A DNA stretch of 54,242 nt from Lachnospiraceae bacterium (GTDB lineage: Bacteria > Bacillota > Clostridia > Lachnospirales > Lachnospiraceae). The notes below the pieces were generated by a model. The model searched no databases. It had not been told where the DNA came from and was given only the letters and a program-made list of their open reading frames with translations. This document shows positions 1 to 54,242 of the stretch, piece by piece (the stretch's first letter is position 1; each line of letters opens with the position of its first letter). The DNA lies in contig JAGCUO010000033.1 of NCBI GenBank assembly GCA_017962825.1, forward strand, positions 1 through 54,242, read 5' to 3'. Position numbers and translations under genes: made by a program.

Positions 1-237
1 ACTATCGTTTCTATGAACCCCATTATGGTCGACGGAACCGGAATGTGCGGAGCTTGCCGTGTACATGTAGGCGATGAGATCAAGTTTGCCTGCATCGACG
101 GTCCCGAGTTTGACGGATGGCTTGTTAATTTCGATGAGTCCATGAGACGTCAGACCATGTACAAGACCGAAGAGGGCAGAAAGATGCTCGAACTTCAGGA
201 AGGTGCAACTCATCACGGCGGATGCGGCCATTGCTGA
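1..237 (+). CDS. nfnA: NfnA-type ferredoxin-NADP reductase small subunit, C-terminal end (partial)
   Basis: The window opens inside this gene; the reading frame is open from base 1 and stops at 235-237, so only the last 78 residues are seen. The segment has the DGTGMCGACRV motif followed by FACIDGPEF, which is the cysteine-containing [2Fe-2S] region at the C-terminus of the dihydroorotate/sulfide dehydrogenase-like FAD/NAD-binding subunit. In NfnAB this subunit passes electrons between NADH, ferredoxin and NADP+ by flavin-based electron bifurcation. The tail ends HHGGCGHC. The next gene, 47 bases downstream, is the matching large subunit, which supports the assignment. An alternative is the generic SudA-like small subunit of a glutamate-synthase-related pair. 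Confidence 0.88.
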   Translation, partial: TIVSMNPIMVDGTGMCGACRVHVGDEIKFACIDGPEFDGWLVNFDESMRRQTMYKTEEGRKMLELQEGATHHGGCGHC

Positions 238-284
238 TCCGTACATGTAAACCGATTCTAAACCATCTTAAAGGAGATATATAA

Positions 285-1673
285 ATGGAAGTCGATGTAA
301 TGAAGAAAGTTCCCGTAAGAGAGCAGGAGCCTCAGGTTAGAGCAAAGAATTTCGAAGAGGTCTGCTACGGATATACTCTTGAAGAAGCACAGGCTGAAGC
401 TTCAAGATGTTTAAATTGTAAGAATGCTCAGTGTATGAAGGGATGCCCCGTATCCATCAATATTCCCGGATTTATTCAGCAGATCAAAGAGGGAAATATC
501 GAAGAGGCATACAATATTATATCCCAGTCCTCAGCACTTCCCGCTGTTTGCGGAAGAGTCTGCCCTCAGGAGACCCAGTGCGAGGGCAAGTGTATCAGAG
601 GAATCAAGGGCGAAGCTGTTGCCATCGGTAAGCTCGAGAGATTTGTTGCCGACTATGCTATGGAGCACGGACTTAAGCCCAAGAAGGAGAAGGAATCAAA
701 CGGGATCAAGGTTGCCGTAATCGGTTCCGGTCCCAGCGGACTTACCTGTGCTGGAGATCTTGCCAAGCTCGGATATGATGTAACGATCTTTGAAGCACTC
801 CATCAGGCAGGCGGAGTTCTTGTATACGGTATCCCCGAATTCAGACTCCCCAAAGAGAGAGTTGTTGCAAAGGAGATCGAGAACGTTAAGGCCCTTGGCG
901 TTAAGATCGAGACCAATGTTGTTGTAGGACGCAGTGTCACCATCGATGAGCTTATGGAAAAGGAAGGCTTCCGTGCCGTATTCATCGGTTCCGGTGCAGG
1001 TCTTCCCAGATTTATGAATATTCCCGGCGAGACTCTTAACGGTGTATTTTCCGCTAACGAGTATCTGACCAGAAGCAACCTCATGAAGTCCTTCCGTGAG
1101 GATTCCACAACTCCCATCATGAAGAGTAAGAAGGTTGCCGTTGTCGGCGGCGGAAACGTAGCTATGGACGCTGCAAGAACCGCTCTCAGACTCGGAGCTG
1201 AAGTACATATCGTATACAGAAGAGGCGAAGAGGAGCTCCCCGCAAGAGTAGAGGAAGTTCATCACGCTAAGGAAGAGGGAATCATATTTGATCTTCTCAC
1301 CAATCCCGTAGAGATAATCGGTGATGAAAACGGATGGGTCAAGGCTATCAAGTGCGTAAAGATGGAACTCGGTGAGCCCGATGAATCCGGAAGAAGAAGC
1401 CCTGTTGAAGTTAAGGGATCCGAATTTGAGATTGATGTTGATACAGTTATCATGTCTCTCGGAACTTCTCCCAATCCTCTTATCTCAATGACCACCAAGG
1501 GCCTTGAGACCAATAAGAGAAAGTGTATCGTTGCCGAGGAAAATACCGGTAAGACTTCAAGAGAAGGAGTATATGCGGGCGGTGACGCAGTTACCGGTGC
1601 AGCTACCGTAATCCTCGCTATGGGTGCCGGCAAAGAGGCAGCCAAGGCAATCGATGAGTTCATAAACGGATGA
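285..1673 (+). CDS. nfnB: NfnB / GltA-type NADPH oxidoreductase large subunit
   Basis: 462-residue flavoprotein of the glutamate synthase small-chain family. The N-terminus carries two ferredoxin-like cysteine groups (C42, C45, C50, C54 and C89, C93, C99, C103) expected to bind two [4Fe-4S] clusters. A first Rossmann motif (AVIGSGPSGLTCA, about residue 144) binds FAD and a second (AVVGGGNVAMDAAR) binds NADPH. With the upstream small subunit it should form the cytoplasmic NADH-dependent reduced ferredoxin:NADP+ oxidoreductase. Databases often label it gltA (NADPH-dependent glutamate synthase), but no large glutamate synthase subunit is nearby, so Nfn is preferred. The start is set by AAGGAG at 271-276, eight bases before the ATG. 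Confidence 0.9.
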   Translation: MEVDVMKKVPVREQEPQVRAKNFEEVCYGYTLEEAQAEASRCLNCKNAQCMKGCPVSINIPGFIQQIKEGNIEEAYNIISQSSALPAVCGRVCPQETQCEGKCIRGIKGEAVAIGKLERFVADYAMEHGLKPKKEKESNGIKVAVIGSGPSGLTCAGDLAKLGYDVTIFEALHQAGGVLVYGIPEFRLPKERVVAKEIENVKALGVKIETNVVVGRSVTIDELMEKEGFRAVFIGSGAGLPRFMNIPGETLNGVFSANEYLTRSNLMKSFREDSTTPIMKSKKVAVVGGGNVAMDAARTALRLGAEVHIVYRRGEEELPARVEEVHHAKEEGIIFDLLTNPVEIIGDENGWVKAIKCVKMELGEPDESGRRSPVEVKGSEFEIDVDTVIMSLGTSPNPLISMTTKGLETNKRKCIVAEENTGKTSREGVYAGGDAVTGAATVILAMGAGKEAAKAIDEFING

Positions 1674-1691
1674 TCTTTTAAGAGGAAAAAT

Positions 1692-2291
1692 ATGTCCGGA
1701 TCTGAAAAAGAAAACAGCGACAACTACGGATACAACGAGGAGGCGCCCTTAGCGCCTCCCGTTTCCGAAGTTAAGGATACCGACGAAGACGAGCTTTCCC
1801 CCGGATTAAGAGCACCTTATATACGCAATAATGAAAGGGCTTCGGATTATAAATCCACCGGTTTGTTACTTACGATATTCGGCGGCGCCGGTATATTATT
1901 TGTTCTTTTGACCGTGATAGGTATCATTCCCGAATATCTCGGAAATCCCTATCTGTCATATGGTGTGCTTTTTGCGGTGTTCACACTCTTTTTGGTCATG
2001 GGTATCATATCCATCAGAAGTGCGGGCATTTTTGAGAAGAAAGCAAAATCAGATCATACACTTGAAAAACGAATTCTGGATTTTGTCGGAAATGAGCTGG
2101 ACTCTGCCGAAGTTGATGCACAGGCCGGCATATCCGATTCCGATGAACCCGAGGTTTTGTTTTTTAAACGTACCGATTGTCTGAAGAAAATAATAAGCAA
2201 TAAGTTTGTAAACATCGATCCCGGTTTTCTCGACAACCTGATCGACGAGGAATTATACGATCAGATCTTTTCGGACAAGACCGAAGAATAA
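1692..2291 (+). CDS. Uncharacterised membrane protein with two transmembrane helices
   Basis: 199 residues, no family recognised. The first 55 residues are hydrophilic, acidic and proline-containing. Two hydrophobic helices follow (about residues 57-78 and 85-107), then a basic stretch (FEKKAKSDHTLEKR) and a soluble acidic tail of about 85 residues. The positive charges after the second helix suggest both termini are cytoplasmic. It begins 18 bases after nfnB with GAGGAAAA as ribosome site and ends three bases before rlmH, so it is co-transcribed with housekeeping genes. The soluble tail looks like a small helical domain. No function can be assigned from sequence. Confidence 0.75.
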   Translation: MSGSEKENSDNYGYNEEAPLAPPVSEVKDTDEDELSPGLRAPYIRNNERASDYKSTGLLLTIFGGAGILFVLLTVIGIIPEYLGNPYLSYGVLFAVFTLFLVMGIISIRSAGIFEKKAKSDHTLEKRILDFVGNELDSAEVDAQAGISDSDEPEVLFFKRTDCLKKIISNKFVNIDPGFLDNLIDEELYDQIFSDKTEE

Positions 2292-2294
2292 TCT

Positions 2295-2771
2295 ATGAAC
2301 ATAAGTATTATCTGTGTGGGTAAGATAAAAGAATCATTCTACCGTGATGCCATTGCCGAGTATGCAAAACGGTTATCCGCATATTGCACTTTTAAGATAA
2401 TCGAAGTTGAGGACGAACCCGACACAGGATCTTCGGAAACGGTGATAGAGACTGCAAAACAGAGGGAAGCCGAGCGGATACTTAAGAATATAAAACCCGG
2501 AATGCATGTGATCACTCTGGAGATCAAGGGTAAGAAATATTCATCCGAAACTTTTTCCGAAATGCTCTCTGATCTTTTTGTTTCCGGAAAGAGTGATATC
2601 GCATTCGTCATCGGAGGGTCCAACGGACTTGCCGGATGCGTATCAGACAGAGCGGACGCCAAGCTGTCCTTTTCGGATATGACATTTCCTCATCAGCTTA
2701 TGAGGGTTATCCTGTCCGAGCAGATCTACAGAGCATTCAGGATCATGCGTGGCGAACCCTACCATAAGTAA
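2295..2771 (+). CDS. rlmH: 23S rRNA pseudouridine-1915 N3-methyltransferase RlmH
   Basis: 158 residues, the usual length for this SPOUT-family methyltransferase. It methylates pseudouridine 1915 in helix 69 of 23S rRNA on assembled 70S ribosomes, using S-adenosylmethionine. Diagnostic features are the start MNISIICVGKIKE, the knot-forming FVIGGSNGL loop, and the conserved end MTFPHQLMRVILSEQIYRAF...RGEPYHK. The gene follows the preceding membrane-protein gene by three bases and precedes nth by nine, consistent with one transcript. The start is the only one that keeps the conserved first strand. Confidence 0.96.
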   Translation: MNISIICVGKIKESFYRDAIAEYAKRLSAYCTFKIIEVEDEPDTGSSETVIETAKQREAERILKNIKPGMHVITLEIKGKKYSSETFSEMLSDLFVSGKSDIAFVIGGSNGLAGCVSDRADAKLSFSDMTFPHQLMRVILSEQIYRAFRIMRGEPYHK

Positions 2772-2780
2772 CTGAAAAGT

Positions 2781-3410
2781 ATGAAGAAAAAAGAACTTGC
2801 AGCCGAGGTTATAAAAAGGCTTAAAAAGGAATATCCGGATTCCGTATGTACTCTCGATGTGGAAGATGCATGGCAGCTTCTTGTGAGTGTCAGACTGGCT
2901 GCTCAGTGTACGGATAAAAGAGTCAACGAAACGGTGCCTGCTCTTTTTGCCAAATACCCGTCACCCGAAAAACTCTCGAAGGCAAAGCTTTCAGATATAG
3001 AAAATATCGTCCGCCCCTGCGGTCTTTTCAAAACCAAAGCACGGGATATCAAGGAATGCATGACACAGCTTGTCGAGAGATTTGACGGTATTGTTCCCGA
3101 TAACATGAAGGATCTCTTATCCCTTCCCGGTGTCGGAAGAAAGAGCGCGAATCTGATCCTGGGTGACATATTCGGTCAGGAGTCCTATGTGTGCGACACA
3201 CATTGCATAAGGTTATCCGGAAGGATCGGTATGTCGGACGGAAGCAAGGATCCGGTCAAGGTGGAAATGCAGCTTCGCAAGATCGTACCTCCCGAAGAAT
3301 CCGGTGGTCTTTGTCACAGGCTCGTGGACCACGGAAGAGCCGTCTGCAAAGCACAGTCACCTCAGTGCGAGGTATGTTGTCTTAATGATATCTGTCGTAA
3401 GAAAATGTGA
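2781..3410 (+). CDS. nth: Endonuclease III (DNA glycosylase/AP lyase)
   Basis: 209 residues with the helix-hairpin-helix and Gly/Pro-Asp architecture of Nth. It removes oxidised pyrimidines and cleaves the abasic site in base excision repair. The hairpin LPGVGRKSANLIL contains the catalytic lysine (K121), and VCDTHCIRLSGRIG contains the catalytic aspartate (D139). The C-terminus shows the C-X6-C-X2-C-X5-C pattern for a [4Fe-4S] cluster. Length and motifs match the full-size family, so the enzyme should be active. It lies tightly between rlmH and the phosphorylase gene. Confidence 0.96.
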   Translation: MKKKELAAEVIKRLKKEYPDSVCTLDVEDAWQLLVSVRLAAQCTDKRVNETVPALFAKYPSPEKLSKAKLSDIENIVRPCGLFKTKARDIKECMTQLVERFDGIVPDNMKDLLSLPGVGRKSANLILGDIFGQESYVCDTHCIRLSGRIGMSDGSKDPVKVEMQLRKIVPPEESGGLCHRLVDHGRAVCKAQSPQCEVCCLNDICRKKM

Positions 3411-3436
3411 TCTTTTTACGAAAGGAGCTTATCTAT

Positions 3437-4741
3437 ATGAGAATGGTTGACATTATAATCTCCAAGAGAAACGGTAATGAGCTTACCGATGAGGAGATAG
3501 CTTTTTTCGTAAACGGATATACAAAAGGTGAGATCCCCGATTATCAGGTCTCAGCTCTGATGATGGCTATCTATTTCAGGGGAATGAGTAAAAAAGAAAC
3601 CCTTACTCTTACAAGACTTATGGCTGATTCCGGAGATCAGCTGGATCTTTCGAAGATATCGGGTATCAAAGTAGATAAGCATTCAACCGGCGGTGTCGGA
3701 GATAAGACATCTCTTGCACTGACTCCCATTGTCTCCGCATGCGGCGTTCCCATCGCCAAAATGAGCGGAAGAGGACTGGGACATACCGGTGGAACCATCG
3801 ATAAGCTTGAAAGCTTTGACGGATTCAACGTATCCATATCAACGGATGAATTCATCAATAACGTTAACACCAACGGTATTTCCATAATGGGCCAGACTGC
3901 GGACCTTGCACCTGCGGACAAAAAGCTCTACGCTCTCCGTGATGTAACCGGAACCGTAGAAAATATGTCTCTTATCGCAAGCTCCATCATGAGTAAAAAA
4001 CTCGCTGCAGGCGCTGATGCCATAGTTCTTGATGTCAAGACCGGAAGCGGTGCTTTCATGAAGACTCTTGAGGATTCCACCGCGCTTGCTGCCGAGATGG
4101 TAGAGATAGGAAACGGTGCTGGCAGAAAGACCGTTGCAGTTATAAGTGATATGGACCAGCCTTTGGGATTTGCCGTCGGAAATGCCATCGAAGTACGTGA
4201 AGCAATCGATACATTAAACGGTCACGGTCCCGAAGACTTTACCGAACTTGTATATACTCTGGCTACTTATATGATCATGCTCGGAGGAAAAGCATCTTCC
4301 GAAGATGAAGCACTTGCGATGATCAAGGAAGTTGTTTCGAACGGTAAAGCTCTCGACAGACTTGCTGCCTTTATCGAAAGTCAGGGAGGAAATCCTGAAC
4401 AGGTATATCATCCCGAACTTCTCAAAGTATCCGATAAAACAGTTACCGTTAAAGCTGAAAAGGACGGATATGTAGACCGTATAATCTGTGACAGAGTGGG
4501 CGTATCCTGCATGATGCTCGGAGGCGGAAGAGCATCCAAGGAAGATGTGATAGATCTTACTGTTGGAATCAGACTTATCAAAAAGGTGGGCGATGAAGTT
4601 AAGAAAGGTGAAGACCTTGCGGTCGTCTACTATACCAGGGAAGACGGTCTTGAGGATGCTCTCGATAAGCTGAAGACTTCATATATCATTTCGGATACAA
4701 AACCCGAAAAGAAACCTCTTATCAAGAACATCATTAAATAA
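3437..4741 (+). CDS. pdp: Pyrimidine-nucleoside phosphorylase
   Basis: 434 residues, close to the length of Bacillus Pdp. It splits uridine, thymidine or deoxyuridine with phosphate into base and (deoxy)ribose-1-phosphate for salvage. The signature KVDKHSTGGVGDKTSL holds the phosphate-binding site, and SGRGLGHTGGTIDKLE is also highly conserved. The C-terminal part (VTVKAEKDGYVDRI onwards) is the usual alpha/beta lobe. The frame is open from a GTG at 3407 overlapping the nth stop, but AAAGGAG at 3421-3427 places the start at ATG 3437 (MRMVDII), which matches the family. Whether it is Pdp (broad) or DeoA (thymidine-specific) cannot be settled here. Confidence 0.93.
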   Translation: MRMVDIIISKRNGNELTDEEIAFFVNGYTKGEIPDYQVSALMMAIYFRGMSKKETLTLTRLMADSGDQLDLSKISGIKVDKHSTGGVGDKTSLALTPIVSACGVPIAKMSGRGLGHTGGTIDKLESFDGFNVSISTDEFINNVNTNGISIMGQTADLAPADKKLYALRDVTGTVENMSLIASSIMSKKLAAGADAIVLDVKTGSGAFMKTLEDSTALAAEMVEIGNGAGRKTVAVISDMDQPLGFAVGNAIEVREAIDTLNGHGPEDFTELVYTLATYMIMLGGKASSEDEALAMIKEVVSNGKALDRLAAFIESQGGNPEQVYHPELLKVSDKTVTVKAEKDGYVDRIICDRVGVSCMMLGGGRASKEDVIDLTVGIRLIKKVGDEVKKGEDLAVVYYTREDGLEDALDKLKTSYIISDTKPEKKPLIKNIIK

Positions 4742-4761
4742 ACAAAAGGAAGCTTAACTGA

Positions 4762-5745
4762 ATGGAAGAATTTTCGCTTAAAGCAGAACTGTCAAGCGAT
4801 GAGATGAGAAACATATTCGGAATGAGGGATGCCTTTATCAAGAAGGTTGAATCCTCCATGAATGTCCGTGTTGTTTCAAGAAACGGCTTTCTGTATGTCT
4901 ATGGAAGTGAGGAAAACGCCAATAAGGCGATGTCGGTTATCATGGATCTGAAAGACTATTCGGAAAAAGGAAATGTTATCGAAGAGCAGAGTGTAAACTA
5001 TGCGATCGATATGATGGAAGATTCCCACGAGGGTGCCCTGGGTGAAGCTTCCGCGGATGTTATATGCCATACGGCTCAGGGTAAGCCCGTAAAACCCAAG
5101 ACTCTCGGTCAGAAATCATATGTGAAGAGCATATCCGATAAGATGATCACCTTCGGTATCGGACCTGCCGGAACCGGTAAGACTTATCTGGCAATGGCAA
5201 TGGCAATAACCGCTTTTAAGAATGAAGAGGTGGGCAGGATAATACTTACCCGTCCCGCCATAGAAGCAGGTGAAAAACTGGGATTCCTTCCCGGTGATCT
5301 TCAGAGCAAGGTTGACCCGTACCTTCGTCCTTTGTACGATGCTCTTTTTCAGATCATGGGTCCCGAGAAGTTTGCACTCAATATGGAAAAAGGACTTATC
5401 GAAGTAGCACCCCTTGCTTATATGAGAGGCCGAACACTTGATAATGCATTTATCATTCTGGACGAGGCGCAGAATACCACTCCTGCCCAGATGAAGATGT
5501 TTCTTACCAGGATCGGCTTCGGTTCCAAAGTGGTCGTAACCGGAGATGCCACTCAAAAAGACCTTGCACCCGGAACTGTTTCGGGACTCGATGTGGCTCT
5601 GAAGGTTCTCGGTTCCATGGATGAGATCGGTTTTTGCATGCTTACCAGTAAGGACGTTGTAAGACATCCGCTGGTTCAGAAGATAGTCAAGAAGTACGAA
5701 GATTACGAAAACAGACACAGACCTGGTGAGAAAAAACACAGATAA
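4762..5745 (+). CDS. phoH: PhoH-family ATPase (YbeZ-like)
   Basis: 327 residues. An N-terminal KH-like RNA-binding segment is followed by a P-loop ATPase. Walker A is GPAGTGKT (residues 134-141) and Walker B is FIILDEAQN (D234, E235). PhoH/YbeZ proteins are thought to act with the endoribonuclease YbeY in rRNA maturation and ribosome quality control. Here ybeY lies two genes downstream, the standard Firmicutes arrangement phoH-pgpH-ybeY. All ATPase residues are intact, in contrast to the degenerate middle gene of this trio. Confidence 0.94.
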   Translation: MEEFSLKAELSSDEMRNIFGMRDAFIKKVESSMNVRVVSRNGFLYVYGSEENANKAMSVIMDLKDYSEKGNVIEEQSVNYAIDMMEDSHEGALGEASADVICHTAQGKPVKPKTLGQKSYVKSISDKMITFGIGPAGTGKTYLAMAMAITAFKNEEVGRIILTRPAIEAGEKLGFLPGDLQSKVDPYLRPLYDALFQIMGPEKFALNMEKGLIEVAPLAYMRGRTLDNAFIILDEAQNTTPAQMKMFLTRIGFGSKVVVTGDATQKDLAPGTVSGLDVALKVLGSMDEIGFCMLTSKDVVRHPLVQKIVKKYEDYENRHRPGEKKHR

Positions 5746-5760
5746 AGGGGCTGACGCGGA

Positions 5761-6960
5761 TTGGAAACCTCAAAGGTAAAATCAGGAAGTAAGATACCCG
5801 GGATCATCTTCACACTTATTTATGCAATGCTCCTTACGGGCGTCGGATATGTGGGGGGGAAGGATACCGCAGAACTTATCCAGTACGGTGTATTCAGCAT
5901 TCTCCTGGGAGGGCTTGTTTCCCTTTGCATCCGTAAGTTTTTCCCCGTATCAGTTACTGACCCCGGTATCTCGGAAAAGAGTGAATCGAGATTCTGGATA
6001 ATCGTATATATCTGTATGCTTTTATCCGTACTGTTTTCCTATTTTCCCAATACCATGTGGGTATTTGTTCCTGTATTTGTCATCCTTTCACTGTTTTCAT
6101 CGCCTCTTGTGGGAATAATAATCGCATCTGTATTATTAGCCGGTACGGCAATGATATCCGGATGCGGAGCACTTGTTTTTTTCCTGTATTTTGTAAGTGG
6201 TGTATTCTCGGTCATGGTTTATCTGCCTTTGACCGAAGAGATAAAATTTGCCATGCCGGCATTTTTGTCCTCCTTATGTCTCCTTGTTTGTGAGATGTGC
6301 GGGATCATACTTACCATAAATTCCGCTTTTGATATCCAGCTTCTGATATTGCCCTGCGCCAACTGTCTTATCGGAATGATGGTCATATATTCGGCATTCA
6401 GGGGATATTCGTCGCTGATCATGTTCAAATATTCCGATCTGTACCAGACTCTTTGCGATACGGAGAATGAGAAGCTTCTTGAACTCAAGAGTGAATCTCC
6501 CAAAGAATATATGCTCAGTATCCATACCGCATATTTCTGTGACAGAGTTTCATCATCCATCGGACTTGATGCGGATATCGTAAAATGCGCGGGTTATTAC
6601 CACGAACTTACTCCCGGCAGTGAAGATGACAGGGAAGACTTTTATAATGAGATGGGTTTTACCGAAGGACTTAAGAATATCCTTGATGAGTATAAAGAAT
6701 ACATCTCTAATCCCGGTATCTCTCTTGTCAGAAAAGAAGCGGCAGTACTTGTATGCTCCAGAACCGTGGTCAAGACCGTCATGGCTCTTTTTGAAAAAGA
6801 TAAAGATGCGGACATCGATACCGGAAAACTTGTGGATGCCGTATTTGACAGATTTGTTTCCAGAGGGACTTTCAGTGATTGCGAGATAACTTTTTCCGAT
6901 ATCTCCAAAATGAAGAAGATCTTCAAAGAAGAAAAGCTTTACTACGATTTTTTGAAATAA
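5761..6960 (+). CDS. Degenerate PgpH-like (7TM-HD family) membrane protein, probably inactive
   Basis: 399 residues starting at TTG with AAAGGGG upstream. It occupies the pgpH (yqfF) slot between phoH and ybeY. PgpH hydrolyses cyclic-di-AMP and is usually around 700 residues, with an extracellular domain, seven helices and an HD domain. Here only several membrane helices (about residues 12-220) and an HD-like domain remain. Recognisable family landmarks are GLDADIVKCAGYYHE and the C-terminal RKEAAVLVCSRTVV...FSDCEITFSDISKMKKIF. The HD pair is H281-E282, the earlier conserved double histidine is M251-L252, and the RQHHGT segment is absent. Hydrolysis is therefore unlikely. The frame is intact, so it may be a retained structural or signal-binding protein. 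Confidence 0.8.
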   Translation: METSKVKSGSKIPGIIFTLIYAMLLTGVGYVGGKDTAELIQYGVFSILLGGLVSLCIRKFFPVSVTDPGISEKSESRFWIIVYICMLLSVLFSYFPNTMWVFVPVFVILSLFSSPLVGIIIASVLLAGTAMISGCGALVFFLYFVSGVFSVMVYLPLTEEIKFAMPAFLSSLCLLVCEMCGIILTINSAFDIQLLILPCANCLIGMMVIYSAFRGYSSLIMFKYSDLYQTLCDTENEKLLELKSESPKEYMLSIHTAYFCDRVSSSIGLDADIVKCAGYYHELTPGSEDDREDFYNEMGFTEGLKNILDEYKEYISNPGISLVRKEAAVLVCSRTVVKTVMALFEKDKDADIDTGKLVDAVFDRFVSRGTFSDCEITFSDISKMKKIFKEEKLYYDFLK

Positions 6961-6964
6961 ACCT

Positions 6965-7471
6965 ATGAATATTTACATTGAAAAAGAAACCGATACGGAT
7001 TTTGCTTTTGATGAAAATGTGCTCATCAAAACTGTTGTCGAGCATGCCTTTTCATCCGAAGGAGCTCCCGTTGCAAATGCATGTGTAAATGTACTCATTA
7101 CGGATAGTGAGGGAATAAGGGAGCTTAACAGGGATTACAGGGGAATAGATTCACCCACCGATGTATTATCCTTTCCGAATCTTGATTTTGACAAGCCTTC
7201 CGATTTCGATATTCCCGCAGACAGGAAGGCAGATTATACCGATCCCGAAACGGGAGAGCTTATCCTGGGGGATATTATCCTGAATGTGGACAGGATCTTT
7301 TCACAGGCTGAAGAATACGGTCACAGCATTAAGCGTGAAACCGCTTTTCTTGTAGCACACAGCTGTCTTCATCTGTGCGGCTACGATCATATGACAAAGC
7401 CTGAGGAAGAAGAAATGATATCCAAACAGGAAGAGATCCTTAATTCACTTGGTATTACGAGAGGTGACTGA
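6965..7471 (+). CDS. ybeY: Endoribonuclease YbeY
   Basis: 168 residues, a zinc-dependent endoribonuclease for 16S rRNA 3'-end maturation and ribosome quality control. The zinc motif H-X3-H-X5-H is complete in AHSCLHLCGYDH (H132, H136, H142). The conserved segments LNRDYRGIDSPTDVLSF and LGDIILNVDR are also present. The gene starts four bases after the PgpH-like gene, and its stop overlaps the next start by one base, so the genes are translationally coupled. Confidence 0.96.
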   Translation: MNIYIEKETDTDFAFDENVLIKTVVEHAFSSEGAPVANACVNVLITDSEGIRELNRDYRGIDSPTDVLSFPNLDFDKPSDFDIPADRKADYTDPETGELILGDIILNVDRIFSQAEEYGHSIKRETAFLVAHSCLHLCGYDHMTKPEEEEMISKQEEILNSLGITRGD

Positions 7472-9045
7472 TGAAGAATTACGTTTATAAGAAAAAGACA
7501 GGATATATCTGCCTTCTTATTTCAATTATCTCATTATTCCTGTACAGGATGTTCCTTACCGAAGCCGGAATGGGATATGGATTTGTTACTTACCTTGTCT
7601 GCATGATCGTATGGATGATCTTCGGACAGGGATTTTCGGATGTCACCGCAAGAATGGCCAGGGTAAGACTTTCAAAAGGCCAGAAGAGAAGTGCACTTGA
7701 TGTTTTGGCCGTATCCTTTGCATGTCATTTTATATCCGGACTTATCGGTACCGCACTTTGCGGAGCTCTTAATTTCTGGTTTATGTCCGATGTGATCCAT
7801 CTTCCTAAGGGAAGATTTTTGGGAATATATCTCTGCGGCTGGTTCTTTTTCAGGATGATGAATGAGTATCTTACGGGTTACGCATCGGTATCATCAGGAG
7901 ACAGGGCTATCTGCATCTCAATGGTTTCAAGAGAACTTTTCAGGATCGTATTCGGATTCCTGTTAATGAAGATGATGTATGACAAGGGTATCGTTAATTC
8001 CGCACTTCTGATGGATGACGATATCAAATATATCTATGCATGTGCCGGCCTCTTTGCAGGATTCTGCATAGCGGAGATTTTTGTATTTGTATTCCTGTTT
8101 ATAGTCCGTCTCGGACTCAGGATAAAGGCAAGTGATGAAAGAGAAGGCTTCGGCGGAAGAGATAATCTCGGAGTCATAATTCTTAATCTCCTTAAGAGAA
8201 GAGTCGGAGATCTTGTGGCCGGTCTTTCGGTGTGCCTGGTCCTTCTGATCTGGGCTGCTCAGTCAGGTGACGTACACGGCATCGGACTTTCCGTTTATAT
8301 GCTTCTTTCCCCCTTTGCATTTTCACTGGTGTTTGCTCTTTATGCAGGTTCACATGCCGGAGCAAACTGGATGCAGAGCGTGCGTAAGAACGAGAAGGGA
8401 AATGCCAGGGCGTATTTTGATTTCGGAATGCATATTGTATGCATCGTTTCCGTTTTTATCACTGCATTTTTTGCATCTGTTTCCAAGCCGGTTGCCAAGC
8501 TTCTTTCCACCGGAACCGAATTAAGTATTGTAGTTGAATTCATACTTATAATCGCGGCTTCCATATTACTTTCAATGGCAATGTTCTGCGATTCCCTCTG
8601 CTCAGGAAGAGACGATCGTATTCCCCGAATAATCGCGCATGCGGCTTCGGGTTTTGCCGGTATTCTTGCCGTTAAATTATCTACCGGTAACGGACATAAT
8701 ATGTACAGGGGACTTATGATATCCGTTCTGGTATTTTCCATAATCGAGCTCATAATATGGTGCGTAATATCCTATGTCCGTATGAGCATGGTATTTGATC
8801 CCATCAGAAATATCCTTATCCCCATTGTGTCGGGTGCAGTCTGTGCGATCTTCCTCGTAATCATTACAAATGCGGCTGCTGCTCATCTGGGTAATCTTTT
8901 TACCGTAGTCATATGCATTCCGATAGGTCTTATCATATATCACTCGGTTCTGCTTCTCCTCAGGAACTATTCCGATGCAGAACTTAAGCTGATGCCTTTC
9001 GGTAGTATTCTTTACAGTCTCGGTCAGATATTGAAGGTGATCTGA
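7471..9045 (+). CDS. Polytopic membrane protein, possibly MOP-superfamily flippase-like
   Basis: 524 residues with about 12 to 14 predicted membrane helices over the whole length and short polar loops. The general layout, with a basic N-terminus (MKNYVYKKKTGY) and paired helices with small charged loops, resembles polysaccharide flippases of the MOP superfamily (SpoVB/MurJ/Wzx). No diagnostic motif was recognised, so the family call is tentative. The start codon overlaps the ybeY stop and the next gene follows after two bases, so it belongs to the same transcript. No signal peptide or soluble domain is seen. Confidence 0.6.
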   Translation: MKNYVYKKKTGYICLLISIISLFLYRMFLTEAGMGYGFVTYLVCMIVWMIFGQGFSDVTARMARVRLSKGQKRSALDVLAVSFACHFISGLIGTALCGALNFWFMSDVIHLPKGRFLGIYLCGWFFFRMMNEYLTGYASVSSGDRAICISMVSRELFRIVFGFLLMKMMYDKGIVNSALLMDDDIKYIYACAGLFAGFCIAEIFVFVFLFIVRLGLRIKASDEREGFGGRDNLGVIILNLLKRRVGDLVAGLSVCLVLLIWAAQSGDVHGIGLSVYMLLSPFAFSLVFALYAGSHAGANWMQSVRKNEKGNARAYFDFGMHIVCIVSVFITAFFASVSKPVAKLLSTGTELSIVVEFILIIAASILLSMAMFCDSLCSGRDDRIPRIIAHAASGFAGILAVKLSTGNGHNMYRGLMISVLVFSIIELIIWCVISYVRMSMVFDPIRNILIPIVSGAVCAIFLVIITNAAAAHLGNLFTVVICIPIGLIIYHSVLLLLRNYSDAELKLMPFGSILYSLGQILKVI

Positions 9046-9047
9046 TA

Positions 9048-10664
9048 ATGCTCCGTATCGATCAGTTAAAAATCAAAGTAAGTGATAAACAGCCCGATTT
9101 ACGTCGGGCTGTTATTTCGAAACTAAAAATATCCGAATCTGAATTAAAAGATTTCGGTATTATCAGAAGATCTCTTGACGCCAGAAAAAAGCCCGAGCTG
9201 TATTATGTGTTCAGCATATGGGCAGTGTGTTCTAACGAAGATAAGATCCTGAAAAGATTTTATAAGGACTCTAATATTTCTCAATATGTCCAGGTCGAAT
9301 ACAAACTTCCCCAATCCGGAAGTGAACCTTTGTCTGACAGACCTGTTGTCGTAGGAATGGGACCTGCGGGTCTTTTCTGTGCCTATGAACTTGCCCTTGC
9401 GGGATATAACCCTCTTGTTATCGAGCGCGGAAGAAGTGTTGAAGAAAGAGCACAGGATGTAGAAAAGTTCTGGGAGACCGGAGTTTTGGATACTGCCAGC
9501 AATGTTCAGTTCGGAGAGGGCGGAGCAGGTACATTCTCCGACGGAAAGCTTTCGACTTCCATCAAAGACAAAGAGGGCAGGATACATGAGGTTCTTAAGA
9601 TCTTTACGGAGCACGGAGCTCCCGAAGAAATACTTTATGATCATATGCCTCATCTCGGAACAGATGTACTTCCGAAAATAGTTAAGAACATCCGTGAGAG
9701 GATAATAGAGCTGGGTGGTGAAGTCAGATTTGAAACCTGTCTTACAGGTATTGAATGTGAAGCGGGTAAGATCACCGGGGTAAAATTATCCGGACCTAAC
9801 GGTGAGGATACGATAAAAACTAGTATCCTTGCTCTTGCAATCGGTCATTCCGCCCGTGATACCTACAAAGCTTTATATGACTGCGGACTTAAGATGGAGC
9901 AAAAGCCTTTTGCCGCAGGATTCAGAGTTCAGCATCCCCAGAGGATAATCAACGAGAATCAGTACGGCGATGATAAGTATTCCGAAATACTCGGTGCTTC
10001 TCCTTATAAACTCACCGCCAATTTCGGAGACAGGGGAGTGTTTTCTTTTTGCATGTGTCCCGGAGGGTATGTAGTGAATTCCTCATCGGAAGAAGGGGAG
10101 ACAGTTGTTAACGGAATGAGCTACAGCGGGCGAGATTCCGAGAATGCTAATTCGGCTATAGTTGTCAGCATTCCCGTTACAGATTATCCCTCGGAACATC
10201 CTCTTGCCGGTATCGAGTTTCAAAGAGTCTTAGAACGCAGGGCTTATGAAGCCGGAAAGGGTAAGATTCCCGTACAGAGATACGGGGACTTTGCCGGCAA
10301 AGTTACAGGTGACTCTGCTGTATGCGATAATCCTTCTTTTGTAAATCCCGTATTTAAGGGTGAATACGAGTGGACAGACCTGTCAGGTATTTTTGATGAA
10401 TCAATAAACATGCTTTTTATAGATGCGGTGACCAGATTTGGAAGGACCATTAAAGACTTTGATGATCCCGGTATGATAATGGCAGGTGTGGAATCCAGGA
10501 CCAGTTCTCCGGTAAGGATTCCCCGAAACGATTCACTGGAAAGCTCAATAGGAGGTATCATACCTCTCGGAGAAGGAGCAGGATATGCCGGGGGAATAAC
10601 CTCTGCTGCCATTGACGGAATAAGAGGAGCTGAAGTGATCATCAAAAAATTTGCATCAATTTAA
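9048..10664 (+). CDS. NAD(P)/FAD-dependent oxidoreductase of the COG2509 type
   Basis: 538 residues. An N-terminal domain of about 100 residues, rich in basic and aliphatic residues and containing RRSLDARKKPELYYVF, precedes a Rossmann FAD-binding motif (VVVGMGPAGLFCAYELALAGY, about residue 100). It continues with FGEGGAGTFSDGKLST and the C-terminal GIIPLGEGAGYAGGITSAAIDG that closes the FAD site. This layout is typical of uncharacterised FAD-dependent dehydrogenases common in Firmicutes; the substrate is unknown. Codons 14-22 form a strong hairpin in the DNA (see the separate entry). It is the last full-length gene of the opening plus-strand run. Confidence 0.88.
   Translation: MLRIDQLKIKVSDKQPDLRRAVISKLKISESELKDFGIIRRSLDARKKPELYYVFSIWAVCSNEDKILKRFYKDSNISQYVQVEYKLPQSGSEPLSDRPVVVGMGPAGLFCAYELALAGYNPLVIERGRSVEERAQDVEKFWETGVLDTASNVQFGEGGAGTFSDGKLSTSIKDKEGRIHEVLKIFTEHGAPEEILYDHMPHLGTDVLPKIVKNIRERIIELGGEVRFETCLTGIECEAGKITGVKLSGPNGEDTIKTSILALAIGHSARDTYKALYDCGLKMEQKPFAAGFRVQHPQRIINENQYGDDKYSEILGASPYKLTANFGDRGVFSFCMCPGGYVVNSSSEEGETVVNGMSYSGRDSENANSAIVVSIPVTDYPSEHPLAGIEFQRVLERRAYEAGKGKIPVQRYGDFAGKVTGDSAVCDNPSFVNPVFKGEYEWTDLSGIFDESINMLFIDAVTRFGRTIKDFDDPGMIMAGVESRTSSPVRIPRNDSLESSIGGIIPLGEGAGYAGGITSAAIDGIRGAEVIIKKFASI
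9088..9113 (+). other. Perfect 10-bp hairpin within the start of the FAD-protein gene
   Basis: AACAGCCCGA (9088-9097) and TCGGGCTGTT (9104-9113) are exact inverted copies with a six-base loop, followed by ATTT. The hairpin lies 41 bases into the coding region. It has the stem of an intrinsic terminator but only a short T run. Confidence 0.6.
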
Positions 10665-10683
10665 TTTTTCTTGGGAGGGGAAA

Positions 10684-10749
10684 ATGGGTTTATCAGATTT
10701 TATGGATGTGCTTGGCGGTATGAATACCGATTCATACGGTTATTGTTGA
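10684..10749 (+). CDS. Small ORF (21 residues), possibly the front part of a frameshifted small gene
   Basis: Begins 19 bases after the FAD-protein stop with a strong ribosome site (GGGAGGGG at 10673-10680). It encodes MGLSDFMDVLGGMNTDSYGYC and then stops at TGA. In the +1 frame the sequence continues without a stop as IVEEIIFAVEKLLEKPDEVK...I to a TAA at 10811-10813. The second piece looks like a normal amphipathic helix, so the two together could be one protein of about 43 residues broken by a single-base frameshift, or a programmed +1 shift. No family is recognised. A free 21-residue peptide is the alternative reading. Confidence 0.4.
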   Translation: MGLSDFMDVLGGMNTDSYGYC

Positions 10750-10822
10750 GGAGATCATTTTTGCGGTAGAAAAACTGCTGGAAAAACCCGATGAGGTAAA
10801 AAGATTTATATAAGTACTTTAT

Positions 10823-10851
10823 TTGACAGTTTCGGTACTTCGATTTATATT
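10823..10851 (+). promoter_or_regulatory. Sigma-A promoter of the proB operon
   Basis: TTGACA (10823-10828), 17-base spacer, TATATT (10846-10851). It is a near-consensus promoter about 70 bases before proB. The predicted leader is about 60 bases, too short for a T-box, and no terminator-like structure is seen in it. Confidence 0.8.
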
Positions 10852-10921
10852 AAAACGGTATGTTTAAGGGAATTTTAGGGGCTTTTAAGCAATAAAAATA
10901 TATTAACGGTTTAGTGATAAG

Positions 10922-11791
10922 ATGAGTAATTTAAGAGATAATTTTAAAAATAAAAAAAGGATCGTAGTTAAGATCGGATCATCATCCATCAATCATCCCG
11001 AAAGCGGCGGAATGGACTTTTCCAGAATAGAGCTTTTGGTAAGACAGCTTTGTGATATCCACAATTCCGGCAAGGATGTTGTACTGGTATCATCGGGAGC
11101 AATCGCTGCAGGTAAATATGCCATCGGATATGGAATGGACAGATCCATCAACCGTCATGAGCTTACTCTTCCTCAGAAACAGGCTTGCGCTGCTATCGGT
11201 CAGGGAAGACTCATGAACATTTATGAGAAGTTTTTTACAGAGTATAATTCTCTTCCTGCTCAGGTCCTTATGACCAAAGATACCGTATTAAATGATACCA
11301 ACAGGGTTAACGCTACCAATACATTCAAGGCACTTCTTGATATGGGCGTCATCCCCATAGTTAATGAAAACGATACCATCGCTACCCACGAGATCGAGAT
11401 AGGTGATAACGATACACTTTCCGCTATGGTAGCTTCAATGGTAGAAGCAGATCTCCTTATCCTTCTTTCCGATATTGAAGGACTTTATACCGATGATCCC
11501 AACAAGAATCCCGATGCCAAGTTCATTGCCGAGGTTCCCGAGATCACCGATGAATATCTGGAGATGGGAAAGGGAAGTACAGGTTCCGGAATGGGAACCG
11601 GCGGAATGAGCACCAAGCTCAATGCAGCTAGGATTGCAACCAAGTCCGGAGCTGATATGGTCATTTGTTCCAGCAAGGATCTTACCATTCTCTCAAAGAT
11701 CATTGCGGGAGAAGAGGTGGGAACCGCATTTGCTTCCGCTAAGGACGACTCCTTCGACCTTCCTTCTTTTGTAAGGGATATACTTAAATAA
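10922..11791 (+). CDS. proB: Glutamate 5-kinase
   Basis: 289 residues, amino-acid kinase fold. It phosphorylates glutamate to gamma-glutamyl phosphate, the first step of proline synthesis. Landmarks are VVKIGSSS near the N-terminus, VLVSSGAIAAG, IPIVNENDTIATHEIEIGDNDTLSAMVA and the GTGGMSTKLNAARIA loop. The C-terminal PUA domain found in about 370-residue versions is absent, which is a known short form. No clear Shine-Dalgarno sequence precedes the ATG, although a strong promoter does. proA follows two genes later. Confidence 0.95.
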   Translation: MSNLRDNFKNKKRIVVKIGSSSINHPESGGMDFSRIELLVRQLCDIHNSGKDVVLVSSGAIAAGKYAIGYGMDRSINRHELTLPQKQACAAIGQGRLMNIYEKFFTEYNSLPAQVLMTKDTVLNDTNRVNATNTFKALLDMGVIPIVNENDTIATHEIEIGDNDTLSAMVASMVEADLLILLSDIEGLYTDDPNKNPDAKFIAEVPEITDEYLEMGKGSTGSGMGTGGMSTKLNAARIATKSGADMVICSSKDLTILSKIIAGEEVGTAFASAKDDSFDLPSFVRDILK

Positions 11792-11818
11792 TCATGGCCG
11801 GAAGGCCCCAGAGGATAT

Positions 11819-12430
11819 ATGGCTGATAACAGAAAACCCGAAATTTCAAAAAAACAGATCAGAGCAGAGGTTATTGCCAAGCGTGATGCTCTCAGTGAAA
11901 CTCAGGCAAAAGCTGCCGCAGAGAGCGTATATAATCAGGTGATCTCGGATCCTCTTTTCATAAAAGCCAAGAGAGTACTGGGATTCATGCCATTCGGAAG
12001 CGAAATAGACATCAAGCCCATTCTTGAATATGCTCTTGCCAATGAAAAGGAAGTCTTTGTTCCACGCATTACCACAAACGGATTCCATAAAGAGATGGAA
12101 TTCAGAAAAGTTAAGGATGTGGATCCCGTTCATTATTCTTTCGGAAAATACAAGATCTTAGAACCATCCGAAGAATGTGAACCTTTTGAATATAACGAGG
12201 CTGAAGCTATGATGCTTCCCGCACGTGACCTTGTACTTCTCCCCGGTGTTGCTTTCGACAGATACAACAAGAGAGTTGGATACGGCGGAGGATATTATGA
12301 CAGATTTCTGGAGGACAAGCTTACGCTTCGTATCCATTCCATCGCAGTATGCCATGCGTGCCAGATAGTTGACTACGAAATCCCCGAAGACGAAGGTGAT
12401 GTAAGACCCTTTAAGGTGGTTTGTTCATAA
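11819..12430 (+). CDS. 5-formyltetrahydrofolate cyclo-ligase
   Basis: 203 residues. It converts 5-formyl-THF plus ATP to 5,10-methenyl-THF. The family signature is seen in LLPGVAFDRYNKRVGYGGGYYDRFL, with its glycine-rich phosphate loop, and RVLGFMPFGSEIDI matches the conserved N-terminal part. It sits between proB (27 bases upstream) and proA (12 bases downstream) in the same transcript. It has no direct role in proline synthesis, so the link may be simple co-expression. AGAGGA upstream of the ATG serves as the ribosome site. Confidence 0.93.
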   Translation: MADNRKPEISKKQIRAEVIAKRDALSETQAKAAAESVYNQVISDPLFIKAKRVLGFMPFGSEIDIKPILEYALANEKEVFVPRITTNGFHKEMEFRKVKDVDPVHYSFGKYKILEPSEECEPFEYNEAEAMMLPARDLVLLPGVAFDRYNKRVGYGGGYYDRFLEDKLTLRIHSIAVCHACQIVDYEIPEDEGDVRPFKVVCS

Positions 12431-12442
12431 AAGGAGATCCAT

Positions 12443-13693
12443 ATGACAGATCTTATAACATTAGGTGAAAATGCCGTAAAGGCAAAATATAAAGCCGCTC
12501 TTATTTCAACGGCTCAGAAAAACGAAGTACTTGTAAAGTGTGCAAAAGCACTTCAGGACAATGCGGAAGAAATCATTAAAGCAAATGAGATCGACCTGAA
12601 GAATGCCGTTCAAAACGGAATGTCCGAAGCTATGCAGGACAGACTTCGCCTTACCGTGCAGCGTATTGACGGTATTGCGGAAGGCCTGCATCAGGTTGCC
12701 GATCTGCCCGATCCCGTGGGTGAGATCATGGAAGAGTTTGACCGCCCCAACGGAATGCACATCACCAAGGTGCGCGTACCCATGGGTGTTATCGGAATTA
12801 TCTATGAATCCCGTCCCAATGTTACTCCCGATGCATTCTCACTTACCTTTAAAGCGGGAAGCGCATGTATCCTCAAGGGCGGAAGCGATTGCATCGAATC
12901 TAATAAAGCGATAGTTAAAGTTCTCAGATCTGTTCTTGAATCGGAAGGACTTGATCCCGATATCCTTCAGCTTATCGAGTCAACCGATAGAAGTGTAACC
13001 ACCGAATTCATGAAGATGAAGGAATATATCGATGTGCTCATTCCCAGAGGCGGTGCGGGACTTATCCGTGCGGTTGTTGAGAATTCCATGATTCCCGTCA
13101 TCGAGACCGGAACCGGAAACTGCCATGTATATATTGACAAGGATGCGGATCTTGAAATGGCCGTTAACATTCTTTTCAATGCCAAGACTCAGCGTATATC
13201 CGTATGTAATGCATGTGAAAGTCTTGTTGTGCATTCTGCGGTTAAAGACAAGGTTCTTCCTCTTATATATGAAAAGCTTTCCGAGAAGAATGTGGAACTC
13301 AGATGTGATGAACCTTCTTATGAAGTGTTGGGTGATAAAGCCGTTCATGCTACCGAGGAAGATTTCGGCAGGGAATATCTTGATTACATCCTTTCCGTTA
13401 AGACGGTAGATTCGGTAGAGGAAGCCATCGATCATATCAATAAATACAGCACCCACCATTCCGAATGTATCGTAACGGAAAATAAAGAAGCGGCTGAAAT
13501 GTTCCAGGAAAGAGTTGATGCCGCATGCGTATATGTAAATGTATCAACCAGATTCACCGACGGATTCGAGTTCGGATTTGGTGCGGAGATCGGTATCTCC
13601 ACCCAGAAGCTTCAGGCAAGAGGTCCTATGGGACTTAAGGAGATCACATCATATAAATACAGGATCACCGGAAACGGTCAGGTCAGAGGATAG
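12443..13693 (+). CDS. proA: Gamma-glutamyl phosphate reductase
   Basis: 416 residues, the usual size. This aldehyde-dehydrogenase-fold enzyme reduces gamma-glutamyl phosphate with NADPH to glutamate semialdehyde, the second step of proline synthesis. Landmarks are VPMGVIGIIYESRPNVT, LKGGSDCIESN, LIPRGGAGLI, the catalytic-cysteine region RISVCNACESLVVH, and FGFGAEIGISTQKLQARGP. AAGGAG at 12431-12436 places the start. It acts directly after ProB in the same operon. Confidence 0.97.
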   Translation: MTDLITLGENAVKAKYKAALISTAQKNEVLVKCAKALQDNAEEIIKANEIDLKNAVQNGMSEAMQDRLRLTVQRIDGIAEGLHQVADLPDPVGEIMEEFDRPNGMHITKVRVPMGVIGIIYESRPNVTPDAFSLTFKAGSACILKGGSDCIESNKAIVKVLRSVLESEGLDPDILQLIESTDRSVTTEFMKMKEYIDVLIPRGGAGLIRAVVENSMIPVIETGTGNCHVYIDKDADLEMAVNILFNAKTQRISVCNACESLVVHSAVKDKVLPLIYEKLSEKNVELRCDEPSYEVLGDKAVHATEEDFGREYLDYILSVKTVDSVEEAIDHINKYSTHHSECIVTENKEAAEMFQERVDAACVYVNVSTRFTDGFEFGFGAEIGISTQKLQARGPMGLKEITSYKYRITGNGQVRG

Positions 13694-13709
13694 TTAGGAG
13701 ATAGATAAA

Positions 13710-15164
13710 ATGCAGAAGATCAGAACCAGATATGCACCTTCACCTACGGGAAAGATGCATGTAGGTAACTTAAGAACAGCTCTTTATGAGTTCCTTGTTG
13801 CCAAGCATGAGAACGGTGATTTCATGCTCAGAATAGAGGATACCGATCAGGAGAGATTTGTAGAAGGTGCCATCGACATCATTAACAGAACTCTTGAAAA
13901 GACCGGTCTTTATCATGATGAGGGTCCCGATAAGGACGGCGGAGTAGGTCCTTACGTTCAGTCAGAGCGTGTTAAGACCGGAATCTACATGAAGTATGCC
14001 AAGGAACTTATCGAGAAGGGCGAGGCATATTATTGCTTCTGCGATAAGGAGAGACTTGATTCACTTAAGACTGCAGTATCCGAGGACGGAAAGACCATCA
14101 CCGTTTATGATAAGCATTGCCTCGGACTTTCCAAAGAAGAGGTTGAGAAGAATCTCGCAGAAGGAAAGCCTTTCGTAATCAGACAGAATATCCCCAATGA
14201 GGGAACCACTACTTTCAAGGATGAGCTTTACGGCGATATCACCGTTGAGAATTCCGAGCTTGATGACATGATCCTTATCAAGTCCGACGGATACCCTACA
14301 TATAATTTTGCAAATGTTGTTGATGATCACACCATGAACATCACACATGTAGTAAGAGGAAATGAGTATATTTCTTCCTCACCCAAGTATCAGAGACTTT
14401 ATGATGCATTCGGATGGGAGAGCCCCGTATACATTCATCTTCCCCTTATCACCGATGAGAATCATAAAAAGCTTTCCAAGAGAAGCGGACATTCTTCCTT
14501 CGAAGATCTTATAGATCAGGGATTTATTTCCGAGGCGATCGTTAATTACATTGCACTTCTCGGATGGTCTCCCGAGGATAACAGAGAGATCTTCAGCCTC
14601 GACGAGCTTATCAAGGAGTTCGATTATCACAGGATCAGTAAATCCCCTGCGGTATTCGATATTCAGAAGCTTAAGTGGATGAACGGAGAGTATCTCAAGG
14701 CAATGGACGATGAGAAGTTCTTTGAGATGGCTAAGCCTTATCTCGAGAAAGCTCTTCCTGCAGGTATCGATGCAAAGAAGGTGGCTTCCAAGGTCAAGAC
14801 CCGTATCGAGATCTTCCCCGATATTGAAGAGCAGGTTGATTTCCTGACTGCTGTTCCCGAGTATTCTAATGAGCTTTACACCAATAAGAAGAATAAAATA
14901 GATGAGGCCGGTTCCAAGGCCGTACTTACCGATATTCTCCCTATTCTCGAGGCTCAGGATGACTACAGTAATGATGCACTTTATGCATCACTTCTTAAAT
15001 ATGCCGAAGAAAAGGGTTATAAGAACGGCTATGTAATGTGGCCTCTCAGAATAGCTCTTTCCGGTAAGGTGATGACTCCTGCGGGCGCTACGGAGATTCT
15101 GGAGCTTCTCGGAAAAGAAGAGTCCGTAAAACGTGTTAAGACGGCGATTGAGAAACTTTCATGA
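13710..15164 (+). CDS. gltX: Glutamyl-tRNA synthetase
   Basis: 484 residues, a class I aminoacyl-tRNA synthetase charging tRNA-Glu (and in Firmicutes usually tRNA-Gln through the amidotransferase route). The HIGH-type motif is HVGN in [17 protein letters not shown], and the KMSKS-type motif is KLSKR in [22 protein letters not shown] is also typical. The anticodon-binding C-terminal half is complete. It lies 16 bases after proA, grouping glutamate-using enzymes on one transcript. GGAGATAG precedes the start. Confidence 0.97.
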
Positions 15165-15628
15165 AATTATTTGAGATAAAAGACGACGATAAAAATACGG
15201 ATCCCGGAAAACTTGCCATCGGGGCAATTATCATTTCGGTTATCGTAATAGCATTGACTGCATGGACCAAAAACGGTTATTACGACAAGCTGTTTTCTCA
15301 GGGTGTATTTGCGGACAGCTCGGAGCTTATGATGCGTAAGATAATAAGCATTTCTTTGTCCGTTCTTCCATCCGCCCTGATGATCGCATTTCATCTTATC
15401 GTTAAGATCACCAATAAGACCTCAAAAGTTCTTGCGGCTCTTTTACTCTGCGGAATAATCGCTCTTTGTGCCAACGGTATATTTGAGACGTTTTCTTTGG
15501 TGAATGCATATCTTACGGAAAATGAGCTTCGCAAGGATCTTTGTTTTATCCTGATCGGCGGTTGTGTATTATCAGCCGGAGCCGCGTCAAACGGGCTTAA
15601 AACTCTCAAGGTTTTGCCACCTGCTTGA
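15161..15628 (+). CDS. Small four-helix membrane protein of unknown function
   Basis: 155 residues; its ATG overlaps the gltX stop in an ATGA, so it is translationally coupled. After an acidic N-terminal stretch ([11 protein letters not shown]) there are four hydrophobic segments at about residues 19-35, 62-82, 87-105 and 128-150. No motif or family is recognised. It is the last gene before the terminator at 15672-15697. Function unknown. Confidence 0.7.
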
Positions 15629-15671
15629 TTTTCCTAGGGAAATAGGGCATTATATATATGCAGGACATAAG

Positions 15672-15697
15672 GGAGCTTGCTAATGCAGGCTCCTTTT
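15672..15697 (+). terminator. Intrinsic terminator of the proB-gltX operon
   Basis: GGAGCTTGC and GCAGGCTCC form a nine-base stem (one G-T pair) with loop TAAT, followed by TTTT. It lies 44 bases after the last gene of the operon. Confidence 0.8.
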
Positions 15698-15742
15698 AAT
15701 GTGTAAGTACACTTCCTGACTATTATGAAAGGAGGAAAAGGA

Positions 15743-16756
15743 ATGTCTATTTTTTCAAGGAAGACAGAAGTGCAGGTGCCATTGCAGGATCATACCATCT
15801 ATCTGATAGATACTGAGAATGTAAGGACTGTTTGGACCCTTCTTCTTGACAGAATGACTCTTAACGATAAGATTTATGTCTTCTATACGATGAATTCGGG
15901 AAATGTCTCGTATGAGGACTTAAACGGCGTTATATCATCCGGTAAGAATGTAGAGCTTATACAGTGCCACACAGGTAAGAACGGCCTTGATTTCCAGCTT
16001 GTTTCGTATCTGGGATATTTGATACGAAACAATGAAAATGCTGACTATTGCATTATCTCCGATGACAGCGGATATGATGCGGTAATCAAATTCTGGGAAG
16101 GCAGGGAAGTTAAAGTATCGAGAAAGACCGCTTTCCAGGTTTCCGGAAAACAGGCTAAAGCACCCAAGAAGCCCCTTTTCGGAGTTAAATCCAGAGCAAA
16201 AGCTCCTGCAAAGACTGCTGCTGTGACTAAGAAACCGGTCGAAGTCAAGAAAACGGAAGAGCCTAAAAAGGCAAGTGAAACTCCCAAGGCACCTGATATT
16301 GTAAAAACCGCACCGGTAAAAACTTCGGAAAACACAAAATCCGCAGAGTCTAAGAAAACATCGGAACCCGGGAAGACTTCTGAGTCCAAGAAATCCGCGG
16401 ATACAAAAAAAGCTCCCGAAAGCGTAAAGGAAGCGGAAGCTAAGAAACCTCAGGAATCCAAGAAACAGTCAGAGCCTAAAAAGCAGAGCGAATCCAAAAA
16501 GCAGACTGTGTCAAAAAAGGCTCCCGCTCAGAAGCCTGCCGCATCAAGCGTAAATATCTCAAGGGATAAATTAAAAGAATTCCTTCCCGGTGAAACGGAA
16601 GAAAGGATCGATCAGATCTCTGAGATCATCAAAAAAAGCGGCGGTAAAAAAGGCCTTGCGGATATTCATGACGAGATTGAGAAGATCTATCGTAATGAAC
16701 AGGCATCGGATATCTATCGTATCATCAGACACAATATCAAGGATATCTGCTGTTAA
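15743..16756 (+). CDS. PIN-like domain protein with Lys/Ser/Glu-rich linker
   Basis: 337 residues. An N-terminal PIN/NYN-like nuclease-fold domain (about residues 15-125) contains LIDTENV (D23, E25), GLDFQLVSYLGYLI and CIISDDSGYDAVIKFW, which supply the acidic positions expected of this fold. Residues about 140-265 are a low-complexity stretch with repeated KK-S-E/P units, probably disordered and possibly nucleic-acid binding. A compact helical domain of about 70 residues ends the protein. The frame is open from ATG 15725, but AAAGGAGG (15728-15735) dictates ATG 15743. Its stop overlaps the convergent stop at 16753. Function is inferred only as RNA-related; no partner gene is adjacent. Confidence 0.75.
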   Translation: MSIFSRKTEVQVPLQDHTIYLIDTENVRTVWTLLLDRMTLNDKIYVFYTMNSGNVSYEDLNGVISSGKNVELIQCHTGKNGLDFQLVSYLGYLIRNNENADYCIISDDSGYDAVIKFWEGREVKVSRKTAFQVSGKQAKAPKKPLFGVKSRAKAPAKTAAVTKKPVEVKKTEEPKKASETPKAPDIVKTAPVKTSENTKSAESKKTSEPGKTSESKKSADTKKAPESVKEAEAKKPQESKKQSEPKKQSESKKQTVSKKAPAQKPAASSVNISRDKLKEFLPGETEERIDQISEIIKKSGGKKGLADIHDEIEKIYRNEQASDIYRIIRHNIKDICC

Positions 16757-17181
16757 TCCCATATGGCTTCTTCACCGGTGACAAGTTCACCCCACTTGCT
16801 GGCCCAGGCTTCAATGAAAAATGAAGTATAGTGAATATTCTTTTCTTTGCGTAGATTTACGAAATATGGGTGTGATCCCCATATACAGGAAAGAATTCCC
16901 ACGAATAACATTAGGGGACCCAGCAATAAAGATTGCATGCAATGCCCGTATTCATGAGCTCTTACCTTATCATGGTAAGAGCTTTTTGAATTGGGGGTAA
17001 ATATAAATAATCCCATGCTTAATCCGCTCCAGGGTTTGTCCCATACTGTTTCTATGGAGCATCTGTAGATCCTGTGCGGATATTTTCTGTATTTCAGGAA
17101 TATGAATAAACCTATAAGCGTGGGGCCGATACCCCATGTACAATGAAGTATTATTACGAGAGCTTTTTTGATACTGTTCAT
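16753..17181 (-). CDS. Membrane protein with HEYGH zinc-peptidase-like motif
   Basis: 142 residues. The first helix covers residues about 5-29; the central segment has KVRAHEYGHCMQSLLLGPL with an HExxH-type motif (H76, E77, H80), followed by another hydrophobic segment. Small Firmicutes membrane proteins with HEYGH-QS-LGP are usually annotated only as hypothetical; a zinc metalloprotease role is suggested by the motif but a third ligand is not evident. Last gene of the overlapping minus-strand operon; its ATG overlaps the DUF3021 stop by four bases. A plus-strand terminator (16957-16987) lies within it. Confidence 0.7.
   Translation of the reverse strand: MNSIKKALVIILHCTWGIGPTLIGLFIFLKYRKYPHRIYRCSIETVWDKPWSGLSMGLFIFTPNSKSSYHDKVRAHEYGHCMQSLLLGPLMLFVGILSCIWGSHPYFVNLRKEKNIHYTSFFIEAWASKWGELVTGEEAIWD
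16957..16987 (+). terminator. Plus-strand intrinsic terminator inside the HEYGH gene
   Basis: AGCTCTTACC (16957-16966) and GGTAAGAGCT (16974-16983) form a perfect ten-base stem with loop TTATCAT; TTTT follows at 16984-16987. It reads in the plus direction, 200 bases after the PIN-like gene, and probably ends that transcript. Confidence 0.75.
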
Positions 17182-17564
17182 AGATCGTTTCTTATAAGAT
17201 CATTGATCTCTTTTACTTTGTTTTTAAGGCTGAGCATGTCCAATAATTCGCATACGGCGAGTACGAATACGGTAAAGATTATAAGTACGGGCGTCGGAAG
17301 GCTTTCATACCATGCGAAGATATTTCCGAATATAAGCACTAAAATCACCGCATATATGATCTTTAATCCCGTTTCTATAAGAGACAGATTTATCTCTACC
17401 TTATTGATGAGAGTAATGCCAGCATATATAAGAACATTGACACCAAGTGCCTGAAATACGGTATCCAAACATAAAAACGTGGCATTATAAAAATATGCTA
17501 TAAGAGAAAGGGCCACCAGGGTAATCCCCGTCATTGCGAAAATATTGATAACCGTCTTTTTCAT
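17178..17564 (-). CDS. DUF3021 family membrane protein
   Basis: 128 residues with four hydrophobic helices (about residues 8-28, 36-54, 66-86, 92-110) and a charged helical tail (LKNKVKEINDLIRNDL). This size and layout match DUF3021 proteins, which are nearly always encoded next to a LytTR-domain regulator and are thought to control its activity. Here the LytTR gene is directly upstream with a four-base ATGA overlap, and the same overlap links it to the gene downstream. The pairing is the main support for the call. Confidence 0.8.
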   Translation of the reverse strand: MKKTVINIFAMTGITLVALSLIAYFYNATFLCLDTVFQALGVNVLIYAGITLINKVEINLSLIETGLKIIYAVILVLIFGNIFAWYESLPTPVLIIFTVFVLAVCELLDMLSLKNKVKEINDLIRNDL

Positions 17565-17998
17565 AATGAGTTCCTCCGGAGCAGTACATCCCTGATGCCA
17601 TTCAGATAATTACGGTTAACGCAGATTCTTTCATCGTTAATAAGTATGGCTTCAAGTTTTGAATTGGGAAGATTTTTTATTCCCTTAAGCATTTCCACAT
17701 TGATGATGGCGGATCTGCTTACTCTTACAAAACCGGAAGAGGGAAGCATCTTTTCAAGCTCCAGTAATCTGTGTGTGGATTGATATACTTCGGATTTTGT
17801 GTAAATAAATCCTTTTTTGTCCACACTTTCCATATAGTAGATCTCATTTAAGGGAACAGAGTATTCTTCGTCATCCTTTCTGCAGGTTATGACTTTATCA
17901 ACGGATTTTACGAAATCGGATACTCGTTTTACGTTGCCGGACATAACTTTGTATTCAATCGTTACTTCCGGTTCTCCCATATTCGGGTTTTCTTTCAT
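17561..17998 (-). CDS. LytTR-domain DNA-binding regulator
   Basis: About 145 residues; no receiver domain. The C-terminal LytTR domain includes EYSVPLNEIYYMESVDKKGFIYT, THRLLELEKMLPSSGFVRVSRSAIINVEMLKGI and the end CVNRNYLNGIRDVLLRR. Such stand-alone LytTR proteins work with DUF3021 membrane partners. The frame is open further upstream, and possible ATGs are at 18010, 17998 and 17980. None has a good Shine-Dalgarno sequence, and 17998 (MKENPNMGEPEVTIEY) is chosen on family similarity. It overlaps the end of the CPBP gene by about 44 bases, so translation is probably coupled. It may autoregulate the operon promoter at 18875-18903. Confidence 0.85.
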   Translation of the reverse strand: MKENPNMGEPEVTIEYKVMSGNVKRVSDFVKSVDKVITCRKDDEEYSVPLNEIYYMESVDKKGFIYTKSEVYQSTHRLLELEKMLPSSGFVRVSRSAIINVEMLKGIKNLPNSKLEAILINDERICVNRNYLNGIRDVLLRRNSL

Positions 17999-18842
17999 TA
18001 TCAGCTGCATGATTTTTTCGCCATATGCAGTAGCAGATAAGCACGATGGCGAAGGATACTGTCTGGGCAATGGATACTCTGACAGTCATTAATTCATCCG
18101 CACCTGTATCTGTTACTACATGTAAAAGATTTACTATTGTATTGTTGAAAAAATGATCCGCCATGGAAAAATAGAGACTTCCGGTCATCTTAGTCAACAT
18201 AGTAAACTTTATACCAACAAGTGCACTTGCGACAAGTAGAAATAATGCATTAAAGATCATACCGTTTAAGCTTTGCTCTCCGTCAAAATAATTTCTTACG
18301 GGGCCGATAACGTGCCAGAAACCGAATAATACGGAAGAGATCAGCGTAGCCTTGAAGAATGAATATTTTGATCCGAGGATTTCTATGAAAAGTCCACGGA
18401 AATTGCCTTCTTCCATGATGACATTGATAACATTTCCGATGATGCATATCACAAAGAATATGAGCTCGGTTCTGTTTCCGATATTTTTATCTATTGCATA
18501 AGCGCTTACGTATAGTTTAAGAGAACTGAAATTACCCTGTGAAACCGCGATCATCACCTCGGTGGTATAGGCAAGGATAAATACCGCTGCACCGAATGCC
18601 AGACCCTTAAGGATGTTCCAAAAGTTTTTTCCTGATGTAAATCCGATCTTTTTGGCGGAAAATCCAAGTTTTTTGGCAGCGATAGCAAGTATCACAATAC
18701 CCAGTATCTTATGGATTACGGCTTCGCCTATGACTGTCTGATCTGTCCTAAGCAGGAAGTATTCCGCAATATGAAGTGCGTAGCAGAGAAGATAGATCAT
18801 AAATACAAGGAGAAACGGTTTTTTTAAGCTGTTTTTGTTCAT
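17955..18842 (-). CDS. CPBP family intramembrane metalloprotease
   Basis: 295 residues with about eight membrane helices. The CPBP/Abi motifs are present: EExxxR (E144, E145, R149 in MEEGNFRG), FxxxH (H177 in FGFWH) and a later DHFFNN. The family includes CAAX prenyl endopeptidase relatives and proteases tied to bacteriocin self-protection or processing. An AGAGG at 18850-18854 places the start at ATG 18842 (MNKNSLKK); an in-frame ATG six bases earlier is too close to that site. It is the first gene of the minus operon with LytTR, DUF3021 and the HEYGH protein. Confidence 0.88.
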   Translation of the reverse strand: MNKNSLKKPFLLVFMIYLLCYALHIAEYFLLRTDQTVIGEAVIHKILGIVILAIAAKKLGFSAKKIGFTSGKNFWNILKGLAFGAAVFILAYTTEVMIAVSQGNFSSLKLYVSAYAIDKNIGNRTELIFFVICIIGNVINVIMEEGNFRGLFIEILGSKYSFFKATLISSVLFGFWHVIGPVRNYFDGEQSLNGMIFNALFLLVASALVGIKFTMLTKMTGSLYFSMADHFFNNTIVNLLHVVTDTGADELMTVRVSIAQTVSFAIVLICYCIWRKNHAADNERKPEYGRTGSND

Positions 18843-18874
18843 TTTCATACCTCTTTTCAAATGTTTGTGAATGC

Positions 18875-18907
18875 AAGATATCATGGGAAAACAGCCTGTT
18901 CAACAGG
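18875..18907 (-). promoter_or_regulatory. Promoter of the CPBP-LytTR operon with overlapping palindrome
   Basis: On the minus strand TTGAAC (18903-18898), 17-base spacer, TATCTT (18880-18875). The palindrome CCTGTTCAACAGG (18895-18907) covers the -35 element and could be an operator. Binding by the operon's LytTR protein is only a guess. Confidence 0.55.
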
Positions 18908-19022
18908 TGATGAACCGGATTACAAGATAGGGTTACCGAACTGCAAAAATGATTTAAAAAAGTTTAAATTTATGCCTTTTTTATTTAATAAAGTCTTAAA
19001 GGGATAACATTTCCATTGCTGT

Positions 19023-19028
19023 TATAAT
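19023..19028 (+). promoter_or_regulatory. Extended -10 promoter of the solute-binding lipoprotein gene
   Basis: TGTTATAAT, an extended -10 (TGn plus TATAAT at 19023-19028), about 25 bases before the start codon. No good -35 is seen. Confidence 0.55.
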
Positions 19029-19053
19029 GTTTTTGGCTAAAAAATAAGAAAGG

Positions 19054-21600
19054 GTGATCATTACGAAAAAATTTAGAAAAGAAATTTCAATACTGCTTAT
19101 ATTTTCAATGCTGCTTTCTCTTTCGGCATGTAAGGGCGGAGAAGAACCCCAGGAGCCTGTAGAAGTGCCTGAAAATACCGAAGAGGAATACGAAGAGATA
19201 GTGGATCCGGATACGGGAGAAGTTGTCGAATATTATCATTCTGAGCTCGCCAAGACCGGAGTATACGATATTACGGATATTGATCTCGGATTCGGAACAA
19301 GGGATGTATATGTAAATGATGCGGGCAAAACCGAAAGCGGTGTTTATTACGTTGTTTGTGAAAATGACGATTACTGGAATCATGCATATTACATTCTTGA
19401 TCTTGATGATAAGGGAAATCTTGTTAATACCACACACCTTTCCCTTCCTGTTAGTCTCCCTGTAAGCGAAGAAGAACAGAGCGAAGTTACCGAGGCTAAT
19501 AAAGAAACATCCGGAATAGTCTATGAAGATGTTAATGATCTGTTTAAAGAAAACAAGATCAAACCGGAAGAAGTAGATTCCATCTATTATGAATATTTCA
19601 ATTATGCCGGTGACGGAACATATGAAGCGATAATCAGGATCTATACGAACAGTTATGAGGAAGCCTCCAAGGAGTATTCTTTTAACGTACGTTGGAATAA
19701 TGAAGGTGAATGCACGGATGTGTTATATCTTCCCGTTGAATACGGAGACGGATATATCGACGGATATGTTTATTCTCCCGACGGAAGACTTTCCGTACTT
19801 TACGACAGCTATACGTGGGATGATGATATTTCCGGACAGAGTGTCATAGTTTTTTCCGAGGACAGATTTGACGATCCCGAAACTATGGTTGTTACCGAGA
19901 ATAAAGATTTCTCCTCATGGACGGATTATCTGGGGCATTTTGTTAATGTCGGAGATAAGACACTGGCTGTTTATGATTCCGTGGATGCTCCCTATGAAAC
20001 ATGTGTCGGCGAGATCGATACGGATACATTTGAACCTTCAAATTCCTATGTTCTTGATCAGCTCGGATCCGGATCCCTTTATCCGATGGGAGCCACCGAT
20101 GACGGACAGCTTATTTTCAAAACGAACGCCGGACTTCAGTCTTGCAAGGATGGTGAAAAAGCTGTTCAGTTTTTTGATACCATTAATTCCGATTTCCGTA
20201 ATGAAGGATGCGGTTATTTTGTAAGTTTAAACGGAACCGAAGAATTTTACATGTCCTATATTAATACCAAGGGCGAGAGGTATATTGCTTATTGCAAGCA
20301 TGTTCCCGAAGAGAATGTGGAAGATTGTGACGTTGTTACCCTTGCTTCCACGGTTTTATACGGTAATATGATCGACAGTATAGTTGATTTCAATGAGAAA
20401 AATAACGGTTTTAGAATCGTATTCAGGGACTATAACATCTTTGAGAAAAAAGATGACTATGAATACGATATGAAAAAGCTTTATGAGGATATGAAGAACG
20501 GCCGTATGGCTGATATTGTTTTTCTGGATCCCTATTCGAACGTTGATATAGATTATCTGTCATATAGCGGTGTTTTGGCGGATATCGGAGCTCTTATTGA
20601 TGAAGATCCCGATATGTCGAGAGATGATTATCTTACCAACATATTCGATGCGATAAGCTTCGACGGAAAGCTGTATCGTATAATGCCCTCATTCTCGCTC
20701 TATACCGCATACGGTAATTCTGAATATATATCCGGATGCGAGAATTGGACTGTTGATGAATTCCTTGAATATTCCGAAGGTCTTGACCCTCTGGATTCCA
20801 TCATGCTGACCATGTACGAGACACGTCTCAATTTCCTTGAGGATATGCTTAAGTACAACGGATACAGCTGGATCGACAGGGATAATTACTCATGTGACTT
20901 TAACGATATCAATTTCTTAAGACTCGTGGGTTATGCTGCTAAGGTTCCGGAGGAGATAGATTTCGAAGGAATTCATATGCAGAATTACTGGAACGGATAT
21001 GAAGATATGTATAAGTCCGGTGAAATAAGACTTAAGCTGGAATATATGATCTCATATAAGGAATCATATTATGACGCATATTCTACCTGTAAGAATGAGC
21101 CTTTATATGTAGGCTTCCCCTCACCGGATTCACAGGGCAGCGTTATAACATATACAAGTTTCTATCTGCTTAATGCATCATCCCCCGTACTTGACAGGGC
21201 ATGGAAGTATGCAAAGGGATTCCTTCTCAGTGATTATCAGGAATCTGAAAATGTATTTAATTTCCCTGTTCTCAGAAGTGCGTTTGATAAGATGATGGAA
21301 GATTGTAAGAATCCATTCACATCTGTCAACGAACTTGGTGAGGAATATGAATATATGCCTCAGTATGTAGATGAGAACGGTGAATTAACGGATGTTCCTT
21401 TTATGACCGATGAGCAGATAGAGCAGGGCAAGGATTTTGTAATGTCCGTTGACAGACTTGCTTTTGAGGATCAGGAGCTTAATGAACTGATTATAAACGT
21501 TATATATGAGGGCTTTGATGCCGGTAAAACTCCTGAGGAGATAGGAGCTTCCGTTCAGATGGCGGTACAAGAGGTATTGGATGAGAGAAAAGCAGGTTAA
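19054..21600 (+). CDS. Large solute-binding-protein-like lipoprotein with extra N-terminal domain
   Basis: 848 residues. A signal peptide ends in LSAC (C26), giving a lipid-anchored surface protein. Residues about 30-430 form an acidic, aromatic, strand-rich region (repeated YxxDGxLS-like turns) that looks like a propeller-type domain. Residues about 435-848 resemble an extracellular solute-binding protein family 1: DSIVDFNEKNNGFRIVFRDY, ADIVFLDPYSNVD, GVLADIGALIDEDP, FDGKLYRIMPSF. No ABC permease or ATPase is adjacent, so it may be a sensor or scavenger for a transporter encoded elsewhere. The start is GTG 19054, though AGAAAGG directly abuts it; an ATT at 19060 would be better spaced. The ligand is unknown. 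Confidence 0.75.
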   Translation: MIITKKFRKEISILLIFSMLLSLSACKGGEEPQEPVEVPENTEEEYEEIVDPDTGEVVEYYHSELAKTGVYDITDIDLGFGTRDVYVNDAGKTESGVYYVVCENDDYWNHAYYILDLDDKGNLVNTTHLSLPVSLPVSEEEQSEVTEANKETSGIVYEDVNDLFKENKIKPEEVDSIYYEYFNYAGDGTYEAIIRIYTNSYEEASKEYSFNVRWNNEGECTDVLYLPVEYGDGYIDGYVYSPDGRLSVLYDSYTWDDDISGQSVIVFSEDRFDDPETMVVTENKDFSSWTDYLGHFVNVGDKTLAVYDSVDAPYETCVGEIDTDTFEPSNSYVLDQLGSGSLYPMGATDDGQLIFKTNAGLQSCKDGEKAVQFFDTINSDFRNEGCGYFVSLNGTEEFYMSYINTKGERYIAYCKHVPEENVEDCDVVTLASTVLYGNMIDSIVDFNEKNNGFRIVFRDYNIFEKKDDYEYDMKKLYEDMKNGRMADIVFLDPYSNVDIDYLSYSGVLADIGALIDEDPDMSRDDYLTNIFDAISFDGKLYRIMPSFSLYTAYGNSEYISGCENWTVDEFLEYSEGLDPLDSIMLTMYETRLNFLEDMLKYNGYSWIDRDNYSCDFNDINFLRLVGYAAKVPEEIDFEGIHMQNYWNGYEDMYKSGEIRLKLEYMISYKESYYDAYSTCKNEPLYVGFPSPDSQGSVITYTSFYLLNASSPVLDRAWKYAKGFLLSDYQESENVFNFPVLRSAFDKMMEDCKNPFTSVNELGEEYEYMPQYVDENGELTDVPFMTDEQIEQGKDFVMSVDRLAFEDQELNELIINVIYEGFDAGKTPEEIGASVQMAVQEVLDERKAG

Positions 21601-21633
21601 ACAGGCTGATTTTCGCGATTTTTCAGTAAAAAC

Positions 21634-21662
21634 TTGCATTTTTTCCTTACTTGTGATATCTT
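21634..21662 (+). promoter_or_regulatory. Promoter of secG
   Basis: TTGCAT (21634-21639), 17-base spacer, TATCTT (21657-21662), about 50 bases before secG. Confidence 0.6.
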
Positions 21663-21713
21663 ATCAAAGTCTGTGAAAATAAAGCATTATAAATGCAATG
21701 ATGAGGTTTGTAA

Positions 21714-21953
21714 ATGAGCGCACTTCGTATAGTTTTTACAATACTTTTTATAATTGACTGCCTGATTCTTACTGTTGTGGTTCTTATGCAGGAAGGCAAA
21801 TCCCAGGGACTGGGAGCCATTGCCGGTGCTGCAGAGAGCTATTGGGGCAAGAATAAGGGACGCAGCATGGAGGGCATGCTTGTAAAGCTGACCAGAGCAC
21901 TTGCGGTACTTTTCATGGTACTTGCGGTCCTGCTGAACCTTAACACTTATTGA
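21714..21953 (+). CDS. secG: Preprotein translocase subunit SecG
   Basis: 79 residues, typical of SecG. Two membrane helices (about residues 4-24 and 58-76) flank a polar loop with LMQEGKSQGLGAI and WGKNKGRS, the family signature. SecG is the non-essential third subunit of the SecYEG channel and helps SecA cycling. It has its own promoter and is followed directly by a strong terminator. The order secG-rnr-smpB-ssrA is widespread in Firmicutes. Confidence 0.95.
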   Translation: MSALRIVFTILFIIDCLILTVVVLMQEGKSQGLGAIAGAAESYWGKNKGRSMEGMLVKLTRALAVLFMVLAVLLNLNTY

Positions 21954-21966
21954 TATCGCGGATTTC

Positions 21967-21997
21967 GGGCGTCCGTTAATGCGGACGCCCTTTTTTT
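21967..21997 (+). terminator. Intrinsic terminator after secG
   Basis: GGGCGTCCG (21967-21975) and CGGACGCCC (21982-21990) form a perfect nine-base stem followed by seven T. It lies between secG and rnr, so rnr expression depends on read-through or on a promoter that I cannot see in the 16-base gap. Confidence 0.9.
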
Positions 21998-22013
21998 ATC
22001 CTGATAAGGAATT

Positions 22014-24212
22014 ATGAAGAAAAAAGGAAACTACGGAAAATTGAATAAGAAAAACGGTCATTCCTCCGCAGTGCCTTCGTCACCTGTCAGGAGAAAAAAG
22101 CAGACCAAAGTAGTACTTAAGGGGAAACAGAGTAAGGGCAAGCTTTTCCGTTATGAGGGTACATACTGTGCAACCGATAAGGGATACGGCTTTGTAAAGG
22201 TCGAAGGCTTTACCAGAGATGTGTTTATATCCGAAAGGTTTACCAATTATGCTTTTCAGGGAGATAAGGTTCTTATAGAACTTCTTACTCCCGGACCTTT
22301 ATATGACGGAGAACAATCCGATAACGGACGCGGTCCCAAGAGCCGTGAAGCTAAGATCGTTAAAGTGATCGAACATTCTATTACCAGGATAGTCGGAACC
22401 TTTGAAGAGATCAGAAACGGATACGGATTCGTAATACCCGATAAAGGAACACTTGCTTCCGATCTTTATATTCCCAAGGGAAATACCATGGATGCCGTCA
22501 CCGGACAGAAGGTCCTTGCAGAGATATCCGATTACGGTGAGTTCAAAAGATCTCCCGAAGGCAGGATCGTAGAGATAATCGGTGACATTGACGATCCGCT
22601 GACGGATGATGTCGGTGTTATCTGTGCCCTGGGACTGAGGACGGATTTTCCCGATGCTGTCATAAGAAACTGTGATGATATCTGCGGAGACGGTACCATA
22701 GAGGGAAGCAGATCCGCTTCCCAGCTGGATGATCTCTATGATATAAGCGCTTTATCCGAAGTTTTTGGCGATTCTTTTTCCGGTAAGGGTAAAAGGCTGG
22801 ATCTCAGGGATATTGTTACGTTTACCATAGACGGGGACGATTCCGGAGATTTTGATGATGCCGTAAGTCTTGAGGTGCTTGATCACGCTACTGAAGACGG
22901 CGGTGTTTATGTAGTCGGTGTTCACATTGCCGATGTTGCCGAGTATGTAACCGAGGATTCTCCTCTGGATGCCGAGGCTCTCGAAAGAGGATGCAGTGTT
23001 TATTTTCCGGGAAGGGTTCTTCCCATGCTTCCCGAGAAGCTTTCAAACGGTCTTTGTTCACTGAATCCGGATGAGGACAGATTGAGTCTTTCAGCCATAA
23101 TGCTCCTTGATAAGGATGGGAAGACTGTCGATCATCTTATTACCGAATCTGTGATCAGATCCTCTAAGCGAATGACTTACGGAAATGTGGATAAGGTTCT
23201 TGAAGGTGATGTTCCCTCGGGATATGAACCTTTTGCCGATATACTGGAGGATATGGCGGCAATTGCTTCTATCCTTCGCAAGCGTAGATTTGCCAAGGGT
23301 TCCGTTGATTTCGATATAGAGGAATGTGAGATCAGCGTTGATGAAACCGGTAAAGTAACCGATATAAGAGCAAGGGAAAGAAGCGCTTCCAGATCTCTTA
23401 TCGAAGAGTATATGCTTCTTGCCAATAAGACCGTTGCAAAGCAGTTCTGTAAAAAGAAGATTCCCTTTGCGTATCGTGTCCATGAAGATCCCGATATGAC
23501 TAAGATCAGGGATCTTGTAGAGACCTTCAAAAAGCTCGGTCTTTCCGTTGACAGGAAGATCATCAAGAAGGTTAACGGATCCGATGACGACAGTATCAGT
23601 TCATCGGAGATAGCAAAGTTACTTGATGAAGCTGAAGGTACTCCTTTTGAAATGCTCATAAAGACACTTACACTCAGGAGCATGCAGAGGGCTGAGTATA
23701 AGCCCGAGTCTCTCGGACACTACGGACTTGCTTTTAAGTATTATTGCCACTTTACATCACCCATTCGAAGATATCCGGATCTTCAGATCCACAGGATAAT
23801 CAAACAGACTTTAAGGGGCAAGATGAAAGCGGATGCAAAAGAACATTTCACAAGTATTCTTCCGGAGGTTTGCAGAAAGTCATCCGTATGTGAGAGAAGA
23901 GCACAGGAAGCGGAATATCAGGTAGACCGTCTCAAGATGATCAGATATATGGAAGATCATATGGGAGAGGAATTCGAAGGAACCGTTTCCGGTGTTACAA
24001 GATACGGAATATTTGTAAAATTGGATAATTCCATTGAGGGTATGATAAGCGTATACGATCTTCCCGCAGATGATTATATCTATGAGGAATCACTTTTAAG
24101 ACTCACCGGAAGGAGATCTCGCAGGTATTATTCCATCGGTAAAAGATTACGTGTTTCCGTCAGCGGATGTGACCTGAACCAGAGGGTCATTGATTTTGTT
24201 ATCGCAGAGTGA
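22014..24212 (+). CDS. rnr: Ribonuclease R
   Basis: 732 residues. This processive 3'-5' exoribonuclease degrades structured RNA and works with tmRNA/SmpB in removing faulty mRNA. A basic N-terminus, cold-shock-like domains (DKGYGFVKVEGFTRDVFIS, NGYGFVIPDKGTLASDLYIP), the RNB catalytic domain with DGDDSGDFDDAVSLE (clustered Asp for magnesium) and a C-terminal S1 domain (GEEFEGTVSGVTRYGIFVKLDNSIEGMI) occur in the standard order. smpB starts 12 bases downstream. Confidence 0.96.
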   Translation: MKKKGNYGKLNKKNGHSSAVPSSPVRRKKQTKVVLKGKQSKGKLFRYEGTYCATDKGYGFVKVEGFTRDVFISERFTNYAFQGDKVLIELLTPGPLYDGEQSDNGRGPKSREAKIVKVIEHSITRIVGTFEEIRNGYGFVIPDKGTLASDLYIPKGNTMDAVTGQKVLAEISDYGEFKRSPEGRIVEIIGDIDDPLTDDVGVICALGLRTDFPDAVIRNCDDICGDGTIEGSRSASQLDDLYDISALSEVFGDSFSGKGKRLDLRDIVTFTIDGDDSGDFDDAVSLEVLDHATEDGGVYVVGVHIADVAEYVTEDSPLDAEALERGCSVYFPGRVLPMLPEKLSNGLCSLNPDEDRLSLSAIMLLDKDGKTVDHLITESVIRSSKRMTYGNVDKVLEGDVPSGYEPFADILEDMAAIASILRKRRFAKGSVDFDIEECEISVDETGKVTDIRARERSASRSLIEEYMLLANKTVAKQFCKKKIPFAYRVHEDPDMTKIRDLVETFKKLGLSVDRKIIKKVNGSDDDSISSSEIAKLLDEAEGTPFEMLIKTLTLRSMQRAEYKPESLGHYGLAFKYYCHFTSPIRRYPDLQIHRIIKQTLRGKMKADAKEHFTSILPEVCRKSSVCERRAQEAEYQVDRLKMIRYMEDHMGEEFEGTVSGVTRYGIFVKLDNSIEGMISVYDLPADDYIYEESLLRLTGRRSRRYYSIGKRLRVSVSGCDLNQRVIDFVIAE

Positions 24213-24224
24213 TAAAAGATAATT

Positions 24225-24698
24225 ATGGCTAATGAAAAAGAGCATACAAAGCTCATTGCAAACAATAAAAAAGCATTTCATGACTATTTCATCGAAGAGC
24301 AGTATGAGTGCGGAATCGTGCTTGTGGGAACCGAGGTAAAATCTCTCCGTATGGGAAAGTGTTCCATCAAGGAAGCCTGGGTTCGTATCGAAAAGGGCGA
24401 GCTCTGGATCATGGGTATGAATATTTCTCCGTATGAAAAGGGAAATATCTTCAACGTAGATCCCATGCGTGTCCGTAAGCTTCTCGTACATCGCTCCGAG
24501 ATAAATAAGCTTGAAAACTCTGTTTCAAGAGACGGATATACACTTGTACCTCTTGATGTTTATTTCTCCAAGGGACGCGCAAAGGTGCGCATAGGTCTTG
24601 CCAAAGGTAAGAAGAATTATGACAAGCGTGAGACCATTGCCAAGAAGGACCGCGCAAGGGAAGCTGAAAGAGAATTTAAAGTTCGTATCAAACAGTAG
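24225..24698 (+). CDS. smpB: SsrA-binding protein SmpB
   Basis: 157 residues, standard size. SmpB binds the tRNA-like part of tmRNA and delivers it to stalled ribosomes. Landmarks are [42 protein letters not shown]-like LLVHRSEI, and the basic tail [16 protein letters not shown]. The last base of its stop codon is the first base of a 32-base repeat arm (24698-24729). The tmRNA gene it serves begins 122 bases later. Confidence 0.97.
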
Positions 24699-24794
24699 AT
24701 GACAATGGGGACGTTTCATTTTTGTCATCTGATTTATAAAAAATCATAAAATTATAGAATTTGATGACAAAAATGAAACGTCCCCATTGTCATC
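24698..24794. repeat. Perfect 32-bp inverted repeat with nested terminal repeats (REP-like)
   Basis: Left arm 24698-24729 and right arm 24763-24794 are exact reverse complements (32 of 32), separated by 33 AT-rich bases. Each arm is itself bounded by GATGACAA and TTGTCATC, an 8-bp inverted pair, and contains GGGGACGTTTCATT. Such GGGGACGTT-containing units resemble REP-type elements moved by REP-associated IS200-like transposases; none is encoded here. The sequence lies exactly between the smpB stop and the ssrA promoter. As RNA it would form a very long hairpin. Confidence 0.9.
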
Positions 24795-24813
24795 ATGCTA
24801 TAATATATATAAT
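24787..24813 (+). promoter_or_regulatory. Promoter of ssrA, with -35 inside the repeat arm
   Basis: TTGTCA (24787-24792) lies in the right repeat arm; TATAAT at 24808-24813 ends seven bases before the mature tmRNA 5' end. The spacer is 15 bases. A second TATAAT is at 24799-24804. Confidence 0.6.
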
Positions 24814-24820
24814 AGAATAT

Positions 24821-25195
24821 GGGGTAGTTAAGGTTTCGACAGGGAATTTGAAACTGGAGAAGCTGTCCGGTGCGAACCGTTAATCGCAACCTAAAATAAA
24901 CGCTGATAACAATCAGTACGCACTCGCTGCCTAATAAGTAGCGCGTGACGCCCATTTAAGGGCTCGTCGGCCCATTGCACTCACGCTTTGGGGGTCCGGC
25001 GTCGCATCGTGAGAAACGGTGTATGGTAAGCTTTGCCCATGCATACGTATTATGAAGCTACCCCGGAAGTGAGTTTGTCAGGAGCGCTCATTTCCGGAGG
25101 AACGTGCCTGCAGAAGGCAAAAGAACTGACTATGACAGTAGAAGGACAGAGGGATGGTTCTTTGGACACGGGTTCGACTCCCGTCTACTCCACTA
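24821..25195 (+). ncRNA. ssrA: Transfer-messenger RNA (tmRNA)
   Basis: One-piece tmRNA. The 5' GGGGTAG (24821-24827) pairs with CTACTCC (25185-25191) as the acceptor stem; the T-arm GGGTTCGACTCCC and the D-like GGTTTCGACAGGG are present. The tag frame starts at GCT 24902 and encodes ADNNQYALAA, then TAA TAA at 24932-24937. The tag is similar in style to clostridial tags and ends in the usual ALAA degron. After the discriminator A (25192) the DNA reads CTA, so the CCA end is not encoded and must be added. It releases stalled ribosomes together with SmpB. Confidence 0.97.
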
Positions 25196-25198
25196 AAA

Positions 25199-25229
25199 AA
25201 CATCGGAAGGAAAACCTTCCGATGTTTTT
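25199..25229. terminator. Bidirectional terminator after ssrA
   Basis: AACATCGGAAGG and CCTTCCGATGTT form a 12-base perfect stem with loop AAAA, with T runs on both strands. It ends ssrA and also the convergent esterase-GH43 gene (stop at 25243). Confidence 0.9.
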
Positions 25230-25242
25230 GTATGCCATATGT

Positions 25243-28023
25243 TTAATGCAGAAGTTCAATGGATTTCAGGCTGGCTCCTCCGCCTCCCTTATAGGTAAGG
25301 TACAAAGGAAGGACTCCCGATACTTTCTTAGAGAATGTGCAGAAGCCTTCCTGCCACTCATTGGAGTTGTTTCCGTGGATCTTTCCGAGGACTTCGCCGT
25401 CTATTGAAGTCTTTACTTCAAAATCTCCGTCAAAGTATGCTCTCGTCTTGATCTTAAGACCGGTTACATCCTTCATGTCGAAATACTTAAATCCGATCGT
25501 GGTGGAATCAACGATGGCTTTGATATAGCCTTCATACTTATCGTTGTCTTTGCCTTCCTGTACGACTCTTGGAGCATTGTCTTCAACATAGACCTTATGA
25601 TCTTTGGTGAAGATATTACATGCAAGATAAGAAGGATATTCTCCGAAATCGGAGAGAGGACCACCGTTAAGTCCGCAGGATGTCATTTCAACCTGAATGA
25701 TATGTCCGTCTTCGGTAAAGGTCAGTTTCTCTGCACAGCCCTGTCTTGAGAACCAGGTTCCGTTGGTATGACGGTGATAGAAGATGTACCAGTCGTCACC
25801 GATCTGAACCATACTTCCGTGATTGTTACCGCCGTATGCAGAAGCTTGATCCGCAGGTTTATAAGTATCTATGTGCATATCGTTATTACTTACGATAACA
25901 CCGCCGTACACGTAAGGACCTTCGGGATTCTTGGAAGTGGCATAGCAGAGCTCGTGCATTACTTCGGAAGAGTAGATGAAGTAATAGATATCTCCGCGCT
26001 TTCTGATGGATGATGCTTCGAAGAAAGCATGTCCTTCATAGCCGGTACCTTCGGAATACTGAGCGCCGGGAACTACGATCCTTGGAGATTTTTTGATGGT
26101 GAGCATATCTTTGTCGAGAAGAGTGAGCATTGCTCCGTGTCTTGACTTATCGCCGTGTCCGCAGAATCCGGTGAAGAGATATGTGGTGTCACCTTCTGTC
26201 AGTACACCGGGGTCGAACTGGGGTTCATCGCCTTCTTTGTCACCGAGTTTTGTACCGTCTTCGTAATGAACATATCCGTAGAACTTGTAAGGGCCTGCAG
26301 GAGTATCACTGACTGCAACGGATACCACGTTTACTCTGTCAAGAACATAATACAGATAGTATCTGCCGTCCGGACCTACGGTCACATCAGGAGCATAGAG
26401 CTCCATGTTTCCCTCTTTATTGAGTTCATCGGTATCTTTGGGATAGATGATGCCCTCATATTTCCAATTGCCCAGATCGTTTATATCGGCTGACCAGCAT
26501 ACATAATCTCCGAGACAGAAGGTTTCTCCGCCGTAGATATCATGTGAGCCGTATACATATACTCTGTTTCCGAATACATAAGGCTCGCCGTCGGGAACAT
26601 ATTCCCATGAAGGAAGATAAGGATTAACAGCCTGCTTCTTGCTGTGCTGTCTTATTCCGCCTTCTTTTTTCGGAAGAGCACCGCTTCCGGTAAATTCCAT
26701 TTCGTTACGGTCATCTTCGGTAAAAGGTTTCCACTCGGGGAGTTTCTTCTTATCGAATCCGAGACCGTTGGGATTTCCTGTCTTTACGAAGTTTACGATA
26801 TAATCGCTCATCTGATGTGCCAGATCGTAATGTCTTCCGGTATAGGGTCTGTGACACTTTTCAAGGGTATCAAAGAAGAACCACAGATCGACTGAGTGGA
26901 AAGTACCCGGATAGCTGTCTCCCTCGTGTCCGTCTCCCGGAATATCCGCATCAAAACGATAGTAGTAGAAATTCTGATCGGGAGATTTCTTTGCTGCGGC
27001 GCCCAAAGCAGCCTTAACGGAAAGCTCCACCGTATTTACTCCGTTAGTACTGAATTCATCTGCGGTGTTGCCGGCTATTATGGGAACATTGGGACATTTT
27101 CTTTCTGTGAACCTGTCCACCGCATCTCCGAGATAATGCTTTCCGTCAGTGATGGGAAAAAGCATACGGTATTTTGTTCGGAATTTGCGGTAACCGTCGA
27201 ATATTTCTTCCGTGGAAAGCTTTCTGGCTTCTTCAAGGTTATTGACTCCCAGGATCTCAAAAAACTTTGCTCCGAAATCTTCGGCTTGTTCAAATGAGAT
27301 GGGAGTGAAGATATCCTCTGCGGGATTTTCTACTTTGATGATACCGCTTAGTACTACGGCACCTTTAATTATATGGGAATTATCGGGGCATGTAAGCTGG
27401 TTCATTACACTTGCTCCGCCTGCCGACTGGCCCATGATGGTTATCTTTTCCGGATCTCCTCCGAAGGCTGCGATATTGTCATACACCCAGTGGAGACCTG
27501 CCTGCTGATCCAGGAGACCGAAATTTGCGGGAGCATCGGGATTTTCCGCAGTGATCTCCTTATGAGCCATGAATCCGAAAATATTGAGTCTGTATCCGAC
27601 AGAAACTACGATAATGCCTTTTCTGGCAAGTGCTTCGCCGTTGAATTCCATCTCCGCCGTATATCCCCACTGGAAACCGCCGCCGAAATACCATATGAGA
27701 ACGGGAAGCTTCTCATCGTTCTTTTTGGCGGGAGTCCATACATTAAGATAAAGACAGTCTTCATCCATGGGAATATCGGGATCCACATGCCATTCTCTGC
27801 AATAAATATCGTCTCCGACAGCGGGCTGATCCTGATAGGATATTGGTCCGAATTCATGTGCGAGAAGCTCACCTTCCCAATCCTCACAGGGCTGAGGAGC
27901 TTTCCATCTGTTTTCGCCCACGGGAGGAGCGGCAAAAGGGATTCCCTTATATACCGTTATCCTGGGATCGTTTCCGGGCAAACCCGCGACTGTTCCGTTT
28001 TTTACTTTTGTACTTCTAAGCAT
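25243..28023 (-). CDS. Bifunctional carboxylesterase type B - GH43 glycosidase fusion
   Basis: 926 residues, no signal peptide, so probably cytoplasmic. Residues 1-about 460 are a type-B carboxylesterase: GQSAGGAS with nucleophile S200, acid E323 (TADEFS), H376 (TFHSVDLWFF). Residues about 465-770 resemble GH43 (PDGEPYVFGNRVYVYGSHD, ELYAPDVTVGPDGRYYLYY, FFEASSIRKRGDIYYFIYS), a five-bladed propeller family of xylosidases and arabinofuranosidases. Residues about 790-926 look like a beta-sandwich carbohydrate-binding domain. A likely role is combined removal of ester groups and arabinose or xylose from imported xylo-oligosaccharides. The start has GGGGGT upstream. The frame is uninterrupted across the junction near 26631. 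Confidence 0.88.
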   Translation of the reverse strand: MLRSTKVKNGTVAGLPGNDPRITVYKGIPFAAPPVGENRWKAPQPCEDWEGELLAHEFGPISYQDQPAVGDDIYCREWHVDPDIPMDEDCLYLNVWTPAKKNDEKLPVLIWYFGGGFQWGYTAEMEFNGEALARKGIIVVSVGYRLNIFGFMAHKEITAENPDAPANFGLLDQQAGLHWVYDNIAAFGGDPEKITIMGQSAGGASVMNQLTCPDNSHIIKGAVVLSGIIKVENPAEDIFTPISFEQAEDFGAKFFEILGVNNLEEARKLSTEEIFDGYRKFRTKYRMLFPITDGKHYLGDAVDRFTERKCPNVPIIAGNTADEFSTNGVNTVELSVKAALGAAAKKSPDQNFYYYRFDADIPGDGHEGDSYPGTFHSVDLWFFFDTLEKCHRPYTGRHYDLAHQMSDYIVNFVKTGNPNGLGFDKKKLPEWKPFTEDDRNEMEFTGSGALPKKEGGIRQHSKKQAVNPYLPSWEYVPDGEPYVFGNRVYVYGSHDIYGGETFCLGDYVCWSADINDLGNWKYEGIIYPKDTDELNKEGNMELYAPDVTVGPDGRYYLYYVLDRVNVVSVAVSDTPAGPYKFYGYVHYEDGTKLGDKEGDEPQFDPGVLTEGDTTYLFTGFCGHGDKSRHGAMLTLLDKDMLTIKKSPRIVVPGAQYSEGTGYEGHAFFEASSIRKRGDIYYFIYSSEVMHELCYATSKNPEGPYVYGGVIVSNNDMHIDTYKPADQASAYGGNNHGSMVQIGDDWYIFYHRHTNGTWFSRQGCAEKLTFTEDGHIIQVEMTSCGLNGGPLSDFGEYPSYLACNIFTKDHKVYVEDNAPRVVQEGKDNDKYEGYIKAIVDSTTIGFKYFDMKDVTGLKIKTRAYFDGDFEVKTSIDGEVLGKIHGNNSNEWQEGFCTFSKKVSGVLPLYLTYKGGGGASLKSIELLH

Positions 28024-28127
28024 TTTAATACCCCCGTATCAGTGTTTTGGAATACATTTTTTATTATAAATAATTTGACGGATAATTCATATCAGACTCT
28101 GCTGATTTATCTTCAAATTTACAATTA

Positions 28128-28136
28128 TGATATAAT
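28128..28136 (+). promoter_or_regulatory. Extended -10 promoter of the GH3 gene
   Basis: TGATATAAT (28128-28136), an extended -10, ends eight bases before the ATG at 28145. The predicted transcript start is at or next to the start codon, so the mRNA may be leaderless. Confidence 0.55.
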
Positions 28137-28144
28137 ATTTGGGT

Positions 28145-29596
28145 ATGAAAAAAGGATTTGTATTATCAATTATTATATGTATTTTTCCCGTATTTTTAGG
28201 GATATCCGGATGCACAAGGGAGCTCGCCGAAGGCACGGATCAGGTTCCTCAGGCCTCTGTCTCGGAAAGCTCCCCCTTAAGTGAAAATCTGACGGCTGAA
28301 AATACTGAAGAACCTGAAGACGGAGGCAGTGTTGCAACACCTTCCGGTGAAAATAATGCGGATATTGATGAAATATCGGAAGTTGTAGAAACATCAGGGT
28401 TATCGGATGAAACGGCACAGAATGAAGAGGATGGATCTGATGAAAGTGAAGAGAATAACGCTGAAGAAGATGATACTACTTCCGAGGATTCTTCAGAACC
28501 TGTAACTGAGGATGTTGATGGAAATGATGATTCACGGATCACGGATATTCCTCATGAATTAAATTATTCCGATGACGTTGATACGATCATTGCTTCAATG
28601 ACCCTTCATGAGAAGATCTGTCAGATGATCATCGTAACTCCTTCCGTCCTTACACATTCAACTAAGGTAACATCAGCGGATGCCTGTTATCTTGCGCTTC
28701 AGAATTACCCTGTGGGTGGAATGATCCTGGACAAGAGTAATATCGTAAATGCGGATCAGCTTACCGGTATGATATCCGGTGCACAGTCTTATATGACAAT
28801 ACCCATGATCGTTACTCTTGATGAGGAAGGCGGAAGAGTAACAAGGCTTATGGAAACCGTTGGTACAACTCCCGTCGGACCCATGTATTACTATCATGAT
28901 ATGGGAACAGAGGTTGCTGCATTTAATGCCATGACCATCGGAAATGATATCAGGAGATTCGGATTTAATATGGATCTTGCTCCTGTTGCGGATGTATGGT
29001 CCAATCCGAATAATACCGTTATAGGAGACAGGGCGTACAGTACGGATTTTGACGAAGCTGCAGAACTGGTATCTTCAGCGGTATCAGGCTTTCATATGAG
29101 CGGTGTTGCATGCTGTATCAAACATTTTCCGGGACACGGTGATACCTCGGCAGATTCTCATTACGGTTCCGTATATGTATATAAGACTCTTGATGAGATG
29201 AGAGCAGATGAATTCAAGCCCTTTATCTCCGGTATAAATGCCGGAGCTGATGCGGTTATGATAGGCCATCTTATTGTGGCGGATCAGGGTAACATTCCCG
29301 CACTGTTTTCATATCCCCTCCTTACGGGAGTACTCAGGAACGAACTGGGATTTAACGGAGTTATCATATCCGATTCTCTTCAGATGAAAGCTATGACGGA
29401 TCATTACGGAGCAGGAGAAATACCGGTAATGGCCGTTGCTGCCGGATGTGACATTATCCTGATGCCTACAGATCTTGAAGTGACGGTAAGCAGTCTGGAG
29501 GCTGCGGTGGAAAACGGAGTGATCTCCGAAGAGAGGATCAATGAAAGCGTCAGAAGAATACTTATACTGAAGAAGAAATATATCTCTGCCGGGTGA
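28145..29596 (+). CDS. GH3 family beta-N-acetylhexosaminidase-like lipoprotein
   Basis: 483 residues. The signal peptide ends in ISGC (C23), so the mature protein is lipid-anchored. Residues about 25-135 are a Ser/Glu/Asp-rich linker. The GH3 domain carries DLAPVADVW, the NagZ-type KHFPGHGDTSADSH loop with its catalytic histidine, and VIISDSLQMKAM with the nucleophile aspartate. NagZ-type enzymes cut N-acetylglucosamine from peptidoglycan fragments or chitin-like glycans; the exact substrate is not known. The ATG at 28145 gives the proper signal peptide; a TTG at 28139 in frame is less likely. No Shine-Dalgarno sequence is seen. Confidence 0.88.
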   Translation: MKKGFVLSIIICIFPVFLGISGCTRELAEGTDQVPQASVSESSPLSENLTAENTEEPEDGGSVATPSGENNADIDEISEVVETSGLSDETAQNEEDGSDESEENNAEEDDTTSEDSSEPVTEDVDGNDDSRITDIPHELNYSDDVDTIIASMTLHEKICQMIIVTPSVLTHSTKVTSADACYLALQNYPVGGMILDKSNIVNADQLTGMISGAQSYMTIPMIVTLDEEGGRVTRLMETVGTTPVGPMYYYHDMGTEVAAFNAMTIGNDIRRFGFNMDLAPVADVWSNPNNTVIGDRAYSTDFDEAAELVSSAVSGFHMSGVACCIKHFPGHGDTSADSHYGSVYVYKTLDEMRADEFKPFISGINAGADAVMIGHLIVADQGNIPALFSYPLLTGVLRNELGFNGVIISDSLQMKAMTDHYGAGEIPVMAVAAGCDIILMPTDLEVTVSSLEAAVENGVISEERINESVRRILILKKKYISAG

Positions 29597-29648
29597 GATG
29601 TGTTCCGGGCGCTTCGGCAATATGTGAAAGTTTTGTGTTTTTCGGGTT

Positions 29649-29676
29649 TTGACAAAATTATCTGATAATATATACA
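29649..29676 (+). promoter_or_regulatory. Promoter of the two-component operon
   Basis: TTGACA (29649-29654), 16-base spacer, TATACA (29671-29676), about 25 bases before the first gene of the operon. Confidence 0.6.
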
Positions 29677-29702
29677 TGGTTTAATTCTTAACGGGGGCTA
29701 AT

Positions 29703-30251
29703 ATGGCTGAGGAAAGAGTAACTGCACTGGGTTATGAATTTGCTTGCCTTGATGATGCGATACTTGCACAATCGGAGATCAAAAAGATCGATTATCTGAA
29801 GGCTCATCTGGACAGGGGCGATGCCGAGACGGTAAAGGCTCTGTATGATAAGGCCATAGATGAGAAATTTTTTAAAACTCCGGTAGGTATCGGATTTTTA
29901 ACCGAGATGAGGGAATATCTTGTGGATACTCTCGATTATTCGGAAGATGAAGTACGGTCGATACCTTTGTATATGTTCTATGACACGACCAAGAAATCTG
30001 CTCCCGTGAAAGAAGAGAAGAAGAAAGAACGTGCCGGTTTTCTTTTTACATCCGTGGTTTTAAACATAGCTCTTATTGTTGCGGTGATCATTATGTTTTG
30101 GATAGCGACCCACACCGATCACCCCAATATACTGAATTACGAAACCGTACTTACGGATAAATATGCGACCTGGGAACAGGAACTTACCGAAAGAGAAGCT
30201 GCAGTCAGAGAGGCAGAAAGAGAACTCAGCTATCAAACAACGGATGACTGA
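29703..30251 (+). CDS. Single-pass membrane protein with coiled-coil tail
   Basis: 182 residues, family not recognised. The N-terminal 100 residues are soluble and helical (FACLDDAILAQSEIKKIDYLKAHLD, suggesting helical-repeat packing), then a Lys/Glu-rich hinge, one membrane helix (about residues 117-137) and a charged tail (WEQELTEREAAVREAERELS) that should form a coiled coil. It is the first gene of an operon with a response regulator and histidine kinase, and could be an accessory sensor or target of that system. A clear GGGGG precedes the ATG. Confidence 0.7.
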   Translation: MAEERVTALGYEFACLDDAILAQSEIKKIDYLKAHLDRGDAETVKALYDKAIDEKFFKTPVGIGFLTEMREYLVDTLDYSEDEVRSIPLYMFYDTTKKSAPVKEEKKKERAGFLFTSVVLNIALIVAVIIMFWIATHTDHPNILNYETVLTDKYATWEQELTEREAAVREAERELSYQTTDD

Positions 30252-30258
30252 TAATCAC

Positions 30259-30939
30259 ATGGATAAAATAAAGATCCTGATGGCGGATGATGAAGCCCGC
30301 ATGAGAAAACTGGTTAAGGATTTCCTCAGCAAAGAGGGTTTTATTACGGTTGAATGCTCCAACGGGTTGGAGGCGGTGGAAACAATCGGCGATGATCCTT
30401 CGATCTCACTTATCATTATGGATGTCATGATGCCGGTCCTTGACGGATGGGAAGCAGTTAAAAAGATCAGGGAATTTTCGAATGTTCCCATCATTATGCT
30501 GACGGCCAAGACCGAAGAAAAGGATGAACTGAAAAGCTTTGGACTCGGCGTGGATGAATTTATTTCAAAGCCTTTTTCGCCAAAGGTTTTGGTAGCAAGA
30601 GTTCAGGCCGTTCTCAGAAGGGCGGGGCATGATGATTCCGGTGAAGACATCATAACCGCCGGAAATATAAAGGTGGATAAAGCCGCACATCAGGTTTTCG
30701 TTGATGATGTTCCCGTTGATCTGAGTATCAAAGAATTCGAGCTTCTGACATTTTTCCTGGAAAATAAAGGAATAGCTCTTTCCAGGGAAAAGATACTTAA
30801 CAGTGTTTGGGATTTTGATTATTTCGGAGAAGCAAGGACCATCGATACACATGTCAAAAAGCTTCGTGCGAAACTCGGACGAAAAGCGGGGGACATGATC
30901 AAGACCATTTGGGGAATGGGATATAAATTCGAGGAATAG
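30259..30939 (+). CDS. OmpR-family response regulator
   Basis: 226 residues. The receiver domain has acidic D10/D11, phospho-acceptor D55 (IIMDVMMPVLDGW), T in MLTAKTEEKDE and K in FISKPFSP. A winged-helix DNA-binding domain follows (IKEFELLTFFLENKGIALSREKIL and TIDTHVKKLRAKLG). The frame is open further upstream; ATG 30259 starts the first receiver strand, with an in-frame ATG at 30244 as the alternative. Neither has a Shine-Dalgarno sequence, so it is probably coupled to the preceding gene. The partner kinase begins three bases downstream. Confidence 0.93.
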   Translation: MDKIKILMADDEARMRKLVKDFLSKEGFITVECSNGLEAVETIGDDPSISLIIMDVMMPVLDGWEAVKKIREFSNVPIIMLTAKTEEKDELKSFGLGVDEFISKPFSPKVLVARVQAVLRRAGHDDSGEDIITAGNIKVDKAAHQVFVDDVPVDLSIKEFELLTFFLENKGIALSREKILNSVWDFDYFGEARTIDTHVKKLRAKLGRKAGDMIKTIWGMGYKFEE

Positions 30940-30941
30940 CA

Positions 30942-32429
30942 TTGATAATTAAAAGTTTAAAAGCCGGGCGCAGATTATCGCTGAGGTTACAATATACTTT
31001 TATTTTTGCCGGACTTATGGCGGGTGTTATCTTCCTGACCATTATTTTGAGTTCCGTGCTGCTACCCTGGTATTACAGGTATTCCAGACTCAAAGACATT
31101 CGCAAAGAATACAAGATGCTGGTTTCGGGTGATGAGAATTTGTACGAAGATCTGGACGAAATGTCTCTTCGTAATAACGTATCAGCCATTGTTTTAGCTC
31201 CGGATTCATCCGTAATATATTCGTCTATCAAAAGCGAACGCGATATAGAACTGGTTCTTTTATCGATCATTTTCAGAAATCCGAACGGATCTCAGGAAAT
31301 AGAGGTTGTTGAAGAAACAGACGATTACAGTATCAGAATAAGCAAATTGCCGGAAGGTGATTATCTCGAAATGTTCGGTCGTCTTTCTGACGGATCCGCA
31401 TTTTTGTTCAGAACACCCATTGAAAGTATAGATGAGGCTTCTGCCTATGCATCGTGGTTTTATTTTTACATTGGTTCGATCTGTATCATCCCCGGTGCAC
31501 TTCTTGTATATTTTGTATCCCGTAGAATATCAAAACCCATCCTGAATCTTAGCGACATCTCAAAAAGGATGGTTGATCTTGATTTTGAAGCCAGATATGA
31601 AGGCGAAGATGCTGCTGAAATATCGCTCCTCGGTAAAAATATAAATACACTTTCGGAATCTCTGGAAGAGTCCATATCGGAACTCAAGACCGCGAACAAT
31701 CAGCTTAAAAGGGATATCGAGAAAAAAGAAAAAGCTGCAAAGGAGCATAGTGAATTCATTTCCAATGTATCCCATGAGCTTAAGACTCCCATATCCCTGA
31801 TACAGGGTTATGCTGAAGGACTTAAAGAGGGCGTTTCGGATGATGCTGAAGACCGCGAATATTATCTCGATGTGATCATTGACGAAGCATCAAGAATGAA
31901 TAAACTCGTGAAACAGCTTCTCAGTCTCGAACAGATCGAGAGCGGTGATGATGTTATTGAGATGCAGAGATTCGATATTACCGAAGTGATATCTGCCTGC
32001 CTAAAAACTTCGTCGGTACTGTTTCGTGAATCGGGTATCACATGTGAATTCGATGAAAAACCGGGTGCCTTCGTATGGGGTGATCCCTATATGACGGAGA
32101 CCGTATTTGAGAATTACCTTTCCAATGCCATCCATTACTGTAAGGATGTGGGAGAAGGTAAACAGATAAAGGTTAGTTTTATCAGGTTTGATAAGATTAT
32201 AAAGGTATGTGTTTTTAACAGTGGAGATCATTTTCCTGATGATCAAATGCCAAAGCTCTGGGATAAATTCTACAAAGCCGATAAAGCAAGAACCAGAGAA
32301 TATGGCGGAAGCGGTATAGGCTTATCCATTGTAAAAGCAATACAAACTTCTCTCGGACAGTGTTTTGGCGCCGAAAATGTTCAGGGTGGAGTTGTATTCT
32401 GGTTTGAGTCGGAAGGAGTTACCAAATGA
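30942..32429 (+). CDS. Membrane histidine kinase
   Basis: 495 residues from a TTG start, with GAGG at 30931-30934. Two membrane helices (about residues 18-42 and 172-193) flank an extracytoplasmic sensor of about 130 residues without cysteine pairs. A HAMP segment (RRISKPILNLSDISKRM) and coiled coil lead to the HisKA box SNVSHELKTPISLIQGY with H278. The ATPase domain has NYLSNAIHYC and GSGIGLSIVKAI. It should phosphorylate the upstream regulator. Its stop overlaps the DUF2339-like gene start by four bases, which ties that protein to the signalling pathway. Confidence 0.93.
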   Translation: MIIKSLKAGRRLSLRLQYTFIFAGLMAGVIFLTIILSSVLLPWYYRYSRLKDIRKEYKMLVSGDENLYEDLDEMSLRNNVSAIVLAPDSSVIYSSIKSERDIELVLLSIIFRNPNGSQEIEVVEETDDYSIRISKLPEGDYLEMFGRLSDGSAFLFRTPIESIDEASAYASWFYFYIGSICIIPGALLVYFVSRRISKPILNLSDISKRMVDLDFEARYEGEDAAEISLLGKNINTLSESLEESISELKTANNQLKRDIEKKEKAAKEHSEFISNVSHELKTPISLIQGYAEGLKEGVSDDAEDREYYLDVIIDEASRMNKLVKQLLSLEQIESGDDVIEMQRFDITEVISACLKTSSVLFRESGITCEFDEKPGAFVWGDPYMTETVFENYLSNAIHYCKDVGEGKQIKVSFIRFDKIIKVCVFNSGDHFPDDQMPKLWDKFYKADKARTREYGGSGIGLSIVKAIQTSLGQCFGAENVQGGVVFWFESEGVTK

Positions 32430-35104
32430 AGATTTATTTTGAGAGTGAGCTGGAACAGCTTGAAAATGAATTAAACGTGCTGCTTTCCAATTCCAAAGAC
32501 AGGAATTTCACGACTTATCTTTATCAGCTCAAAGGTGAATTGTCTTATGCACCTCAAAATGCAGCGGACATTCGTAGAAGAGCCATTGCCAATTATGAGA
32601 TCTACGTTAACACCATGAGAACCAGAGGGGTTAATGTTCCTCCCTACTATTTCAAGGCAATCTATGGTGACGCACAGGTTGAAATAGTGTCATCTCAGTC
32701 TGAACCTGTTAAGGCTGAATCCGAAAATGCAAAAGATGCAGAAAAAGAGTCCGTAAAAAAAGAAACCTCTGAATCCGCACCCGTTAAGGAAGCGGCAGCT
32801 AAATCGGAATCTGAAGCAGCAGCGTCTGAAAAGGCTGAAGCTGTCGAGAAGGAGGGTGCTGCGAATGAGCCTGTTAAGCAGGAAGAAGCTAAGGCGGAAG
32901 ATTCAATGGAAGAATCTGCCAATACCGAATCCTTAAAAACTGAGGAGGTTAAATCTTCCTATAAGCCTCAGAATGATTATATAAGATCTTATTATGAAGG
33001 ACATCCTTCGGATTCCGTTCAGCCTACACCTTATGTGCAGGCTCCTGCTTCACCTGAGCCTTCAAGTGTTGATCCCGAATCCATTCAGGATTCCATATCA
33101 TTCCTAAGCGGGCTTGACTCAGTTGTGGATTCCCAAAATACGGAACCTGCACCTCCCCCCGCACCGGCCCCTGTTTATTCAGTTCCTTCATTTAATCCTC
33201 AGAATGTTTCCAAGAAGACCGAATATGCCGTCGGAGCGGTTGTTATGTCCGTGATCGGTGCAGTATTTCTTCTTACGGGACTTGTATATTTTGCGGTTAA
33301 TTTCCTCGATACTTTTACACAGGGCATGCTGATGTATGTTGCATGCGCCGTAGTTCTTGCCGTTTCCGAACTTATAGTCAGAAGATACGTTTTCAAGCTT
33401 TCTGCCGTATTTACCGCCATCGGTATAAGCGGTCTGTTTTTGGCAACTGTAGTCAATTACAGGGCGCTTGGTAATATTTCACTGCCGGTTGCCGGTGTGA
33501 TCCTGGCATTTTGTGCGATACTTGTCTGTCTGTTCGGTTTTTACAGAAAGAGCAGATTGTATTCTGCCATAGGATTTTTCGCCGGATTTGCTTCATCCGT
33601 AGCCATCGGTTCGGATGTTTCACCTGTTCAGTATATGGTTATCACCCTCGGTACTCTTTTGATATCATGTCTCTGGATGATCTTCCCTGTTGAAAAGCAG
33701 CATAAGATCGTAGATACCTTGATGATCCTTGCCGAACTTGCTTATTTGTTCATAGGTCTCGGTTTCAGGATCGATACGGATTCTTCCATGGTTGTATCAA
33801 TGGTTAAGCTTATATTCGGATTGGTATCCTGGTTTGTATGTCAGTTCGTTTTCTATCATTCCGAAAGTGACGGCGAAGAGAGGCTTGATATAACCGGTTT
33901 CAGCGTAGTAAACAGCATCTTTATTGTCATCGCGGGTATCATTTATTCCGTAATGATCGCCGCATCCGGAAGTTCTATGCTTGCAGAGAGTGAAAGGATC
34001 TTCATCGGTATAGCAGCTTATTTCGGAATGATCATTCCTTCGGGATTTTTTGCCTATTTCTTAAATCGTAAAAATATCTCTTCCTGGAAAGTATTCTATA
34101 TTCTGTTCGTTGTATGCGGTATGATTGTCGTATTCTTTACGGAGAATCCTTTTGCGGTATCCATCGCATTTGCGGTAAGTATCATTACAAGTAAGGTCCT
34201 GCTCAGGAAATACCATTATGCCGATGTTGAAGGCTTGAAGGTAATGGATATCCTTATACAGATCTTTGTGGCGGTAATGCTTACCTTTGCAGAGCAGCTC
34301 TTTATGCCTGATGCGGATAAATCACTGATATATCTGTTTATCCCTGCTGCAATCCTTTGCGCATCGATGCTCGTTTCCATGTTCTTATCATCCGGTTATG
34401 TGGTTGTCTCCCAGATCCTTACGATCGTTTCGGTAACTTCAGCCGTAAGTACTGTTTTCTGTGTACGCAGACTTGAACTGGTATGTGCAATGGGCCTTAT
34501 CCTGCTGTTCACATTCCTTATCAATACTCTGCAGCGTCTGAAGACAAATGAATATCAGGTGGTCAATTATATAACCCTTGTGGCTGAGATATTTCTTCTC
34601 CATATTCTTGCTGCCAGATACTATACCGGCGACGGATTCTTCGGATCATATATATTCAGTCCCGAAGCAATTCTCATTTATTCCATCGGAGCAGTGTTCG
34701 GACTTACCTATCTGATCATCACTCTGAGAAAAGAATACGGAATGTTCTATGCCGAGCAGTATATTCTTGTTCCCATATATCTGACCTGGGCAATGCTTTT
34801 AGCTCCCGTTACCAAGAACTTCCTTCTCAGCATACTCCTGATGGCAATAGCGGTTGTAAGTGTAATAATCGGATTTGCCCTTAAGAGAAAAGGAATCCGA
34901 ATTTACGGATTAGTGCTTTCCATTGTGGTTTGTGCTAAAATAGCTTTTATAGACTTCGTTACACTTGACGATGCGCTGTCTAAGACTATAATGTACATTC
35001 TGGTGGGTGCTTTTGCTCTCCTCATCGGAACCATCTATATGGTACTCGAATCCAGAGAGAGCAAGGCTTTGACCAAAAAGAATAATGAACAAGGAGCTTC
35101 ATGA
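32426..35104 (+). CDS. DUF2339-like polytopic membrane protein
   Basis: 892 residues. The N-terminal 85 residues are soluble and helical. Residues about 86-265 are low complexity: Ala/Glu/Lys-rich, then Pro-rich (PAPPPAPAPVYSVP). The rest (about 265-880) consists of some twenty membrane helices, with internal signs of repetition and few charged loops. This matches large DUF2339-type membrane proteins of unknown role. The gene overlaps the kinase by four bases and the lipoprotein gene follows after one base, so the three are co-translated. Possible roles are envelope sensing or polymer handling, but the sequence does not decide. Confidence 0.7.
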   Translation: MKIYFESELEQLENELNVLLSNSKDRNFTTYLYQLKGELSYAPQNAADIRRRAIANYEIYVNTMRTRGVNVPPYYFKAIYGDAQVEIVSSQSEPVKAESENAKDAEKESVKKETSESAPVKEAAAKSESEAAASEKAEAVEKEGAANEPVKQEEAKAEDSMEESANTESLKTEEVKSSYKPQNDYIRSYYEGHPSDSVQPTPYVQAPASPEPSSVDPESIQDSISFLSGLDSVVDSQNTEPAPPPAPAPVYSVPSFNPQNVSKKTEYAVGAVVMSVIGAVFLLTGLVYFAVNFLDTFTQGMLMYVACAVVLAVSELIVRRYVFKLSAVFTAIGISGLFLATVVNYRALGNISLPVAGVILAFCAILVCLFGFYRKSRLYSAIGFFAGFASSVAIGSDVSPVQYMVITLGTLLISCLWMIFPVEKQHKIVDTLMILAELAYLFIGLGFRIDTDSSMVVSMVKLIFGLVSWFVCQFVFYHSESDGEERLDITGFSVVNSIFIVIAGIIYSVMIAASGSSMLAESERIFIGIAAYFGMIIPSGFFAYFLNRKNISSWKVFYILFVVCGMIVVFFTENPFAVSIAFAVSIITSKVLLRKYHYADVEGLKVMDILIQIFVAVMLTFAEQLFMPDADKSLIYLFIPAAILCASMLVSMFLSSGYVVVSQILTIVSVTSAVSTVFCVRRLELVCAMGLILLFTFLINTLQRLKTNEYQVVNYITLVAEIFLLHILAARYYTGDGFFGSYIFSPEAILIYSIGAVFGLTYLIITLRKEYGMFYAEQYILVPIYLTWAMLLAPVTKNFLLSILLMAIAVVSVIIGFALKRKGIRIYGLVLSIVVCAKIAFIDFVTLDDALSKTIMYILVGAFALLIGTIYMVLESRESKALTKKNNEQGAS

Positions 35105-35105
35105 A

Positions 35106-35888
35106 ATGAAGTCTGGTTTAACCCGTAAACTTATATCGCTTTCACTTATCTGCACCTTATTTATGGGCGGCTGCGGTTCGGAGATACCCGAAATGACCGA
35201 GGAACAGCAGACGCAGGTGGGAGAGTATGCAGCTTTTGCGATGCTCAGATACGATGCGGAGCACAGAAGCAGGCTTGTTGATTATTCGGAGGTTGTGGCT
35301 GCGGATGAGGCAAAGAGACTTGCAGAGGAAGCGGCTGCGGCTGCGGAAATTGCAAGACAGACCGAAACGGGTGAAGAATCAAAGCCGGAAGGATCATATG
35401 ATGCCGAAGGAAATCCCGTTGATGTCATAGACAATACGGACGGTAATGCCGGATATGTCAGCGACACCATGGAGGACTTCCTTGAACTTCCCAACGGAGT
35501 TCTTCTGACATACAGAGGTTATTCCATCCAGTCATCCTATCCAGAAGATGCGGATTATTCCGATTATTTCGTTGTTGATGCGACTGCGGGTAATAAATTC
35601 CTGGTACTGTGGTATTCGATTTATAACGGATCCGGTTCCGAGGCTTCCGTAGATTTCCTTGCGGATAACATTGCATTTAAATGCAGAGTAAATGACAGTA
35701 ATACCGCAACGGCTCTTGTGACTATGCTTGATGATGACATGTCCACTCTTCAGACTGTTATGAGAGACAATGATGAGATGGATTGTGTACTTGTTTTTGA
35801 GATCAACACGGACCTTGCCAACAATATCGATTCCATAGTGGTCAGGCTGTCCAAGAACGGCGCCGACTGGGAAAGAAGACTTCAGTAA
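35106..35888 (+). CDS. Lipoprotein with C-terminal Ig-like (DUF4352-like) domain
   Basis: 260 residues. The signal peptide ends MGGC (C23). A helical Ala/Glu-rich region (about residues 50-95) precedes a beta-rich C-terminal domain with DYFVVDATAGNKFLVLWYSIYN and DCVLVFEINTDL, similar in layout to DUF4352/telokin-like domains of surface lipoproteins. AAGGAG at 35091-35096 sets ATG 35106; the frame is open from 35085, but that start would spoil the signal peptide. It is the last gene of the two-component operon, and a strong terminator follows. Confidence 0.75.
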   Translation: MKSGLTRKLISLSLICTLFMGGCGSEIPEMTEEQQTQVGEYAAFAMLRYDAEHRSRLVDYSEVVAADEAKRLAEEAAAAAEIARQTETGEESKPEGSYDAEGNPVDVIDNTDGNAGYVSDTMEDFLELPNGVLLTYRGYSIQSSYPEDADYSDYFVVDATAGNKFLVLWYSIYNGSGSEASVDFLADNIAFKCRVNDSNTATALVTMLDDDMSTLQTVMRDNDEMDCVLVFEINTDLANNIDSIVVRLSKNGADWERRLQ

Positions 35889-35892
35889 AACC

Positions 35893-35917
35893 AAAGCCCC
35901 TGCATGCAGGGGCTTTT
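35893..35917. terminator. Bidirectional terminator between convergent genes
   Basis: AAAGCCCCTGCA and TGCAGGGGCTTT form a perfect 12-base palindromic stem, with T on both sides. It ends the two-component operon and the EamA gene on the other strand. Confidence 0.88.
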
Positions 35918-35918
35918 A

Positions 35919-36809
35919 TTATTTCTTTCTTGCTATGTTCCATTTGATCACTGCGGCTCCGATGATGACTATATATCCGATGATACTGTATATATCGGGG
36001 AACTCGCTTAAGAATATCATTCCGAGGATCGCCGCAAATATGACCTGCGTATAATCAAATACCGAGATATCTTTGGCCGGTGCATTCTGATATGCAGCGG
36101 TTATATTAAACTGTCCTCCGCTTGCTGCAACTCCCGCTCCGATAAGACAGAACCACTGGGCCGGTGCCATATGATGCCAGTCGAATATCAGAAAGGGCCC
36201 CGTAACCAAACAGGAGAAAAGCGAGAAATAAAAGACTATTGTTTTACCGGGCTGACCGGTTTTACCCATTTTATGGACAAAGGCATAAGCGGCACCCGCA
36301 CCGAATCCTCCGTAGAGACCTACGAGCGCGGGTATGACTGCAAGACCCGTTGAAGGCTTTATTATGAAGAGTGAACCGGTAAATGCCATGATGACGCATG
36401 CCCAGTCGGTCTTTGACGGAATCTCCTTCATGATGAAGTAACTGACTATTATGGCAAAAAAGGGAGAGAGCTTATTGAGCATGTTGGCATCGGCTATTCC
36501 AAGTCTGTCTATGGCCCAGAAATTAGCGATCATTCCGCTGGTTCCGAACAGGCACCTCATAAGTACGGATATGCCGTTACCTTTTCTGATGGAAAAACCC
36601 ACTTTGTTTTTCAGTATGGATCCCGTAGCAATGATCAGTGCGAAGAAGTTCCTGAAGAATGCTTTTTGCATTGTGGGAAGATCTCCGGATATTCTTACGA
36701 AGAATGTCATCAGGGAGAAAAAGAACGCCGCAAGAAGCAGGTGCATTATTGCTTTGTGTATATTTGTTCCGATGGGTGGAACCGTGTTTTCTTTCTTTTC
36801 CGTTTGCAT
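35919..36809 (-). CDS. EamA/DMT family transporter
   Basis: 296 residues with ten hydrophobic helices in two five-helix repeats, as in drug/metabolite transporters. Supporting segments are MHLLLAAFFFSLMTFFVRISGDLP, LNKLSPFFAIIVSYFIMKE and TQVIFAAILGMIFLSEFPD. Such carriers export or import small metabolites; no substrate can be named. The ATG is eight bases after a perfect TATAAT and has no ribosome site, so it may be read from a leaderless transcript. Confidence 0.88.
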   Translation of the reverse strand: MQTEKKENTVPPIGTNIHKAIMHLLLAAFFFSLMTFFVRISGDLPTMQKAFFRNFFALIIATGSILKNKVGFSIRKGNGISVLMRCLFGTSGMIANFWAIDRLGIADANMLNKLSPFFAIIVSYFIMKEIPSKTDWACVIMAFTGSLFIIKPSTGLAVIPALVGLYGGFGAGAAYAFVHKMGKTGQPGKTIVFYFSLFSCLVTGPFLIFDWHHMAPAQWFCLIGAGVAASGGQFNITAAYQNAPAKDISVFDYTQVIFAAILGMIFLSEFPDIYSIIGYIVIIGAAVIKWNIARKK

Positions 36810-36817
36810 AATACGCG

Positions 36818-36823
36818 ATTATA
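36818..36823 (-). promoter_or_regulatory. -10 element of the EamA gene
   Basis: TATAAT on the minus strand (36823-36818), with a weak TGGAAA 17 bases upstream. The ATG begins eight bases after the element. Confidence 0.5.
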
Positions 36824-36879
36824 CTCTTTTTGAAAAAGGATTTCCATATTGTCTATTGTGGTAACCGGAAGGCAATTTA

Positions 36880-36908
36880 TTGAAATCAAAATTTTACGAA
36901 TGTAAAAT
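36880..36908 (+). promoter_or_regulatory. Promoter of the diguanylate cyclase gene
   Basis: TTGAAA (36880-36885), 17-base spacer, TAAAAT (36903-36908), about 32 bases before the GTG start. Confidence 0.65.
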
Positions 36909-36940
36909 ATAGTATATTCGTATTGCCGAGGGGAAAAACA

Positions 36941-38272
36941 GTGAATAAACTTACGCGTTCCAGCAGATACATGATATCCATAAGCGTGTTTCTGATAGTT
37001 ACCAATGCGCTTTTGGGATTTTTGCTGACCAAACAATCCGACAAAGCCATCAGGGATCTCATTCAACACCGTATGCTGGATATTTCCAATACCGCAGCTT
37101 CGATGATAGACGGTGATGTCCTCGAATCTGCAGGTCTTGATAATCTGGATTCACCCGAATGCAGGAAGATCTACGAAACTCTCACCTTTTTTCAGGATAA
37201 TATCGAACTCGAATACATATATTGTATAAAAGAAGTTGCGGATAACAGCTTTGTATTTTCCATCGACCCCACGGTGGAAGATCCCGGTGAATTCGGTGAG
37301 CCCATTGTATGTACCGAAGCTCTTATGCAGGCAAGTGACGGTTTTGCATCCGTTGACGAAATGCCATATGAAGACAAATGGGGCAGATTCTACAGTTCAT
37401 ATTCTCCCGTATTTGATTCTGAGGGTAATGTTGCGGGGATTGTTGCCGTTGATTTCAGCGCCGAATGGTATGATGAACAAATACGCAATCTCGTGTTCAT
37501 TACCATCATTGTTATATTGATAGCATTTGCCCTCAGTGTAGGCATCATCATATTTATCGCAACCAAATACAGGAAAAGATTTAAATCTATATCCAAAGAT
37601 ATGCGAAAGCTTTCTGATGAGATCGAAACCCTTGTAAAAGAAGTCTCCATAGATTCTTATTGGTACGAAGAGTCCGTTAGCGAGAAGAAGGAAAAGAGTT
37701 CCAATGATGAGATTGAGGTGATATCACTGAAGATCAGATCACTTCAGGACAGACTTGAAGATCAGATCGGATATGTCAGATCCCTTGCTTATATCGATGG
37801 CCTGACAGGTCTCGAAAACAGGACCTCATATATGGAGCAGGTCAAAGTTATTGAAGATAATATAGCGTCAGGAAAAGCTTCTTTTACTGTTGTTGTCTGT
37901 GATATAAATCAGCTCAAGCTGATCAACGATGATTACGGACATGAGGAAGGCGATAAAGTGATCACTCTGGTCTCAAGAACCATTCAGGAATTGTTCTCCA
38001 ATGAGAAGTTGTACAGGATCGGCGGAGATGAATTTGTTATCATTGGAAAAGACCCCGATTATGCCGGAAGGATCTCGGACCTGAAAGCAAAACTGAAATC
38101 CTCAAGAGCTGAGATAGATGATCTTCCCGCTTCCGTATCTGCAGGATTTTCGGTATATGACAAAAACACCGATAATGAATACAGTGATGTATTTACCAGG
38201 GCTGATAAGCTTATGTACGAGGATAAAAAGAAATTCTATCTGACACACGAAGACAGAAGAAAAGCAAGATAA
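36941..38272 (+). CDS. Membrane diguanylate cyclase with Cache-like sensor
   Basis: 443 residues from GTG 36941, set by GAGGGG at 36928-36933. Helix one (about residues 10-31), an extracellular sensor (about 32-175) with Cache-like features (WGRFYSSYSPVFDSEGNVAGIVAVDF), helix two (about 184-208) and a HAMP-like linker lead to a GGDEF domain. The active-site GGDEF is intact at residues 361-365, with DINQLKLINDDYGHEEGD upstream, so cyclic-di-GMP synthesis is expected. The inhibitory RxxD site five residues before GGDEF is not present (FSNE at that place). The neighbours are metabolic, so the signal is unknown. Confidence 0.92.
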   Translation: MNKLTRSSRYMISISVFLIVTNALLGFLLTKQSDKAIRDLIQHRMLDISNTAASMIDGDVLESAGLDNLDSPECRKIYETLTFFQDNIELEYIYCIKEVADNSFVFSIDPTVEDPGEFGEPIVCTEALMQASDGFASVDEMPYEDKWGRFYSSYSPVFDSEGNVAGIVAVDFSAEWYDEQIRNLVFITIIVILIAFALSVGIIIFIATKYRKRFKSISKDMRKLSDEIETLVKEVSIDSYWYEESVSEKKEKSSNDEIEVISLKIRSLQDRLEDQIGYVRSLAYIDGLTGLENRTSYMEQVKVIEDNIASGKASFTVVVCDINQLKLINDDYGHEEGDKVITLVSRTIQELFSNEKLYRIGGDEFVIIGKDPDYAGRISDLKAKLKSSRAEIDDLPASVSAGFSVYDKNTDNEYSDVFTRADKLMYEDKKKFYLTHEDRRKAR

Positions 38273-38276
38273 AACA

Positions 38277-38307
38277 AAATGGTGCAGGATCAGCCTGCAC
38301 CATTTTT
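38277..38307. terminator. Bidirectional terminator between the GGDEF and GH5 genes
   Basis: AAATGGTGCAGG and CCTGCACCATTT form a 12-base stem with loop ATCAG, and T runs occur on both strands. Confidence 0.88.
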
Positions 38308-38309
38308 GA

Positions 38310-40463
38310 TTACTTGTGAGAATTGTCGTTTCCTCTGGGACCGTTATATTCCGTATTTATTCTTTTCTCGAATTCGTTGTCCAGCTTTCTGATGTGGTAT
38401 TTATTTACATTTAATATCACGACGATGATAAGCATTACAACAGAAAGAAGGAGAAGAGTGATCAGTATTCCGGAGTTTGCGGATCCTTCTTTTTCGGCCT
38501 GAGGTGTCTGAGTGGCAGCGGGAGAAGCGGGATAGCTTCCGTCCGAAGGAGCAGCGTTTCCTGCGTCTGCCGCACCGGTTTCGGAACCTGCCGGAGCACC
38601 GCCTTCCGTTCCGGTACCTGACTCGGAGCCTGAACCTGCAGCTGCTCCGGTTCCTGTTGAAGATTCATCTGTTCCCGAACCTTCGTTTAAAACGGGTGTA
38701 GGAGCATTCCCCGAATGGTCTGAAAGTGATATTCCATTTGCACCAAGTGCAACTTCGTGATCAAGTCCGATGAATTTTCCTGCATCATTTTTCCAGAGAA
38801 CAGTTTCTACTAGAGCATATTTTTCATCGTCCCATGTCTTAAAGTCATCCTTAACCAGTCCGCCCGTATCACCGGAGTTTGCGTTGTAGCACCAGAAGGT
38901 GTGGTTGAGGTTTTCTTTTCCGATAAGGTCTCTTAAGTATTCCATCCACTTAAGATTGTCACCTGACATGAAGCCTCCCCATTCACCGATAAGGATGGGA
39001 GCTATATCTTCCTCTGCGATATAAAGCCAGTAATCATGCCATACATCGTTGTAGAGGGAATCATAAGTGAAATCTCCGCTGAACCAGGGCTGCTGATATA
39101 CGAGAGGGCCGTAGTCATGGGGTGAATAAACGATCTGTCTGTTTCTTGCTTCATCGCCGAAATCAATGGGATAATCCCTGACGGCCATAAGGTTTCCGCC
39201 CCACCATGTGTTGTAGTAATCGGCTTCGCTTGTAGAAGTGAAATTGTTGGCAGTAGGCTTGGTGGGATAGATCTGAATTCCTTCGACTACAATGAGCATG
39301 TGGGGATTGATGTCGAGTATCGCATTACCTGCACGCTCTGCAACTCTCTTCCAGTTGTTTGCGTCGTTTGAATCGTTCCATATCGCGTGAGGAGTCTCAT
39401 TGGGCTTGCCGTGAGGCTCGTTCTTAAGGTCGATGGCAACGATGGTGTCGAAATTCTTATATCTGTCAGCGAGCCATTTAAGTGCTTCGATGTACTGATC
39501 TTCCGAGATCTTGTCGGTATACCATACGGGATGATTGTGACCGGATGCATCCGTATTTGCGGAATGGATGTCGATCATTACCTTGATGCCGTTCTGCTCG
39601 CAAAGAGTAAGAACGTAGTCAAAGATCTCAAGTGAATTCAAAGAATTCAGATTGGAGTTATATGCGTGATTGTAATTGGCGGTAGGATAATTTCCCTTTT
39701 TCCACTCAAGAAGAAGCTCAGCGGACATGGGGACTCTCATGAGGTTGAATCCATGGTCTGCGATGGAAACGATGGAAGATTCCAGTTCCGCATTCCATAA
39801 TCCGTCGAAGAGATTGGTTCCGGTGTTGTATCCGAACCAGTTGAGACCGGTGAGCCATACCTGGTTTCCGTTCATATCCACGATCTTAGAACCGTCGGTG
39901 GAAAGCCAGTCATCGCCGGTGGTGCCGAAAGTGGAAACGGCGGGAGATGAGAACTCGGGTCTTGCTTCGGAATTATTATTCTGGTTGTTCTGGTTGTTCT
40001 GGTTATTCTGATTGTTATTGTTATTATTGTTGTTTGCGGGAGCGGTATATGTACCGGAGCCCGTTACGCTTACGACCTTCGCGGAAGTGATGCCTGATCC
40101 GTCAACCTGTATACCCACGTTTGAGTTAAAACCCCAGGAATTTGCTCCGTCTGCTTTGACGGTAGCGGTTACCTGATGACCGTTAGCGGTATAGGTATCA
40201 AATCCCCATCCCGAAGGGGATTTTACATCTGTGTTAAATTCCACAACCACAGTAATGGTCAGATATCCTGAACAGCCCTTCAGGTCAAAAGAAATCTGGC
40301 CCCCTGAACCCCACAGATTTGTTTTTACATTGTTTGCTGTCGGTGTTTCAGCAGCCATAGTCGTCCCGGATAATGCGTATTGAGATAATGAGATGATCAA
40401 AATGAATGATACTAAAATCGCAGATACGACTTTTGTCACCGGTCTTCCAAAGAACTTTTTCAT
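38310..40463 (-). CDS. Membrane-anchored GH5 endoglucanase with N-terminal binding domain
   Basis: 717 residues. A signal peptide (to about A38) is followed by a beta-sandwich module (about 45-140, CBM2-like or DUF5620-like, with exposed tryptophans in SGWGF and NSWGF), an Asn/Gln linker (144-164), a GH5 catalytic domain (about 180-580), a Gly/Ser/Ala/Glu linker and a membrane helix (665-686) with a basic tail. Catalytic acid E349 lies in IDLKNEPHG and nucleophile E494 in LIGEWGG. It should cut cellulose or mixed-linkage beta-glucan at the cell surface. GAGGGG precedes the ATG. The C-terminal anchor replaces the usual dockerin or sortase signal. Confidence 0.93.
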   Translation of the reverse strand: MKKFFGRPVTKVVSAILVSFILIISLSQYALSGTTMAAETPTANNVKTNLWGSGGQISFDLKGCSGYLTITVVVEFNTDVKSPSGWGFDTYTANGHQVTATVKADGANSWGFNSNVGIQVDGSGITSAKVVSVTGSGTYTAPANNNNNNNNQNNQNNQNNQNNNSEARPEFSSPAVSTFGTTGDDWLSTDGSKIVDMNGNQVWLTGLNWFGYNTGTNLFDGLWNAELESSIVSIADHGFNLMRVPMSAELLLEWKKGNYPTANYNHAYNSNLNSLNSLEIFDYVLTLCEQNGIKVMIDIHSANTDASGHNHPVWYTDKISEDQYIEALKWLADRYKNFDTIVAIDLKNEPHGKPNETPHAIWNDSNDANNWKRVAERAGNAILDINPHMLIVVEGIQIYPTKPTANNFTSTSEADYYNTWWGGNLMAVRDYPIDFGDEARNRQIVYSPHDYGPLVYQQPWFSGDFTYDSLYNDVWHDYWLYIAEEDIAPILIGEWGGFMSGDNLKWMEYLRDLIGKENLNHTFWCYNANSGDTGGLVKDDFKTWDDEKYALVETVLWKNDAGKFIGLDHEVALGANGISLSDHSGNAPTPVLNEGSGTDESSTGTGAAAGSGSESGTGTEGGAPAGSETGAADAGNAAPSDGSYPASPAATQTPQAEKEGSANSGILITLLLLSVVMLIIVVILNVNKYHIRKLDNEFEKRINTEYNGPRGNDNSHK
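39972..40034 (-). repeat. Asn/Gln-coding short tandem repeat
   Basis: Encodes an eight-residue Asn run followed by repeated Gln-Asn-Asn triplets (residues 144-164 of the GH5 protein). The DNA is a nine-base repeat on a trinucleotide run, prone to length change by slippage. Confidence 0.85.
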
Positions 40464-40537
40464 AATATTCCCCTCGAATTACATATTTTAAGTCCAGCGT
40501 TATATATTTTACTCTTTCCCGGCCCCTTTTTCCAATA

Positions 40538-42406
40538 TTATCGGTTTTTACCCTTTTCATTTATGTGCATATTATTCTTTAAGAGCGGAGTGAGGAACCT
40601 GCCGGGCATTGCTTTTCCGTTCTCGGATGCTTTTCTGTAGAACAGGTACAGGTTATCGCAGGCTCTGGTCATGGCAACATAGAAAATGCGGCGTTCTTCC
40701 TCGATTGAAGTTTCATCCGGAATTTTATCGTGGGGAAAGGTGCCTTCATTTACATCGGGTATGATAACCGTTTTGAATTCCAGGCCTTTGGAGGCGTGAA
40801 CCGTCATAAGATCCGGAAGATCCTTCTCCCTGCTTTTCATGGATCTTTTCAGATTTCTTTCGTATTTTTCTTTGATCATATCTATATCTTCGAGTGTTTC
40901 CGCGTTGTTTAGCAGATTTTTGGCTTCTGTGAGTATCTTAATGTATTCTGCCTTTTTATATTCGTCACCCGCTTTTAGAAGCACATATTTTTCATATCCC
41001 GTCTTTTTATATAGATATGTTATGGCTGCAGATACGGACAGGGTTTTCATGAATTCCAGATCTTTTTTGAGATCGTTTAGATTTTTGATCACATTTCCCG
41101 GGCGGTATAATTCGCCTGCTCCGTAGATGTTTTTGATGATCCTGCTGAGATTGCCTTCGCATCCGATCAGGTATTCGGGATCTATACCGCGAAAGGGTTT
41201 GTTTATTATGGCTTTTATATGATCCTCTGAAGGCAGACCGTATATTACATGGAGATATGAGTAAATGTCACGGAGTATGAAATGATCAAATATGCCGGTT
41301 GTTTTTTCACGGATTCTGAAGCCTGTGTTTTTGGAAGTAAGGTAGGAAGCAAACGTTTGCATTTCTATATTGGTTCGAAACAGCACTGCAAGAGATCCTT
41401 TACGGGAAAGGATCAGTCTCAGTATTTCTTCGTATTCTGCCTGGTGATCCTCGAAACCTTTTATGCAAAGGATGGATTCACATTCGCTCCGGTTGCTTAC
41501 GGGGGCTTTCGGAATCCTGTTTTTATTTTCGTCTATTACATAAACGGATGCCTTGACTATCTGGGGTGATGATCTGTAATTGGTATTAAGATGCATCAAT
41601 ACGGCATTTCTTTCTTCCAGAAATCTTTTAAGTATGGATGGCTCCGATCCTCTGAAACCGTAAATTGACTGATCATCGTCCCCTACGGCAAAAATCCTTG
41701 TTCTGTCACCTGCCATAAGTTTTACCGTTTCGTATTGTGCTTTGTTAATATCCTGGAATTCATCGATGAGTATATGTGAGAATCTGTTTTTCCATTTTCT
41801 GATAAATGATCTGTCGTGAAGAAGGAGATTACGGCAATCATATACCATATCATCAAAATCCATAAGTCCGCTTTTTCTACGAATGTTTTCATAGTATCCG
41901 AACATATCGCGGAACAGCCCCTTGGCTTCTTTAAGGCATTCCGCGGCACGTTCTTCGTCCAGAGTGTTTTTATAAACAGATACCGCACTTAGGAAATCGG
42001 AGAGTGTTCCTTTGTAATCGCAAGTCTTTCCCGAACCTATATATTTTTTAACAACGCTTCCCGCGATCTCGGATCTGTTTCGGTCATACAGTATCTGAAG
42101 AAGGTTGTTCTTTCCCCATTCCCTCATCATGTTATAGAAGATGGAATGGAATGTTCCGAATGCTACAGGGAGAGGGTATTCAGAGGCTGCTGCAAATCTT
42201 TTCTGCATGCCTGTCGCAGCATCCTTGGTAAAGGTGATTACCAAAATGGAAGCGGGATCTACACCGCTTTTTTCCGTAAGGTACATGATCCTTGATGTCA
42301 TGGTATGAGTTTTTCCGGAACCCGGCCCCGCAGCCAGAAGAATATCGGATTTTGTGTAAGTTGCAGCCAGCAGCTGTTCTTTGCTGAGATTGTTTTGATC
42401 GAACAT
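40538..42406 (-). CDS. UvrD/Rep-type superfamily 1 DNA helicase (short form)
   Basis: 622 residues. Helicase motifs are complete: AAGPGSGKT (K32), ILVITFTKDAA, LIDEFQDINKAQ, VGDDDQSIYGFRG, LNTNYRSSPQI, LMTVHASKGLEFKTVIIPDVNEG and VAMTRACDNLYLFY. It unwinds DNA 3'-5' with ATP and acts in repair or restart. It is about 100 residues shorter than PcrA and lacks the long C-terminal tail. CCGGAGG provides the ribosome site, which lies in a strong hairpin just before the ATG. No nuclease domain is fused. Confidence 0.92.
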   Translation of the reverse strand: MFDQNNLSKEQLLAATYTKSDILLAAGPGSGKTHTMTSRIMYLTEKSGVDPASILVITFTKDAATGMQKRFAAASEYPLPVAFGTFHSIFYNMMREWGKNNLLQILYDRNRSEIAGSVVKKYIGSGKTCDYKGTLSDFLSAVSVYKNTLDEERAAECLKEAKGLFRDMFGYYENIRRKSGLMDFDDMVYDCRNLLLHDRSFIRKWKNRFSHILIDEFQDINKAQYETVKLMAGDRTRIFAVGDDDQSIYGFRGSEPSILKRFLEERNAVLMHLNTNYRSSPQIVKASVYVIDENKNRIPKAPVSNRSECESILCIKGFEDHQAEYEEILRLILSRKGSLAVLFRTNIEMQTFASYLTSKNTGFRIREKTTGIFDHFILRDIYSYLHVIYGLPSEDHIKAIINKPFRGIDPEYLIGCEGNLSRIIKNIYGAGELYRPGNVIKNLNDLKKDLEFMKTLSVSAAITYLYKKTGYEKYVLLKAGDEYKKAEYIKILTEAKNLLNNAETLEDIDMIKEKYERNLKRSMKSREKDLPDLMTVHASKGLEFKTVIIPDVNEGTFPHDKIPDETSIEEERRIFYVAMTRACDNLYLFYRKASENGKAMPGRFLTPLLKNNMHINEKGKNR

Positions 42407-42407
42407 A

Positions 42408-42455
42408 AAAAGCCTCCGGATGGCACTTCAAAAACAGCCTTCTCCGGGGGCTTTT
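42408..42455 (-). promoter_or_regulatory. Hairpin that hides the helicase ribosome-binding site
   Basis: 42443-42455 and 42408-42420 form a 13-base stem (one G-T pair) around a 22-base loop. On the minus strand the 3' arm contains CCGGAGG and is followed by TTTTT and the ATG. It can act either as an intrinsic terminator or as a ribosome-site blocker. A TATTAT element at 42465-42460 would place the transcript start at the hairpin. Confidence 0.65.
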
Positions 42456-42563
42456 GTATATAATATCATTCCGCGTCAAAAATTAAATACCTCAATCCGT
42501 ATATTTATGTTTAATGGTCAGGTTATAGTGCCGGCTTCAGGACCCCCAAATCCCTAAAAAACC

Positions 42564-42592
42564 TTGTAAATAAAGGATTTTCGCGATATAAT
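42564..42592 (+). promoter_or_regulatory. Promoter of the GH13-like gene
   Basis: TTGTAA (42564-42569), 17-base spacer, TATAAT (42587-42592), about 26 bases before the ATG. Confidence 0.7.
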
Positions 42593-42618
42593 TTATTGGA
42601 TTATGGAGTACCTTGCAC

Positions 42619-44466
42619 ATGAATAAGAACGGGACCAATTATATATTCCCACTCATCACACAGGAAACCGATGACGGCCTTAGATTCTGCCTGGAAAATA
42701 CCGCTTCCGACTGCGGAATTGTCCTGTATGACAGAGCATCGGGCAGGGAACTTAAAAAGATAGCTTTTGAACCGGGTGACCGTATCGGTAATCTTTATTG
42801 CAAAACGGTTACGGGCATTCGGGCATCCGAGATTTCATATCTATATTATTCCGGATCAAGCAAAATTAGCGATCCCAGAGCAACCGGATTTGCTGCCGGA
42901 AGAGAATACGCATCACCTGTGAATGAACCTTTGAAAGCCGTGATCTGTGATTCTTGTTATGACTGGGGAAACGATGCTCATCCGCGATTGAAATTTGAAG
43001 ACAGTTTCTACTATCTGCTTCATGTAAGGGGATTTACCAAGTCTCCCTCATCGGGAGTTAAAGCTAAAGGAACCTATGCGGGAATAATTGAAAAGCTGGA
43101 TCATCTTGTATCCCTCGGGGTTACGACGGTTGAATTACAGCCCGCATATGAATTTATAGAAACGGAATGCAAACCCGGTATTGAGCCCGTGTACGGGTAC
43201 GGATCGTCAAAACCTCTTCAGGTCATTCCGGGCAAGCTGAATTACTGGGGTTACAAACCCGGATATTATTACGCACCGAAGGCAAATTATTCCTCTTCTT
43301 CGGATGCATCCAAGGAATTCAAAGATCTTGTAAAAGAACTTCACAAGCGCGGTATGGAGCTTTGTATGCAGTTTTATTTTGCTCCTGATTTTCCGGAATC
43401 GGAAGTTCTTGAAGTTCTGCGATACTGGGTGATCAATTACCACGTGGACGGTTTCCATCTGATGGGAATGAATATACCCATGAGACTGGTTTCTTCGGAT
43501 TCACTTCTGGCCGGAACCAAGCTTTTGAACGATCATCTTGAAAATGTGGATTTTGATTCACTCAAGGAATCGGGTTTCGGAAGATTTGTCGGATCATATA
43601 CGGATGATTTCAGATATCCTTTGAGGAGACTTCTGAAAGGAGATGAAGGCCAGATATCCGATACGCTTTCTTATCTGAGGTTAAATCCCGAAAACTACGG
43701 ACGCATCAATTTCTTTTCCGACTATCAGGGATTTACCATGATGGACATGGTCAGTTTCGACCGTAAGCATAACGAGGAAAACGGTGAAGACGGAAGAGAC
43801 GGAAGTGACTATAACTTCAGTTGGAACTGCGGAGAGGAAGGACCTACTCGTAAAAAGAAGATCAAAGATCTCAGGCTCAGACAGATCAAAAATGCTTACA
43901 GCCTCTTGATGCTCAGTGCCGGTACTCCTTTGATATTTATGGGAGACGAATTCGGAAATTCGCAAAACGGTAACAATAATCCCTACTGTATAGATTCTCC
44001 CGTTACCTGGCTTGACTGGAAGAATCTTAAGAAGAATTCCGAACTCACCGACTATCTCAAAGAGCTTGTTAAGCTGAGAAGAAGTCATAAGATCTTCAGT
44101 CTGGGCAGAGAGCTTTATATGATAGATACCGAAAACTGCGGATATCCGGAGATGAGTTACCATTCGGATACCGCATACAGAGTATCGTGTGAGTATTATT
44201 CCAGATCCTTCGGTATCATGTATTGCGAAGATAAGGGTGAGTCCCTTTTATATGCTGCAGTCAACATGGGATGGGACAGCAAAGTACTTGCGCTTCCCAG
44301 ACCACCTAAAGGTTTCGATTGGAAAATGAAATTTTCCACGGATCCTGAAGCAGCAAACAGCCCCTTATCACAGGAACTTGAAAAAACTATTCCCGGCAGG
44401 ACCGTAACCTTCTTTGAAACGGTCAAAACCCCCGCGGGAAGTAAAACCGGGAAGGCGAAAAAATGA
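42619..44466 (+). CDS. GH13 debranching-enzyme homologue, probably catalytically inactive
   Basis: 615 residues with the isoamylase/GlgX layout: N-terminal CBM48-like domain (about 1-105), TIM barrel (about 120-480) and C-terminal beta domain. Strong family landmarks are HVRGFTKSPSSGV, KHNEENGEDGRDG, NFSWNCGEEGPT and TPLIFMGDEFGNSQNGNNN. The catalytic sites are changed: region I reads MQFYFAPD instead of MDVVFNHT, region II reads DGFHLMG (nucleophile Asp replaced by M282, Arg by H280), the acid Glu is D305 (KLLNDHLE for KLIAEPWD) and region IV reads SDYQG (Asp replaced by Q370). Hydrolysis is unlikely. The frame is intact and the gene is coupled to DUF5662. Glycogen binding or regulation is an inference. 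Confidence 0.85.
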   Translation: MNKNGTNYIFPLITQETDDGLRFCLENTASDCGIVLYDRASGRELKKIAFEPGDRIGNLYCKTVTGIRASEISYLYYSGSSKISDPRATGFAAGREYASPVNEPLKAVICDSCYDWGNDAHPRLKFEDSFYYLLHVRGFTKSPSSGVKAKGTYAGIIEKLDHLVSLGVTTVELQPAYEFIETECKPGIEPVYGYGSSKPLQVIPGKLNYWGYKPGYYYAPKANYSSSSDASKEFKDLVKELHKRGMELCMQFYFAPDFPESEVLEVLRYWVINYHVDGFHLMGMNIPMRLVSSDSLLAGTKLLNDHLENVDFDSLKESGFGRFVGSYTDDFRYPLRRLLKGDEGQISDTLSYLRLNPENYGRINFFSDYQGFTMMDMVSFDRKHNEENGEDGRDGSDYNFSWNCGEEGPTRKKKIKDLRLRQIKNAYSLLMLSAGTPLIFMGDEFGNSQNGNNNPYCIDSPVTWLDWKNLKKNSELTDYLKELVKLRRSHKIFSLGRELYMIDTENCGYPEMSYHSDTAYRVSCEYYSRSFGIMYCEDKGESLLYAAVNMGWDSKVLALPRPPKGFDWKMKFSTDPEAANSPLSQELEKTIPGRTVTFFETVKTPAGSKTGKAKK

Positions 44467-45059
44467 GTACTCCTTATTTAGTCAGATTTGTTCAGCATTT
44501 TGTTACGATCACCAAGCACCGCATACTTGTTTGCAAAGGCTGCTTTAAGATCGGATTATATTACCAGGGACTGACTCACGATCTGTCCAAATATTCTCCC
44601 GATGAATTTCTGGTGGGAGTCAAATATTTTCAGGGAACAAGAAGCCCCAATAATGCGGAACGTGAGGATATAGGTTATTCATCCGCCTGGCTCCATCACA
44701 AAGGCAGGAACAAGCATCATTACGAATACTGGATCGACTATAACACAAGAGGCGAGATGCCGGGTGAGGACGTACTGATCCCGGTAGAGATGCCCGACAG
44801 GTATATTGCGGAAATGGTAATGGACCGAATAGCCGCATCCAAGGTTTACAAGGGAGACGAATATAAAGATTCCGATTCTCTCGAGTATTTTCTGGGTGGT
44901 ATAGAAACGACTCCCATGCATCCGAATACCAGAAAAAAGCTGTACAGATATCTGAAGATCCTTGCGATATACGGTGAAGACAAGCTTTGCAGGCTTATCA
45001 GATATGAATTGAAACACGGACGCTATATTCCAAGATCAAAAAGGTCCGGAGCAAACTAA
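44463..45059 (+). CDS. DUF5662 family protein
   Basis: 198 residues, rich in His, Tyr and Lys. Characteristic segments are HFVTITKHRILVCKGCFKIGLYYQGLTHDLSKYSPDEF, HHKGRNKHHYEYW and MPDRYIAEMVMDRIAASK. The conserved His and Asp positions (THDLSK, HHKGRNKHH) suggest an HD-like metal site, but function is not known. The ATG overlaps the stop of the GH13-like gene, so both are made together. aroC follows after 18 bases. Confidence 0.8.
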   Translation: MSTPYLVRFVQHFVTITKHRILVCKGCFKIGLYYQGLTHDLSKYSPDEFLVGVKYFQGTRSPNNAEREDIGYSSAWLHHKGRNKHHYEYWIDYNTRGEMPGEDVLIPVEMPDRYIAEMVMDRIAASKVYKGDEYKDSDSLEYFLGGIETTPMHPNTRKKLYRYLKILAIYGEDKLCRLIRYELKHGRYIPRSKRSGAN

Positions 45060-45077
45060 AAGGAAAACAAAGAACAA

Positions 45078-46181
45078 ATGGCAGGTTCTTCTTTCGGCAG
45101 AATATTCAGAATAACCACATGGGGTGAATCCCACGGACCGGCACTGGGATGCGTCATAGACGGATGCCCGGCCGGCGTTGAATTATCCGAAGCTGACATA
45201 CAGCCTTATCTTGACAGAAGAAAACCGGGGAATCCCGCTGTTGCGACTGCGAGAAAAGAATCGGATACATGTGAAATATTATCGGGAGTTTTTGAAGGCA
45301 AGACCACCGGTACTCCCATATCGGTCATTATCAGAAATTCCGACCAGCATTCACGGGATTATGACAATATAAAAGACATTTACAGACCGGGACATGCGGA
45401 TTATACCTTTGATGCTAAGTACGGATTCAGGGATTACAGGGGAGGCGGAAGAGCTTCCGGAAGGGAAACTGCGGCAAGAGTCATTGCCGGTGCAGTGGCT
45501 GTCAAGGTTTTGAACACCCTCGGTATAAAGGTTGAAGCTTATACCAGATCCATCGGTCCCGTGGAAGCGGATCTTTCAGATTATTCCAGAAGCGCCGTTC
45601 TTGCAAACGCAACCGCAATGCCCGATATAGACGCCAATGCAAGAGCACTGGAATATATCGCGGATATGAAAAACAGATCGGATTCCTGCGGCGGTGTAAT
45701 GGAATGCATTATAAGCGGAGTTCCCGCGGGCGTCGGTGATCCTGTGTTTGATAAACTCGATGCGCTTCTTGCACAGGCCGTTATGAGCATAGGAGCCGTC
45801 AAGGCGGTTGAGATCGGCGACGGATGTAAAGTAGCCGGATCGGTTGGCAGTAAGAACAACGACCAGTTTAAAGCTTCCAAAGACGGTATTACCAAAAAGA
45901 CAAATCACTCGGGCGGCATTCTGGGTGGAATAAGCGATTCGTCCGATATTATCGTAAGGGCTTCTGTAAAGCCCACTCCCTCCATCGCAAGAAGTCAGAA
46001 GACGGTGGATACAAGCGGTAATAACACAGATATCGAGATCCTCGGAAGACATGATCCCGTTATCGTACCCAGAGCGGTCGTGGTACTGGAGAGCATGTGT
46101 GCGGTTACCATACTTGATGCTCTGATGTACGGAATGACATCCAGGATAGATAATCTTGTCAGAATATATAAAAATCAGTGA
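45078..46181 (+). CDS. aroC: Chorismate synthase
   Basis: 367 residues. It catalyses the last shared step of aromatic amino-acid synthesis, removing phosphate from EPSP to give chorismate with reduced FMN. Signatures are FGRIFRITTWGESHGPALGCVIDGCPAG, RPGHADYTFDAKYGFRDYRGGGRASGRETAARV and the later HDPVIVPRAVVV. Length is standard. It lies in a mixed operon with unrelated neighbours. AAAAGG precedes the start. Confidence 0.97.
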   Translation: MAGSSFGRIFRITTWGESHGPALGCVIDGCPAGVELSEADIQPYLDRRKPGNPAVATARKESDTCEILSGVFEGKTTGTPISVIIRNSDQHSRDYDNIKDIYRPGHADYTFDAKYGFRDYRGGGRASGRETAARVIAGAVAVKVLNTLGIKVEAYTRSIGPVEADLSDYSRSAVLANATAMPDIDANARALEYIADMKNRSDSCGGVMECIISGVPAGVGDPVFDKLDALLAQAVMSIGAVKAVEIGDGCKVAGSVGSKNNDQFKASKDGITKKTNHSGGILGGISDSSDIIVRASVKPTPSIARSQKTVDTSGNNTDIEILGRHDPVIVPRAVVVLESMCAVTILDALMYGMTSRIDNLVRIYKNQ

Positions 46182-46192
46182 GGGAAACTTAA

Positions 46193-47299
46193 ATGGCAGA
46201 AGAAAAGAAGAAAGCTAAAGTTTCAAAAGAAAAACAGGATAAATATGTCGCATATATATCAACCTATACACGCGGCGATAATCATGGTATCAAGATTTAT
46301 GATGTGGATATGGAAACCGGCAGATTCAAGGAAAAGGATGAAGTCGATATATCCAACTCTTCATATGTAACGGTATCCCACAACGGTAAGTATCTGTATT
46401 CCATAACCGACCTTGGTGTCGAGTCTTATAAGATTGCTCCCGACGGAACTTTGGATCTTATCAACTTTGCACCCATCAACGGTATGAGAGGATGCTACCT
46501 TGCTACCGACTATACCGACAGATATCTTATGGTTGCAGGTTATCATGACGGAAAGCTTACCGTGCTTCATATCAAGGAGAACGGCGGAGTCGGTAAGATC
46601 ACGGATGAAGTATTCCATAAGGGTCTCGGTTCCATGGCTGACAGAAACTTCAGACCTCATATCGCAAGTGCGAGAATGACCCATGACAACAGATATATCC
46701 TTGTTGCAGATCAGGGTATGGATCACGTTAATGTCTATGAACTCAATCAGGAGACCGGTAAGATCAAGCTTGTTGATATCATCAGATGCGAACTTGAATC
46801 TTCACCCCGCCAGATCAAGCTTTCCAAAGACGGTAGATTTATCTACATTTGTCTTGAGGCTACATGCAAGATCGATGTATATGAATATACATTTGACGGA
46901 AAGGCTCCTTCTTTCGAGAAGATCCAGACCGTTGATGTAATCAAATTTGAGGATGGTGCGCCTTCCGCACTCAGCGCACTTTCTTTTTCAAGCGATTATA
47001 AATATATCCTTACAACCATTGCCGGCGATAATTCCGTTGCGATTTTTGCCGCAGACGAAAAGACCGGACTTCTTACCAAGAAGCTTGTCCTTCCCGTATC
47101 CGGAGATTATCCCAAGGATGCTGAGATCCTTCCCGGCAATAAGTTCCTTGTATCACTTAATCATGAATCCAACGAGATGTCTTTCTTTAAGCTGGACATT
47201 GAAAACGGAACCATGATCATGAACGGAGATTTTGTTAAAGTAAATACCCCCAACTGTATTCTGATCCACAAGCTCAATAACGAGACCGACGAAAAATAA
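46193..47299 (+). CDS. Lactonase-family seven-bladed propeller protein
   Basis: 368 residues. After a Lys-rich N-terminus (AEEKKKAKVSKEKQ), seven similar blades follow with repeated SHNGKYLYS, THDNRYILVADQG and SKDGRFIYI type strands. The pattern matches the 6-phosphogluconolactonase (Pgl/YkgB) lactonase family. Possible activity is 6-phosphogluconolactone hydrolysis, but many members have other or unknown roles. No signal peptide. It starts 11 bases after aroC. Confidence 0.82.
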   Translation: MAEEKKKAKVSKEKQDKYVAYISTYTRGDNHGIKIYDVDMETGRFKEKDEVDISNSSYVTVSHNGKYLYSITDLGVESYKIAPDGTLDLINFAPINGMRGCYLATDYTDRYLMVAGYHDGKLTVLHIKENGGVGKITDEVFHKGLGSMADRNFRPHIASARMTHDNRYILVADQGMDHVNVYELNQETGKIKLVDIIRCELESSPRQIKLSKDGRFIYICLEATCKIDVYEYTFDGKAPSFEKIQTVDVIKFEDGAPSALSALSFSSDYKYILTTIAGDNSVAIFAADEKTGLLTKKLVLPVSGDYPKDAEILPGNKFLVSLNHESNEMSFFKLDIENGTMIMNGDFVKVNTPNCILIHKLNNETDEK

Positions 47300-47324
47300 T
47301 TATTTTCCGAAAGGTTTATAGGCA

Positions 47325-48425
47325 ATGCTTAATCTTTCCCGTAAGGAAATGGTCTCGGAGGAGATCAGAAGACGCGGAAAAAAGAATAAGGCATTCAGAT
47401 TTTTCTCACCTCTTATAAAAGGGGTCTTGTTTGCATGGATAGGTATATGTGATTTCTGCAGCGGTCATTTGATAAAGTTTGTGCTGCTAAGCACATCTGC
47501 TTTATGCTTTATAGCATTTTGCAGTTTTTCGTTTCCTCTTTTTACGGGATCCGTTACAAATCTCGGTATCATAGATTTCAATGAGCTGGATGAAACTGTT
47601 TCGCTTGCCGACGAAGCCGAGGATTTCCTTACTGCCGATGAAGCAAGAAAGATCTTCTATAAGGATTTCAGAGGTGAGGACGGATCGCTTTATACCGGTT
47701 ATGTAAGTGTTAATTCCGAAGGACAGGAGGTCATCGCCATAGGAACCGATGACATTCTTGTTGATGTAAGCAGCGGAGAGTATACTCTGCCTGACAGCGA
47801 TACAGAAGGCAGTTCGGACCCTTATGAGGAATATGATCTTGACAGTCTTGTTTTCGACAGAAACGATTGGAGACTGCTCCTTGTTAATAAACAGCATTCG
47901 GTTCCTGCAGGATATGAATTTCCATTGGGAGAACTGGCTGCAAACGTCCAGTGTGATGAGAGAGTTATCGAAGATCTTGTCATGATGCTCAGGGACGCTA
48001 GAAATGCCGGAATGAATATCTGGATCGTATCTCCTTACAGGTCGGGAGAGAAGCAGGAGAATCTCTTTAACTATGATCTGGGCAAATACATAGATTCGGG
48101 CATGAACTATTTTGATGCATATCAGCTTGCTGCGGAAGCAGTGACGCTTCCCGGTACAAGTGAGCATCAGATCGGACTTGCTTTTGATATCGTTAATAAT
48201 GAGTATGCTCATCTCGGTGAAGGCTTCGGTGAAACCGCAGAAGGAATCTGGCTTGCCGAGAACTGCTATAAATACGGATTTATCCTGAGATATCCTGCGG
48301 ATAAAGAATACATTACAACTATTGAATACGAACCCTGGCATTTCAGATATGTGGGCAGAGAAGCTGCCGCATATATGACACTTAAGGGTCTTACACTTGA
48401 AGAATTCTGGGAGACAGTATTTTGA
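47325..48425 (+). CDS. VanY-type D-alanyl-D-alanine carboxypeptidase (M15 family), membrane-anchored
   Basis: 366 residues. A basic cytoplasmic start and two hydrophobic segments (about residues 28-45 and 50-73) anchor the protein. Residues about 75-195 form an unidentified extracytoplasmic linker domain. The C-terminal M15 zinc peptidase has SEHQIGLAFD (H281, D288) and IEYEPWHFRYVG (E336 base, H339), a full catalytic set. It should trim the terminal D-Ala of peptidoglycan stem peptides. The tgt start overlaps its stop. Confidence 0.9.
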   Translation: MLNLSRKEMVSEEIRRRGKKNKAFRFFSPLIKGVLFAWIGICDFCSGHLIKFVLLSTSALCFIAFCSFSFPLFTGSVTNLGIIDFNELDETVSLADEAEDFLTADEARKIFYKDFRGEDGSLYTGYVSVNSEGQEVIAIGTDDILVDVSSGEYTLPDSDTEGSSDPYEEYDLDSLVFDRNDWRLLLVNKQHSVPAGYEFPLGELAANVQCDERVIEDLVMMLRDARNAGMNIWIVSPYRSGEKQENLFNYDLGKYIDSGMNYFDAYQLAAEAVTLPGTSEHQIGLAFDIVNNEYAHLGEGFGETAEGIWLAENCYKYGFILRYPADKEYITTIEYEPWHFRYVGREAAAYMTLKGLTLEEFWETVF

Positions 48426-49561
48426 ATTCATGTTTTAAACTGATCAAAAAAAACGGTGAAGCCAGAAGGGGAGAGCTGATAACGGTACACGGTACGGTTC
48501 AGACTCCTCTTTTTATGAACGTCGGAACCGTGGCGGCCATAAAAGGCGGAGTTTCATCCGAGGATCTCGAGAACATCGGATGTCAGGTGGAGCTTTCCAA
48601 TACATATCATCTTCATGTTAGAACGGGAGATGATCTTATTAAGAGATTCGGCGGGCTTCACAGGTTTATGGATTGGCATAAGCCCATCCTTACGGATTCC
48701 GGCGGATTTCAGGTATTCTCCCTCGCTTCCATGAGAAAGATCAAGGAAGAGGGTGTAACCTTCCGAAGTCATATTGACGGCCATAAGATATTCATGGGGC
48801 CTGAGGAGAGCATGCAGATACAGAGCAATCTCGGTTCGACAATCGCAATGGCCTTTGATGAATGTCCTCCCGCGAAGGCTGAAAGGGAATATGTTCTTCC
48901 TTCCGTTCAAAGAACCGAAAGATGGCTCGTAAGGTGTAAGGCGGAAATGGACAGGCTTAACTCACTTGAAGATACCATCAATAAGAACCAGCTTCTTTTT
49001 GGTATCAATCAGGGTGCCGTATATAACGACATAAGAATTGAAAATGCTAAGAGGATCTCAGAACTTGATCTTCCCGGATATGCTCTTGGAGGACTTGCCG
49101 TAGGTGAGACTCACGAAGAAATGTATGATGTTATCGAGCATACCGCTCCTTTTCTTCCCACGGAGAAGCCAAGATACCTGATGGGAGTCGGAACTCCCGC
49201 CAATATTCTCGAGGCTGTTGACAGGGGAATCGATATGTTCGACTGTGTTTATCCTTCACGTAACGGAAGACACGGACACCTCTATACACACTTCGGTAAG
49301 ATCAATATTAATAATGCAAAGTATGCCGAGGACGACAGACCTATAGAAGAAGGATGCCGGTGCCCCGCATGCAGGAGATATTCAAGAGCCTATATCCGTC
49401 ACCTTCATAAATCGGGTGAAATGCTGGGACTCAGGCTTTGCGTACTCCACAATCTGTATTTCTACAATCACCTTATGGAGGAAATCCGTCAGGCGATAGA
49501 TGAAGACAGGTATTCGTCTTTCAAAAAAGAAATGCTGGATAATCTTAAAGCAGAGAAATAA
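48422..49561 (+). CDS. tgt: Queuine tRNA-ribosyltransferase
   Basis: 379 residues. It exchanges guanine 34 in Asp, Asn, His and Tyr tRNAs for a queuosine precursor. Motifs are ILTDSGGFQVFSL (general base Asp), ALGGLAVGE, the nucleophile region DMFDCVYPSRNGRHG and the zinc ligands CRCPACRRYSRAYIRHLH. The start is TTG 48422, supported by GGGAG nine bases upstream and by the conserved N-terminal distance to ARRGEL. It overlaps the upstream stop codon. Confidence 0.96.
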   Translation: MNSCFKLIKKNGEARRGELITVHGTVQTPLFMNVGTVAAIKGGVSSEDLENIGCQVELSNTYHLHVRTGDDLIKRFGGLHRFMDWHKPILTDSGGFQVFSLASMRKIKEEGVTFRSHIDGHKIFMGPEESMQIQSNLGSTIAMAFDECPPAKAEREYVLPSVQRTERWLVRCKAEMDRLNSLEDTINKNQLLFGINQGAVYNDIRIENAKRISELDLPGYALGGLAVGETHEEMYDVIEHTAPFLPTEKPRYLMGVGTPANILEAVDRGIDMFDCVYPSRNGRHGHLYTHFGKININNAKYAEDDRPIEEGCRCPACRRYSRAYIRHLHKSGEMLGLRLCVLHNLYFYNHLMEEIRQAIDEDRYSSFKKEMLDNLKAEK

Positions 49562-49577
49562 AAGGGGGGTTATGAAT

Positions 49578-50435
49578 ATGAAAAGGACACTTATCAAAAT
49601 ATCTGCTATACTTGCGGCGGTTTTCTGTATTATCGGTTTGAGATTTACGGTTAACGCTGCTCCTGTAAAAATGGCTGACGGTCAGCTATTCGATGCGGCT
49701 TATTATGCAAGTCGCAATCCTGATGTTGTTGCCGTATTCGGAACCGATCAGAACATGCTTTATCTTCATTATGCACTATGCGGCAAAACTGAGGGAAGAC
49801 TTCCCTACGATCCTTCCTACGGAAACGGTGGATCATCCTCATCGAATTCTTTTGATGCAGCTTATTACGCAGCTAAATATCCCGATGTTGCAGCTGTATT
49901 CGGATATGACCCTGTGCTTTTAAAGATGCATTATGATCTTTGCGGTAAGGCGGAAGGAAGATTTGCAAACGCAGCGGAAGAAGCAGTAGCCACGCCTGCC
50001 GCACCCGCTCCCTCTGCTGTAACACCTGCACCTGCGCCCGCACCCGTATCTACTGTAAATGACTCTTCGTTTGAGATGCAGGTATTGAATCTCTGCAATC
50101 AGCAGCGTGCAGCGTACGGACTTGCCCCTCTTTCCTGGGATGCCTCAAATCTTGCTCCCGGAGCCGCAGTAAGAGCGCAGGAGATCACTGCCCTCTTTTC
50201 ACATACAAGACCTGACGGAAGCAGCTGCTTTACCGCAGTCAGAAATCCCGGCAGATTGGGTGAAAACATTGCCGCAGGACAGCGTACTCCCGCGGAAGTT
50301 GTGGACGACTGGATGAACAGCCCCGGACACAGAGCAAATATCCTTAACGGCAAGTTTACCAAGCTCGGAGTCGGATATGTCTATGTACCCGGTGATATGT
50401 ACGGTCATTATTGGGTTCAGATGTTCTCATCATAA
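49578..50435 (+). CDS. Secreted CAP-domain protein with two N-terminal repeats
   Basis: 285 residues. GGGGGG at 49564-49569 selects ATG 49578 (MKRTLIK) over the ATG six bases earlier. A signal peptide ends near NAAP (residue 28). Two repeats of about 37 residues (38-74 and 92-128) share FDAAYYA...PDV-AVFG...L--HY-LCGK-EGR; such repeats occur in surface proteins of Lachnospiraceae and could bind cell-wall material. A Pro/Ala linker leads to a CAP (SCP/PR1-like) domain with FSHTRPDGSSC, GENIAAGQRTPAEVVDDWMNSPGHRANIL and HYWVQMF. The molecular role is unknown. It begins 16 bases after tgt. Confidence 0.88.
   Translation: MKRTLIKISAILAAVFCIIGLRFTVNAAPVKMADGQLFDAAYYASRNPDVVAVFGTDQNMLYLHYALCGKTEGRLPYDPSYGNGGSSSSNSFDAAYYAAKYPDVAAVFGYDPVLLKMHYDLCGKAEGRFANAAEEAVATPAAPAPSAVTPAPAPAPVSTVNDSSFEMQVLNLCNQQRAAYGLAPLSWDASNLAPGAAVRAQEITALFSHTRPDGSSCFTAVRNPGRLGENIAAGQRTPAEVVDDWMNSPGHRANILNGKFTKLGVGYVYVPGDMYGHYWVQMFSS
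49689..49961 (+). repeat. Two coding repeats in the CAP protein
   Basis: Copy one 49689-49799 and copy two 49851-49961, each 37 codons, with about 60 percent identical residues by eye. A Ser/Gly linker separates them. Confidence 0.8.
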
Positions 50436-50444
50436 ATATTTTAT

Positions 50445-50473
50445 TTGATACTTTTACCGATATCGTGTATCAT
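50445..50473 (+). promoter_or_regulatory. Promoter of yajC
   Basis: TTGATA (50445-50450), 17-base spacer, TATCAT (50468-50473), about 54 bases before the start. The leader has an imperfect inverted repeat around ATCATC and GTGATGA. Confidence 0.55.
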
Positions 50474-50527
50474 CAGAAAATGTGTGATGACACAAACTAA
50501 TTTCCAAAATGATCGGAGGATATAATA

Positions 50528-50896
50528 ATGAAATTCTTGCTCCTTACAGCTGAAGAAGCTGCTGCTGCAGAGGCAGCCGGACTTGGCGGCTTACTTCCTG
50601 TAGTTATCATGTACGGTATCATCATCTTCGCACTCTGGTTCTTCTTTATGAGACCCCAGAGCAAGGAGAGAAAAAAGACCCAGGAGATGCTTGCAACTCT
50701 TGAGGTAGGAGATGTAGTAGTTACCACCTCAGGCTTCTACGGAGTTCTCATTGATGTAACCGATGAAGATGTTATCGTAGAATTCGGCGGAAATCGTAAC
50801 TGCCGTATCCCTATGGAGAAATCCGCAATCGCGAGAGTCGAAAAGCCCGGACAGGCAGCACCCGCCGAGACCGACTCCAAGAAGAAGGATAAGTAA
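50528..50896 (+). CDS. yajC: Preprotein translocase accessory subunit YajC
   Basis: 122 residues. One membrane helix (about residues 21-43) with the conserved FFMRPQSKERKKTQEMLATLEVGDVVVTTSGFYG is diagnostic. The short N-terminus has an unusual Ala/Glu run (TAEEAAAAEAAG). YajC associates with SecDF and SecYEG. GGAGG before the ATG sets the start. It has its own promoter and a terminator, so it is a single-gene unit; secDF is not in this window. Confidence 0.95.
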   Translation: MKFLLLTAEEAAAAEAAGLGGLLPVVIMYGIIIFALWFFFMRPQSKERKKTQEMLATLEVGDVVVTTSGFYGVLIDVTDEDVIVEFGGNRNCRIPMEKSAIARVEKPGQAAPAETDSKKKDK

Positions 50897-50913
50897 TCTT
50901 AGATGTATAGCTG

Positions 50914-50942
50914 ACTCCCGGATTTATTTCCGGGAGTTTTTT
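50914..50942 (+). terminator. Intrinsic terminator after yajC
   Basis: ACTCCCGGA (50914-50922) and TCCGGGAGT (50929-50937) form a nine-base stem followed by TTTTT. Confidence 0.88.
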
Positions 50943-51023
50943 GCATTATTCCGGCTTGCAACATGAATATGCATAAATATTCAAAAAAAGCAAGAAATGA
51001 ATAAAATTGGATACCTCAGAACC

Positions 51024-51052
51024 TTGAAAAATAGGATTCTTTCGAATATAGT
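51024..51052 (+). promoter_or_regulatory. Promoter of the leuB-ilvD-ilvB operon
   Basis: TTGAAA (51024-51029), 17-base spacer, TATAGT (51047-51052). The leader is about 28 bases, leaving no room for a T-box or peptide attenuator. Confidence 0.7.
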
Positions 51053-51087
51053 GGAAATGTCGCACTTTTAGAAGAAGGAGATATGCC

Positions 51088-52173
51088 ATGAAGCTTAATA
51101 TTGTATGCATTCCCGGAGACGGAATCGGCCCCGAGATCGTAACTCAGGCGAAAAAAGTACTTGAGAAAGTTGCATCCGTTTACGGACATGAAATTATATT
51201 CAAAGATATTCTGATGGGTGGTGCATCCATCGATGCATGCGGAGAACCTCTTACTCAGGAAGCCATCGATACCGCAAAGGCTGCAGATGCAGTTCTTATG
51301 GGATCCATCGGCGGTAATACTACCACAAGCCCCTGGTATAAACTTCCTCCCGAGAAGAGACCCGAAGCAGGTCTTCTTAAGATCAGAAAAGAGCTTGGTC
51401 TTTTTGCTAACTTAAGACCCGCATATCTTTTCCCCGAGCTTGCAGACGCATGTCCCCTTGCAAGCGAGACCTCTGATAAGGGATTCGATCTTCTTATTAT
51501 GAGAGAACTCACCGGAGGACTTTATTTCGGAGAAAGACATACTGAGGTTGTTAACGGACTCAGAACTGCTGTTGATACCCTTACATATAATGAAGAAGAG
51601 ATCAGAAGAATTGCAATTAAGGCTTTTGAAGCCGCAAGGATCCGCAGAGGTAAAGTTACTTCCGTAGATAAGGCAAACGTTCTTGATTCATCCAGACTCT
51701 GGAGAGCCGTAACTGCTGAGGTTGCCAAGGATTATCCCGATGTTGAACTCGAGAACATGCTCGTTGATAACTGTGCAATGCAGCTTGTCAAAGATCCCGG
51801 CCAGTTTGATGTAGTCCTTACGGAGAACATGTTCGGAGATATTCTTTCCGATGAAGCAAGTATGATCACAGGATCCATCGGAATGCTTTCATCAGCTTCA
51901 CTCAACGAAACCAAGTTCGGACTCTATGAGCCCAGCCACGGATCTGCCCCCGATATCGCGGGACAGGATATTGCAAATCCCATCGCAACCGTTCTTTCCG
52001 CTGCAATGATGCTTAAGTTTTCTTTTGATCTTAATAAGGAAGGCGAGGCCATTGAAGCAGCCGTTAAACAGGTTCTTAAAGACGGTTTCAGGACCGGAGA
52101 CATTTATTCCGAAGGCTGCACCAAGGTAGGATGCACTAAAATGGGTGATCTTATCTGTGAGAGGATCAAATAA
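51088..52173 (+). CDS. leuB: 3-Isopropylmalate dehydrogenase
   Basis: 361 residues. It oxidises and decarboxylates 3-isopropylmalate with NAD+ in leucine synthesis. Landmarks are [57 protein letters not shown] and the NAD-site [13 protein letters not shown]. Length is standard. GAAGGAG at 51073-51079 sets the start. It is the first gene of a branched-chain amino-acid operon; leuA, leuC and leuD are not visible here. Confidence 0.97.
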
Positions 52174-52214
52174 TACAGTAATACTGATTAAATAGTGTAG
52201 GAGAGGAAATAACT

Positions 52215-53885
52215 ATGAGAAGTGATTCCGTAAAGGTTGGTGACGCTCAGGCGCCACACAGAAGTCTTTTCAATGCACTCGGATTTACCGAAGAAGAGAG
52301 AAAGCGCCCTCTCATCGGTATCGTTACATCTTATAACGAGATCGTTCCCGGCCATATGAACCTTGATAAGATTGCAGAAGCTGTTAAGCTCGGTGTTGCA
52401 ATGGCAGGCGGCACTCCCGTTCTTTTCCCTGCGATCGCCGTATGCGACGGTATCCCTATGGGTCATATCGGAATGAAATACAGCCTTGTTACCAGGGATC
52501 TTATTGCCGATTCTACCGAATGTATGGCAATGGCTCACGGTTTTGACGGACTTGTATGCATTCCCAACTGCGATAAGAATGTTCCCGGACTTCTCATGGC
52601 CGCTGCAAGAGTAAATATCCCTACCGTGTTCGTATCAGGTGGCCCCATGCTTGCAGGACGTGTTCACGGATGCAAGAGAAGCCTTTCATCCATGTTCGAA
52701 GCAGTAGGAAGTTACGCAGCAGGAAGCATCACCAAAGAAGAGCTTACCGAGTTCGAAGAGAAGGTTTGCCCTACCTGCGGTTCCTGCTCAGGTATGTATA
52801 CCGCTAACTCCATGAACTGCCTTACCGAAGCAATCGGTATGGGACTTAAAGGAAACGGAACCATTCCTGCCGTATATTCCGAGCGTATCAGACTTGCAAA
52901 GCATGCAGGTATGAAGATCATGGAGCTCGTTGAGAAGAATATCCGTCCCAGAGACATTATGACCGATAAGGCGTTTAAGAATGCTCTTACCGTTGATATG
53001 GCTCTCGGATGCTCTACCAACACCATGCTCCATATCCCCGCTATCGCAAAAGAAGCAGGTGTAGAGCTTAATATGGAAATGGTCAATGACCTTTCCGCTA
53101 AGACTCCCAACCTTTGCCACCTTGCACCTGCAGGTCCTACCTATATGGAAGACCTCAACGAGGCAGGCGGTGTTTATGCCGTAATGAACGAACTCTCCAA
53201 GAAGGGACTTATCGAAGAGGATTGCATGACCGCTAACGCAACCACCATCGGAGAGAATATCAAGAATTGCATCAACAAAGATCCCGAGGTTATCAGACCT
53301 ATCGATAATCCTTATCAGGCAACCGGTGGTATCGCAGTACTTAAGGGTAATCTTGCTCCCGATACCGGTGTTGTTAAACAGTCTGCTGTTGCACCCGAGA
53401 TGCTTGTACACGAAGGACCCGCAAGAGTATTCGATTGTGAGGAAGATGCCATCGCAGCTATCAAGGGCGGCAAGATCGTAGCAGGTGATGTTGTAGTTAT
53501 CAGATACGAAGGACCTAAGGGTGGCCCCGGTATGAGAGAAATGCTCAATCCCACATCCGCAATTGCAGGCATGGGACTCGGTTCTACCGTAGCGCTTATC
53601 ACTGACGGAAGATTCTCAGGCGCATCCCGCGGAGCTTCAATCGGACATGTATCACCCGAAGCTGCAGTTGGCGGACCTATTGCGCTTGTTAAAGAAGGAG
53701 ATATCATCTCCATCGATATTCCTAACAGAAAGCTTGATGTTAAGGTATCCGACGAGGAGATGGCTGAGCGCCGTAAGGCATGGACTCCCAGAGAACCCAA
53801 GATCACTACAGGATATCTTGCCCGTTACAGAGAGCTTGTAACAAGCGGAAACCGCGGAGCGGTACTTGAGATTCCCAAGAATTAA
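52215..53885 (+). CDS. ilvD: Dihydroxy-acid dehydratase
   Basis: 556 residues. It dehydrates 2,3-dihydroxy-isovalerate and the methylvalerate analogue to the keto acids for valine and isoleucine. Iron-sulphur cysteines lie in [11 protein letters not shown] and [18 protein letters not shown]. Also present are the magnesium-site and C-terminal signatures [11 protein letters not shown] and [21 protein letters not shown]. Forty-one bases separate it from leuB, with AGGAGAGG before the ATG. Confidence 0.97.
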
Positions 53886-53906
53886 TTATTAGGAGAATTA
53901 CGGACT

Positions 53907-54242
53907 ATGGAAATGAACGGTTCTGAAATAGTAATAGCTTGTCTCAAAGAACAGGGAGTAGATACCGTATTCGGATATCCCGGCGGTACCATACTTAATA
54001 TTTATGATGCACTTTATAAGCATCAGGATGAGATCAGACACGTGCTTACCAGCCATGAACAGGGTGCGGCTCATGCTGCGGACGGTTATGCAAGGGCTAC
54101 AGGTAAGGTCGGTGTCTGCATGGCTACTTCAGGCCCCGGTGCCACCAATCTTGTAACCGGAATAGCAACAGCATATATGGACTCTGTTCCTCTTGTTGCC
54201 ATTACCGCAAATGTTAATCTTCCCGCTCTCGGAAAAGATTCA
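53907..54242 (+). CDS. ilvB: Acetolactate synthase large subunit (partial, cut by window end)
   Basis: Only the first 112 residues are in the window. The N-terminal thiamine-diphosphate binding half shows [38 protein letters not shown] with the catalytic glutamate, and [20 protein letters not shown], all typical of IlvB. It condenses pyruvate to acetolactate, two steps before IlvD. AGGAG at 53891-53895 supports ATG 53907 (MEMNGSEIV). The rest of the gene and any regulatory subunit lie outside the window. Confidence 0.94.

Follow-up and report, generated by a model that had tools for sequence, protein, structure and literature searches.

The closest described counterparts of the protein analysed here are found in the isoamylase/GlgX group of glycoside hydrolases (GH13_11). 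In plants, ISA2 is a non-catalytic paralogue of isoamylase that forms complexes with ISA1 (PMC12510319; PMC3787081). Cryo-EM and modelling have it bind glucan without hydrolysing it (PMC12510319). Maize ISA1 shows no detectable activity once N561, W578 or N628 is substituted; W578 is also a glucan contact of its secondary site SBS2 (PMC12510319). In bacteria, PMC9530166 describes GlgX of Streptomyces venezuelae, dimeric in the crystal and placed under allosteric control by c-di-GMP, which is contacted by Arg438 and by an N-terminal ExR(x)6R motif. A structure of this enzyme with acarbose names residues that hold the sugars: contacts to the −1 sugar come from Trp222 and Tyr224, those to the remaining sugars from Glu470, Asn534 and Tyr536 (PMC9530166).

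A debranching-enzyme homologue in Lachnospiraceae

The window, that is, the whole stretch of DNA analysed here (54,242 nucleotides, contig JAGCUO010000033.1 of a Lachnospiraceae bacterium), encodes a protein of this group.

42564..42592, + strand: sigma-70-type promoter of the pseudoenzyme gene, TTGTAA-17-TATAAT (pattern scan and upstream alignment)
42619..44466, + strand: gene for a non-catalytic GlgX/isoamylase homologue; open reading frame intact, ATG at 42619, stop codon ending at 44466, 615 amino acids

An in-frame TTG at 42613 is a possible alternative start. A first-pass annotation of the sequence had proposed a GH13 debranching-enzyme homologue with an intact frame, and the matches to Pfam, to TIGR02100 and to solved structures all agree with this assignment. 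The protein scores 37.3 bits with the Pfam Alpha-amylase model (PF00128), above the gathering cut-off of 22, and 266.4 bits with TIGR02100 (glgX_debranch), well short of the equivalog cut-off of 640.9. Judged by this score and by the failure of its catalytic residues, its sequence puts it outside GlgX as an enzyme family. The solved structures that match it best are plant and algal isoamylase 1, followed by Streptomyces GlgX and TreX, and isoamylase 1 also aligns with most of a profile built from the clade, from profile position 8 onwards. The Pfam models for CBM_48 and for the isoamylase C-terminal domain appear below threshold in some relatives; neither was reported for the window protein.

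The same annotation credited the gene with a good promoter, which is plausible: the pattern proves nothing by itself, because the scan found 2 sites against 5.7 in shuffled sequences, but the block is kept in six aligned upstream regions (the window and five relatives). There TATAAT is identical in six out of six while the flanks diverge, and only the relative L016 shows a change in the first hexamer, of one base. The neighbours of the gene resemble housekeeping genes (a UvrD-like helicase, a lactonase-type propeller), with no glycogen genes among them; further ones, named by reading of their sequences, are presumably aroC, gltX, trpS and luxS. Upstream also lies a GH5 cellulase with a C-terminal hydrophobic segment, beside a putative GGDEF protein (38310–40463 and 36923–38272), the latter being what we take it to be from its sequence. 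The order GH5-UvrD-pseudoenzyme is common to the window and to loci L009–L012.

A dismantled active site

For the assignment of residues, the window protein was aligned with 16 intact GlgX proteins, one of them encoded on contig C113 of its own genome. From 180 profile matches, 140 were distinct; removing three pullulanase-like proteins (L103, L106, L110) and a partial one at a contig end (L150) left 136, namely 120 pseudoenzyme relatives and the 16 intact GlgX. The relatives are a non-random sample, made of the best-scoring loci of the family search and of other genome searches, with several from one genus.

43366..43386, + strand: former GH13 region I, M250–P256; Asp replaced by Q251, Asn by A255, His by P256
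43456..43464, + strand: former region II; Arg replaced by H280, nucleophile Asp by M282
43531..43533, + strand: D305, at the position of the former acid/base Glu (alignment)
43726..43728, + strand: Q370, at the position of the former transition-state-stabilising Asp (alignment)

The alignment with GlgX thus confirms every catalytic loss that had been read from the bare sequence, in region I and at H280, M282, D305 and Q370, and the Asp, Glu and Asp of a working GH13 site are all replaced. Where an ISA2-type protein is recognized by the change of at least four of five catalytic residues, the nucleophile included, the window protein has all of them changed. Substitution is accompanied by deletion: the stretches that follow regions I and II are shorter than in intact GlgX by about 44 and about 14 residues respectively, and the one preceding region IV by about 8. 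These deletions recur in the relatives. The spacing between regions I and II is 26–27 residues in 120 out of 120, against 70–73 in 16 out of 16 intact GlgX; that between regions II and III is 23–25 residues, against 37–38; and the stretch before region IV, which carries Arg438 in GlgX, has 9 residues in all 120, against 15–17.

The nucleophile Asp is present in none of the 120 relatives. The acid column retains Glu in 20 of them and the region IV column retains Asp in 26, with both in one protein only (L123), while the Asp column of region I holds Glu in 68/120 and Gln in 42/120. When six active-site residues of S. venezuelae GlgX are scored (D342, E378, D450, H271, W380, H449), 34 of the 120 keep none, 54 keep one, 27 keep two and 5 keep three. 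Because the same state is found in 120 of the 120 relatives aligned, the dismantled active site is beyond chance.

An AlphaFold2 model of the window protein, built on an alignment of 7 sequences, is poor (pLDDT 47), and loop geometry consequently rests on the alignment. In this poor model helices start at 260 and 288, after strands 247–253 and 278–282, with short loops between. Such an order would be in line with lost active-site loops in a barrel that is kept, a pLDDT of 47 making this no proof. A Foldseek search with the same model (pLDDT 47) adds little: ISA1, ISA2, TreX and GlgX rank first.

Two variants of the architecture were seen. A subgroup of shorter pseudoenzymes (L140–L147, 557–606 aa) has a further deletion around the region of the former acid Glu. 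In three genomes (L032:1435–3858, L034:91–2589, L198:1691–4054) the C-terminus of the pseudoenzyme is fused to an O6-methylguanine-DNA methyltransferase domain.

An old and selected gene of the family

With the window protein as a query, 337 of the 397 genomes of the Lachnospiraceae family match at E ≤ 0.001. Taking off the 27 matches weaker than 1e-60 leaves about 310 carriers out of 397 (a hand count), and the weak group still holds at least two more, G130 and G189, the latter with a partial copy. When 75 genomes were searched again with the clade profile, all 43 of those with E ≤ 1e-60 proved to carry the pseudoenzyme. Matches that are contiguous and full-length along this profile occur in 20/22 family genomes and 0/174 others in a sample of the order, and in 3/5 family genomes and 0/393 others in a sample of the phylum. 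Family and others were separated here by a kinship column; the list being ordered by kinship, unlisted genomes free of matches were counted as others. Up to six candidates were scored per genome in the order sample, and three in the phylum sample and in the family search. Outside the family, where matches were reported at E ≤ 1e-30 (phylum sample) and 1e-60 (order sample), they are split or partial. Eleven of them were inspected, from 10 of the 25 matched other-family genomes of the order sample (L130–L139) and one of the 5 of the phylum sample (L102), and all possess every catalytic residue.

FastTree separates the 120 relatives from the 16 intact GlgX with a support of 1.0, or 0.999 when the catalytic columns are left out, and IQ-TREE gives the same split with an SH-aLRT of 100. 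From the tree and the shared deletions we infer one ancestral loss, a single origin being the simplest reading rather than a proven one because the tree is unrooted relative to other GH13 proteins. The gene is under purifying selection: its omega (dN/dS) is 0.064–0.087 against the four closest relatives (L009–L012) and 0.129 against L016, from the same genus, values that are rough because dS, at 1.2 to 1.9, is near saturation.

The proposal that this is a selected pseudoenzyme has therefore held: the gene is retained family-wide in one group, with a low dN/dS, a conserved promoter block and deletions shared by 120 out of 120, and among the relatives aligned the nucleophile is gone from every one, with no sign of scattered recent losses or of an intact catalytic set. 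That we are dealing with a real, deep, family-wide pseudoenzyme is nearly certain. Among the listed titles and opening lines of abstracts from the open-licence literature on DUF5662 (the family of a neighbouring protein, see below), on glycogen pseudoenzymes of Lachnospiraceae and on inactive or GlgX-like GH13 proteins, no paper treats this clade; it may have been mentioned elsewhere before. Likewise, neither 'pseudoenzyme' nor 'Lachnospir' occurs in the first 300,000 characters of PMC11046441, which reviews the alpha-glucan enzymes of prokaryotes.

What the protein has kept

Conservation has fallen in the catalytic segment, but five residues that hold sugars in GlgX are largely retained.

43246..43254, + strand: retained sugar platform W210/Y212 (Trp222/Tyr224 of GlgX, −1 sugar; alignment)
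43771..43824, + strand: N385–W402, part of the best-conserved stretch and including E390 (Glu470 of GlgX; alignment)
43972..43986, + strand: N452–Y456, where N454 and Y456 are Asn534 and Tyr536 of GlgX (alignment)

These correspondences are with the sugar contacts named in PMC9530166; the numbering of the GlgX chain, as deduced from the alignment, runs 3 above that of the paper, and Arg212 could not be aligned. The contacts of the same list that belong to the catalytic site have been lost from the window protein. W210, E390 and N454 are each kept in 119 of the 120 relatives and Y456 in 115, while Y212 is kept in 103, with Phe in the other 17. All five stand together in 96/120. By identical spacing, N385, W402 and N452 are likely counterparts of N561, W578 and N628 of maize ISA1, the residues whose substitution silences that enzyme; for R504, the fourth site mutated there, alignment found no position in the window protein. 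N385 and N452 are invariant in 120/120, and W402 is Trp in 114/120. Neither E390 nor W402 is a universal glucan contact, since among the 16 intact GlgX only 10 have Glu in the first column and 10 have Trp in the second.

Over residues 301–325, the catalytic segment, conservation is 0.34 in the relatives against 0.76 in intact GlgX, and over residues 376–475 it is 0.67–0.77 against 0.63–0.75. Such a pattern fits a protein that would still hold glucan chains which it no longer cuts, although a role in the fold could also explain why these residues are retained. On balance, and with modest confidence, we read the protein as a non-catalytic alpha-glucan-binding protein, akin to ISA2 in its way of working and apparently of independent origin, the binding being predicted from sequence. 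The catalytic stretches would have been removed from an ancestor of the isoamylase/GlgX type, leaving the rest of the sugar groove in place. This groove would bind the alpha-1,4-glucan chains of glycogen or maltodextrin, and the protein, probably cytosolic, would act as a glucan-binding scaffold, or as a targeting or sensing factor, with no role as a hydrolase and seemingly no need for an active isoamylase subunit.

Glycogen is likely to be present in the family, since GlgA was found in all of the 75 genomes searched, a set picked partly for weak or absent matches. The same ubiquity makes a dependence of the pseudoenzyme on glycogen synthesis impossible to read from these genomes. In 24 of the 75, GlgA is present with neither the pseudoenzyme nor GlgX (E ≤ 1e-40); the pseudoenzyme is thus dispensable.

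A partner for the pseudoenzyme?

The plant precedent suggests another role, that of a regulatory subunit which must assemble with the active GlgX or isoamylase of the cell and tunes its activity or its targeting to glucan. The genome of the window does have an intact GlgX, and the dimeric state of crystalline GlgX and the ISA1–ISA2 complexes count in favour of this idea. Co-occurrence speaks against it. Among the 75 genomes, 45 have the pseudoenzyme; at E ≤ 1e-40 the intact-GlgX pattern turns up in 15 of these and in none of the other 30 (hand count); 6 have the GlgX-type match without the pseudoenzyme (hand count) and 24 have neither. Class was set here by the pattern, a split match near profile position ~261, and not residue by residue. 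An obligate GlgX partnership as in plants is accordingly disfavoured, and we regard the subunit reading as unlikely. In one locus, L074, an intact GlgX (10644–12821) and a pseudoenzyme (6893–8728) lie on the same strand with one open reading frame of another family between them, the only such pair among the 45 stretches examined.

A second candidate partner is encoded immediately downstream.

44463..45059, + strand: DUF5662 gene (Pfam PF18907, 119.8 bits); ATGA overlap with the pseudoenzyme gene; HD-like His/Asp pattern

The first-pass annotation had noted a translational coupling of the two genes, and the ATGA overlap at 44463 is real and common to L009–L012 and L016. It had also asked whether DUF5662 always follows, which it does not. 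The DUF5662 gene follows at 150 bp or less in 56 of 119 loci and at 151–1200 bp in 8, hence within 1.2 kb in only 64; it was not found in the available stretch at the other 55, and one more locus had too little sequence. DUF5662 is present in 63 of the 75 genomes, about equally with the pseudoenzyme (39/45) and without it (24/30, hand count). Adjacency in 64/119 loci and this even co-occurrence make for a weak partnership: DUF5662 as a universal partner is rejected, and its proposed function as a standing partner in glucan sensing finds no support in that form. Mapped on the tree, adjacency requires 10 changes, against a mean of 39.7 after shuffling, with a non-adjacent parsimony root. The gene order is therefore old and inherited clade by clade, and the two proteins may be linked in some branches of the family, although nothing found ties DUF5662 to glucans.

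What DUF5662 does may be approached from its sequence and its viral relatives. In 17 sequences the invariant positions are H19, H39-D40, H78-H79, H85-H86 and D121, and the model (pLDDT 79) is mostly helical; its best fold match, at E 1.6, falls short of significance. Phosphohydrolases of the HD superfamily carry an H...HD...D metal site on an all-alpha fold, of which this His/Asp pattern on a predicted helical frame may remind us, a likeness that comes without a significant fold match. A search of PDB sequences gave nothing convincing (best E 0.23), and a Pfam scan no match to an HD domain. Among 14 viral loci, in which 128 open reading frames were called and 20 neighbours and one DUF5662 protein scanned, three (L088, L089, L096, at ~2400–5300) have DUF5662 between genes of the isochorismatase family and of nicotinate phosphoribosyltransferase, in what looks like a virus-borne NAD-salvage cluster. 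A cytidylyltransferase-like gene comes next after this cluster in L089. In another viral locus, L086, the next open reading frame carries an ART-PolyVal ADP-ribosyltransferase domain. The neighbours scanned in other viral loci include genes for ligase, RtcB, poly(A) polymerase and gyrase. The viral context of DUF5662 points toward nucleotide chemistry and away from glucans.

These genes leave room for a reading in which glucan binding is irrelevant, the barrel being only a platform for protein interactions or for DUF5662. A barrel free of catalysis can indeed act as a scaffold. The clade-wise inheritance of the DUF5662 adjacency and the overlap of the genes in the group of the window would agree with this role, as would the three genomes in which the protein is fused to a methyltransferase domain instead. 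Yet DUF5662 is near in little more than half of the loci, is non-adjacent at the root and occurs in most genomes that lack the pseudoenzyme, and the sugar-contact residues rank among the most conserved, so that we find the scaffold reading improbable too. A bolder proposal, somewhat less probable still, joins the two functions. The pseudoenzyme would be a partner-free bacterial counterpart of ISA2, a dedicated reader of glycogen chains, derived from a debranching enzyme that had its catalytic loops cut out at an early stage in the history of Lachnospiraceae. About half of the loci would couple it to DUF5662 as a putative HD-type phosphohydrolase of nucleotides or nucleotide sugars, and glucan occupancy could then gate the turnover of nucleotide sugars or dinucleotides.

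It might also be asked whether the active site has been remodelled to catalyse some other reaction, which would make the protein a new enzyme and no pseudoenzyme. Several polar residues are nearly invariant (R137, E247, E390, D394, D443, E444, H515), a few near-invariant positions hold a residue other than the one most common in intact GlgX (N208, K221, D503, G532), and the Asp column of region I has settled mostly on Glu or Gln. Against this, most of the near-invariant residues are the majority residue in intact GlgX as well, and the former catalytic positions vary widely; we deem a new enzyme very unlikely. Finally, that the gene died recently or is decaying, or that errors of assembly or frame produced its state, is hardly conceivable: residue loss alone could signal decay, and one genome among the family matches listed (G052) has an in-frame TGA, but the open frame and identical state across the family, the low omega, the conserved promoter block, the deletions shared by 120/120 and the single deep group speak against it, and we reject decay.

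Comparison with known systems

The non-catalytic alpha-glucan-binding protein that we favour would have consequences for genome annotation. If it is what it seems, most sampled genomes of a dominant family of the gut and rumen carry a gene which is counted as an alpha-amylase, as it passes the Pfam cut-off, and, the GH13 mechanism being impossible for the protein so counted, tallies of enzymes for starch and glycogen would come out too high in this family.

With the bacterial GlgX and TreX enzymes (GH13_11) the window protein shares homology along the whole chain and the conserved block at about 376–475. It differs from them by the absence of nucleophile, acid and stabiliser, by three shortened stretches, and by a score of 266 bits against the family cut-off of 641. 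GlgX of S. venezuelae is moreover a homologue with a regulatory ligand besides glucan (PMC9530166). A c-di-GMP site of that type is unlikely in the clade because the loop of Arg438 has 9 residues instead of 15–17, and a c-di-GMP receptor like the Streptomyces enzyme is disfavoured by this shortening in 120/120.

The ISA2 proteins of plants and algae (GH13_11) come closest. Like the bacterial clade, they are non-catalytic paralogues of isoamylase retained over deep time, with the nucleophile lost throughout (PMC12510319), and the two probably share an isoamylase-like N-terminus, a barrel and a C-terminal part. ISA2 has an extra N-terminal beta-sandwich, assembles with the catalytic ISA1, and retains SBS1 without SBS2, and the same source traces the plant lineage to Chlamydiae (PMC12510319). 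The clade has no room for the N-terminal domain of ISA2, since its profile aligns with isoamylase 1 from position 8. It has deleted stretches around the active site, it probably possesses the counterpart of the SBS2 Trp, and it mostly occurs without an active isoamylase. If our reading is correct, this would be a second, apparently independent, loop-deleted case of a conserved non-catalytic isoamylase, and the question asked of plants, why a dead isoamylase persists, would become testable in bacteria that have no active one.
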